Positions 1-64,000 of a stretch of 64,000 nt of DNA are shown piece by piece. The position numbers and the translations under genes are program-made. Within the stretch, counting starts at the first letter, position 1. Each line of letters starts with the position of its first letter. The stretch lies in contig NC_092678.1 of the NCBI RefSeq assembly GCF_964355755.1, positions 457,922 through 521,921 on the forward strand. Direction: 5' to 3'. The stretch comes from Antedon mediterranea (taxonomy: Eukaryota; Echinodermata; Crinoidea; Comatulida; Antedonidae). The notes beneath the pieces were generated by a model, which did no database searches, had not been told where the DNA came from, and worked only from the letters and a program-made list of their open reading frames with translations.

Positions 1-280
1 AAAACTCAATACTAACTACCCAGATCTGACTCATCTATCCAATTTCACAGTATTTCTAGATAACACAGGCTATAAAACTTTCTTATTCCCCACCACAAAA
101 CCCACAAAATGGACCAGTTGTTATGGAAACCTAGATAAAGGAGGTACAGTCTTAATTAATTCAGAGATTGGAATGTGTAAAAGCAAACTAAGGCATGATC
201 ATTGAGGATATACAAGCTACTAAGTAAATATGAACTTAAATACAATAAAATGATAATACTGCTTTTGGAGTATCGCTACA
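1..280. other. Left edge, no gene recognised
   Basis: AT-rich unique sequence before the satellite. I see no exon with usable splice sites on either strand. The GRIP gene runs leftward through this area, so it may be GRIP intron or 3' flank. Confidence 0.5.
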
Positions 281-3200
281 CTAGGAAGATACAAAGACAG
301 GTAAATAGTGGTTGCTAGGAAGATACAAAGACAGGTAAATAGTGGTTCCTAGGAAGATACAAAGACAGGTAAATAGTGGTTCCTAGGAAGATACAAAGAC
401 AGGTAAATAGTGGTTCCTAGGAAGATACAAAGACAGGTAAATAGTGGTTGCTAGGAAGATACAAAGACAGGTAAATAGTGGTTGCTAGGAAGATACAAAG
501 ACAGGTAAATAGTGGTTGCTAGGAAGATACAAAGACAGGTAAATAGTGGTTGCTAGGAAGATACAAAGACAGGTAAATAGTGGTTGCTAGGAAGATACAA
601 AGACAGGTAAATAGTGGTTGCTAGGAAGATACAAAGACAGGTAAATAGTGGTTGCTAGGAAGATACAAAGACAGGTAAATAGTGGTTCCTAGGAAGATAC
701 AAAGACAGGTAAATAGTGGTTCCTAGGAAGATACAAAGACAGGTAAATAGTGGTTCCTAGGAAGATACAAAGACAGGTAAATAGTGGTTCCTAGGAAGAT
801 ACAAAGACAGGTAAATAGTGGTTCCTAGGAAGATACAAAGACAGGTAAATAGTGGTTCCTAGGAAGATACAAAGACAGGTAAATAGTGGTTCCTAGGAAG
901 ATACAAAGACAGGTAAATAGTGGTTCCTAGGAAGATACAAAGACAGGTAAATAGTGGTTCCTAGGAAGATACAAAGACAGGTAAATAGTGGTTCCTAGGA
1001 AGATACAAAGACAGGTAAATAGTGGTTGCTAGGAAGATACAAAGACAGGTAAATAGTGGTTGCTAGGAAGATACAAAGACAGGTAAATAGTGGTTGCTAG
1101 GAAGATACAAAGACAGGTAAATAGTGGTTGCTAGGAAGATACAAAGACAGGTAAATAGTGGTTCCTAGGAAGATACAAAGACAGGTAAATAGTGGTTCCT
1201 AGGAAGATACAAAGACAGGTAAATAGTGGTTCCTAGGAAGATACAAAGACAGGTAAATAGTGGTTGCTAGGAAGATACAAAGACAGGTAAATAGTGGTTG
1301 CTAGGAAGATACAAAGACAGGTAAATAGTGGTTGCTAGGAAGATACAAAGACAGGTAAATAGTGGTTGCTAGGAAGATACAAAGACAGGTAAATAGTGGT
1401 TGCTAGGAAGATACAAAGACAGGTAAATAGTGGTTGCTAGGAAGATACAAAGACAGGTAAATAGTGGTTGCTAGGAAGATACAAAGACAGGTAAATAGTG
1501 GTTCCTAGGAAGATACAAAGACAGGTAAATAGTGGTTCCTAGGAAGATACAAAGACAGGTAAATAGTGGTTCCTAGGAAGATACAAAGACAGGTAAATAG
1601 TGGTTCCTAGGAAGATACAAAGACAGGTAAATAGTGGTTCCTAGGAAGATACAAAGACAGGTAAATAGTGGTTCCTAGGAAGATACAAAGACAGGTAAAT
1701 AGTGGTTCCTAGGAAGATACAAAGACAGGTAAATAGTGGTTCCTAGGAAGATACAAAGACAGGTAAATAGTGGTTCCTAGGAAGATACAAAGACAGGTAA
1801 ATAGTGGTTCCTAGGAAGATACAAAGACAGGTAAATAGTGGTTGCTAGGAAGATACAAAGACAGGTAAATAGTGGTTGCTAGGAAGATACAAAGACAGGT
1901 AAATAGTGGTTGCTAGGAAGATACAAAGACAGGTAAATAGTGGTTGCTAGGAAGATACAAAGACAGGTAAATAGTGGTTGCTAGGAAGATACAAAGACAG
2001 GTAAATAGTGGTTCCTAGGAAGATACAAAGACAGGTAAATAGTGGTTCCTAGGAAGATACAAAGACAGGTAAATAGTGGTTCCTAGGAAGATACAAAGAC
2101 AGGTAAATAGTGGTTCCTAGGAAGATACAAAGACAGGTAAATAGTGGTTCCTAGGAAGATACAAAGACAGGTAAATAGTGGTTCCTAGGAAGATACAAAG
2201 ACAGGTAAATAGTGGTTCCTAGGAAGATACAAAGACAGGTAAATAGTGGTTCCTAGGAAGATACAAAGACAGGTAAATAGTGGTTGCTAGGAAGATACAA
2301 AGACAGGTAAATAGTGGTTGCTAGGAAGATACAAAGACAGGTAAATAGTGGTTCCTAGGAAGATACAAAGACAGGTAAATAGTGGTTCCTAGGAAGATAC
2401 AAAGACAGGTAAATAGTGGTTCCTAGGAAGATACAAAGACAGGTAAATAGTGGTTCCTAGGAAGATACAAAGACAGGTAAATAGTGGTTCCTAGGAAGAT
2501 ACAAAGACAGGTAAATAGTGGTTGCTAGGAAGATACAAAGACAGGTAAATAGTGGTTCCTAGGAAGATACAAAGACAGGTAAATAGTGGTTCCTAGGAAG
2601 ATACAAAGACAGGTAAATAGTGGTTGCTAGGAAGATACAAAGACAGGTAAATAGTGGTTCCTAGGAAGATACAAAGACAGGTAAATAGTGGTTCCTAGGA
2701 AGATACAAAGACAGGTAAATAGTGGTTGCTAGGAAGATACAAAGACAGGTAAATAGTGGTTCCTAGGAAGATACAAAGACAGGTAAATAGTGGTTGCTAG
2801 GAAGATACAAAGACAGGTAAATAGTGGTTCCTAGGAAGATACAAAGACAGGTAAATAGTGGTTCCTAGGAAGATACAAAGACAGGTAAATAGTGGTTGCT
2901 AGGAAGATACAAAGACAGGTAAATAGTGGTTCCTAGGAAGATACAAAGACAGGTAAATAGTGGTTGCTAGGAAGATACAAAGACAGGTAAATAGTGGTTC
3001 CTAGGAAGATACAAAGACAGGTAAATAGTGGTTGCTAGGAAGATACAAAGACAGGTAAATAGTGGTTCCTAGGAAGATACAAAGACAGGTAAATAGTGGT
3101 TGCTAGGAAGATACAAAGACAGGTAAATAGTGGTTCCTAGGAAGATACAAAGACAGGTAAATAGTGGTTCCTAGGAAGATACAAAGACAGGTAAATAGTG

Positions 3201-3830
3201 GTTGCTAGGAAGATACAAAGACAGGTAAATAGTGGTTCCTAGGAAGATACAAAGACAGGTAAATAGTGGTTGCTAGGAAGATACAAAGACAGGTAAATAG
3301 TGGTTCCTAGGAAGATACAAAGACAGGTAAATAGTGGTTGCTAGGAAGATACAAAGACAGGTAAATAGTGGTTCCTAGGAAGATACAAAGACAGGTAAAT
3401 AGTGGTTGCTAGGAAGATACAAAGACAGGTAAATAGTGGTTCCTAGGAAGATACAAAGACAGGTAAATAGTGGTTCCTAGGAAGATACAAAGACAGGTAA
3501 ATAGTGGTTCCTAGGAAGATACAAAGACAGGTAAATAGTGGTTCCTAGGAAGATACAAAGACAGGTAAATAGTGGTTCCTAGGAAGATACAAAGACAGGT
3601 AAATAGTGGTTGCTAGGAAGATACAAAGACAGGTAAATAGTGGTTCCTAGGAAGATACAAAGACAGGTAAATAGTGGTTCCTAGGAAGATACAAAGACAG
3701 GTAAATAGTGGTTCCTAGGAAGATACAAAGACAGGTAAATAGTGGTTCCTAGGAAGATACAAAGACAGGTAAATAGTGGTTCCTAGGAAGATACAAAGAC
3801 AGGTAAATAGTGGTTGCTAGGAAGATACAA
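281..3830. repeat. 34-bp satellite array, about 104 copies
   Basis: The unit begins CTAGGAAGATACAAAGAC and is 34 bp long. Copies are almost identical. The main variable base is the last base of each unit (G or C, in TGGTTG or TGGTTC before CTAGG). Read along the array, this base forms runs that repeat at longer periods: the block C3 G7 C10 G4 occurs twice in succession. Later a nine-unit block and then a six-unit block are each doubled. The array lies 3' of the last visible GRIP exon, so it is intronic if the gene continues off the window. No coding potential is apparent. Confidence 0.98.
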
Positions 3831-3905
3831 GAGCATCAACAATCACATAAATCTACACATGCAATTTTCTAACACAAACTGTATATTTAAATAACACAAC
3901 ACATA

Positions 3906-4433
3906 CCGTAAATCTCCTAATAGTAACTCACACTCCAATAGTAACTCACACTCCAATAGTAACTCACACTCCAATAGTAACTCACACTCCAATAGTAACC
4001 CCCTTTCTAATAGTAACCCACCTTATAAATCAATCTATAATAATGACCCACTACTCTAATAGTAACCCACCTTATAAGTCAATCTATAATAATGACCAAC
4101 TACTCTAATTAATTGTAACCCATGATGATGATGATGCAGCCATATTTTGAAAATAAGGAGATGTTGATCTTGGGAGTGAGGGAGGATTGAGTGTTTTTGA
4201 GTTTATAAAATAAAGTTAGAGTTCAAACAAATTTGTTTATTCGTACTGTTTTATTATTTTGCTATGAGTTGCTGACCGAAAAAGTTGGGGGTGGGTTACT
4301 ATTTTCAGGTGTCTAATTAAAGATTAGTAATAGTAACCCACTACTCTAATAGTAACCCACTACTCTAATAGTAACCCACCCTAAAAAACAATCAAAGAAT
4401 AATAACTCAGGGTTACAATTAGAAGATTTACGG
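3906..4433. mobile_element. MITE-like element, TA target duplication, internal minisatellites
   Basis: The left end CCGTAAATCTCCTAATAG and the reverse complement of the right end CCGTAAATCTTCTAATTG form terminal inverted repeats of about 24 bp with about three mismatches. Both ends are flanked by TA (3904-3905 and 4434-4435), as in Tc1/mariner-type insertions. Near the left end there are several 18-bp copies (TAACTCACACTCCAATAG), followed by diverged units ending AATAGTAACCCACC. Units of the same kind recur near the right end, and one inverted match lies at about 4288-4304. No transposase frame is visible, so it is non-autonomous. The family assignment is inferred from the TA duplication only. 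Confidence 0.75.
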
Positions 4434-4565
4434 TAGATCATTTTAAGTTCAGGCTAATACTAATTAATACTTTCTGATATTTTTGGCAGCGCCATGAGCA
4501 ATGACTGTTGGAATGGCACTATATAAATCAAACGATTGATTGATTGATTAAATACTAGAAAACTA

Positions 4566-4710
4566 TATATATATTGCTTACCACTTTGAACTTTAGTATG
4601 TGGGTTGGTGAGTCTGGGTATAAACTGACTGACTGGTAATATATATATTGCTTACCACTTTGAACTTTAGTATGTGGGTAGGTGAGTCTGGGTGTAAACT
4701 GACTGACTGG
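4566..4710. repeat. 74-bp tandem duplication over the GRIP PDZ3 exon donor
   Basis: Two copies of a 74-bp unit, differing at few positions, run from the exon end (complement of TTTACACCCAGACTC) through GTAAGC into the intron. The donor at 4654-4655 is repeated at 4580-4581. Use of the downstream donor would add 74 nt and change the phase. Confidence 0.85.
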
Positions 4711-7700
4711 CAGGATTTCCAGTTTTATCTGCTCCAAAGCGGATTGAAGTAGTTGCATCGCCTCGGCAACAGTCATACTATCTGTTGTGCTGCCATCTAT
4801 AGCTCTTATTTCATCACCAATATGCAGGGCTCCACATCTAAATGAAAGCATGGTTATTAGTACATTTCTTTTAATAGGATAGAAAGTTTGTTGTTTTTAA
4901 CTGATTGACTTAGGATGTGTCTAGGGCCCTGTTTAGTTATTTACCAAGGTATGATGGTGACCTACACACCAAGATATTGATAATTGCCTCATGAAACGTA
5001 TTCAATCAAAACTCCCAAGTACCGTACTCTCTGAAAACCGGAAACTTTCCCAAAATCATACCTTTCTTGAGGTCCAACAAGTTCCCAAATACATTTTTAC
5101 CATTAGAATCACATTGCAAATACCAGAGTTTTCATAAAACCAGACATATTTGGCGAGCCCAAAGGTGTCTGATATTAGGAGAGTCGACTGTAATATTGTG
5201 AACAAAAGCTAAGCAAAATAACTGAAAAGTAATAATATTGTAAGTACCCGTACCTATCAGCAATACTGGCAGGTTTGATACTGTCAATCACGACGCAAGG
5301 CTTGCCCGCCCTCATCGTTGAATTTAAACTGACACCTAGATGAGCACCTGGTGTTTTAGCGACTTCTATAAGTAACGGGCCGTTGGCATTGGTTACGGCA
5401 TCTGATAAAATAAGAAAGGATAATTAAAGACAGATATAATAAGGCTTGGTATCAGATGAGAATAAAATAATTTAATACAAAACTTTTACAAAAATACTTT
5501 TTCTCACTAATATTTTATAGAAGCAACACTTTCACGTTTCATGCAAATATTTAGGGAATTTACCTTAAGTTTCCATCTATGTATGCATTGGAAAATTGTA
5601 AAAATATTCTTAAAAAATGATCTATATTAAAAAGTTGGTTGTGAAATCAACTATTGTGATAAATATATCACAAAGATGATTTACAATGATTATGATGTAG
5701 CCACAAGAAATGAAGTTGTTCTTGCAAGAGGGAACAATCTCTGTTTAAGCCACCGTGTTGTCAAAGGCCTCTGTAAAAAAGTGGTCAGGTTGACCCCTTA
5801 CCAACCATACTGGTGGTTACGGCTCTGATGATATGATAGTGATGTTGGTTAATGATATGTATGACAACCTTACCCATAACTGACACGTCATATTCAAGGA
5901 CAAAGACAGCCTCTTGTGCAGCCTGGCTAATCACTGTCAATGCTTCCTGATGACCATGTTTGTTGAGTGTTATTCCACCCACACTTACAATATGATCACC
6001 TATCTTCATTGTACCTTCCCTAAAAAAACGAAAAAGCAGTTTAAATTTTATCTTGAAAATGGGTATTAAAAATAAGCTTTGAGTTGCCTGTATTTATTCA
6101 TTCTGTACATACACTTTCAGTACTTGTGTACTGTTTTTAAAAGTTGAATAGTTACATAAAAAAAACAATTTAACAGTACAAAACAATGTAAAAATTGCAT
6201 GATAAAATTATGAATTAAGAGCCTTTTCAATAACAACTGATTTGAGTTGACTGATTGGGAAAGTCAAATACACACAAAATGCATTCATTTTCTTACCTGT
6301 CAGCTGGTCCACCAGTACGTATTTGAGTGACAGTTATTGGGCGTGTCTTAGAGGCATCGCTGTGAACACCTCCTCTGATTGTAAACCCGTAACCCATACC
6401 TTCTTTTGGTAGACAAACCTCAATCAGTTTGGTTAGCACCTGTATTCCATTCTCTTCAGCTGAGAAAATCAAGGTAAACAAGTTTAATTTTTGCTGGCAG
6501 TGGCGTAACGCAGAGGCCCCTCAAAGGGAACCCTAAGACTCAAGAGGCCCCCGCTTTTAGCCTGTTTTTTTCTCTGGACACTGCTCAGGGGCCCCATAAG
6601 CTCCGGGGCCCCTGGGTTTAGCCAGTGAGCACTCATTAGCCATTACGTTACTGGTCGCTGCAATCAGAAATGAGGATGTATTCGTATTTGATTTCTGAGA
6701 ATACTGACTTTCAAACTTACGCATCATTGGCACCTCATACTCAATCAGCAGGTTTACAACATCACCTGCATTTTTCAAAAGGTTAATGACCTCATCATGA
6801 CGTAATCCTGTTGTCTTGATGGCATTGACGGCTTTGATTAAGTCGCCTACTTGTAATAGATCACTTCGTTGGGCGATACCACCAGCACGCATCTTAGACA
6901 CACGTGGGGATCCATCTTTATCTACACCACCTATTTTAAAATAAATTCAATACTGGTTGTTAACATCAGAATTTTCTGTTTGCTGTTGTAGTCTAGCAAC
7001 TAAAAAGTATGGCTATATCAATAAATATTTATTTGCAAAAATTCACGGGTGTTGTGTTCTTGTACCTGATATAGTTAGTCCAAAAACGAGGAGATCTTAT
7101 GAAAGTATGGCCATTCAATAAATATTTATTTTTTAAAATCATGTGAATTTGTAGTACCTGATATAGTGAGTCCAAATCCGATACCAGATCTCTTTTCCAA
7201 TCTCACCTGGGTTGATACCTTTCTTTCTTCTGAAAAATAAAAAAGAAACACAATTACAATTGTAAATCTTGTTAACTTATCATTTAACAACTGATACAAA
7301 TAATTTTAATTCTTGTTATAAGTAATAACTGACCTGCAATACTACTCCTTCTACTCTTTCCTCCTTCACTTGAATCACTCTCAACATTCCTCTTGTTTCC
7401 ATCGTTCCTTTCATCTTTTTCTGAAAAAAAAAACAACAAATTGATGAGTTTGTTTAAGTCCAAGTTAAGTCTGAAAACAATAGACCAATTTTCAAGTGAA
7501 TCAAACACTTGAGATCAAATAACCGTTATTCCGCGTTGCAGCTAAAAGTTGCCCAGCAATAACCGGTTAAGTGGCATTCTAACACAGAATCGATTGGGTG
7601 TTTTTAACCGTTATTTTCCGGCTGCCATTTTCTGATCCCAAGAAATTGGGGTTAAATTATTCACATGGTAACTAACTGGTTATTTCTTTGCAACAGAAAC

Positions 7701-10700
7701 AGGACATTTGTAACTTAAAATTTGGCAAACATACTGCGACATGGGTGAAGGTTTTTTTGTCAGTTTTCACTTTCATTACAACCTAATGATATCCACATGT
7801 GGTCACAATCAAAATCTGATTTTATTAATGTTTTATCTTTTTTAATTGACATGCTGTACTGTTTTGATATCAATAACAGGAAATGAGAGGCCCATTATGC
7901 AGCACACATAGTGAAGCAATAAGCAAGTGCTTAAACTATAGCTTGAGATAAGAAGTAAACTTGGATTTCAACATCCATCATCGAGTGTCAATGGAACGCA
8001 AAAGTTTGATAACAATGCATATTTAAATCATAATACAAATAGATCTATACTGTAAACGATCTCATACAAATAATAAAATGGGTAAAAATAACTATATTAT
8101 TACATTGCATTACATCCCAATAACAACACTGACAATACACTTGTATTTACTGAGGTACTCGCACGTTGCTAATGCACAAATTCTCATGAGCTCCACATGG
8201 GTGGGGGGGACATCGGCGCTATACAAGTTTTCATTTATTATTATTATTTATTACTTGCCGCAGCTATACAGTAACATGGATAGTCATTTATTAGCTACAG
8301 TATACTAATGCAACACATTACTTGCAGCTATACAGTAACATGGATAGTCATTTATTAGCTACAGTATACCAGAGAAAAATTTCATTTTAAAATTTTGTTT
8401 AGCAATATTGCGAATCAAACTGATTTTTTAGTCGAGAATCATAGTTTTCTATCGTATTTTTGTAGAAATGTGTAGCAAGAAGAAGGTTGTTTTGTATAGC
8501 TTTTTGCTATGCTACACTGGCGAAATTATTCCCTGGTATACTAATGCAACACATTACTTGCAGGAGCTCTATACAGTACATGGATAGTCATTTATTAGCT
8601 ACAGTATACTAATGCAACACATTAGCATTATAATAAATAGAACTTATTTTTACAAACCTATATATATATAAATATACTGTATTTTACATCATAAAATGGG
8701 TAAAAATACTAACAATACTGACAGTACACTATTAGATTTCCCGAGATAGTTAATCATTAGCTATAATAATACAACAAATTTTAAAGGTAAAGGTCATAGG
8801 GTAATGAGCTGTTACATAGGAGCTCATTATAACACAGTAACTGTCATACAAGTTATTTTACCAACCTAGCTGTAGGATTTTAACCCTGTTCATCTTTCCT
8901 AACAACAAACCTCTCTGACGGCTATGGTTTTGTTAAGCAGAATTTTTCTCTAGGGAACATCACTGTTAATACTCCATTTATTCATGCGTAAACATTTTAT
9001 TTGTCAGGCTAACAAAATAGAGTATCTAGAGTTTTGTTTAGTAAACACTAAAAAACAGCTAATTCTATGATTGTGGTCATCTGCCCTACAGTGGGATCAA
9101 TCCTAATTGACTAAGTAACAAACTTAAGTTAGTACTTAAACTGTACAGTATTAAGTAAGTAAATCAATTAATTACTGTGACTTTTGGTAATGAATTGAAG
9201 AAATTCATTCAAATTTAAATAGTTGATACCAAAAGTAAGTCTTACTCAACATGGTATTTGAACTTATGTTAGTACTTAAACTGTACAGCAAGTATTAAAG
9301 TACAAATTACTACTGAACATTATATATAGCTAAAAGATTACCAAAGATAAAAGCCCAGTACCCACGAATACCATGGCTCATCGTTTTCCTTCTGTAATCC
9401 TTTACACTCTAGAACTCTCCAGCACTAATGTACACTACTATGATATTAACGTTTAGTATTATATCAGCAGCCTATCAAGCACCTGCTTATGCAAAATTAA
9501 TGAGAGACGAATTCTTTATAAAAGAGATTTATTGCATTGTTGTACACTGAATCATACTTGAAAGAGTACAGATTTGGGATCAGATTTTGTGTGGAAGTAC
9601 TGTACACTATCATTACACAGTGAGAACTTGGTGAAGCATGTGTATATTGTACTGACATGTAATATCCTAAAATATGTTATAAAACATAAAGAAAAATAAG
9701 GACATAGAACCAATCCTGAACTAATTAGTAATATAAAAATACAGAATTCAGTTAATAACGCCTGTACAAAGTATTTATCCTTTTGTCAAAATTAGTCATA
9801 AATTATAACATAAAGAAGAAAGGAGAATTCATAACCAATCCTGTACCTCTCTCTCAGATACAGAGTTCAGTTCAAACTTCTGTATACAGTTACCCTTTTG
9901 TCAAAACTAGTTTCACAGTCAAATTTATTGAATAAAAAGAGAATACAAAAGAAAGATCTGAAGCATCACAAAGTGACAGAATCAAACTATGACTGAATTG
10001 TTCATCACTCTGTCTTTATCTATTCACAAGAGCTTTAAGTGAATTTCTATTCACGCTGCTTTCAATTCATTTAATCAACTACTAAATTTACTGCAGTAAC
10101 CTTCATTACTAAATACTCTAGGCCTATGTATGAACAAGTGATTGATGCAGTAATTAAAGTAAAAATGACAAAGTTGTTAATCAACAGAGAAATTAGAGAC
10201 AGTATTCACTTACCCCAGTATTCATTTTTACCAAATCTAACTTTCTTCTTTTTACTTTTCCAAAATTTAAACATTCTCTCAAAAATTGATAATATGCGAT
10301 GCGATAATATAAAAATAAAATCACCAAATTCACATAAAGGAAATATTCACAATGAGCTGGCAAAACTAGAACAAAAAGATGAACTAAAGCTTGGGAAAAT
10401 CTGGGTACTACCGCATCTACCGGTAATAAAAAACATGTTCTATGTAAAGAATATAAGCAGACAGAGTTTAATAACCGTGCCAATAGATCCTGATGTAGAG
10501 ATATGTAGATTACAGGAAACTATTAACAGGCAAAATATAATGAGTTATTGAACCACTGGCAGCAACACTCACTGATAACAATCTAATTGTCAAAACCTAT
10601 ATAAATCCTAAACACTTGAGTGGGTACGTTATCCAGCCACGATGAATGAAGGGAAACACAAAAATACTGAACAATGTGGATCAACAAACAAAATAAAGTT

Positions 10701-13178
10701 AGCAATATTAGACTATACGTATGATAAAGTAGTTAAGTTAGTGAAACAATCACTAATTAACTATACAATAACAGGGGCCTAAATACAGTATATAGGGTGA
10801 GGGGGATATGCAGACTACCAAGGCCGGTAACGGGACGATTCGGCCCTGAGACGATTCGGCCCGGGACGATTCGGCCCTAGGACTATTCGGCCCTGAGACG
10901 ATTCGGCCCGGGACGATTCGGCCCTAGGACTATTCGGCCCTGAGACGATTCGGCCCGGGACGATTCGGCCCTAGGACTATTCGGCCCGGGACTATTCGGC
11001 CTGGGACGATTCGGCCCTGAGACGATTCGGCCCTAGGACTATTCGGCCCGGGACGATTCGGCCCTGAGACGAATCGGCACACTTAAATTTATCGGCTTTG
11101 ATATGAATTTTATAAGCATAAAATAAGCTTTTTTCCCTAAACTTTATTTTCAGAGAGACGATAGGGTACAGTAGTAATAAAGATGCAACAAAGCAAACCT
11201 TTTGAAACTATCATTTTTTAAGGTCGAATAGTCCCGGGCTGAATAGTCCTAGGGTCGAATAGTCCCGGGCTGAATAGTCCTAGGGTCGAATAGTCCCGGG
11301 CTGAATAGTCCTAGGGTCGAATAGTCCCGGGCTGAATAGTCCTAGGGTCGAATAGTCCCGGGCTGAATAGTCCTAGGGTCGAATAGTCCCGGGCTGAATA
11401 GTCCTAGGGTCGAATAGTCCCGGGCTGAATAGTCCTAGGGTCGAATAGTCCCGGGCTGAATAGTCCTAGGGTCGAATAGTCCCGGGCTGAATAGTCCTAG
11501 GGTCGAATAGTCCCGGGCTGAATAGTCCTAGGGCTGAATAGTCCTAGGGTCGAATAGTCCCGGGCTGAATAGTCCTAGGGTCGAATAGTCCCGGGCTGAA
11601 TAGTCCTAGGGTCGAATAGTCCCGGGCTGAATAGTCCTAGGGTCGAATAGTCCCGGGCTGAATAGTCCTAGGGTCGAATAGTCCCGGGCTGAATAGTCCT
11701 AGCGTCGAATAGTCCCGGCCTGAATCGTCCTAGGGTCGAATTGTCCTGGAACCACCCATGCCCACCTAAAAAATGTCGAAAAAAATTGCAGTGCAGAAGG
11801 ATAGGAAATTAGATTAAGTTCACACTTAAAAATGTTTAGGCCCCTATTTTAAAATCTCGGATCTGCACTGAATTCTGTTGATTATTTGCAATAAACTTCA
11901 GACAGTACTGCAGTAGTATGGGTTGATGCAGCAGAATAATTTTCGTACTGTAAGGTTTCAAAACCTGTCATTAAGTTATCATTACTTTACCAATTTGTCT
12001 ATTAGTTTGTCTTGCTCAAAACATTTAAACACTAATGCATTTTCAATTAATAGAGTAGATTGACAGACAGTGTCACTAAAGTTATCTTATCGTTATTTAC
12101 AAACTTGTGCCTGCTAATGTCATCCAGAATTAACTCTTTCAAGAATGGGGTCAAAGTGGGATCAAAATAAACACAGTTACTACTCAGTCGTCTTGCACTA
12201 TTTTTGAACAAGTTTTTAATTAAAAAAATTACAGTTTAAAATAAACCATACACAGTGTGGCATGAATCAAAAGACATTCATTTTATCTGATAAAAAAAAC
12301 AACGGCTTAAATTGAATTTATGTAATGTAAATATAAACTTAAAAACAAATAGCATATGAAAAACAATTCAAATTTATCAATTTATTCCTAAAAAATGTAT
12401 GGAATTTAGACAATGTTGGATACATTTTTATGATCTCTAATGAAGTATCCTTCTAAACATGTAGAATTTTAGTAACATATCATTTTACATAATTAGGTAG
12501 CTTTGCACAAGAACTCCAAATACTAATAAGAAATTAGCACTCACAAGAGGCTGGCTAATTGGCCATCAAAGAAACGTTTGTTGTACTTAAGGTTCAAAGA
12601 ATGTACTTAATTTAAAGATATCCACTTGCTTAAATTAATGTATTGTACAGTATAACACTGTACACATGGTACTTTTAAACAGTAACTATATTTATTTGAG
12701 AAAATGAGATATATATTTTACTTAACTGTTGAATTTAACTGAATGATATAATACTTATAATTACACCTTTTGTATCTGTCGTCTACAATGGGTCTAGCGA
12801 TAAATGCACTTTTCATTACCAAACTATTTTTTCAAGTTAGCCTGTCTCTTAATTAAATTATTATTTAATTAACACATTCACAAACAACAATCATTATTAT
12901 ACATCATCATCATAAATTAAATGATTCAATTTGTTTACTTTTATTTTATACTTTTTAGATCATCATGAAATGTAGTCTGGCAGGTGTACATATAGTAAGG
13001 CCTAGGCCCACAAGAGTAGTCAGCGCCACATTGATAATAGGTCTGCCTGCTGGGCGGGCTGGCATGGACCACAAGGTAATTTGTAATTTAGTAATGGTTA
13101 GCCTAGGCCTAACAAAACAAGTAAGAATGATGGCTTACCTGGTGAAGGTTTTAGACATGAAGGCAGCCAAACCGGCAT
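4656..13178 (-). CDS. GRIP: Glutamate receptor-interacting protein (GRIP), N-terminal part with PDZ1-3, partial
   Basis: GRIP is a multi-PDZ scaffold that binds AMPA receptor tails, ephrin-B and liprin. Coding exons, 5' to 3': 13139-13178, 7334-7420, 7158-7229, 6721-6930, 6297-6459, 5874-6019, 5254-5401, 4656-4837. All have GT/AG sites and compatible phases, giving about 349 residues so far. PDZ1 (about residues 50-132) has the carboxylate loop [12 protein letters not shown]2 (about 142-236) has YGFTIRGG and [17 protein letters not shown]3 (about 246-336) has [14 protein letters not shown] and [16 protein letters not shown]. The order and wording match vertebrate GRIP1/2 PDZ1-3. The first exon ([13 protein letters not shown]) is the least certain: it is chosen by position, a strong GTAAGC donor and matching phase, and resembles the cysteine-bearing leader of the GRIP1b form. 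The last donor is ambiguous because the junction is duplicated. The 3' part lies outside the window. Confidence 0.9.
5105..5195. mobile_element. Fragment of a TIR element (CAGTCGACTCTCC family)
   Basis: One end reads CAGTCGACTCTCCTAATA on the minus strand. The inner part shares the words AACCAGACATA and GTGTC with the copy at 14027-14122. It lies in the intron between the two PDZ3 exons of GRIP. Only one terminus is clear. Confidence 0.45.
7019..7100 (-). pseudogene. Decayed duplicate of the GRIP PDZ1 exon end
   Basis: Reading on the minus strand, this segment repeats the last about 30 bases of the 7158-7229 exon plus its donor and about 50 bases of following intron. It ends with GGACTAACTATATCAG then GTAC, against GGACTCACTATATCAG then GTAC in the real exon. 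It could still encode FGLTIS, but it lacks the 5' part of the exon and two bases, and has no good acceptor. I read it as a tandem duplicate that has decayed. Confidence 0.55.
8251..8625. repeat. About 65-bp tandem repeat, three copies, one interrupted
   Basis: The unit contains ACATGGATAGTCATTTAT and TACTAATGCAACACATTA. Copies 1 and 2 are adjacent (to 8368); copy 3 follows the inserted element at 8369-8536. It lies in GRIP intron 1. Confidence 0.85.
8369..8536. mobile_element. 168-bp MITE inserted inside a tandem repeat, TATA duplication
   Basis: The ends CCAGAGAAAAATTTCA and the reverse complement of the right end CCAGGGAATAATTTCG are inverted repeats of about 16 bp. TATA is present on both sides (8365-8368, 8537-8540). 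The uninterrupted neighbouring repeat copy, reading CAGTATACTAATG, serves as the empty site, so the boundaries are well supported. Internal sequence is related to the left end of the larger candidate element at 56376. Confidence 0.8.
8631..10830. other. GRIP intron 1, AT-rich, diverged duplications only
   Basis: No GRIP exon is recognised here. About 30 bp (around TTAGTACTTAAACTGTACAG) is repeated at 9125 and 9257. A diverged segment of about 130 bp is repeated at about 9685-9800 and 9810-9915 (shared words ACCAATCCTG and CCTTTTGTCAAAA). A 141-codon frame on the plus strand at 10126-10551 has no recognised domain. Confidence 0.5.
10831..11078. repeat. GGACGATTCGGCCC minisatellite, left inverted arm
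   Basis: About sixteen 15-16-bp submonomers of the form GGACGATTCGGCCCT / GGACTATTCGGCCC. GC content is far above the surrounding intron. It is related in inverted orientation to the array at 11221-11748. Confidence 0.93.
11221..11748. repeat. 31-bp minisatellite, right inverted arm
   Basis: The unit GGGTCGAATAGTCCC plus GGGCTGAATAGTCCTA (31 bp) recurs about 16 times with almost no divergence except in the last two units. Its reverse complement (CTAGGACTATTC, CCCGGGACTATTCG) is the same sequence type as the left array. The two arms are separated by about 140 bp of AT-rich spacer and together look like a long inverted repeat inside GRIP intron 1. Confidence 0.95.
11749..13138. other. GRIP intron 1, remaining AT-rich part
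   Basis: No exon, array or mobile-element termini recognised. The segment ends at the donor of the proposed first GRIP coding exon. Confidence 0.5.
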
Positions 13179-14026
13179 TATAAACTGTAAAGACACTGGA
13201 AATACTACACATCCAGTTAACGCCCCTTACAAATGATCATAATACACCGATTTCTTTTAACAATTAAAAGTCGTAATTCCTTTTTGTAGGCCTACCGCAT
13301 ATGATCAATGACAAACCGACCTTGTAAAAACAAACTTCATGGCGTGTGACTTTGGAATAACCTTTGACCTGTAAATACCTGCAACTGATTGGTCGAATGT
13401 TGGCCTTTAATTATTGAAAGTTATAAAACATAAAAACAACTTTTAAGTGTTGGTTTATGTATATTATTTCATTGTTTTGCCTGTGCTTGTTGAAATACAT
13501 ATTTTAAAGTATAATATACACAGTAATTGAAGGAATATTTACTTCACTGAGCGCATTGACACAACATTGATTGTGGAACATGCTTCGGCTTATTAACATT
13601 ACAGTAGTCCCAGTTTGTTAGTTTTTGTCCAAAAGTCGGACGCAATACAAAAAATACACAACGTATGATTTCTGTTACTTTCATTTTTATTTTCGAATCA
13701 TGAAAAAGTACCGATCTTGCATAAAGAACAAGACAGAATTTGCATAGCTAGATGATAATTCAATCTTAAATTCTCCCAATGAACAACTATCAGGGCACAT
13801 GTATATTATCTGCAAAGCCCCCTGTAAACAACTCCTGAACACCCACCCACCAACCAATGCACATGCTGACCTAACAATGACCTCATAAACAAACAAACAA
13901 ATCAGCATCAGTATCTTATTTTCATTTGCACTAAAAGTTCTTTTTTATATTTACAATATTTACAAATTATTCATTTTCAATATTTTATGCAAAACAATAC
14001 AGGCATTCTATACAATGCAAATGTTC

Positions 14027-14122
14027 AGTCAACTCTCGCAAAACCAGACTTTTGAAATACCAACATTTTTGGAAAACCAGACATAGTCAGCCTAAGAGTG
14101 TCCCGTATTGGAAGAGTTGACT
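14027..14122. mobile_element. Short TIR element (CAGTCAACTCT family)
   Basis: The left end reads CAGTCAACTCTCGCAAAA and the reverse complement of the right end reads AGTCAACTCTTCC. The interior has two AAAACCAGAC words. It is related to the fragment at 5105-5195. No coding capacity. Confidence 0.6.
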
Positions 14123-14450
14123 TTTATTATTTTAAAAAAAAAGGAGGGAAGAAATTTGGTCTTGTTTGTTTACTCAAATAAATACACTAATCTTCATTCA
14201 AATCCACACCAAGTCAAGCTTAATGGTTTAATTATATGTAGTCATTCATTTTGGCATATATGGCATGTCATTTTTACTTACATAATTACTTGAGACAAAT
14301 GTAGTAAATATGGCACAACTGTTGCCTTTAGGGGTGGATATAGAAGAATCAACGCATGTTATCATGGACGCAATGTTAGCCTCAAAAGCAAGAGTATAAA
14401 TAATTAATACATAGTGTTTCCATAAATATTCTAATTCTACTACCTTGTCT

Positions 14451-14583
14451 ACACTATCAAACTTTATGTGACAAAAAAATGGGATGTGCTCATATATGGT
14501 AATGATAATGTCATATCACTACCATATTAGGGCACATCACGCTTTTTTGACAAACTAGTTTAATAGTGTAGACAGAACTTAAG
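14451..14583. mobile_element. MITE family TTAAGCTCTGTCTACACTA, copy 1
   Basis: Inverted ends (GTCTACACTATCAAAC and its complement near 14560-14580) surround a core with CATATCACTACCATAT and GGGCACATCAC. Left terminal bases are diverged. Related copies start at 16193, 18639, 19144, 24200, 25479 and 26866. Confidence 0.85.
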
Positions 14584-14792
14584 GCACGTTTAAGTTAATC
14601 TGGTGTACATTATGTATTTCTACAAGTTTGTTGAGGAAAGACAAACTTCATCTTATAACGACATGTTATAGCACCCTCTATAGTTGGCTTTCTGGACCAA
14701 TTATCGCTAACTTTGGTGGGCTTTGGTCGCTAACTCACCCGGGTAAATGACTAAGCCCCATGCGCGCTATGGCAGAATGGCAAGCAGTTTAT

Positions 14793-17700
14793 TCAATAGG
14801 TGTTTTTTAACCTCTTATTTTCCTCTCTCAGTCTCTCAATTTCACTCAACAATCCTTCATTTACTGAATAGTGTTCAAGCATCTCCTTCATTTCCATCTG
14901 AAAGACAAAATAACAAAATGATGTTAATTCAAATAAAAATACATTTTACTTGGCCTTGTTTGTTAATATATATTTCAACTGGGCGACCTCTTTAGTCAGA
15001 GACTTGTCTCCCAGAGGGCCAAGTATGATCAGTGGCTGTGTACACCATCTTTGAAGATGTACTAGGTTCTTTAAAGTGCACATGAGCCAGATGTATACAC
15101 TAGACATACGGTTTATAGTCCTTATCCAAGAAGACTCGTTCTACCACCAGAACCATGGAGAGTGGGCCTGGAATCCTTGCCAATGTTATGGCTACATAAT
15201 TACGGTTTCACTGTCTTAACAGCTCGCCAACTCTCTCACTTTACAAGTTCATAAAATGAATGTTAATAGTAACAGTGAGAAAACAATATTTATAATTAGA
15301 TGCTACAAATAAACTATTTGTTACTATAGAATTAGCAATGAAAAAATAATATAAATATACCTTGTGAATCTGAAACTGTCGGAGCATTTCCAATTGCAGG
15401 TTACGGACGTCTCGATGAATTGAATCCCTACAAAGAAAATGCCATATAAACTAAGAACAAAAAAAAATGAAATTATATAACAACACATTAGATAAATTGT
15501 TTCTGGTAAGATGATTTCTCACTATTGATCTTCACATATGTATATTCTTATCATAATCTTCTATATTGCAAGATTCTACTCATCCCATGCATAATGTATT
15601 TGAGGTGTTATGTAGCAGTAGACAAATAGGTTTCTTTCAGCAATTATCCATCTGCCATTCGGGCACTGAATGCTTGTCAGTATACCGTACAAGAGTCATG
15701 TGACACTTCACATTTTTTTTTTATATACTGTAATTATATCTGTTTTTGTTTATCTCGGAGCAAACATAATTTCTATGTATATTTTATGCAAGTGACAATA
15801 AATGGCAGTAATTTTCCACTGATGAATGAATGAATAATAATAATAAATTATATTCAAGTCAATATTTGAAAAAACCTATAAAATTCACCTAAATTCTTCT
15901 AATGAATCATCAATCATGTTTTTAATGAAGTCCACTTGAAATGTGTTCAAGCCAGCTGGAGGTTGGTTTGTAGAAAGTGCTGCTATAGAGCGTTCAGGTG
16001 CTACATCACCAGTGGGTCCACTAGAATGAGCAGAGGAAGAGGTGTAAGTTGAACTTATGGCGGGCGGAACTTGTGGATCGGCAGGTAACCTTGTTGAAAT
16101 ACCATCTGCAAGAAAACGTTATCAATTTTAAATTGAGGAGAAAAGTGTGTTAAAAATTACAGATTTAAATTACAGATGTGAAATACCAAGTGTGACTACA
16201 CTATCAACATTATGTAAAAAAAAAATATATGGACATGATGTCATATCACTACAATATTTGGGTACATCACTACCATATTTGGGCACATCACTACCATATT
16301 TGGGTACATCACTACCATATTTGGGTACATCACATTTGTTTGATAGTATAGAAAGAGCTTAAGAATGTGACTAAAGAATGTGATTACTTGGTAAAACAAA
16401 CTGGTCCTCAAACTTACTTTTTGAATCAATGTTATTAACTTTATTTGTAATTCCAGGAGGCCTACGACTTGAATCTTCCAGTCTTCCAGTGTTTTCCATC
16501 TTATTAGAGCCACTTATAACACCAGGCCTGGTAGAAGACTCTTCCGGCTTAGAGATCTCCACCCTACTTGAAGCAGCTGTCGTGCTAGGCCTATCAGATG
16601 TCTTCTCCATATGCGAGTTCTCAGCAGTACTGGGAGGATTCACCCTGAACTGTGTGGTGTCTAGATCTAATGAGCCTACAGAAGACCGGCCTGGACTTTT
16701 CCTGGCACTCCTTGGTGATAACCCTGTATTCCTACTTCTAGGACTTAACCCTGTAGGCTTTAAAGGAAAAGATTTCAATTGTTATTGACTCTTATTAGAT
16801 TTAAATCATCATCTAACGAGGGCGTGTGGCACAGTGTGTTGGACGATGGACTACCGTGAGATTGTGCGTTCGAATCCAACTCTCGTCGCATTGCTTGTAT
16901 CCTTAGGCAAGATACTTTACTTACGTTTGCCTCTCTCCACCCAGGTGTATAAATGGGTACCTGGTTAGATCAAGACACAACTTTGCGCTGATTACCAGCT
17001 GCATTATGGGAGTATGTTTCCATGTGACTGAGGTAATAATGTGCATTGTGCAATAAATGCTATAAAAATAATATTATTAACTTCAACATTGATTAATAGG
17101 TAACTTACAGTAGAAGGTCCAGATGCACCTCCACTTAATATAACATCATTTATGATTGGTTGTTTTGCCAGATATGAGGTGGGACTAAGGCTGACAGAAC
17201 CAACCGGATTGCCTCTTGTATATGGGACAGTGTCACCAAGTGGGGAAAACACACCTAGAAAAATAAAAAGTTGAATTTCATTTATTTTTTTCAGTATTAA
17301 TAAAAAATACTTCTGCCCGCAACTCAAGTTATCAATTATAGGTAGACACTTAATGTGAACAAATTAAATAATAATAATGGTAGTGTTATATAGCGCCTAA
17401 TACAATGTTTCTAATCGCTTTACACACAAAAATGATCCATAAAATATCTTAAGATACTAAAAAAAGAAGAAAAGCATTCCCACCGCTTGTCTATTGAACA
17501 AAACTAATTGGTTATATTCATTCAGTGGGATAGTTGTTGTACACTTACCTCCTAAGCTATCTGTTCTAGGTGCAGAAGCCTTTCCCAGCACTTCTGGCCT
17601 GGTGGAGAACCCATTGGATAGTGTATCCTTGCTTGGCATTGCTGTAGCTAAAGAAACAAATATGTAATAATAATAATAATGTACTACTACTTATCAATCA

Positions 17701-20700
17701 CCTTATAATAATATTTGTCTATTGCATAAAATAATCAATTGTCAGTATTCAACAAAATTACAGTTGGTTTGTCTGTCTGTCCTTACCTTCTCGAACTGGT
17801 GAGAATAAAACATCTGTACTTTGGTCCTTATTAGTGGTGTCTGGTGGCGCTTGTCGTGTTGCTGATCCATTAAGCAAGGCTTCTTTGTTTATTTGTTTAC
17901 CAGGTTTCATGCCGTTTTTTAACACACTTGTCACTTGAGGCTCACCGGCTATCAGCTTGCTTCTTGTTGAAGCAGTTGAGGGTGCTTTCACATCAGAACT
18001 ATCGCTCTTTGTATGAAAAAGAAATTTTACAAAATTAGATTAGGTTAGATCGGAGAGAAAACAAGGATTTCAAATGAGTATAAATTCATCGTTTGGATCA
18101 TACGCTAAATTAGTTCACATCGTGGAAAAACAAGAATGAGCCTATCAACTCATCTATAGAAACCCCAGACACAAATAAAGAAGAATATTAACTCATCCTT
18201 TAGATCATTTGCTAAAGTAGAACACAACTGTGGGAAGATGGGTGTGTTAAAGTGGTCAAGTAGTGGTATAGAAATCCCAAACACAAATAAACAGAATGCC
18301 ACTATATAAATGTAAAACAAATTCTAAACATAAGTGCTGGAGTACCTTATTGTTTGTAGCTTTTGAAAATGCTACGGTTTGTACGGAGGTCTTGTGCGCA
18401 CTGAGAACCTTAATTGGTAGCGCCCCCATGCGTAGGTCATACACAAGTACTTTCCCACGTGTCGTGCCTGCTGCTAGAGTCGCTCCATCTGTGGCAAACG
18501 CCATGGACGTGAGCGGTGCATCTGCTGTAAACGTCTTGATGGTACTACAGAAATTAAACAATAAAATAGTGCTACCACCTGTGTTGTCATGCAAATAACC
18601 AAGTGTGCAAAAGTAATCTGACTATTTATATGGCAATCTTAAGCTCTGTCTACACTATCAACCTTTATGTAATGTGCCCATATATGGACATGATGATGTC
18701 ATATCACTACCATATTTGGGCACACCACATTTTGTTGTCAAACTAGTTTGATAGTGTAAACAGAGCTTAAGAATCCTGCTCACCTTTTAGCCTGTACACT
18801 GTAACATACGATTCTCTTATCAAGGCCTGCGCTTGCAAGCAGCATGTCATTCACAGGTGAAAAACTGAGGGCAGTAGCAGGTGCTCTGTGGGAATCGGTA
18901 AAAGTAGCCACACACTTGCTGGCATTGGTATCCCACATGTTCAATGCACCATCATCCGATACCGATGCCAATAACGATTTCTTGAAGTACGAATAGCCAA
19001 CTTGTTGTATAGACTAAAGAAAAGAACATTAAACTATGAAACAATAAAATAAAATGTTGTGAGAAAATTCATTCATTAGTAAATAGTACAGAGCAACACA
19101 AACACCAAAAAAACCCTGCTGTAAAGAAAATATAATATGTGTGTTAAGCTCTGTCTACATTATCAAACTAGTTTGACAACAAAAGTACCCAAATATGGTA
19201 GTGATATGCCCAAAAATGATATGATATGACATCATCATGTCCATATATGGCACATCACATTTTTTGATAGTGTAGACAGAGCTATAGGCAGCTTTGGGTT
19301 AATTAATTCGGATTTCTTCAAAGAAAACAGTAAAACATACCTGTGTACCTGGTGAAACGAGAGGTTTAATGGCCACACCTGACACAACACTATGCAGGTA
19401 TATCTCACCATTGGCTGATCCAGAGGCTAGGTAAGTGTCGTTCCAGTTGAAACGAACGCAGTTGACAGTGTCTTGATGACCCTTGAAAGAAAACAACATT
19501 AAAATGTCATCAACAAAATATATTAACTGATTGTTAAAAAATAATAAATGTTTTGTCCACCTGCTGGAGCTCTTCAAAAGAATTAATGCTTTATTTTTGA
19601 TCCATTAAATTACTTTAGCAAAAGATTTAGTTTTTTTGAGATTCTTGTGTACTTTATTCAATCATTCAGAGTAATTTTGTTTAGTCATAATAATGACAAC
19701 CATAATAACGTTTAGTACAGTGATTTTTACAAAAATAAAAATTAAATAAAACATATATACAGTTATTATTTACAATAATGATAATATAATAGTGGTTAAA
19801 TTATTTTAATAAGTAACGTAGCTCTTATTCTCAATATTATAAAATCAAAAAATTAAAATAAAGGTGCATAGCATGGTATAAATGAAGATCTTGAGTACAC
19901 CATGTATAAGTATCCGCCAATGACAGCCATGTGACTTCAGAAGATGACGGCTACAAGAACAGTAGCAGTGATTATTTGAATACATCAACCTTACCCTGTA
20001 TGTTTTAATACATGAATCTTACCCTGTATGTTTTCTTCAATTTGCATGACTTTGTGTCCCATACTTGAACAAGTTGGTTCTTGCCAGCACTGGCTAGGTA
20101 TCGTGAGTTACTGTTTAATGTTACACACGTTGGTTTGGACTGAAAACAAACAAACAATGGATAGATAGATACCAAATAAGACACATTTACACTTTGAGGG
20201 CCTCATGCATGTCATCCTTGGCTGTTATTAGTCACCCTCCCCTTGGCTGTTATTAGTCACATCCTTGGCTGTTATTAGTCACCCTCCTTAAACAAAGTTT
20301 AATAAAAACGAGTTTAAACACACTATCCTACTATTATCCTACTCTAGACTAGGTTTCAGGCTGGTTTCCAGTACTGTGTTATTTTTAGAGCGGTTAACAG
20401 ATAAAACCACCTTCAGACGCAAAATATAAATACATCCTATATAGCTACACTGAGCCCGGATTCCAGTCCGGTGGCCGGAGAAAAAAATCGTAGAAAACAG
20501 GTTTAATGTTAAAGAATAGAAGCGTTCACACCGGATTTTGTACGGATTTGATCAGGTGCACAGATTTCTGTGCAATGGATCTGAGAATCCGGTTTGAGTG
20601 TGAACATAGCTTAAAAAAGCATGAATAAAAAACTTACATTTTCTGCTACTTGGATGACAGGACTCGCTTTGGTTTTAACAAAACTTAAAACCACTTTATC

Positions 20701-21212
20701 AGTACATGTTGAAGCACTGGCAATGAGCTGATGTAAGATAGAGTTAAGGATACAAACAATTACACATGTGCAAGTAAAATATCAATTAATATCTAGGACA
20801 CAACCTTACAACACATGCAAGAAACTAACATTATTTCCAAAAAAAAAATGAACTAAATCCTTTTCTTTTGTTAAGGCCAACTCAGACAGCAACATAAGAC
20901 CAGGCTCGACGAGTCGTCTCATCAGGAGAAAATAAACATGTTTGACGTTCTCCCGAGATTCAGCAGCCATAATGCCCGCAATGCCTAAATATGTTAGTTG
21001 ATGGTAATAATAATAATAACAGGATTTTTATAGGATAAAGAATCATATCTGAAAGCTAAATTTATATAATAACTTAGGATATTATTATGACTCCAGCAGA
21101 TGTCGGAGATACCACTGCTGTGAGGGTTGTACTGGTCAGTAACTGAGAAACTCTTCAAGTCCCATATCTTGATGTCATCTCCAGCAGTAGCTAGCTTGAA
21201 ATCTTCAGCCAT
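14793..21212 (-). CDS. NEDD1: NEDD1, gamma-tubulin ring complex adaptor
   Basis: NEDD1 is a WD40 protein that brings gamma-tubulin ring complexes to centrosomes and spindles. Coding exons: 21083-21212, 20638-20732, 20023-20139, 19341-19481, 18784-19013, 18346-18544, 17787-18006, 17549-17647, 17109-17254, 16418-16757, 15889-16105, 15361-15427, 14793-14897. Phases join throughout and give about 701 residues (human about 660). Residues 1-304 form WD repeats: GDDIKIWDLK, VQVWDTKS, CVRFNWNDTYLASGS, SPVNDMLLASAGLDKRI, GATLAAGTTRGKVLVYDLR. Residues about 305-620 are Ser/Pro-rich. The C-terminus (about 625-701) carries FIKNMIDDSLEEFRDSIHRD, then a helix ending SEIERLREENKRLKNTY, the gamma-tubulin-binding end of the family. 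The start fits MAEDFKLATAGDDIKIWD. Intron 1 appears to be AT-AC. Four MITE copies and two SINEs lie inside or beside its introns and 3' flank. Confidence 0.94.
15000..15240 (-). mobile_element. SINE family A (tRNA-derived), copy 1
   Basis: It shares GTTCTTTAAAGTGCACATGA, ACCACCAGAACCATGGAG and a tRNA-like head (reverse complement of 15170-15240 includes GCTGTTAAGACAGTG) with copies at about 24890, 30885 and 43150. It lies in the last NEDD1 intron. Confidence 0.75.
16193..16362. mobile_element. MITE family TTAAGCTCTGTCTACACTA, copy 2, with internal expansion
   Basis: The ends are CTACACTATCAAC and TTTGATAGTATAGAAAGAGC. The core ATCACTACCATATTTGGGYAC word of the family occurs once in other copies but about five times in tandem here (16246-16332, about 20-bp period). 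It lies in a NEDD1 intron. Confidence 0.85.
16815..17066 (+). mobile_element. SINE family B, tRNA-derived, near full length
   Basis: The head has a box A-like TGGCACAGTGTGTTGG and a perfect-looking box B, CGTTCGAATCC. The body contains CCACCCAGGTGTATAAATGG and GTACCTGGTTAG, a central segment I recognise from SINEs of several marine invertebrates. It lies in the NEDD1 intron between exons 9 and 10, opposite to gene strand. Confidence 0.8.
17365..17440. repeat. (TAA)n with GCGCC tail module
   Basis: AATAATAATAATGG followed by TTATATAGCGCCTAAT and CGCTTTACAC. The same microsatellite-plus-GCGCTATA arrangement occurs near 8215, 25000, 59270 and 62610. It is probably the 3' tail of a SINE. Confidence 0.5.
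18639..18770. mobile_element. MITE family TTAAGCTCTGTCTACACTA, copy 3
   Basis: Both ends are intact: TTAAGCTCTGTCTACACT on the left and AGTGTAAACAGAGCTTAA on the right. TTAA at both outer ends is compatible with a TTAA target duplication. It lies in the NEDD1 intron between exons 5 and 6. Confidence 0.9.
19144..19284. mobile_element. MITE family TTAAGCTCTGTCTACACTA, copy 4
   Basis: The left end is TTAAGCTCTGTCTACATT and the right end GATAGTGTAGACAGAGCT. It lies in the NEDD1 intron between exons 4 and 5. Confidence 0.88.
19977..20033. repeat. 28-bp tandem duplication over the NEDD1 exon 3 donor
   Basis: The word TTACCCTGTATGTTTTAATA (complement of the exon end plus GTAAG) occurs at 19991 and, as TTACCCTGTATGTTTTCTTC, at 20019. 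Each copy holds the sequence AAAACATACAGG followed by GTAAG on the minus strand. The real exon continues only from the 20023 copy. Confidence 0.8.
20200..20285. repeat. Short CTTGGCTGTTATTAGTCAC repeat, three copies
   Basis: Three copies of CCTTGGCTGTTATTAGTCAC with short spacers, in a NEDD1 intron. Confidence 0.85.
20438..20612. mobile_element. Candidate TIR element with CCGGATTC ends
   Basis: The left side reads TATAGCTACACTGAGCCC then GGATTCCAG. The reverse complement of the right side reads AAGCTATGTTCACACTC then AAACCGGATTCTC. The inverted ends are diverged and no target duplication is clear. Confidence 0.45.
20733..21082 (-). other. U12-type AT-AC intron of NEDD1
   Basis: On the minus strand the intron begins ATATCCTAAG and ends CTTAC. 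The branch-site word TCCTTAAC lies 10 nt before the 3' end. These fit the minor-spliceosome donor (ATATCCTTT) and branch consensus. Joining at AT/AC gives CWSHN-N-QLIASAST, which continues the WD40 family sequence. A GT-AG alternative that keeps both phase and family residues was not found. Confidence 0.85.
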
Positions 21213-23876
21213 GTGAACTTTAAGATTTGTTTGGCAGATGCATCAATATAAATTATTCTAATGAATAAAGAAGAGTTATATAATTAAATGAAACATTGAA
21301 AGACACTGTTATTAGCCTTTAGGAAAAAAAAAAAGGAAACAAAATTGTCATCGCAATGATGATAATAACTTAAACAATTGCACGAAGTTGCATGAATTGT
21401 TATTAATATTATTAATAATGAAACTAGGCCTTGCCCTTTAGTTAGTTAGCCTGGCCTAGTTAGTTAGCCTGGCCTATAGTTAGGCCTAGGTCAGAATCAA
21501 TTTAAAAAAAATGTCTTATTATTTTCAAAAATTAAACTTCTTCTGCACTGTACTATTTATGGCTGAGGCCTAGCATAAACAGAAAGCAAACTAGTATCCC
21601 TCTTGTCCCAGCCTTTGACGTACGATATGTGTGAGAATTCTAGGCCTACTTACTACTAGGCCTAGTACGGCACTGGCCCGCGTACACTAGCCTACCTCCT
21701 GTCAAGAATTTTAAGAAATCTAGAAGGTAGCTAGGCCTAAAGGGCCTAAGACTATAATCGGCTGCTAAAAACTACAAAATGTGTAAATATCTCGGCCTAA
21801 AATACATGGTCAACACTAATAGTACAATACCTGTCAATTAATGAACTACAATTCGCTGATAAATGATTATTTTCTATCAATTTCTGATAATGTTTTGGTC
21901 ACTTGTTGTTCAAACCGCCATTTTCATTTCACAAATTGAAGGCAAACCGCCAAACAAATTCATGAACGTCGTTTTGAAAACAGCGCACAATGTGTGGCGT
22001 TTTTTTTCCAATCAATTTTCAATACAAAAATAATGAAACATATAATTTTCAGACGAAGCTCACTTTATTTTATTAAAAAACAGAAACAAAGTACATTTTT
22101 TACAATATGAGTTAAAAACCAAAATACAGTTGTGTGTATTTGCATAGAGATATTATAATATCTCTATGGTATTATGCAATTAATACTGTTGCATAGAATA
22201 TTTCCTGTTGTGAAAAATTAAATACAATTGGTGATTGTTGGAGTATCATGGTATCAGAATTTAACGCAATTCAGCACTGATCCAAAACCACAGACTCGAA
22301 GCTCAATGTATTCAAATGCCAAACTTCTGATATTAAGGTACGCCAAACAAATTTAGTATTGTGAAGGGGTATGTAAAATAATAACGTCATTATGCAGAAC
22401 ACAGATAATTTCTTAAGATAATAATAAACCAATTTAGTGTCAAGACACAAGAATACATGTATGTTAGTATGTTTATACATTTTAAATACTTACTAAAAAT
22501 AATTGGGTCATAAAATATATAGTATTGTATTTACATTTTAAACATAATAATAAATATGGTTATAATTGAAAGATAATTAAATAAACACAGCATGCATCTA
22601 AACTGTGAATTACTAAATTGTCTGAAAAATAAACATCTAAATTGAAACAAATGTTTACTCTTCTTATTCAGGTGTACAGTAAGCACTGCAGCACATCAGA
22701 ATATAGTCAGCCACATTGTATGTTCATTCAGGGACTTCTACTTCATTTTAATCTCTAGAAAGTTCAGTTGTACCAGTACATTTAACATAAATTAACTACA
22801 AATTAATGTGACTCAAATAACATAAATAGTTACATTAACTTAACATTAATGTAATACAGTAATACACAATTTTAAGATTACTAAATATATTGTGCCAATA
22901 TCGACAAACTACTTAATATCATATCAAATAAATAACAGATTTGTAGCATAAAAATAAACCTCACCATTATGTTTTTAAAAATACTTTTTCTTATACACTT
23001 TAGAATAATATACAAAATTGATAACACAGTATGTGATCGATTAAAAAGTGAAGAAAATATCTCTTAGTAATAGTATTGATAAATATATACTTAAGCTTGG
23101 TTCCCACTACAGTAGGTAAATATATATTAATTGTCCTAAAGATAACTTTTATAATTCTTTATTCCCTCTACCTTTTTAAAACAATACTGTAACTATTTAC
23201 TTAACACACTATATTGTACATGGTGTGATGTCATCAATAGGTCAGGAGAGGTCAGGAGATGGCAGGTAAGTTAAAACATATTGCGCAATATAAGCAGCAC
23301 ACTGTACACACACAAATAAACTCATGTTTAAAATTAATATTAAGAAATGACATTAATCCAAATAAGAATATAAACATTCTGAAACCGACACTGTTGATTG
23401 GCTGAAAAAAGACAGCTGTCTTAATAATTGAATTCAATAGTACCATATGTAATAGTACCATATGCAATAGTACCACACAACCTACAAACATGCTATTGTA
23501 TTAAAAATGTTTATAAAATTGTTGGCGAATTACTCTCACCAGTAATAATGTGTTATTATTCTTGTATTTTTACACAAAATACAACACTTCTGTAAAATGA
23601 TGTCAAAGTATACACTACATACACCAGGAATGATTTTACTGTACAAACTTAAGCACTATAATCCCTCAGACGTTAGTAGATACTTAAAATAGCCAAGAGT
23701 TGAAGTCGAATGGAAATTCTGTCTTCAGCAGTATTCTCTATTCTATCCATTTGTACATGAAACGTAGGAATGGCAATGTTAGTAGGCCTACTCTACACCA
23801 TACCATCATCTTAGCTCATCCAGGCTTCAGCCTACTGTACGTTACTTAAGACTGTCTGCTACTTAAGCACATTCTG
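21213..23876. promoter_or_regulatory. NEDD1 5' flank and DENND6 3' flank
   Basis: The first about 750 bases (21213-21960) hold NEDD1 5' UTR or promoter sequence, including several GGCCTAGG words and GCCGCCATTTTC-type sequence near 21918 (CCGCCATTTTCATTTC). The rest is AT-rich DENND6 3' UTR or flank. A 15-bp AATAGTACCATATG repeat (three copies) lies at 23437-23476. No other gene is recognised. Confidence 0.4.
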
Positions 23877-26800
23877 TCAGTGGTTTTTAAGTACAGTCTG
23901 AAGGTCCTCTGGTAGTGAATGTATAATGTTGTCAATTTGTCTTTTTAATTGGTTCAGTAATTCTGGCTTTACATGAATGTCATGATGCAATACATTGTCC
24001 TACAAAATAAAAAAATCATATTTCAGTGGAGAAAACGAAAGAAAGTTACTGGTTATCAAAAAGGTGCGTCAAAGCGTCGCCTCAAAGATGAAAACAGAAG
24101 TCTATGCCAGCACCCCAACTGTCGTATGGGGATACATTCACGTTCAATAACTAACAAAAGTGCTTACATTTGATTCTGAGAGCACAGCACATTCTGTATA
24201 AAGCTCTGTCTACACTATCAAACTAGTTTGAAAAATAAAGTGTGCCCAAATATGGTAGTGACATGCCTAAATATGGTAGTAATATGACATCACCAGCACA
24301 TTTTGTATCAAACTTACCACTCGTTCTCTTAACTTAAGTATAAGATCAACAATCTCAACTTCTCGTTTGTCTTTTATCCAATCAACAAGGTTCGCTGAGC
24401 ACACCGCTTCAAGATGGATCAGCGACAACTTCTGGTTCACTTCTTTCTGACGATGATGTAACCAACCTTCAAAATTACCCGATATGAAGAATTTCCTAAA
24501 AAAGATTGAAGAAAATAAAGCGTTTAAATCATTACACCAAATCAACTTTTCTTTAGAATCCAGAAAAGAATCAAACTTACTTGTACAATCCTTCCCAGTC
24601 ACCTTTTAATCCAGACGTCAGTTGCGGCCCAGAATGTTCTAGGGTTTTTAAAAACGCTTCAATCTCAAATTCTTTTAAACGAGGAGGACCCTAAAAAACA
24701 CACATCATTATTAATATTTAAAAATTAAATTGAAGCGATACAGAATTTACACCGCCCTCTGTAATATTTTAGGCGCATGGATGGTAAATCTTCTGAGAAT
24801 AACACATATACTCCTATTTGAAACTACATATAAAACAAAATGGTATTTTCTTTTTTTAATTTGTTATTTATTTATACTGGTTAACCTCTTCAGCCCAGTT
24901 ATGATCAGTGGCTGTGTGTAACAGTGACTGTGTGTGTATACTACTAGTGTAACCCCCTACTCATCTTGAAAGATAATAATAATAATAATAAACAATATTT
25001 ATATAGCACCTATTGGATCACTGACCCCTCTAGGTGCTTTACATTAGACCCTAACTAATGGTAATAAACTATCCCCCGCCGGACACCATTGCGGTATTTC
25101 TTAGTCGAGGTTTCGGGGATGTACAGGTTCTTTAAAGTGCACATGAGCTAGATGTGTTGATGACTTGTTTTACCACCAGAACCATGGAGCGAGTGAGCCT
25201 CAAACCCTTGCCGATGTTCTGGCTACGTAATTACAGTTACTAGAGATACTGCTTTGTACCTGGCAGACAACATATAAAACAAAATGCTAAGTTACAGATA
25301 CAGCTTACCTTCCATGGTGATACATTTCGCTGTAGGGGCATCAGACTTGCTAAGTACCGCTCAAGTGGTATCATGAAGCTCTGCGTAAGTTCTAGTAGGT
25401 GGCGTCTTAGAATCGCATCTTGTACTTCAGACGGCCTCTTGGTTTGGATACCCTGAAAAAGAAACAAATGCTATAGATTTAAGCTCTGTCTTCACTATCA
25501 AATTAGCTTGACAAAAAAGGTTTCATGTGCCCAAATATGGTATGGATATGACATCCTCATATCCATGCTGACTCTTGTAGTTACAGTAATCAGTCCCTGA
25601 CCAATTCATGTCTTTTACATTATGGTTTGTTCGTCAAATAAATTAATTGAAATATAAGGCAAATGGGACTAGACAATGTAATACTTAGTATTTTATTTAT
25701 GTTAGTTAATATAACTTGCGATTGTCTGATGAGAAATTCAATTCAATTTATTCTGGCTTTTAAAATACAAACAATAACACATACATCACACATGATAGAC
25801 CCAATTAAATTACAAATAACAAATAACCTACCTTAGCTAACTTCTTAGTAATAGTTTTGTCCTTTTGGAGGTATGGCTTGTACTGTGTGTACACACCTGA
25901 GAAAAAGACAAAATAAGGTATGGTTTACACTGCGTGTACACACCTGAGAAAAAGACAAAATAAGGTATGGTTTACACTGTGTGTACACACCTGAGAAAAA
26001 GACAAAATAAGGTATGGTTTACACTGTGTGTACACACCTGAGAAAAAGACAAAATAAGCTATGGTTTACACTGTGTGTACACACCTGAGAAAAAGACAAA
26101 ATAAGGTATGGTTTACACTGTGTATACACACCTGAGAAAAAGACAAAATAAGGTATGGTTTACACTGTGTGTACACACCTGAGAAAAAGACAAAATAAGG
26201 TATGGTTTACACTGTGTGTACACACCTGAGAAAAAGACAAAATAAGCTATGGTTTACACTGTGTGTACACACCTGAGAAAAAGACAAAATAAGGTATGGT
26301 TTACACTGTGTATACACACCTGAGAAAAAGACAAAATAAGGTATACTAAAAACAAATTCAATTTTGAGGTATATGTTACTGAACCATATTAGTACTGTAT
26401 TATGACAGCAATGGTTGTGTGAGGTATATGTTATTGAACCATATTAATACTGTATTATGAGGTCTATGTTATTGAACCATATTAGTACTGTATTATGAGG
26501 TATATGTTATTGAACCATATTAGTACTGTATTATGACAGCAATGGTTGTGCCAGACTGTGATAAATTTACCAAATAAGGCCACCTGTTACTGTATGTTAA
26601 ATAAGGCCACCTGGTCCTGTATGTTAAATAAGGCCACCTGTGAAATAGTACTGAAATGGAATACAAATAATATTGACATACCTGGTTTAGACTCTAATGT
26701 CTTCATACTACTGGTCTTCTTAGGTTTTAATACTTTAGGATTACTTTTGTCTAAAATGAAGTAAATGTTTATTTCATTCACACATACTAACAATAGTTGC

Positions 26801-29800
26801 AAGCAGAATACCGTAAAATACCGCTCTAACTAAAATCAGGAAAAAGATTAAGTCAGATTCTTACTTTAAGTTCTGTCTAAACTAGTTTGACTAAAAAGTG
26901 TGATATACCCAAATATGGTAGGGATATGCTTAAATATGGTAGTGATATGACATCATCATGTCCATATGTATGGGCACATCACATTTTGTTTGTCACATAA
27001 AGTTTGATAGTGTAGACAAGACTTAACTCTCTACAACAACAATACAATCTTACTTAATGTTAGTACAGAGTTGACCCCTGTGTGAATACACTTTAAGCAA
27101 GATACTCATTCCTCAACTTTTAAAACTGTACTGTTTCCATAGGCATAGTGAATTTATTATTATATTAAGTATTAGTTTTTCCCATCAATATACTATAGTT
27201 GAATGACATTACATTATTAAAGCAAGCGTATATGAGATATTAGAGTGCAAATAGGATATACAGGTTAATCACCCATGAAATTAAATTTCCTGAACGGAGA
27301 TGAAGATATTTTTATTCACTAAGTATTACATTGTTATTAAGTGTCATGATGATACTAACATAAAAATGGCTTTATTTATAAAGCGAGATATCTTGATCAA
27401 AATTGGGAATTAATAAAAGCTAACAAATTAGACAAAATATTTTAATTTAACTTCATATTAACTATCTGTAAAAGGTACATGAACCATTGTGTATGTTACC
27501 TGAGCCTGCAGTGTCTCCTATCCTGATCACATGCGGCCAATGCTGAAGGGTTTTGGCGAAGAATGGGTTAGTCACACCAAGCACAACACATGGTCTGATG
27601 ATGAAATACAAAAATAACACATTTTACAGCAGTTCTTGTAAGATATGACACAGTAGAATGCCACCTTTTTGGACACCCACTATTCAGGAGACACTACTAT
27701 AAAGGGAACACGTTCCAATGAAACAAACAAGGGAAAATATGCATTCACACTACGGGCAACAAACCCAATTCAGGGGGCACTATTATTATACTATTTGTTG
27801 CATCCCAATGGTGTCCTCTTATTTCTTAATAGGGTTTGTACTATATTTGTACTATGTTTGTACTATATTTGTACTATGTTTGTACTATATTTGTACTATA
27901 TTTGTACTATGTTTGTACTATATTTGTACTATATTTGTACTATATTTGTACTATATTTGTACTATATTTGTACTATGTTTGTACTATATTTGTACTATAT
28001 TTGTACTATATTTGTACTATATTTGTACTATATTTGTACTATGTTTGTACTATATTTGTACTATATTTGAAAGAAAGGTCAAATGTAAACTTACGGAGCT
28101 TGTGTTCTTGTGGTATACTCTTTAAACTCGCTGTCATGTATGGTGAAGTACGGTCGATAGTCTTGCATAAATCGCAAAGGGTGAATCATACTGACTAACG
28201 CTTGCACCGTGTTTGAGCATTCCGTTGGTGAGGGTGCCATCACAACAAGAGGCTGTGGAAAATATCACACAAAATATTATCAAGGAGGTAAAATAATACC
28301 AAAATTCAACATTCTAAACAATGTACTCTTCTAATTTGTAGTGTTTTTTCTTCTCGCATCAAATCAATACAAATGACATTATTAGCAAATTAGTTGAAGT
28401 AGGATTAGTAGGATTAAGATGGATTAACTATGATTTACCTCTCCTAGTAGTATAAGCTCCCATAATAATTGTATATGCGGCAGGACAGGCTGAAGATAAC
28501 GAAACAAATCCACCTCATTGATTGATGGTAAGATGGTCAAAGGTGAACCAGAAAACTATGAGAAAAAACAACAATCAATTAATAACTTTGAAAAATGTTT
28601 TCTTTTAGACTAGGTTCTAGGCCGAAATTAGTAGAAAGATAAATATTTTTGTACATATGGCATTTCATACATATAATACATGAGCTCGTATTTTCAGACA
28701 AAAATCGCCGACTGGTATACAGTGATACAGACTTGGGGCAAGTCTAGTTTTCTTTATGAACAACAATAATGTAACAGTTTAATCAATTTTATTACATATA
28801 AACAGAATATAATATATATAAACAACAGGCAAAGAACATTAATTCTAAACCGTGATATACTGAAAATGTATTAATTAATTTGAAATGATAAGATAAGGAA
28901 ATCTGTGAGAATGAGAAAAAGTGGGCCCAACCTAGATTCGAACCCAGAACATGCAGAAGTCCTAAACATTACACAACTGGGGCAGAATATATATCATATA
29001 TTAAGCAATAAAAACAACCAACTGTATAATAGTTTGAAAGAATAATAGGAATAGAGTCCGGCTCAATCCACTAGTATGAACCTATATTGATCAATTTTAT
29101 TTTCAAAAAAATAATAGTACAATTAATCTTTATACATAATACACTGACACTAATAAAATATTTCCAAGACAAAATTAAACGACATAGTACAATAACAAAT
29201 TATTTCTATATTTCGTGATATCATCAATGTCTGAGTGGGTTGCCTGACATTTGGCAATGTAATTACGCTGCTGCCGATCGCTGTGAGTGATTAACGAAGG
29301 CTGACTATAGCCATGTATCTCTCATGACAATACCAGATTAGCCATTCTGCATATGAGTTAATTGATGCATGCAGCAGGCATATAATAAACATATTTTAAA
29401 CTTTTTTGAAAAAGATATTATGATACATTGTGTGGATTTGAAATATTTTTTAATAGCAGGCTTATTTAATCTTGATTTTAGGCAAACCAGATTTTAGGAT
29501 TTCCTATTTTCTGAAAAAAGTTTAGAGTCAAATATTTTGAAAAAAAGTATTGCGTATTGACAATGACAAAGAGATCAGATAAAATGTTAAGTTAATTTAT
29601 TTTGACAAGTGTATCCTCACTAGCGACATTTGATATCAAGACGCGTCACATTATTATGCAGCTATTGAGTCTAACAGTCATTCTGCACATGTGTTAATGT
29701 GTTTCTGAGTGTGTGTAGAATAACTTTTTGACTCAACAGCTGCATTGCCTAGTGACGAATTGACAAAAAGACCAATGTTATTACATACCTCAGTTGGTTT

Positions 29801-32609
29801 CTTTAAACTTGATGCTGTCAGTTTATCTTGTACAGAAGGCATTCGTATATGTAAGACATTGCCTATGATTGGAAGGTGAAGAGTTTCTCCTGGTATAGGG
29901 GTTGGCCACTGGTCTATATCGTGACATGCTGGTGGTAAAAACATAAAAGACAGTATATTAACATATGGCCATTGGTCTATATCGTGACATGCTGGTGGTA
30001 AAAACATAAAAGAGTATATTAACATATGGCCATTGGTCTATATCGTGACATGCTGGTGGTAAAAACATAAAAGACAGTATATTAACATATTTTCAATAAT
30101 AAATAGTTAGCTGTACTAAACTGGAAGTCTATCCTAGTGTATGGTACTCATAAAAGACGTGTGCATCTTTTTTATTTATTTAATTAAACCTCATCATTTA
30201 AAGAGGGTAACCCTAAACAAACAAAAATGAAACATAAAAGAACTATATATGAAGAAAGAGAAGGGTTAGCTCAGTGTTCTAGTCTGTTGTTATTCACTGC
30301 ATCGGGCTAACGACCAATGGGACGAAAGAGTTTTACATACAGTAACATTCCAAATGGATCAAATAAATATTTAAGAACATACCTGCTTCTAATGAAGGCT
30401 CTCCATGTTCAAAATATTCTGGTGAGATTGTGTTGACCAAGTGTGAAAACAACATCACATACGGAAGCTTACTTAAAACTACTACCGACTAAAAAAACAG
30501 AAACAAAAATTAAATAATGGTTATAAATTTATTCCTTGTTTAACTGGGTTAAAAACTCAGTTGAAAATTGTTTATCCTTTTGTGGCCAGGATGGTCACAT
30601 AATCACATGGTCACATGGTCACATGGTCACATGGTCCCATGGTCACAGGGTCATATAAACATTTACGTTACATTTGATTTAGTTTTTAATTTTAAGAAAT
30701 TTATTAAATAAATTCTTACTAACTTTTTGAAAATAGCCTCTCCTTGATGTGTTGTCTTTAACTTGTCTAAAATAAACATAGCCATACAGATGGGCAGAAT
30801 CACTCTAGGAAAATAAAAAAACAAAATTATTATGAAGTATAATGATGTAAAAGGCAATGATGAAGACAATGTTAAAATTTCTGTGCGTGCGAGTGACTGA
30901 GCAGTTAAGACAGTGGAACCGTATTTAGGTAATTATAAGGGTTCAAGGCTCACTCGCTCCATGGTTCTGGTGGTAGAACAAGTCTTCTCGGATAAGGACT
31001 ATAATAAACCATAGGTCCAATATAAACATATAACTCATGTGCACTTTAAAGAACATATTACATCTTTCGAGATGAATAGGGGGTTACCTCGGTGTACTAG
31101 TACACACACAGCCACTGATCATAGGTTACCCATAAATAACAAATTCAAAACCCATTACATTACCTGTAAATGGAAAGGTCCTTTGGTATCGTACTTAGCT
31201 CTACTATGGGTAGACAACGGCCGACTCATACATCTTCTAATTCTAAAAAGAAACCTTGTATCTCCCATACAACCTATGCACATATTGAAATGTTTGATAA
31301 ATGTATATAATAAAAAAACAACAAAAAAGAGTAAAGAAATTAAGTAACTAACTCATTTAAGTTCCCCTCCTCTAAGCGGTGAACCTTAATTTCACTGTTG
31401 GTTGGAAAATAAAAATAAAGCAAAAAAATAAAACCGAAATTAATTTCTGAGAATACATTTGCTTTCACTGTAATAATTGTGCACAATTAGTTTAGATATA
31501 ATTTGTAGCACTTTAGTATACCTAGTACGGCATACATTATCAAATCTTCTATAATAGAACCATTTGTTAAAGGTTAAAGGTTAAAGGTTATACTGTCATA
31601 CACTTAAAATTACAAACATAATAATAGACACATTAAACAGCATGGACAACAACATTAATAGGTCATAGGTCATTGCAAACTAATGTACTCAACTATTAAG
31701 TAACATTTCCATTACATTCTAATAATAGCAGACATCAAAGTAGATGTTAGTAACTTGATATGTTTGTATATAAACTTTGAAGAATAGATATACAATAAAT
31801 ATTAACAACTTAGCCTATAATAATGGTATGTTTTTGACTAATTTGATAATAAATATTTTTATTTATTAAGCTCATTTTACCGTCCACATTTTTTTTTTTT
31901 TTTTTACCTGAATTTGAATCTGGAAACGACAGATAACAAATGTTCATTCGCTGAAAATAAGAAAGTTAAAATAAAATTCAAGTACATATGAATTAAGGCA
32001 AATCTAAAAAATGTTTCATTTTAAGAAATCAAAACGCTGTGTTGATTATGATTGTTGTGCGATTGCCTATGAGAAATACTATTATATTTATCTATATGCC
32101 TACTAGTGTTATTAGTTCACAAAACTAAGTTCTTACTTCTTTCTCTGTTAGCTTGACATGACTGGGATAAACAAACTAAAAAATACAAAACAAACAAAAG
32201 AAAAAAATATGTTTATTTATTATAAATTATATTATTATAGTAATAACATTACTAATAATTAATTAAATATTTTTTGTATGCTTTTTTTCATTAACACTGG
32301 ATGGAGACAGATAAATCAACAAAAACAAAGTTCACAAAAACGGTATTTTAAAACGATTGTCTGCCTAGGCCTAGTCCAATTCTAAGCATGCCATCAAATT
32401 TCAACAGCGGGGGAAACTGACTTTGCCATGTGGAATGATTACAATCGACAGCCTACCTCAAGAGCCTGGCCGAGCTCCAAATCGAATGTGACAACACATA
32501 CACAATAAAGCCAATTTGAAAAATTATCCCATGGTAAAACAGCAGACGATTTAAATGTTATTTCACTTGAATTCGTCGAGATCACACGATCTCTGTCCAT
32601 TGTAGCCAT
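23877..32609 (-). CDS. DENND6A: DENN domain-containing protein 6 (DENND6/FAM116), Rab GEF
   Basis: DENND6 proteins are DENN-type guanine nucleotide exchange factors, linked to Rab14 and recycling endosomes. Coding exons: 32457-32609, 32137-32175, 31908-31950, 31164-31273, 30724-30804, 30383-30488, 29789-29928, 28439-28555, 28095-28252, 27500-27594, 26682-26750, 25832-25896, 25309-25452, 24581-24690, 24318-24495, 23877-23999. Phases join and give 576 residues (human DENND6A about 608). Recognisable stretches in order: [160 protein letters not shown]. The start [11 protein letters not shown] begins at a good-context ATG. Human has one paralogue pair (A/B); which is closer was not tested. Exon 7 and exon 12 acceptors are embedded in tandem duplications. 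Confidence 0.96.
24200..24313. mobile_element. MITE family TTAAGCTCTGTCTACACTA, copy 5, right end truncated
   Basis: It begins AAGCTCTGTCTACACTATC and carries the family core (CCCAAATATGGTAGTGACAT). The right end stops at ATCAAACTTACC, exactly where the DENND6 exon 15 donor (complement GGTAAGTTTGAT) lies, so element-like sequence abuts the splice site. Confidence 0.75.
24890..25238 (-). mobile_element. SINE family A, copy 2, with (TAA)n insertion
   Basis: The tail side has ATGATCAGTGGCTGTGTGT and the head side has ACCACCAGAACCATGGAG and CAAACCCTTGCCGATGTT. A segment at about 24968-25110, with a TAA microsatellite and TATATAGCACC, is extra relative to copies 1, 3 and 4, and looks like a second retroelement tail inserted into this copy. 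It lies in DENND6 intron 13. Confidence 0.72.
25479..25568. mobile_element. MITE family TTAAGCTCTGTCTACACTA, copy 6, partial
   Basis: The left end TTAAGCTCTGTCTTCACT and the core TGTGCCCAAATATGG are present; the right inverted end is missing. It lies about 25 bp upstream of DENND6 exon 13. Confidence 0.8.
25891..26343. repeat. 47-bp array of DENND6 exon 12 acceptor copies (10 copies)
   Basis: On the minus strand each unit reads GTCTTTTTCTCAG then GTGTGTACACACAGTG and a copy of the exon's first codons. The lowest-coordinate copy is the real acceptor of exon 12 (25896/25897). Nine more lie upstream in the intron at exact 47-bp steps. Variants (AAGCTATGG, TGTATAC) recur 188 bp apart, showing a four-unit higher-order duplication. 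Confidence 0.95.
26367..26545. repeat. GAGGTATATGTTAYTGAACC repeat, about four copies
   Basis: Units contain ATATGTTATTGAACCATA and TAGTACTGTATTATGA, with or without a GACAGCAATGGTTGTG extension. It lies in DENND6 intron 11. Confidence 0.9.
26566..26640. repeat. 28-bp AAATAAGGCCACCTG repeat, three copies
   Basis: Three copies of AAATAAGGCCACCTGTTAC-type units about 40 bp 3' of the DENND6 exon 11 donor side. Confidence 0.88.
26866..27016. mobile_element. MITE family TTAAGCTCTGTCTACACTA, copy 7
   Basis: The left end TTAAGTTCTGTCTAAACT lacks part of the TIR (a short internal deletion). The right end is GATAGTGTAGACAAGACTTAA. It lies in DENND6 intron 10. Confidence 0.85.
27836..28069. repeat. 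11-bp TTTGTACTATA microsatellite-like array, about 21 copies
   Basis: TTTGTACTATA and TTTGTACTATG units, open in all three plus frames because the unit contains no stop. It ends about 25 bp inside the intron from the DENND6 exon 9 donor (28093-28094). Confidence 0.95.
28921..28983 (-). mobile_element. tRNA-like SINE head fragment
   Basis: On the minus strand it begins GCCCCAGTTGTG and has box B GGGTTCGAATC, and its ends GCCC/GGGC can pair. Too short and irregular for a functional tRNA. It lies in DENND6 intron 7. Confidence 0.4.
29866..30085. repeat. 61-63-bp triplication of the DENND6 exon 7 acceptor
   Basis: The segment with TATATCGTGACATGCTGG and TGGTAAAAACATAAAAGA occurs three times (acceptors at 29929, 29992 and 30053). 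The lowest-coordinate copy is continuous with the exon body. The first step is 63 bp, so the second acceptor would add 21 residues in frame; the next step of 61 bp would not keep frame. Confidence 0.9.
30596..30650. repeat. GGTCACAT decamer-like repeat
   Basis: About six copies of ATGGTCACAT in DENND6 intron 5. Confidence 0.85.
30885..31130 (+). mobile_element. SINE family A, copy 3
   Basis: The tRNA-like head has GAGTGACTGAGCAGTTAAGA then CAGTGGAACC and box B GGGTTCAAGGC. The body has CATGGTTCTGGTGGTAGAAC, TCATGTGCACTTTAAAGAAC and CAGCCACTGATC. It sits antisense about 35 bp 3' of the DENND6 exon 4 donor. Confidence 0.82.
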
Positions 32610-33099
32610 AGTTGAAGTTAAATATGTTTTTACATCATCAAAAAATGGGTTTTGACAACAGAAATCACAATCTCTTCTCTTTCCGCAGGTGACCGTTTTG
32701 GAGCTTTAAAATGTTCTACTTTTTTTAGCTATGGAACGCGGAAAGACGTTTCAAGTAGAAACATGTCAGATATGCGCTTTTTAACTGGTACCAATATGTT
32801 ATTTGTGTTTACAAAAAAATAGCGGTTTTTTTTTAATAATAGTAAAATATCGCAAAGGCAACCTACTTATTTAATAATAAGCTTAGGATAGATCACAAAA
32901 TGCGAAATTTTACTAATGCCAATTATACAACTTATGTACCAATCGAACACGATGTATTTATAAATTTATAAATTTCAAAATTATTCCAATCGAATACGTA
33001 ATGACAGGTTGACCCAGGTTGACCTCTATAAAGTCACACATACATCAGTGTGTCTTTGCTGGAGCTAGGCCTAGGAATTGTCATCTAAATTCATTTATA
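32610..33099. promoter_or_regulatory. Divergent DENND6/AMT promoter region
   Basis: The two start codons are 490 bp apart on opposite strands, so both promoters and 5' UTRs must lie here. A TATA-like CTATAAAG occurs about 73 bp before the AMT ATG, and GCCTAGGAATTG lies downstream of it. No CpG-dense core is obvious. Confidence 0.6.
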
Positions 33100-35266
33100 A
33101 TGGCGTTGATATGTCGTGTACGAAACAAAGCGATTTCTATATACCGGGGGAGTACAAATCTAGCTGTAAACTGTTTAAATATCAATGAGGGATGTACAAT
33201 AGCCCAACAGCAGCAGCGTTGTATGAGCAGCCAACAAGTAAGTCTACTAGACTACCTAATGCTAGGATTTGTTTATTTCATTTTTTGACAAGCACTAAAC
33301 ACCTCCGGACACCCCAGGCGCGCCTGTATCATTACCCAGGCTATTCCAAGTTTCTCTATACAAACCTACTTTTTGTGACGTATACCAACAGATCTGGATA
33401 TCGTGAACTGTTCAAGACAACTTCAAGTAGATAAAACATTTTTTTTAAATTCTTTCCAGGTACTAAAAAAAACAGCACTGCACGACTTTCATGTGGAACA
33501 CGGTGCCAAAATGGTTGACTTTGCGGGTTGGTCGATGCCAGTACAGTACAAAGATGGCCTGATAGCGGAACATCATCAATGCCGTAACCACGCAACGCTG
33601 TTTGATGTATCACACATGCTGCAAAGCAGAGTTGTAGGAAAAGACGGAATAAAGTTTATAGAGAGTTTAATAGTTGGTAACGTATTGACACAGAACATTT
33701 GGTTGAGGATATTTATGATGACTCATATAGAATGATGAGGTTACTAAACTACCATTTTTTGTTGTTTCAGGTGACGTAGCTGGTCTGGCCGACGACAGCG
33801 GTACACTTAGTTTGTTAATGAATGATAATGGAGGTATTATAGATGATTTGATCGTGAGCAAACTGGGAGATGGAACATTGTATGTTGTACTTAACGCCGG
33901 GTGTGCGGATAAAGACAAAGCTCACATTGAGGTTTGTTTCAGCTGTCATCCATCACACAGCTTCACAGTTAACAACATTCATAAGAACATATGCAAAATA
34001 AGTTTTCGAATTAACAGCATAGTCTATTCGTAGGTGGCTAATGGCGTCCTAGTTATAAATTAAATAAATTAACCATGAATTTAAATTTCTTGCAGGAAAA
34101 ATTAAATAATTTCAAATCAACTGGAGGTGATGTAGAATTTCAAACTATTCCAAATAGATCATTATTGGCATTACAAGGTAAATACAGGAATCAAAATTTC
34201 GATGCCAAGTAAATGTTATGTGTATTTTTAAAAAAAAACATTTGCATAAATTAAAAAGAAATTTACATGTTCTGTTTTATGAAGGACCCAGTATGGCAAA
34301 GGTTTTACAGGCTGGTGTACAGTTTGACCTTTCAACTTTGACATTCATGAAGACTGCGGTAATGGATGTTTTTGGTATCCCAGAATGCCGAGTCACTAGG
34401 TGTGGTTATACAGGTGAAGATGGAGTTGAAGCAAGTGAACAATTTTATTTTTAAAACAATTTTTAATCATATTTCTATAATTTTTTATGTACTTTTATCA
34501 AACTTTTATTTATATAATTTAGATATCCGTTCCAGATGACAAAGCTGTACATCTGGCTGAGTGCCTCTTGTCGACTACAGAGGGCGACGTTAAGTTAGCA
34601 GGCTTGGGAGCGAGGGATAGCCTAAGGTTGGAGGCAGGTCTTTGTCTCTATGGCAACGATATTGATATGACAACAACGCCGATAGAAGCCACATTAGCTT
34701 GGACAATAGGTAATGATTCTTTATCTACGATAAAGTTTTGTTTGGATGCTTTCAATATTTCAAGCTCTAATAACTATTTGCTTTTTTATTATGCAGCAAA
34801 AAGACGAAGGCAAGAAGCAAACTTTCCAGGTGCTGAGATCGTGCTTAAGCAGTTAAAGGAAAAACCAAGTCGTAAGAGAGTTGGTGTGATGTCTAATGGA
34901 GCGCCAGCTAGAGGTAATGAGAAAAAAGAAAGATGGATGAAAAACTATAAAATGAAATGAAAAAGAACAAAAAAAACTAAACTGATAAAGATTAAACTAT
35001 CATATTGTAACTAATAATACTATAAATTGTTTTCATTTACTTTTTCAGCTGGAACGCCAATTTTGAATGAGGGCGGTGTGCAAATTGGTCAGTTAACGAG
35101 TGGGTGTCCATCGCCAACCCTCAAGTGCAATGTTGCCATGGGTTACATAGATACAAAATATGCAAAAATTGGAACCGAAGTAAAGTTACAAGTTCGTAAG
35201 AAACAACAAAATGCTAAGATTAGCAAAATGCCGTTTGTAGCTGCTAAGTACTATACTAAGTACTAA
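33100..35266 (+). CDS. AMT: Aminomethyltransferase, glycine cleavage system T-protein, mitochondrial
   Basis: AMT transfers the aminomethyl carbon from lipoylated H-protein to tetrahydrofolate, releasing ammonia, in mitochondria. Coding exons: 33100-33237, 33460-33676, 33771-33931, 34096-34177, 34285-34430, 34523-34709, 34797-34913, 35049-35266; 421 residues (human 403). Residues 1-46 are basic with almost no acidic residues ([17 protein letters not shown]), as expected of a targeting peptide. Family stretches follow: [123 protein letters not shown]. The exon 5 donor is GC (GCAAGT), needed to join GVE to ISVPDD. The stop falls in a small TACTAAG repeat. Confidence 0.97.
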
Positions 35267-35333
35267 GTACTATACTAAGTACTATACTGGAAAATAACAA
35301 AGTATTCGGTGTGAAATTATCAAGTGATTCTAT

Positions 35334-35339
35334 AATAAA
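35334..35339 (+). terminator. Candidate AMT polyadenylation signal
   Basis: AATAAA 68 nt after the AMT stop. Another AATAAA at 35710-35715 is an alternative. No cleavage site can be proven from sequence. Confidence 0.45.
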
Positions 35340-37921
35340 CTATACAATACACACACGGCTTTGTCAATCAATTGCCTGTTATATTGTATGTATAATTAAT
35401 ATGTTAACATTATTGTGTGATCCCACATTTACTTAGCTTTGTTTGAAATTAAAAGCAAATATATTCTTACTTCCATTTGAATTCCAATCAAGTTATATTT
35501 ATACTGAAATACAAATTTGTTATACATTTATATTTATAAGTTTATTAGGCTGTCTGACAGTGGCTACTAAATTCAAGAAAACAAACCAAAGTTTAGATGA
35601 TAAATAATAAATTCTGTAATTTCCAAGTAAAGTAACAACATAACAATACAGAATATAATGTCACTGGTTTGTATATGTTCTATGGTTTATAAATATTTAT
35701 ATGAATTGAAATAAATGAAACATAATGTATCTTTTTAGTGTTTTCTGTGATTTTTATAAATCTGAACAGGAAGACCCAAACAACTATAGCAAACTGTTTC
35801 AGGCCTAACAGGTACGACAGACCACAAACTGCTATGAAAGGTCTCTGAACAGCTGACAGTCCTTCAACAACTGTGAGCCCAAACAGACCCTAAACAGAAT
35901 TGCAGAGCCCGAACGACTACGGCAAACAAACTACGGCAGAGCACGAAGAGCTACAGCAGAGCCCGAACAACTATGGCAGAGCCCGAGCAAATATGGCAGA
36001 GCCCGAGCACCACACCATTTAAACAAGACTTGATCCTTCTTTCCTAATTCATGGCTTCTCATATAAAAGTTTGTTCCCGTATCATTGGTCGATAGCGCTT
36101 GCTTTCCAAATGTGTGAGTTGGCCTAAAAATGAAAGTAAATCACATTTTAAATAATCACTCCTTTTATTCATATTTAGCTGTCACTTCAAATAAACTCTT
36201 AAAAAATGTAAAATGCAGTGATTCTGGATATAAAAGAGCAAACAGTTCATAGCAATAAAACAGTAATAGTAGTAATACTATTAGTTATTAGGATGAAGTC
36301 TCTTACAACAAACTATCAGTTTCTGCTGCAGTTACTGGTCAAAGATTCTTAAGCTAAAAACCAAGTTCAAGCTTAATTATACCATGGAGGTTAATCAACA
36401 ACTCCTGATTATACCAACAGTTATACTGAATATCGTTTTATTAAAGAATAAGAAAAATACATGAAATGAAGAAAGATGGAAGATATATTCTCAATGACAA
36501 TTTTTTTCAAACACTTTTTTCTAATATCACACATTGACCCCAGTGAGGTCATGTTAGGAAGGCTGGTGAAGTTGGATTCTAAATTCAATATTTTTGTATA
36601 AAAATGAATAATGGTGTTTCTTTGGTGTTGCTTCAGCCAAGAAATTGAAACTGTACACAAAAGAAAAAAAAGAACCTTTAAAATGGCTGCAGTTCATTTA
36701 AAAACAAATAGTAGTTATGATAAATTTCTACCATTTGAATACGGTCTTTGTTTTTGTCAAATTAACTGGGAGCCAAAAACTGCACATAATTTCTAGAAAT
36801 AATAAATCAACAAATATTATATTTACAAATAGCTATTTAAAACAAAAAATAAAATCATATATTTAACATTTAATTTTAAGCAAAATCATTATTGTACTTT
36901 TCAAAAGAAATAAACACATCAAGCCAAAATAAATAGCTATATATAAAAGAATAATTCAATATATTACACTCTTTAAATTACAATATATACAATCTATATA
37001 AGCATGGCATTAAATCAAACAAGCCCACCCTGGGACAGTAAATGAGCTTGCCTAACCGTGGAGCTTTAAGGTACGTTTGTTTTTGTTTTTGTTTTCTACA
37101 AATTACTTTCTGAATGCAATGAATAATAAATATAATGTTGAATACAATGTTAATTTCTTAATGTAATTAATAAATAATTAAGTATACAATATTAATGTTA
37201 ATTTCCTTATCTTAATGTAATAAATGTAAAAAACTCAAGATGAAATGTACAATAATTGGAATGAAGTATTGGTCCATTATACGAGGAAAAGAAATATACA
37301 ACATTATGATATTTAAATTATCTAACTAAACATGATTGGACAATTACGATTTTAAAATGTTAAATGTGAATTTTCTTATTACTACAGTCAATCGCTTGAC
37401 TATTTTTAAATAGTATTGTAAACTATTATATTTAATAGCATTATAGAATTATAACTGGAATGGATATACTGTACAGTTTTGGAAATTTTTTAATACAAAT
37501 AATATTTTAAAATTCTTGTCTCCATGTAAGGTCAGAGGTTACAAAATCGGTCAACGGTGGTCAATAGCGCTACAAACATTTTTAACTCATAAAAGCAAGC
37601 ACCTACAGATTAAAAACAACTTTAAGGCCAATTAATTGGAACTTATGGTGGATACTAATAAATAGATATTGCATAGCAGAGGCTACTTTGATGAACAAAT
37701 ATTGTGACCTAATATCTCCTCTAAAGGTGTCCAAATATGTTTAAATGAATCTGTCATGTATGAATGTGCACATTGTAATTGTTAAGTACATTAAATGATT
37801 ACATTATACACTGCATGTATAAATAAATGAATGCGTTGCAACTGACTTGTAAGTTGGTTATTATCTTTTAAGTATTTCTAATTCAATTTATAATTGCTTC
37901 ATAAAATAGTAATAAACATTT
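35340..37921. other. Intergenic / 3' UTR sequence between AMT and Prickle
   Basis: The genes converge here, so this holds both 3' UTRs. A degenerate 21-bp repeat with GCAGAGCCCGAACAACTATG lies at about 35900-36015. The rest is AT-rich with no exon recognised. Confidence 0.5.
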
Positions 37922-40900
37922 TCATGAAATAATGCACTTCTTCTTACGAGAAGCTTTACGACTCGGCAACGACCTCGATTGAAGAGACTTTGACCTGTGT
38001 CTAGACGATGATTCCACGTACGTGATGCGTGGCTGACGACTACGATTAGCAAAGTAATCCTCTTCGTCCTCGGAGGACGATGAACTCATGTAGTCTCCCT
38101 TGATGTAATCTTTGAGTTGTTTTTCAAACGTGTTATCTGAATACGTCTTTTTAAGTTTACGAGATGTACGTTCAGAACGGTATTGTGGCTGCTCTCTCTC
38201 GAACGGCGCACGATGTCGTGGGGGCGGTGTTTTTCCTTTCCACGAACCTCGATACTTTCCGTTTTCTGATTGTCTTCCTTTTCTTGCACTTCCATTACTC
38301 CTTTCAATTGGCCAGTTCTCTTCTAACCGCAAATCTTCTGGTCTGGAATCTTCTACCCATGTGTCTTTCCGTCTGCCATCCATTCTTTCTGGTCTGGAAT
38401 CTTCTACCCATGTGTCTTTCCGTCTGCCATCCATTCTATGATCTTGTCTTTGAGGCGCCGTCTGTCTGTCCTCTGATCTTCTCTTATCGTACAACCTCTC
38501 ATCTGGTCTTCTACCATTCCTCATATACACATCCTCTTGTCTCCTTCTGTCCATCTTTCGATCACCATCAGTCGATGATGGTGGCATCGGCATATCTCCA
38601 GGATGGCCTGATGGATGCCAACCACCGTTCTGATCATGTGGTGAGGTGATCCTCTGTTCTTGTGAGCTAGGATATCCCGGTGGTCTATCATCTCTTTTCC
38701 ATTCCTTTAGCGGTGGTCTGGCACCACCTACAGTATTCGTTGCGGTCCTCATTTCATTATTGTTCCTTCTTAGTTCGTAATTCTTTGGTTGACTAAATCT
38801 TGCGGACCATGGGTCAGGTTTTGTGGAAGGTTTGCCTCCAAGACTTTGCGACGAACCACTGCGTCTTCGATCGGATGCCGACAAATGTCTGTTATCATCC
38901 TCTCTCCTTCTGTCTGCAGGACCAAAACTACTTCTCCGTCGCTCGTCTTCTTTGGAAGATTTTCTGAGATCTGGTAAAGACGTTCTGGAAAGTCTACTAG
39001 AGTTTTGAATAGTTCTTTTTGTCATTTCGTCATCAGTTGCCGGAATTATCTGATCTAAAATCACGTCATTAACATTAATGGGTTTGCGACTACGACTAGT
39101 TTGTAAATCTTGTGTCTTACTCTCGTGATCTGACTGAGTCCCGCTCTTTTTTAAAATCTCTCCACGACTACAAGAACTGCTACAATAAATTAGTCCATGT
39201 TTTGGCAGAAAAGGACGTCCAAGTAAAGTCACACCACACGTGTAACATTTAAAACATTTCTCCGTCGCATGCCAATGTTGACCTTCGTGTGACATTTGAC
39301 CCTGGTCAACACCGACAGGTTCTCCACACGTGTCGCAATATTCAGAGAACATTGATTCAAAACAATCGCAGCAATACGGCCGTCCTTCACGCATGATGTA
39401 TCGTTCTCCGCCAAGTTTCTTGTCGCATTCAAAGCAACAGAAGTGCTTCATATGCCAACTTCTCCCCTCTGCTTCAGTACATTCCTCAGCAAAAATTATC
39501 TATTGATAAAAAATAAAGACATTTTTTTTCAAATATTTGCATATTATTGTTCTGCTTAGACAATGCAATATACTACTGTATATGGCAGAGTATAACCCCA
39601 GTATAGTCTATTGATAAAAATAAAGATATTAAATGGTTACATGTATTCTTGGCAGGCAATGTAATCTTTATTATAAGAGAGAGAGAGGGGAAGAGGTTTT
39701 TACGTTTGTTTGTTATACAAATTTTCCTACTGCGCACATCCTTACACATAGTTGGGGGTAATAAGGAATAAAATTACCAAAATTGTACTGGAGATCCTTG
39801 CTGTTATACAGTACAATATTATTGTTTTACCAGTTGTTCAGATAAACTAAATAAACAATTAAGCTGCAAGGAAGTTCATAAATAAACTTTACACCTCTAG
39901 ATGACCCCATCCAGTCAAGATGACCCCATCCAGTCTAGATGATTCCATCCATCTTACCCCAGTTGTAATATAAATATACAAGTGTATACTTACTTCATCA
40001 CAAGCACAGCACCTTGGTTTGAGTGATTCTGAGTGATGCCTACCACAGTACAGCTTACCATCCCGGTAGAAATAGATCAGATCCACTAGCAGTTCAGTAC
40101 ACACACAGCATATGAAACATGCCGGATGCCAACATGCGTTGTGCCCGGCACGGGACGCAAACACCGCGATCTCACCACCATGAATACCGCCACCACACTG
40201 TGAAAACAAAAAGATTGGCATTCAAGAAGTTGTCTGGTTGTGTTTTCGCTTTTATTTATGATTGGATTATGATGAAATGAGAAAACCATTTAATATTGTT
40301 TTGCATAGAATTAAATAAAATTAATGTTGACATTTTATTGAAAGTTATTAATAAAATGGCATATTATTTTTATTATATCTATTTTATTTTATTTTATTCA
40401 ATCAAAACCAACAGCGATAAATACCGCCACTATTTAATTAATTAATTAATATATTTTTTTTCATTTATTGAAAGTTAATAGGAAAATGGCATACATTATT
40501 ATTGGTAAAATCATTGTAAGAATCAAAATTATAATCAACATCATCATAATCATGACATCATCATCATCATTATACAGTAGTATTATTCTAGTTCATGATT
40601 GATCATATCATCATATGATATCTAATACTGTTATTTTCACTACATTACTTATAGCTCACTATAAACGAATATGAAATTTGAATTTGATACTGAAATTATA
40701 GAGCATGGTTGTAAGATGATATCGTTCAAGTAAGTATCTTAAGAATAAGAGCCGAGCGGTTCTGTTAAAATTAGCATACAGGTGTCAAAACTAATTCATG
40801 AGATTGTATTTTATTTATATCGGTCAATTTAGTGCTGGAAAAAAAGATTAACAATATTGTGACTGTACGGTATAAAAAATAAGTTTATTAAGCAATGATT

Positions 40901-43900
40901 GAATGAATTCTAGAATTTATAACAGTTTTATAATGGTAAAATTACTTTATTTGGACACAAATTAGTTACTAATGTATTTTAAGCATGCATTGAAAGATTA
41001 TCAAAGATAAGTGGGATTTAGTTGAGGGCGATATAAAACCTATAATGAGATAGATAGATTACCGATATAAATAACATGAGGTAACTGAGGGAAACAGACA
41101 AATAAATAAAAATACAAATATGAAAACAAATTTTTTAAGTAGTTTATATGAGCCTCTGGTTTTACGGATTACGGATCAGAGGCTGATATATAAACTACTT
41201 AAACAATTGTAAAACATTCGTTGTATTTCCAAAATGTATAAAAACAAATATTAAAAAGAATGAAAAGATTACTAATTTTGTTCTTTTTTGGAGCAATAAA
41301 ATGATATTACAAATCATGAATATTCATGAGAAAGATAATGAGGTCGTTGAGGTCAAAGCAACTTTGGGGATTTCATCATAGAGGCCTATAGAGAGTAATA
41401 ACGTTTCTGAATCCATTATGCAATCTAGTTTGTGGCTCACAGGCGTAGATTCTATGAATAAAATTATTATGACTTTTATATAATATTATTCACATTTAAT
41501 GCATCCTCGGAAAATATACATAATTATACTGCTCACATTTAGCAATATTTTTAACATTTTGAACGGAAAGAAATAATTGTAAAAGTATTGAGAATGTAAA
41601 CTTTTCTGTTCATAAAGTTGCTGTTTATATTCAAAAATTGTTAGGTTGTCATCAAGTGTGTCTTGTTTTTAATAGTGAAACAATTACTTTATTAATTTAT
41701 TAATATTAATACATGTTGTACACAACAAATATTTTTAAATAGTCAAATATAATTTACCTGGTAGCAGACACAACCTGCTAAAGTAAGTGGTAGAGGGCGT
41801 GCTGTTCCCCTACCGAGAGCCTCTCGTTTTCGTTGCGCACTAAACAGACGCAACTCCTTCTTTTCCTCTTCACTTAAGCCGTTGCAATAACGCATCTCAT
41901 TATCGTGAGGGGGTAGTTGCTGTAGAAGCGAGCGGATGCGGTATTTCTCACCGGGACTGTTGACGTACGGCCGCTTCTCTTCGGGTAGCGAACACATGTA
42001 CTGATGAACCTTCGAAGACGAAGAGAAGATGAAGAAAAGATAAAAATAAGGTCAGAGGTCATTGACAGCCTAAGAAATCACATTATGATCAAAGAGCTTT
42101 TGCTGTGAAAGCTCCAATATTGTGGAACTCTACTCATTTTTAGCTTTTAAGACATCTTTTGCATCAAGTTTTTTCATTTATTTAACCATTTTTCCATTCA
42201 TCATCTTCCTTTACTGTGTACTTAGTTGTCAAATAAGAATTCAAAAAAAAAAGTGTTATTGTTATGTAGGTTGGGCACATTAAGAATGTGCTTAAATATT
42301 TGTTATTATTATTATTTTACTGTACAGTTAAGACATTACATTATTATTACAATGATATTGGTAAATGTTTTTTCAAAAATTAACATACAAATATAACATG
42401 GCACTGCCCATTATATTAGCCTAAATATTTTGATGGATACACTCAATATTTATGGAATGTACTCTATAAACTTGAACCATAAAAGACCCTGTTGAATCAG
42501 ATAAGCCGGTGTTAATTAGACTTAAGTACATATAGCCAAAGGGCCACAAAATTCCAATATCATTTTGATTTGAAAAATTAGTATAATTATATAGTGGAGT
42601 GAGTCATTCCTCCATGGCATTTGGTATTATGATTATTAAACCAAAAATAACCAACATTAAAAATCAAAATATTCAACATTAAGCAAACTCTTAAAAATCG
42701 TTGTTAAGTAATAAGTAACAATATTAGTGTTAGTTATGTGGCATTTAGATCTAAGTGATGACTTGAAATCCTTGTAGGCTGTGAGTCATGGTGATTAGTC
42801 CATGCTTTCTTCCATGAGCAATGATAAATAATTGGCGAGATGAACTTAAATGGACGATGGTATTTGATAGCACAAAGCAATGAAATATAAATTGATGAAA
42901 ATCAGTTGGATGGTCTTGAGTTCACAAAGGCAATGTGCACAAAACAAAGTGTACTGTACATAAGTAAAGTCATTTTAAATCAGTGTACATTTAAGTAACA
43001 GTGCATCAGGGTTTTAAGTCACTTATATTGTATTGTATATTTTTATTTATTTATTTTTTTCACCTAATATTTATAGAGGGTGACCCTAAACATGGTACTG
43101 TATGCTGACAATCAAGAAGCCCTCATGATGAGTTATGATAAGTGTCTGTGTGTGACACTGACAGTGGCTATACTAGTACACCGAGATAACACCCTCCACC
43201 CCCACCCCCTACTCGTCTTAAAAGATGTACTAGGTTCTTTAAAGTGCACATGAGCCAGATGTATACACTGGACCTACGGTTTATAGATTTGTTCTACCAC
43301 CATGGAGCGATTAAGGCTTGAACCCTTGCCGATGTTAATATGGCAAGGTATTACATTTCCACTGTCTGAACAACTCACTTAGTGTTTATAGTAAGTCACT
43401 TACTGTGTACCACCAGTACGGTACTGTACATCATTTGTTTTTAAAGTCAGTAGGCCTAACAGGTAAACCAGTGTTTTAAGTTAGTACGCTTGACTGGTCA
43501 TGTGCAGCCAAGCGTTCAAAAGAAGTTCAAAACAAATTAGGACAGGAGTATGTTTGCATTCGAGACAGAATGCTTAATTTGCATAATTTTCATTAAAGAA
43601 GTGATTCACTTTAAACATTAAAGTAACATAAAATGAGAAACAGACTTAATTCTGACCCACAATTCAACAAACTGAACTACTTAAGATTGTAACTTCACCA
43701 CTTTTTGTTAAAGGACAACTTGAGCGAGGACCATATTGTAACAACGTACAGTATTAGGAATGTTGTGAAATCATCCCTAAGTAATACGTTGTTAAAATAT
43801 GGTCCTTGCTCAAGTTGTCCTTTAAATTGTTATAGTTAAAAGTGAGCGTCTCTTTCCAAAATAAAAGCACTGCCCATTACTAGTCTGCAACTTAGTAAAT

Positions 43901-46900
43901 GAAGAATGTACAGATAGAATTATTGATTCGCTCTAGTGTACTGTATTACTGTATAATGTTATCATAATAGATGTATTCCGTACTTTCTTTCAAACTTTGA
44001 GCTTTACAGATCAAAATGATTTGAAATTAAGTTTAACCAAAGCCACGGCTGATAACATATCATTTGATAACCCTAAACATGGCTGGTATAAAGCACCACA
44101 CAAACTATCTTGCTTGGAAAATAAATCAATATTTGGGTTGGAAATCGTGACAGATATAGATCCCCAATTTGTTCGTTTGAAGTACCGGTACTCTGTTATT
44201 GAAAACAAATATTTAACGATCTGGATGGAATAAAAGGTAATTCTGTTAGCGTTACTCTAGTTGTTTGCACTAGTTTGTTTAAATTCTTTAGTTGTGGTTG
44301 TTTTTATCTCAAATTAATAAAATGTTAGCTGTGTCTGAATTTCAGACAGTACTGTAATGATAATACATTTATAATCTCAAAACACTATATTATACTATAG
44401 ATAGTAGTCATTAAAAAGAACATGAAAATATTTGACCATTCCTTGTGGGCCTGATGTAGTACCAGGGATTATATTCAGCTGGACTATTGGTCAGATTTTA
44501 CATAGCGGTCATAGCCTGCAGACCTGTACTAATTGAACATTATATTATTTATTTGTATTTATTTTGGAGACAAGTCTCCCGGAGAGGCTAGTAGCAACAT
44601 AGCTGTTAAGGCTAGTAGGTAATTTTGCGGCCTCTCCCTTAACTAATCGTAATTTACAACAAAAAAGTTGGAAAAAAAAGGTTGCTTTTAAATGATGCAA
44701 ATGTTTGTGAATCAACAACAGATTGAGGCAACTGTTACTGTCCCTTTAAGATGTTCACCTTATGGGTATACATCCTTTGTACACTCTATGAAAACAATGT
44801 TCTTAATTACATCCCATACTGTGAGGAGACTCCAACTAAATTAGTTAAAGTGTGACTCCTGGCTCTATCAAAAACAATATCCATTGGTTGTTCACCCTTC
44901 TGTGTCATGTGACTCCTGGCTCTATCAAAAACAATATCCATTGGTTGTTCACCCTTCTGTGTCTTGTAAATTATTATAAGTAGAACAATTTATACTCAAT
45001 ATTATTGCAAGCAGTGGCGGATCAAGGATTTTGAAATGAGGGAGCGAGGGTCTAAAACTGGTGAAATAAAGAGCTGAACTTAATCTAATGTCCTATTTTT
45101 TGCATCTTTTCAATTTAGTGGGTGCCCAGGCTGCAAGGATATACTGTAATTATTCTGGGTAGACTCCACCAACTCTACAGCTTATTTATATTTCCGCATT
45201 CTGTACTGGCAGCACCCACATATAGAAAGGTACTGTACAGTACATGACGTTTTATTTTGTTCCCATCCATTCTTAATTTGATTATAACGTCATGAGGAAA
45301 TTTCCCAAATGATCGAAATCAAAAACGGTACTGGGGACTCAACCAACTATATTTAAGGTATTGTATATTTCCACATACAGTACCTGTATAGTACTGTACT
45401 GGCAGTGGCACCCACCTAAAGGAAGGTACAGTACCTGAAGTACTGTTTCATTTTTGTCCCATCCATCCCACATCAAGACTATTTTAGCGACATTACTGAG
45501 CATGAAACCATGTCAAAGTAAATCAATTATTCATTTTATTCACGTTTTAAGAACAAAATGCCAATCTCATCTATCACAATATTGGCTTTAAAAACCTGAT
45601 TAAAGATGATATGTAATAACGAGTTAAGGAACAGTTTGAATCCTATAATAATTACTTTATTAGAAAGTGAGACAGTTTGGCGGGAGGAAGTGTAAACATG
45701 CTAGTATTCTAATAGGATTGTATATGATTGAATAATCTATGAATAAACACTGATGAAAAACCTCTAAACTATATAAGGTACTGTAGTAGTCACTGACTTG
45801 ACAGAATGGAACATAAATGGGAAGGGGGTTGTAATGAAGGAAGGCTTATGATCTGGTATTGCATTGCGAGTGGCCAAGTGGTTAAGACAGTGGAACCGTC
45901 CAGTGTACACACTGCTCGTGTGCACTTTCAGTATGTCTGCTTGTTGAAGACAATGAGAATTCAAACAGAATATTAGCCCCATGTTCTATCGTCCTCCTCC
46001 CTCCCTAAAATCCTTAGTGATGTTCTTATACAATACAATATACATGAAATGGAAATTGAAAAATTGATTGATTGGTTCCAGGGGTAATAAATAATAAATA
46101 TACATTAAAATATACAAAATTGACCATTCATACTTTGATCACACATTACTGGTCATTGAGTGACCATTCATACTTTGATCACACATTACTGGTCATTGAG
46201 TGACCATTCATACTTTGATCACACATTACTGGTGGTCATTGAGTGCCACCATTCATACTTTGATCACACATTACTGGTCATTGAGTGCCCATTCATACTT
46301 TGATCACACATTACTGGTCATTGAGTGACCATTCATACTTTGATCACACATTACTGGTCATTGAGTGACCATTCATACTTTGATCACACATTACTGGTCA
46401 TTGAGTGCCCATTCATACTTTGATCACACATTACTGGTCATTGAGTGCCCATTCATACTTTGATCACACATTACTGGTCATTGAGTGACCATTCATACTT
46501 TGATCACACATTACTGGTCATTGAGTGCCACCATTCATACTTTGATCACACATTACTGGTCATTGAGTGCCCATTCATACTTTGATCACACATTACTGGT
46601 CATTGAGTGCCACCATTCATACTTTGATCACACATTACTGGTCATTGAGTGCCCATTCATACTTTGATCACACATTACTGGTCATTGAGTGCCCATTCAT
46701 ACTTTGATCACACATTACTGGTCATTGAGTGACCATTCATACTTTGATCACACATTACTGGTCATTGAGTGCCCATTCATACTTTGATCACACATTACTG
46801 GTCATTGAGTGCCCATTCATACTTTGATCACACATTACTGGTCATTGAGTGACCATTCATACTTTGATCACACATTACTGGTCATTGAGTGACCATTCAT

Positions 46901-49900
46901 ACTTTGATCACACATTACTGGTCATTGAGTGCCCATTCATACTTTGATCACACATTACTGGTCATTGAGTGCCACCATTCATACTTTGATCACACATTAC
47001 TGGTCATTAAGTGCCACCATTCATACTTTGATCACACATTACTGGTCATTGAGTGACCATTCATACTTTGATCACACATTACTGGTCATTGAGTGACCAT
47101 TCATACTTTGATCACACATTACTGGTCATTGAGTGACCATTCATACTTTGATCACACATTACTGGTCATTGAGTGCCCATTCATACTTTGATCAAACATT
47201 ACTGGTCATTGAGTGCCACCATTCATATTTTGATCACACATTACTGGTCATTGAGTGCCACCATTCATACTTTGATCACACATTACTGGTCATTAAGTGC
47301 CACCATTCATACTTTGATCACACATTACTGGTCATTGAGTGCCACCATTCATACTTTGATCACACATTACTGGTCATTGAGTGCCACCATTCATACTTTG
47401 ATCACACATTACTGGTCATTGAGTGCCACCATTCATACTTTGATCACACATTACTGGTCATTGAGTGCCACCATTCATACTTTGATCACACATTACTGGT
47501 CATTGAGTGCCCATTCATACTTTGATCACACATTACTGGTCATTGAGTGACCATTCATACTTTGATCACACATTACTGGTCATTGAGTGCCCTAATGGCT
47601 GACACATTACTGGTGGTCATTGAGTGCCACCATTCATACTTTGATCACACATTACTGGTCATTGAGTGCCCATTCATACTTTGATCACACATTACTGGTC
47701 ATTGAGTGCCACCATTCATACTTTGATCACACATTACTGGTCATTGAGTGCCACCATTCATATTTTGATCACACATTACTGGTCATTGAGTGCCACCATT
47801 CATACTTTGATCACACATTACTGGTCATTGAGTGCCCATTCATACTTTGATCACACATTACTGGTCATTAAGTGCCCATTCATACTTTGATCACACATTA
47901 CTGGTCATTGAGTGCCACCATTCATATTTTGATCACACATTACTGGTCATTGAGTGCCACCATTCATACTTTGATCACACATTACTGGTCATTAAGTGCC
48001 ACCATTCATACTTTGATCACACATTACTGGTCATTGAGTGCCACCATTCATACTTTGATCACACATTACTGGTCATTGAGTGCCACCATTCATACTTTGA
48101 TCACACATTACTGGTCATTGAGTGCCACCATTCATACTTTGATCACACATTACTGGTCATTGAGTGCCACCATTCATACTTTGATCACACATTACTGGTC
48201 ATTGAGTGCCCATTCATACTTTGATCACACATTACTGGTCATTGAGTGCCACCATTCATACTTTGATCACACATTACTGGTCATTGAGTGCCCATTCATA
48301 CTTTGATCACACATTACTGGTCATTGAGTGCCACCATTCATACTTTGATCACACATTACTGGTCATTAAGTGCCACCATTCATACTTTGATCACACATTA
48401 CTGGTCATTGAGTGCCACCATTCATACTTTGATCACACATTACTGGTCATTGAGTGCCACCATTCATACTTTGATCACACATTACTGGTCATTGAGTGCC
48501 ACCATTCATACTTTGATCACACATTACTGGTCATTGAGTGCCACCATTCATACTTTGATCACACATTACTGGTCATTGAGTGCCACCATTCATACTTTGA
48601 TCACACATTACTGGTCATTGAGTGCCCTAATGGCTGACACATTACTGGTCATTGAGTGCCCTAATGGCTGACACATTACTGGTCATTGAGTGCCCTAATG
48701 GCTGACAGGGAAAAACTGTCTAATGACCTATTTTTTTTGGTAGATATAGATTTATAGTGTTTATTTTATTACTTGTTAATATACCAGATTTACCAATAAC
48801 TGTAACTTAAGGATGAACTTACCTGCTCAGCTTTGAGTCCAGGTGGCAGCCAGGTGTACTCCTCCAGGACACAGCCACTGTCATCATCAGATGCTGACCC
48901 TCGTTGAAAGTCCTGAATCATCCGACTGACCGTTCTCTCTTGGTCATTAGCCATCACACGGTGATCTTCTCGTGGACATTTACAATGAAGGCATATTTTC
49001 CTGGAAAGACACAAACAAAATACACTGTATGAAACCAATTGTTTGGTGTATAGTACATATATTTACTGTGTACACTAAAGTACAATAGTTAACACTAAGT
49101 GCTTCACAAAATATTTTCCTCACTGTATGGTAGGTTAATTCCAGTGATTCACAAGTAAAAACTGGAGCTAAATTTACAGTATATTTTAAAAAGCATAAAG
49201 AATAAAATGCATTCCCTTGTATACTAACAATTAAAATAATGCTGAAATCTATAAATAAGCTACCATGTCACCAAGAAGTAAAGTCAACCATGTCACCAAG
49301 AGGTAAAGTCAACCATGTCACCAAGAGGTAAAGTCAACCATGTCACCAAGAGGTAAAGTCAACCATGTCACCAAGAGGTAAAGTCAACCATGTCACCAAG
49401 AGGTAAAGTCAACCATGTCACCAAGAGGTAAAGTCAACCATGTCACCAAGAGGTAAAGTCAACCATGTCACCAAGAGGTAAAGTCAACCATGTCACCAAG
49501 AGGTAAAGTCAACCATGTCACCAAGAGGTAAAGTCAACCATGTCACCAAGAGGTAAAGTCAACCATGTCACCAAGAGGTAAAGTCAACCATGTCACCAAG
49601 AGGTAAAGTCAACCATGTCACCAAGAGGTAAAGTCAACCATGTCACCAAGAGGTAAAGTCAACCATGTCACCAAGAGGTAAAGTCAACCATGTCACCAAG
49701 AGGTAAAGTCAACCATGTCACCAAGAGGTAAAGTCAACCATGTCACCAAGAGGTAAAGTCAACCATGTCACCAAGAGGTAAAGTCAACCATGTCACCAAG
49801 AGGTAAAGTCAACCATGTCACCAAGAGGTAAAGTCAACCATGTCACCAAGAGGTAAAGTCAACCATGTCACCAAGAGGTAAAGTCAACCATGTCACCAAG

Positions 49901-52900
49901 AGGTAAAGTCAACCATGTCACCAAGAGGTAAAGTCAACCATGTCACCAAGAGGTAAAGTCAACCATGTCACCAAGAGGTGAAAACTAAGCAACATACTTA
50001 AACTACCAGTAGCTGTGTTAAGCGCAATACAAACTTACTGTTAATGTCTAATGTGATTCAATCTAATAATACATTTCCATGATAAACTAGAATTACTGCA
50101 TGTAAATACTTTAGTATTTTTATAGCATTTCGCGCACTTTGGTCTTAAGTAGCGGCTTCTCTTCAGACTGCTAAGTTATGTTTATCCTATTATTACATCA
50201 GAACACAGCACTTAAACTACACTTGATTGCAGCTTAACACCAATCTCTTTGTTCTTAACTTCAACCAATACTTGAGTTGAGTACAGTATATCAAGCAAAA
50301 TAAGAAAATACACAAAACCAAATAAAACAATGGAATGAGGTTTGTTTACACCCGCAAAGAAAAAAGACGATTTCTACCGTGAGAATTAAAAGAAATCAAC
50401 TTTGTCTGAGCTCAATTTGAACTAATGAATTGGGAACAATAAATTTTAAGCCGAGTAGAGATATACAATATGATACAATTATAAAGTAAAGTACTAAGTT
50501 GCTGTTATTATATATACTTGACTTGTTTTTATAAAAGGTAAGCAAATGACACAAACCAATAGTGGTGTTATTGTAGTAGTCTATTAGTGCCGCTTACGTG
50601 GCTAAACCGACAATAGCCCGTCAGAGGGAGGGCTTACTAGATACGAAAAGTTCCTAGAAAACTCATGAACCATAATGGACTAGTCCGCAACTATGGCCTC
50701 GTGTGGGAATGTTCTAACTTTCTTTTCGTAACGTTACGACGTGAAAAGAATAGTAAACAAATAATGCGAAACAATGTTCGCATTACAGTATTTATTATTT
50801 GTGTACACTTTTACTGACAGTTTGGACACCTAGTCTATGAACACCAGCAGAAGACAAGGGAAACGATGGAGAGACGACAGTTTGGACACTTAGTCTATGA
50901 ACACCAGCAGAAGACAAGGGAAACGATGGAGAGACGACAGTTTGGACACCTAGTCTATGAACACCAGCAGAAGACAAGGGAAATGATGGAGAGACGACAG
51001 TTTGGACACCTAGTCTATGAACACCAGCAGAAGACAAGGGAAATGATGGAGAGACGACAGTTTGGACACTTAGTCTATGAACACCAGCAGAAGACAAGGG
51101 AAACGATGGAGAGACGACAGTTTGGACACCTAGTCTATGAACACCAGCAGAAGACAAGGGAAACGATGGAGAGACGACAGTTTGGACACCTAGTCTATGA
51201 ACACCAGCAGAAGACAAGGGAAACGATGGAGAGACGACAGTTTGGACACCTAGTCTATGAACACCAGCAGAAGACAAGGGAAACGATGGAGAGACGACAG
51301 TTTGGACACTTAGTCTATGAACACCAGCAGAAGACAAGGGAAACGATGGAGAGACGACAGTTTGGACACCTAGTCTATGAACACCAGCAGAAGACAAGGG
51401 AAACGATGGAGAGACGACAGTTTGGACACCTAGTCTATGAACACCAGCAGAAGACAAGGGAAACGATGGAGAGACGACAGTTTGGACACTTAGTCTATGA
51501 ACACCAGCAGAAGACAAGGGAAACGATGGAGAGACAACAGTTTGGACACCTAGTCTATGAACACCAGCAGAAGACAAGGGAAACGATGGAGAGACGACAG
51601 TTTGGACACCTAGTCTATGAACACCAGCAGAAGACAAGGGAAACGATGGAGAGACGACAGTTTGGACACTTAGTCTATGAACACCAGCAGAAGACAAGGG
51701 AAACGATGGAGAGACGACAGTTTGGACACCTAGTCTATGAACACCAGCAGAAGACAAGGGAAACGATGGAGAGACGACAGTTTGGACACCTACAGTAGTC
51801 TATGAAAACCAGCAGAAGACAAGGGAAACGATGGAGAGACGACAGTTTGGACCCCTAGTCTATGAACACCAGCAGAAGACAAGGGAAACGATGGAGAGAC
51901 GACAGTTTGGACACCTAGTGTATGAAAACCAGCAGAAGACAAGGGAAACGATGGAGAGACGACAGTTTGGACACCTAGTCTATGAACACCAGCAGAAGAC
52001 AAGGGAAACGATGGAGAGACGACAGTTTGGACACCTACTCTATGAACACCAGCAGAAGACAAGGAAACGATGGAGAGACGACAGTTTGGACACCTATGAA
52101 AACCAGCAGAAGACAAAGAAAACGATGGAGAGACGACAGTTTGGACACCTATGAAAACCAGCAGAAGACAAGGGAAACGATGGAGAGACGAAATCCAATA
52201 AGAACAATGGCTGATTATAATGATGTTAATGATTGGATTGTTTCGAATCAATATTACTGATAACTAATTAGTAATAATAAGATGCTATAAAATTATCGAA
52301 TAAATGTTGTAAGTGCACTAGTTACTGCATTATATCGTACATGGAGTAAACATTCTTAATTGTTGTAATTGTTCAATTGTTTGATATTTTTACATTGTGT
52401 TACAAATTTTAAGCCTTTAAATAAACAGGTGGATAATGTATCCTGTAGCTCTCTATAATTTATCACCTTTACAAAAAAGTAGTTCCTTGAAACTATGTCA
52501 TAATACACTTTGGAATGTGGCCAACTACTGGGTAGTTACCATAACAACATAAAGCAATAAAAGTTACTGTATACTGTAAAGGCCTACAGGTGTTGTGTCA
52601 TGTTGCGGAATATGATTGAAGGTCAATGACCTTTGACGTGGCTTAAATTGCTAGCACTTTACAATAAGCAATAAGGTCCATTTAATTTCGCTGTAGTATA
52701 AATCATACTCGAAATTATTATCAATTTGGTATATTTTTTTAAAGTTCTCATTTTTTAGGCAAATTGCCATGGATAGCCACAATTGTTGGTATCTACTTTA
52801 TTAGGCCTACATTTAAAAGAAGAACAATTTATAATTGTATAACTTTACATAACTGTAACACTGTTTGCGTAGTTTATTAACAATTCACCAAAAAAAAGGA

Positions 52901-55900
52901 AGGAATTTCTATAGAACTGACAGAATGTGGGAACTACTTGAACCAAATCCTACAAAAACTGTCAACCAAACTATCATGTGACATCTAACTTGTTTTGTTA
53001 CAAAGTCACTCACTGTAGGTTGAAAATATTTTTATAATAAATACAGTATGTAAGTTCCACACCACAGATTCATAATCCTATTATTATGCAATATCACTGA
53101 CTTAGTGCTTAACAATGGGTGATGATATTGGACTAAAATAGATAATCAATGGTACTGGTATCTGACTAAGTACGTTATAATGCCATTGGTATTTGACAGT
53201 GATAATGGTGCAGGTGTAAAAAGGGCAGATAGATTTGAACCCCCCCCCCCCCCCCCGATAAAATACACAACTTACTAATGTATTGTTAGAAGAGATTACA
53301 ATCTATGGTACTGTACAGAGTACACTAATATGTTTATACAATTATACCGGTTTTACAGTAGCCTGTACTTAGCTAACTGTATGCCAACAAGGTTTACTAA
53401 GTGAGAGCTTGTATGGCTATTGAGAATTGCACTAATTACATTCAATGTAGAATGAAATATTAATCGGTTTAATTGAAGACAAAATCTGAATAAAATCAAC
53501 AAATTATTAATATAAATTTTCCTAAAATTAGATTACATTTATGGTTTGAATTACCTTGACTTTCTGTTTATAAGGTAATGCCATTTTCACTTTAATTTGC
53601 TAATAAAGTTTAAACTACTGTAGCAAGTAGATAAAACTTGGCTTTAAGTTCAAAATTGTCATAGTAGCATGTTGACCTTGGATGCTACCTTTTGCAAACA
53701 TGTCTATTGTGTTGCTAATTAATCTTATTGTTGTGTTTTACACTGTTCAACATTAAGCACAATAGATAGATAGATGCTTGCTTTAACAAGTTTGTTTGAA
53801 CAAAGTGTGAACTTGAGTACAGACAGTACATATGATGCAAGGCTAACTGTTCATTATGATAATTCAAGGTTTATCGGTCTCAACATGGATGGAAATATTA
53901 TTTCTCCATGGTCTCAATAACCATACTATACTATAGTTTACATTATGTTTTAAATTCCATTTACAAAACCCGAAAATAGGGTCACTTTTACAGTTTGTTT
54001 TTCAGATTGTAATTTAAACAAACTAGTATAAAATTACCTACATGGGAAGAATAAAGAATTTGAATTTATACTAACATTTAAAAATAATTATTAAAAAAAA
54101 ACTCTAGGTAGAGTATGAAATATATTCAGTTTAGAGTGTTGGCTGTACAATGATATACACTACAATGGTGATGCTCAAGTATTACCACAGCAATTCAAGA
54201 CATGTTCAAGTTTACCAGTTAGATAGTGATTACATAAAACTGAAGGTCACAAGTAGCCTGTCTAGCCACTTGGCAATAAATCACAAAGTTGAAAGGAAGT
54301 GATCACAGTGCCTTGTTCATGTGTTATTACAGTTGATAGGCTAACATGATTAATGTTTGCTGTCAAAATACATTAATGTTTACATATTGGTTTACACCAT
54401 TAACACCTTTGAAAGGGTGATCAAGGTTGACCACCTGAGTGGACATCCATAAACATTGAACAATACATTACAGCTGATAGTGGACATCTATAAACATACA
54501 GTACATCCGATAGTGGACATATATTAACACTGCAGCCGATAGTGAACATCCATACATTAAACATTACAGTACGGCCGATGTTGGACATCTACACTATGCA
54601 GATTTTGATAACTGCTGTACTGTACTGTATACTGTACTGTACTGTATACTGTACTGTACTGTATACTGTACTGTACGTGTATACTGTACTGTATACTGTA
54701 AAGTATACTGTACTGTACTGTATACTGTACTGTACACTGTACTGTATACTGTACTGTACTGTATACTGTACTGTACTGACTGTATACTGTACTGTATACT
54801 GTACTGTACTGTATACTGTACTGTATACTGTACTGTATACTGTACTGTATACTGTACTGTATACTGTACTGTATACTGTACTGTATACTGTACTGTACCG
54901 TATACTGTACTGTATACTGTACTGTACTGTATACTGTACTGTACTGTATACTGTACTGTAAATTGGCCCTACTGTAAGTCTCCACTACTTTAACAAATAA
55001 GTTTAATATCATTACAGTAAGTACATGTTATTACCAAACCCCAAAAAATCTAATGAAGTCTGTGTTTACACCCTAGAATGAATCAGTACAAAAGTAAACA
55101 CTACAAAAAAACTCCTTTCTGATGAATATTATGAGTGACATCAATTGAATTATTCTTTTGTTCATATGAAACCACAGACGTAACATGCATACAAAACTGA
55201 ACAATCCACAAAATGTGCGCACCATAATGGGAAGAAAAACGTGGTTGTGTAATTTGACAAAGTTCAGACTTAAGTCAAGGATAATAATACCAGCTAATAA
55301 TGACATGCTTAATTGTGAACTTAGTGCTTACAATGATAGTGGATAACAAAGCAAAGTTTTCATTTTCAAAATTGGGTTGAACAACAATTTATAAAATGTG
55401 TCATGTCAAACAAATAAACAATAACGGACCAGGATACGGATTGTACAAATAAATAAATAAAAAATCATTGGTTTACTTTAGGTTAAGTGTATAGAAAGCA
55501 ATGCATTTTAGTTTATATCTTCATTTTGTTCAATTCAAACTAATTCCTCTCTGGTTCAATGCAGCAACCAAGCACAGAGTGATGACACAATATTTTACAA
55601 CGCAAACATTGTAAAATACCTAGTAGTACTAACTAATACTACTGTATAACAGGTAGGTTCTCAAATACCTAGTAGTACTAACTAATACTACTGTATAACA
55701 GGTAGGTTCTCAAATACCTAGTAGTACTAACTAATACTACTGTGTAACAGGTAGGTTCTCAAATACCTAGTAGTACTAACTAATACTACTGTGTAACAGG
55801 TAGGTTCTCAAATACCTAGTAGTACTAACTAATACTACTGTGTAACAGGTAGGTTCTCAAATACCTAGTAGTACTAACTAATACTACTGTGTAACAGGTA

Positions 55901-58900
55901 GGTTCTCAAATACCTAGTAGTACTAACTAATACTACTGTATAACAGGTAGGTTCTCAATTCACTGAAATATGATTCTACTAGAGTAGAGTAGAGTAGAGT
56001 AGAGTAGAGTAGAGTAGAGTAGAGTAGAGTAGAGTAGAGTAGAGTAGAGTAGGCTGGACTAAAACAAGGAGTACTTTAAGCAAACAATATTAGAAACTAA
56101 TAATTAAAATTGTAAACATAATTCAGTAACTAGTCTCTCATATTGTTTATAGTACAGTTAGGTACTCAGTTTTTTTTTTAGGAACAAGTCTCTCAATGTT
56201 AATAGTATAGGTACTTTTACTCTCTACAGAATCTAGCTTTATTAGATTTTGAAAATATAAAACACAATGTAAAGGTCTATGGTACAGCCTGGCCCAATAA
56301 CATTAACATAGTAGTTCAATGTCTAAAGCTGTTAAACTGACACAGGCCAAGTTTTATTACCGATCTCACAGGGTTCCTGGGGTAGCACTAACATTTCATT
56401 TTGTTTAGCCATTTGGCGAAAGTCAATATATTTTTTTTAGTCAAATCAGTTTATCTATAGCCAAAATGGCTAAAGTCAAATTTTTTTATTTAGCCAAATG
56501 AATCGGTTTATAGCCAAAATTAAAAATTTTTGAAATATAGTGGTAAAAACATTTTAGTCAACTTATCTATGTCAACAGGTCTATACACTGTTCCCTGAAC
56601 ATTTTTGTAAGGCATTGAGATAAAGAACCATGCCTAATTAATCACTGTTTAAAAAAAAATATTTTCTTTGGTATTTTTTTTACATGATCAAAACAATTGT
56701 TCAAATTGTTTTTAATCATACAGCATTTATACAGTTATCAATTTAATAAGAAACATTTTACAGTTTTCTGAAATCCCCTGAACGATATGTTACTTTTGTT
56801 TTTTACGCTTGGCTGGTCATGTTTGCATGTGACGGCTTCCATGGCGTACCAGGCGAAAATCGTGTCCTAGAATCACCGCCGCGCAGCGGGTTAATGTTTT
56901 TAAATTGGGTATGCTCAAGAGGTGCGAAAGTGCAGAACCGCCGGCCTAGGCCTACAAAAAAATTATGTACAACAACGCAACGGTATATCGTATGCTAAAA
57001 ATATTGAGGAAAATTCCTAGCAAACGAACACTCGTATCGTTGTTAAACGTAAGATAATATAGGCCAAAGCACAGAATACTTCTTTCCATCCCTCTCAAGG
57101 CTGCGCCGAAGCGTTTCTGTCAGGTCGAGAAATTTATCCGATTATTATTTATTTACACAACACAGAAGCAAAGAATATATATAACAAGAATGAGTAATCC
57201 GCGATTTTCCCTGTAACAGTAATATTGTCCATGTGGTAGGGCGCCGCCATAAGTGTGGATGTATCTGGGATGTATACAACTTTTTGTGACGGTTTCAATA
57301 ATCAAAGGCTAGACCACCGGTAGTATTTTCATGATAAAAAATGTTATCAACTACATGCCAACATCATGTTAAATGCTATTTGGATATTTAATTGTTCGTT
57401 TTATGCAATTTATTTAGTAAAAACTGCCGTATAAACAGATCGCTTTATCAACCGGGCGCTACGATAGCGTGACCGGGCGTGTTGGTGTTACGCGTTTTCA
57501 TGAAGGATAGTTAAATAATATTCCTATATTTAAATTGTTTCTGGTAAAACAAATAAATATTAATGATATTTAACATTTTATCCTATTAATAACATGTATT
57601 TTATACTAATTTATATCATAAAAACAATACTTAATTTACCGGGCGTAGAGTAGTACGCGGCAATGGTAAAGAATAGGCCGTGCTGAGTAAGGATTCGTTG
57701 ATTTTTGGTGTTGCTGTGTTAGGCCTTTTTGGTGAACTAATTTAGCATGTTAGTAAATAATTGTCTGTAAAAGTGAATGTACACTAGTTTGTTAATAAGT
57801 ATGTATTATAAAATAGTTTAAAATTGCAAAATATTTTATCATTTTTTTATTTAATGTGACATGTATAATATCTATTAAATCAAGTCTTATTTAGTATGTA
57901 TACATCCGCCCTTATGAGGGCGGGCATCACTCTCTGGAGCTCTCTGTTACAAATTTCTCATGCAAAAATCGCGGAATACTCATTCTTGTGATATATATTC
58001 TTTGACAGAAGCCAGCGGCCGGCCCCGCTCAGATGCACGTGTGTGTTTAGCTAAATCCCCGTTAGACTCTACCATTTCCCGCATGTTGTTTTGTTTACAC
58101 TGACGCACGAGGGAAGTTTATTAAGGCTAAAATATGAAACTACATTAAATTGGAAGACTCTAAAATGCATAACGCATACATTTTTGATTTCGATAAGATT
58201 AAGTCGTCATTCATCGAAGATACTATAATGTTTCTTTTTAATCTGAAAAGTACACCCCTATCGAAAAATAGACAATCCCGGTATTTAGCCGACCGTCGGC
58301 TACGTAGTCGATCGTTTGTTCAGCGCACAACACGTGATAGTTTAGGTAGACTTCATCATCCATGTGTCGTGTAATGTCTGTCTCTCTGTGCAGTCTACCT
58401 CTGCTATCTCCATCTTTTTGAAAAAACAAAGAGACGCCTGGTACAACGAAACAAGTTGACGAAAAATGGAGCTTGAAGTAAACAACGTGATGACGAACAA
58501 AATAAATGCTTGGAGATCGACAAATGGACCTTTTAGTTGGACTTTATGCTTTCGCCAAAATGATTATTTAATTATCTATTTTATCATATGTCATCGTCAA
58601 AATGGCTAAAGTAGCCGTTTTATTTTTCGCCAATCTAGAAACGTTTTCGCCCATGGCGACTTGGCGATCGGCCAGTGCGAGCCTAGGGTTCACAAATGTT
58701 TTCAATAATGTTAACAATGTGTAAGACATTGACATGCTAAGTTCAACATTGTAATCATCATAAAATCAAAAGGCATATTTGTAAATTATCTAAAAAGTGT
58801 TAAAATCTGTTGAATTCTTACCTCCAGTAATGAAGGGCAAAGCCTGGGCATTTATCTCCACATTTATTGCATAAGGATCCTTTATCTTGGTCTTGGAGGG

Positions 58901-60259
58901 AAATGTTCTGGAAACAAAAATAATAATAAGTTTATTGTTAAATGTTTTCTTTTGTAATTGTTCCATATTTTTATATGTTAGTAAAACGAGCAATGAATTT
59001 CCGAAAAGATTAATAAAAGATAATTTGAATTTGATAACATAATCATGGATAAAGAGTTTGTTGTTGTTTAGAAAATAGAATTCAAGTTAACAATCAATTC
59101 GTTTACACTATGGTTTATTTTTCTTGAGGTTCTGCTTATGGAAAATAATTCAGTAACGTGTCTCATATTCTTATTTACAGTTAAATAGAGTATAATTAAT
59201 AATAATCGCATCTTTTTAACATGTAATGCTAGTGCCTTTGATTTTTTACTTCAGTTTAGTTGATACTGGCGCTATACAAATACCTAAATTATTATTATTA
59301 TTATTATAGTTTAAATTCAACCAATTTCTTTTATTATTATATTATATATTATTGTTTTTGACAGACCTTTCAATATTTTTTTTGGATGGATCACATTAAA
59401 AAAAAAGAATATAAAATATTATTTGCTTGGGATCCAAATTAATTTATTTACACATATTATATATTTGTATGCATTTACCTATTTTTATGACATTTTATTG
59501 TTAATTTGCATAATGACCATAAAGAATATGATCTAAGAAATACTATAAAACATCAAGTTTATAATTTAAGTTTCAAAATAGATTACCGGTATCAATGATG
59601 TCGTACAAAAACCATTGTAAAAATTCAAGGAAAATTAGTTAGTCTGTACTAAAATGTAACAAAGGAATAATACACTGGGACCTTGTTCTTCTTAAACCTC
59701 CAGTATCTAATGAACTCATTTGCATAACAATGAATAAATTACAACCAAGCTTATCAGAATTAAAATATATTGAGAAATGTTTAATTAGATGGCTGAATTT
59801 ATTGTACAAAGAGTTTACAATCTATATATTTATTAGAGTAAAACCAAACAGAAACCGTATGGCCCCACAACCCCAAACACCCTTCCTAATTAAGAATATC
59901 AACTTCACATGCGTTTAATATTAATAAACATGATGACAATACAATTTATCACATCATCAGAAATGTGTTTTATATTTTTACATAAATAAAACCAAAATTA
60001 ATCGGTCTGATTACACTTATAATATAATATAACAACACACATTCTAATTATAAAACATCTATTTAATCCTAGGCTGCACCCGGCTAGCTAGGCTACGTCT
60101 AGTTAGGGCATCCTACCTAGCCCCCCACAACGTCCTTCTACACGAAAACAGACAGACGAGGAGCAGGCGATTAGCCACCTGCTACCGACAAAAACAAAGA
60201 TGACTTACCCCATCTTTCCGGTCCTTTCTTTTGCTGTTTGGCGTACCACGGAAAGACAT
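37922..60259 (-). CDS. PRICKLE: Prickle, PET and three LIM domain planar cell polarity protein
   Basis: Prickle is a cytoplasmic core planar-cell-polarity protein that pairs with Vangl and antagonises Dishevelled. Coding exons: 60209-60259, 58822-58907, 48823-49000, 41758-42009, 39994-40197, 37922-39499; 782 residues. Exon 1 ([17 protein letters not shown]) has an in-frame stop 30 nt upstream. [16 protein letters not shown] precedes the PET domain (about 60-190; [28 protein letters not shown]). LIM1 begins [23 protein letters not shown]2 is at about 253-312 ([25 protein letters not shown]) and LIM3 at about 313-372 ([20 protein letters not shown]). A long Arg/Ser-rich tail follows, with an 18-residue duplication, ending in CAAX motif CIIS, a farnesylation-type end shared with vertebrate Prickle. 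Introns 2 and 3 are very large and repeat-filled. Confidence 0.96.
38340..38437. repeat. 54-bp in-frame duplication in the Prickle tail
   Basis: Two adjacent units with no visible mismatch over the shared part (CTTCTACCCATGTGTCTTTC) encode two copies of [16 protein letters not shown]. This gives an in-frame 18-residue repeat at about residues 615-650. Confidence 0.9.
41135..41202. other. Near-perfect 24-bp stem hairpin in Prickle intron 4
   Basis: The arm TTAAGTAGTTTATATGAGCC and its inverted copy (complement of GGCTGATATATAAACTACTT) flank a loop of about 18 nt, with CCTCTG/CAGAGG at the loop base. It could be a foldback element or a small hairpin RNA precursor. There is no direct evidence of expression. 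Confidence 0.6.
42010..43149. other. Prickle intron 3, proximal part, nothing specific
   Basis: AT-rich intron sequence next to exon 4. No array, TIR or tRNA-like head recognised. Confidence 0.45.
43150..43388 (-). mobile_element. SINE family A, copy 4
   Basis: It contains CTTTAAAGTGCACATGAGCC, ACCACCATGGAGCG and GAACCCTTGCCGATGTTA, in the same order as copies 1-3. It lies in Prickle intron 3. Confidence 0.78.
43708..43825. mobile_element. 118-bp foldback MITE, TTAA at ends
   Basis: The left arm TTAAAGGACAACTTGAGCGA continues to CATATTGTAACAACGTA. The right arm is its inverted copy with a few mismatches, ending TTGTCCTTTAA. The arms cover nearly the whole element. It lies in Prickle intron 3. 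Confidence 0.75.
44540..44645. mobile_element. SINE-like tail fragment
   Basis: TTTGGAGACAAGTCTCCCGG resembles the GGGAGACAAGTCTCTGAC tail side of SINE copy 1 (reverse strand of 14995-15020). No head is present. Confidence 0.35.
44852..44968. repeat. 57-58-bp direct duplication
   Basis: GTGACTCCTGGCTCTATC through CACCCTTCTGTGTC occurs twice in succession with no visible change except at the junction. Confidence 0.9.
45864..45932 (+). mobile_element. SINE family A, copy 5, head only
   Basis: TTGCGAGTGGCCAAGTGGTT then AAGACAGTGGAACCG is the best-preserved tRNA-like head of the family (box A). The body is absent. Confidence 0.65.
46122..48707. repeat. 40/42-bp minisatellite, about 63 copies, with higher-order structure
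   Basis: The unit CCATTCATACTTTGATCACA then CATTACTGGTCATTGAGTG ends in A, C or CCA, giving 40- or 42-bp units. Runs of 42-bp units stay open in frame (14-residue repeat [14 protein letters not shown]), which explains the many overlapping frames. A block with marker variants (ATTTTGATC, CATTAAGTG) at 47133-47525 recurs in the same order at 47832-48224, 699 bp on. Rare units carry CTAATGGCTGACAC. It lies in Prickle intron 3, ending about 115 bp from exon 3. Confidence 0.97.
49262..49980. repeat. 25-bp minisatellite, about 29 nearly identical copies
   Basis: The unit ACCATGTCACCAAGAGGTAA plus AGTCA shows only one variant base, in the first unit (AAGAAG). The homogeneity suggests recent expansion or strong homogenisation. 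It lies about 260 bp upstream of Prickle exon 3, in intron 2. Confidence 0.97.
49981..50815. other. Prickle intron 2 spacer
   Basis: Unique AT-rich sequence between two arrays. No exon or mobile-element end recognised. Confidence 0.45.
50816..52191. repeat. 60-bp minisatellite, 23 copies, open on both strands
   Basis: The unit contains GACAGTTTGGACACCTAG, ACCAGCAGAAGACAAGGG and AAACGATGGAGAGAC. A 60-bp period with no stop in one plus and one minus frame gives 300-residue frames on each strand, not evidence of a gene. The first 16 or so units are exactly 60 bp; the last ones have indels. A C/T marker (CACCTAG or CACTTAG) shows a three-unit period from 51301. A third plus frame reads [16 protein letters not shown], reminiscent of the C-terminus of LINE-encoded proteins. 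Confidence 0.97.
52192..54612. other. Prickle intron 2 spacer with poly-C tract
   Basis: AT-rich. A run of 17 C lies at 53240-53256. No exon, TIR or tRNA-like head recognised. Confidence 0.45.
54613..54962. repeat. TACTGTATACTGTACTG simple array
   Basis: Mixtures of TACTG and TATACTG units form a highly self-complementary tract (TACTGTATACAGTA-type palindromes). Open frames on both strands are by-products. Confidence 0.95.
55614..55958. repeat. 49-bp minisatellite, seven copies, hairpin in each unit
   Basis: The unit AAATACCTAGTAGTACTAAC then TAATACTACTGTATAACAGG and TAGGTTCTC. AGTAGTA and TACTACT in each unit can pair. The main variant is TGTATAA or TGTGTAA: copies 1, 2 and 7 have A; copies 3-6 have G. 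Confidence 0.95.
55980..56051. repeat. (AGAGT)n microsatellite
   Basis: About 14 perfect pentamers. Confidence 0.97.
56376..58687. mobile_element. Candidate 2.3-kb non-autonomous transposon with nested inverted repeat
   Basis: The left end CCTGGGGTAGCACTAAC and the reverse complement of the right end CCTAGGCTCGCACTGGCC are imperfect inverted termini. Subterminal words GGCGAAA and AGCCAAAATGGCTAAAG recur near both ends in inverted form. Inside, about 57165-57290 and 57895-58012 form a second inverted repeat around a GC-richer loop (ACCGGGCG words). The flanks are GGTT on both sides, but a target duplication is not certain. No transposase frame is recognised. It lies in Prickle intron 2, next to exon 2. 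Confidence 0.55.
58908..60208. other. Prickle intron 1
   Basis: AT-rich. A GGCGCTATACAAATACC word followed by (ATT)n lies at 59268-59310. No other element recognised. Confidence 0.5.
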
Positions 60260-60734
60260 TTTTAATATCAAAGTAACACAATATGTTTACAAGAAATAAA
60301 TATATCAAATTTTACTTTCAGCCCATTATTTATAGTAATAATCCAAAGAGAAATTTAACAACAGAATTAATATCGGCACCTTCGCTCGCTTCGTGTGTTA
60401 TTCACCATGATTCACTTTGCAACAAACGATCGGCGCGGATGAATTTTGACAATGAGCCTTATTACTTAGGTAATGCGTGCTTAACCAATCCGAGTTCTGA
60501 AATTTCAGAAATTAGTGTAAGAAATAAAACACTCTTTTAAAAAACTTTTTTGAAATTATTTTATTTTTACATTAAGACATAATGTATTTAAACAAATAGA
60601 GAGAATACATTAGCCAGGCATCGGCATCTTTACACATATATTTCTATTTATTTGTTTCTAATTTTCTGACATAACTCAGGTGTTCTTAAAATTGAGGGCG
60701 CCAAACATAAAATTTACGAGATCGAAAGGAGGCC
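60260..60734. promoter_or_regulatory. Prickle 5' flank
   Basis: The Prickle ATG is at 60259 and transcription is leftward, so the promoter or 5' UTR exons lie here or further right. An 85-codon plus-strand frame at 60283-60540 shows no recognisable domain and is probably chance. Confidence 0.35.
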
Positions 60735-60997
60735 ACAAGCCAAAAAAAAAAATAAAAAAATTATGTTGTGCTCCCTTGCCTCTAGCACGGTAAGGCTCTC
60801 TCACAGCCTTGGGGGTACCACAGCATCAGATGCTTTGATGTTATTGCCTCATGATGTGTGGTGGAAAGGGGGACGTTTAAATCTGTGAACCCCAAACACA
60901 GAAGCTCGCATAGCTTTAACTCTTTTCCACCGACCGGCATGGGTTTGAACCCACGTAATCGTGTTCCACGACGCTCTACCGACTGAGCTATCCGGCC
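60735..60997 (-). mobile_element. tRNA-derived SINE (Lys-like head)
   Basis: On the minus strand the head reads GGCCGGATAGCTCAGTCGG then TAGAGC, with box B GGTTCAAACCC. The acceptor and D arms fold well, but the anticodon arm pairs only as a 5-bp stem with a 3-nt loop, so this is not a working tRNA. The body runs to a T/A-rich tail near 60740. Limits of the tail are approximate. Confidence 0.65.
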
Positions 60998-61144
60998 CTC
61001 TGGTTCATAGCACGGTTAAAACTAGATTCGTTTCCTCAAAATGACGTCATAATTATGAACATTTATAACGTAACGATTAGAATGACGTATAATGAAGCTC
61101 GTATAAGAATATACTATTGTCAGTCTTCATTACTCGTGTACATT

Positions 61145-61240
61145 GTGGCAGAACGGGTAGTGCTAGTACTTATCGCTTGAATTCTCTCAGCGCTACTAGC
61201 TGGGGTTCGAATCTCAAGTTTATGAACTTTTTTTTTTTTT
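61145..61240 (+). mobile_element. tRNA-like Pol III unit ending in T run
   Basis: TGGCAGAACGGGTAGTG (box A-like), GGGGTTCGAATCTC (box B) 50 bp later, and a run of 13 T at 61228. The spacing suits a Pol III unit. It is a degenerate tRNA or a second SINE head. Confidence 0.5.
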
Positions 61241-62337
61241 TGGAAAATAAATAGGAAATAATTTTCTTTAATTGTTTAGAGATATTTAGAGAGTCAAGTT
61301 AATTTAGGATGGGCAGGTGTTGGTCCTGGAGACTTAAATTCTTTTCATATTTCGAAGTCCACTTTTCCTGGCACATATAATTTTATTCTTCCGCTCCACC
61401 CAAACATAGTGGTTGGACTTATAATTTCGTTTCATATATCAATGTATTATCAATGTATTCGTGCAATTTCCGGGGACCTAGCAGCTCTATTTTTTCAATT
61501 TCTCAGCTCAGCCCCAACCATGGTGGAGATGATGAGGTGGTCCTGATTAGTCAATTACTTCATCATATTTCAACAAATCATGTCGTAACATCATTAAGAA
61601 ACAAAGATAATCTTTTGTAAATGTGAGGACGCAACGTTGTTTCTTGCGTGTCGCAGTCACAAATTTACGTAGACGTTGTATTGATCACGTGGTTGGACTT
61701 TCTATCATATCAAATAACGCAAACGTCAAGTAGCGGTTTACCACCAGTAGCGTTTTAAACAAGAATAAGAACTGAACCTATCAAGGTTTAATCTAAACAG
61801 ATCATCACTTTAAATTTGATGGCACAACAAACAATCTAAAATCTGTATTCAGTTTAATTACTCGAGCAAATAATTATCAATGTCAGAGTTGTAAAAGAGT
61901 ACAGAGCGGAAGGAAAGTAGTACCAATGGAAGCGACACTGCGTTTGTTTGGTGTAATAATCAGCATGGCAATTGTTAAAATGTTTGTTTTTGTTTTTCGT
62001 GACTAAATGCGAAATAAATTGTTTACTTCAAACAAAATGAAACCCAATGCCAGTTGAGTATACAACTGAATAGTTTAAGCATGGGCTCGTTTCTCTGGTT
62101 ACTACGCATTTGGGATTAATTCTGAATTTGAAACGTACGAGTTTGTTAGGCACACTGCCTTCTGGGAGTCATTATAAATATGGTTACATTACATATATTA
62201 TTTCCGTCTAAAAAATATAATAATTTATACGTGTGTCTAGAAATGCATAATACATACACAAAGAAAAAAAGCATTTTTAAAACTTTTGAAATGGTACTTC
62301 TTTAACAAAGTTATTGAAATACAAAGGGGACAGGCTA
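61241..62337. other. No feature recognised
   Basis: AT-rich sequence without exon-like frames, arrays or element termini that I can support. Confidence 0.45.
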
Positions 62338-62455
62338 GGCGAGAAGCGCGGGGAGGCGAGACGAGCAGGAGAGGAAGAGCACGGGAGAGGATACGCGCGG
62401 CCGTGGGGGTGCAGCGACTATAAATCGGGGCGGCGGAGGAGGGACAGAAGTCACA
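62338..62455. other. Isolated GC-rich patch with TATA-like word
   Basis: About 120 bp of G-rich sequence (GCGAGAAGCGCGGGGAGG, CGCGGCCGTGGGGGTGC) in otherwise AT-rich DNA, with CTATAAATC inside. It could be a promoter for a gene to the right or a foreign fragment. No coding call is possible. Confidence 0.4.
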
Positions 62456-63617
62456 AAATATAAGGAAACAAACAAAAGAAGATTTAGAAGAATTACTTTA
62501 TTTGTCTATCATCTACTGATTACATAACACGACATGATATAATATATTTTAAAAACTTTGGTTAAACAATGTTATGAGCACATTAATAATAATAATAATA
62601 ATAAATAACATTTATAAAGCGCAAGAGACAAAGGTTTCAAAGCGCTGTGTTTTCCAAGATCGTTAATTTTTTTAAAAATGTAAAATTCGTACGTCTCCTC
62701 TACATTACAGTGATCACATTATGGTACGTGTGAGCAATTATAAGCAAAGATACTATAGCGCCACGAAGTGGCGCATACGATCTTTGATTATAAGTGCGTC
62801 GCGATGAAACGCTCGCCCGGCAATGCGTCGCGCGCGATGTAAAACCTGCCGGCCTGATAAAAATGTGACAATGCAACATTTACAACAAATGTCATTTTTT
62901 GTGATCAGAACTGGAACTTTTATGTCATATAACATTTTAAAAGATGAATTAAAAACATTTGTTTCTGTCTTGTAATCTGAAGAAAAAAAATGGAATGTTA
63001 ATATACTATTATACCATGAACTGCTCCATGGTATAAACAAAACAGTTGTATATTATGCTATGGGGATTTCAAAATGTGAAATAGGGTTGCTACATAGCAA
63101 AGGGTAGCGTTACAAAAATGCATATAGGCCTAAAAGCTGCTGTAACAACTGAGAAAGAATGAAATCATGTTTACAAGGTGAAATATAAATTCATATATAA
63201 ATACATAAACTATTGATAGAAGCTTTACAAAAAACAAATAAAACATTAAATAGGCCTACTTAGGGCGGCATGAAATGTATCTACTTAGCCCAACTAAACA
63301 TGCCCAAATAAAGCCTAATATTTATCTTTAATATAAAAATCACATTTGTTATACAGTATATACATCAGTCGTTTCTGAATATCATTACAACTATTACTGC
63401 AATTTAAAAGATAAACCTAAAACTAACGTTTTATCTCGGAGAACTACTTTTCCTTGGTGGTGTAATAACAGTGCATTGTGAAAATGCAGCAATATTTTCA
63501 AAAAGCAGAGGGCGCTATAACCATTTTTAGTAATATCATAGATACATTTCTCAACACTAATTATATATTTTTATAAAACCTCTTGTTGCCATTTTCAGTT
63601 ACATTTTACAAGTATCA
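62456..63617. other. AT-rich, small microsatellite module only
   Basis: A (TAA)n tract with TTTATAAAGCGCAAGAG lies at 62585-62625, and a short GCGCCAC/GTGGCGC palindrome at 62758-62774. No gene recognised. Confidence 0.45.
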
Positions 63618-63619
63618 GT

Positions 63620-63930
63620 TTTAAGGCCTGTTTACACTAGGACAATAACAAATGACACATTTAATGCCTGTTTACACTAGGACAATAACAAATGACACAT
63701 TTAATGCCTGTACACACTAGGACAATAAATTGAAAATAAATCATACTAGGCCTACATGTTATTATTGTCATTTGATTGGATTTGTGAAAATATTTTTTTC
63801 ATCAAAGATAGTGTAAATGCTTATCCTAGTTCTAATATATATGAATACCTTGGTTGTTTTCTCTCGGAAAATTTTATAAATACTTATTTATCGTCGTTTG
63901 TTAAAGTTCTAGTATAAACAGGCCTTTAGA
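63620..63930. mobile_element. TIR element with triplicated left terminus
   Basis: The left end AAGGCCTGTTTACACTAGG and the inverted right end (complement of CTAGTATAAACAGGCCTT) form a TIR of about 18 bp. The left terminal segment TGCCTGTTTACACTAGGA plus CAATAACAAATGACAC is repeated in tandem (63623, 63665 and a shorter 63706 copy). Confidence 0.65.
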
Positions 63931-64000
63931 ATTCGAAATCTCTATTTATAAGGTCAACTTAAAACTTTTCTTTTTAATTAATAATACTTGCATTGTTAGA

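Follow-up and report, generated by a model that had tools for sequence, protein, structure and literature searches.

The DENND6 gene and the array over one of its splice acceptors

The window, by which we mean the whole stretch of 64,000 nucleotides analyzed here, carries on its minus strand a gene that the initial annotation had assigned to DENND6. The assignment was upheld: the modeled exons, which leave out the N-terminal exons, contained the Pfam SPA domain (PF08616) at 25.5 bits against a cut-off of 22, and the name itself is one we assume from the resemblance of the exon peptides to DENND6. When the C-terminal exons were searched alone, no Pfam family exceeded the cut-off, and a search of the PDB returned no match. 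The DENND6-like gene was found to be single-copy, as all seven of the seven protein matches in the 354-Mb assembly fell within the host gene. At the locus of interest, an exon ending in ...LESKPG (26682-26750, minus strand) is followed in the transcript by a phase 1 intron of 785 nt (25897-26681, minus strand; donor CCAG|GTATGT at 26681) and then by a 65-nt exon encoding 21 residues (25832-25896, minus strand; exon 12 in the earlier numbering), whose own donor is AAG|GTAGGT at 25831. The phase is 1 at the junction of this exon with the one ending at 26682 and 0 at its downstream end. The boundary at 25896, previously named as the point on which the reading of the locus would turn, is required by the DENND6 reading frame, with phase 1 on either side of the junction.

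Across this boundary, a 47-bp tandem array of acceptor cassettes was identified by Tandem Repeats Finder (25869-26344, minus strand; ten copies plus 6 bp; period 47, 10.1 copies, 97% match, score 896), and it was encountered only once in the 354-Mb assembly. Each unit consists of the last 25 nt of the intron, with the polypyrimidine tract, the AG and a putative branch point, and 22 nt of exon-derived sequence; the sole yTnAy match per unit is CTTAT, located 18 nt from the AG. The array therefore carries ten TTTTTCTCAG acceptors spaced exactly 47 nt apart on the minus strand, and the ten-fold tandem amplification described by the initial annotation was borne out. The real acceptor AG (25897-25898, minus strand; context CCTTATTTTGTCTTTTTCTCAG|GTGTG; first exon base 25896) is the last of the ten and adjoins the exon, and it received the top score among the acceptors modeled in the window. 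The nine decoy AGs claimed earlier do precede it in the transcript (25944-26321, minus strand), each at 47-nt spacing and followed by GTGTGT, with the first base after the AG at 25943, 25990, 26037, 26084, 26131, 26178, 26225, 26272 and 26319. All nine were identical to the real acceptor across the tract and the AG, and the 25 nt before the exon agreed in all ten copies apart from one position upstream of the tract, where two units carry a C/G change. The nine extra units account for 423 nt of the intron.

Growth of the array and the repeat context of the window

We examined the units for traces of their history by sequence self-comparison. A four-unit block (25944-26131, minus strand) was identical to a second copy of itself (26132-26319, minus strand), such that units 1-4, numbered from the 5' end, equaled units 5-8, both diagnostic variants included. 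These variants, TATACAC and ATAGC, each recur exactly 188 bp apart, from which the initial annotation had deduced growth by four units; this deduction is supported because the longest exact self-match measured 220 bp at the four-unit shift versus 49-78 bp at the other shifts. With regard to copy-number variation, the block attests to past growth only. The motif ATACCT was present at both edges of the array, ten unit lengths apart, with the intron-side copy (26339-26344, minus strand) preceding the tract and the exon-side copy (25869-25874, minus strand) lying within the exon. Because this 6-bp microhomology delimits the duplicated segment, an origin by slippage or microhomology-mediated duplication is suggested. 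Three exonic sites set the real copy apart from all nine other copies (AGTACAAGCC versus AGTGTAAACC), and therefore the decoys appear to derive from one diverged copy, the edge copy having been kept apart. This pattern points to homogenization of the inner copies and not of the real copy at the edge.

The array had been treated as a singular case, which proved incorrect: four arrays in the window, this one included, span an exon boundary, and the class is known from amphioxus. The second lies over another DENND6 acceptor (29903-30090, minus strand; Tandem Repeats Finder and exon model) and comprises three copies of 61-63 bp, with the real first base at 29928 and decoys at 29991 and 30052. Its acceptors read AG|CA and not AG|GT, and a dual AG|GT as a prerequisite for such arrays was thus not supported. 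Use of the decoy at 30052 would lead to a stop; the nearest decoy, at 29991, would add 63 nt in frame and 21 residues without a stop, and an isoform with a 21-residue insertion is therefore possible. The remaining two, also found by Tandem Repeats Finder, span donors: a 28-bp unit in 2.1 copies in the NEDD1-like gene (19975-20034, minus strand), where ACAGGGTAAG occurs twice at 28-bp spacing, and a 74-bp duplication of an exon end and its donor in the GRIP-like PDZ gene (4565-4710, minus strand), where TTCAAAGTG|GTAAGC is repeated. A further candidate, the 49-bp array at 55614-55958 with TACTAAC...AACAG|GTAGGT, was set aside because inspection of its flanks by eye revealed no coding exon.

To place these arrays in proportion, the number spanning a boundary was compared with random placement over 54 exon boundaries between 4.4 and 42.2 kb, taken from models of the GRIP-like, NEDD1-like, DENND6, AMT-like and PRICKLE-like genes; some of these junctions, chiefly those of the AMT-like and NEDD1-like genes, were placed by a simple scoring script and are no more than its top guess. 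Four of the 20 arrays in this interval spanned a boundary versus 2.8 expected (P(>=4) = 0.30), and targeting of repeats to splice sites is therefore unnecessary, as random placement accounts for the count seen. Tandem repeats made up 19.4% of the bases in the window versus 5.2% in 205 kb sampled elsewhere, and one end of the 26-Mb contig that holds the window is approximately 0.5 Mb away. No boundary-spanning array was found in 126 WD40 segments from 30 loci; the nearest candidates there (L029, L033 and L034) were read and lay outside the boundary. A high genome-wide rate was accordingly not supported, and judged by this sample such arrays are not common everywhere in the genome. The boundary arrays give the impression of an active minisatellite process that met exon boundaries by chance and did not target them.

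Several other repeats were observed. Large and highly uniform minisatellites occupy 281-3830 (34 bp x 104), 46123-48707 (42 bp x 61), 49262-49979 (25 bp x 29) and 50816-52191 (60 bp x 23), the last of which is open for more than 320 codons on both strands. A coding exon of the PRICKLE-like gene (38336-38437, minus strand) contains an exact 51-bp (17-codon) tandem duplication. It was also noted that units of a 21-bp type (ATCACTACCATATTTGGGTAC) form short arrays at 16245-16333 and at L010, L022 and L030, in introns of unrelated loci, and these units probably constitute a dispersed minisatellite family.

Strength of the decoy sites and predicted outcome of their use

We assessed the strength of these sites with one simple weight matrix set applied to all modeled introns, whose values are generic and not species-trained, such that the ranking alone is reliable. 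The real acceptor scored 10.0, the maximum among the introns modeled in the window; its tract and AG recur in the decoys. The initial annotation had considered the decoys as acceptors alone; they are acceptors, but this description is incomplete, since every copy continues as CAG|GTGTGT, and GTGTGT makes each of them a full-strength donor-like site as well. As a donor, GTGTGT scored 6.3, whereas the native donor of the upstream exon reached 6.2 and that of the 65-nt exon 6.0, and the ten copies of the array were the ten best donor-like sites of the region. Each unit is thus a 47-nt GT...AG segment and at once a dual-specific site. Splicing of the upstream exon onto a decoy would recreate, at the new junction, a donor equal in strength to the original one, and the product could therefore be re-spliced.

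Such sites raise the question of a recursive-splicing ladder, in which the decoy acceptors are used and the AG|GT restores a donor each time, such that stepwise removal of the intron converges on the same mRNA. Apart from the pairing of the strongest acceptor with a donor at least equal to the native ones, this is favored by the next AG|GT lying 47 nt downstream, comparable to Drosophila ratchet points, in which acceptor and donor adjoin as AG|GT with a cryptic exon of about 50 nt, recursion depends on this pair and a strong regenerated donor, and such a donor favors skipping (PMC8605326). It is also favored by human AGGT sites, which serve as both donor and acceptor 3.1-fold above expectation (PMC10809524). 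Those used in both directions show enrichment among genes with tandem repeats, UBC being an example (PMC10809524). However, recursion is typical of long introns and the host intron measures only 785 nt, the AG|CA acceptors of the other DENND6 array indicate that dual sites are dispensable for such arrays, and exon-junction complexes are thought to suppress regenerated splice sites (PMC8605326). We therefore regard the recursive ladder as unlikely. A stricter form, in which nine ratchet points would be self-correcting, with entry at any AG|GTGTGT followed by re-splicing until the exon is reached and with copy-number growth invisible in the mRNA, is in our estimate quite unlikely. If it were true, AG|GT boundaries would be the class of splice junction free to expand.

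The outcome of decoy use was then predicted by joining the upstream exon in silico to each of the ten acceptors and translating onward. With the real acceptor, the frame remained open to the C-terminus (...LQTVLKNH). With nine of nine decoys, translation ran into a stop within the extended exon, at a distance of 8 to 418 nt from the junction that follows, and further exon junctions lie downstream. It had been stated earlier that use of a decoy generally shifts the frame; most decoys do so, but the statement was too weak, as the in-frame decoys, with extensions of 141, 282 and 423 nt, also reach a stop. Because the stops precede later exon junctions, decoy products that escape re-splicing are expected, by the established rule, to be substrates of nonsense-mediated decay (NMD).

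These uniform stops would suit a regulatory role as a poison exon, in which the level of DENND6 is tuned through the number of copies, this number determining what fraction of transcripts is spliced to a decoy and targeted by NMD. However, a stop is a likely result of frame loss in any case, and comparable arrays in amphioxus have been reported without aberrant mRNA (PMC3087553, PMC3902484), making such regulation very unlikely. That the copy number is an assembly or haplotype artifact is hardly credible: tandem arrays are often mis-assembled, as seemed to be the case for one amphioxus array, BflGb6, in the draft genome (PMC3087553), but 476 bp is short relative to long reads, the assembly is chromosome-scale, and the units bear distinct variants.

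Comparison with amphioxus mirages and related systems

The closest known kind appears to be the "mirages" of amphioxus, which are minisatellite-like duplications over intron-exon boundaries (PMC3087553). The BflGb6 mirage unit comprises the 3' end of an intron and the 5' part of an exon, with six and three units on two haplotypes, inner units homogenized and the edge unit excluded, and RT-PCR suggests undisturbed splicing (PMC3087553). PGBD5, Adh and TnC carry arrays of the same type, and accurate splicing was reported for them as well (PMC3902484). As in the amphioxus mirages (Adh3, TnC, BflGb6/BflGb9 and PGBD5), the DENND6 array has minisatellite-sized units in tandem (47 bp x 10.1, 97% match) that straddle a genuine intron-exon boundary, with frame and phase fitting at 25896, and AG/GT splice signals are retained in its nine decoys. 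The two are further alike in that the inner units are homogenized and the edge unit escapes, as seen in the three exonic differences of the real copy. They differ in that the DENND6 array has ten near-identical copies of 47 bp whereas BflGb6 has 3-6 repeat units of 150-160 bp, and in that the mirages have a cephalochordate host and reportedly normal splicing, while the DENND6 array lies in an apparently ambulacrarian genome and its normal splicing is a prediction. With respect to novelty, the array is a further instance of an already described class.

Other systems resemble it in part. In intron gain by tandem duplication of an AGGT segment (the Rogers model; fish, potato RdRp), the units are likewise potential GT...AG introns, but the DENND6 array lengthens a pre-existing intron that keeps both original exon ends, and no new intron at a formerly exonic position is evident. 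The dual-specific arrays of human UBC and VCX3A similarly contain tandem repeats with AGGT usable as donor or acceptor; however, the UBC repeats are coding ubiquitin monomers, whereas the DENND6 units are intronic, 47 nt long and give stops. Recursive splice sites share with the array a strong polypyrimidine tract, a CAG|GT and a regenerated donor matching the native one, but the DENND6 intron is short and has nine putative sites in series 47 nt apart.

In view of the exact 47-nt periodicity with microhomology at both edges, the identical four-unit block, the unhomogenized edge copy, the stops behind all nine decoys and the chance-level number of boundary arrays, we consider it likely that the DENND6 array represents a mirage minisatellite overlying a 3' splice site, mostly neutral and tolerated since the terminal acceptor is normally chosen. 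We infer the following course for its origin and its neutrality. A 47-bp segment lying by chance across the DENND6 3' splice site and bounded by the 6-bp ATACCT repeat would have been duplicated in tandem and would have grown to ten copies by unequal exchange or slippage, one four-unit duplication included. The terminal acceptor would normally be selected because it alone adjoins the whole exon and its donor 65 nt away, which is the most likely basis for the persistence of the array. Occasional decoy use may be harmless because the product would either enter NMD or be re-spliced from the donor regenerated by CAG|GTGTGT. The gene is single-copy and its frame is intact across the junction, and therefore some correct splicing is required if the gene is functional. 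Against the mirage reading, the ten sites share tract and AG and, as far as the sequence indicates, no mark near the AG sets the last one apart; most transcripts would be poisoned if the 5'-most acceptor were favored; and the 30 WD40 loci (126 segments) contained no such array.

The standing of the host genome bears on how far the class extends. The single Hox cluster of the assembly (L069-L081, contig C2, 7.79-8.21 Mb) contains 12 Hox-type homeoboxes and an Evx-like one within 0.41 Mb, including three posterior genes of 11/13 type, the middle one inverted. We take this gene set to be ambulacrarian, and the genome to be unlike that of amphioxus. The matches to all gene families searched were confined to eleven contigs, a number that would be in keeping with a crinoid. 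As the cluster looks ambulacrarian, the DENND6 array would extend mirages beyond cephalochordates. Its ten 3' splice sites, nearly identical to one another and distinguished chiefly by the sequence that follows them, amount to a natural experiment on acceptor choice, in which proximity to the donor, exon definition and recursive re-splicing could be addressed. Mirages are apparently extended from amphioxus to another deuterostome group, and this spread suggests that they arise incidentally in minisatellite-rich genomes and are not peculiar to cephalochordates.
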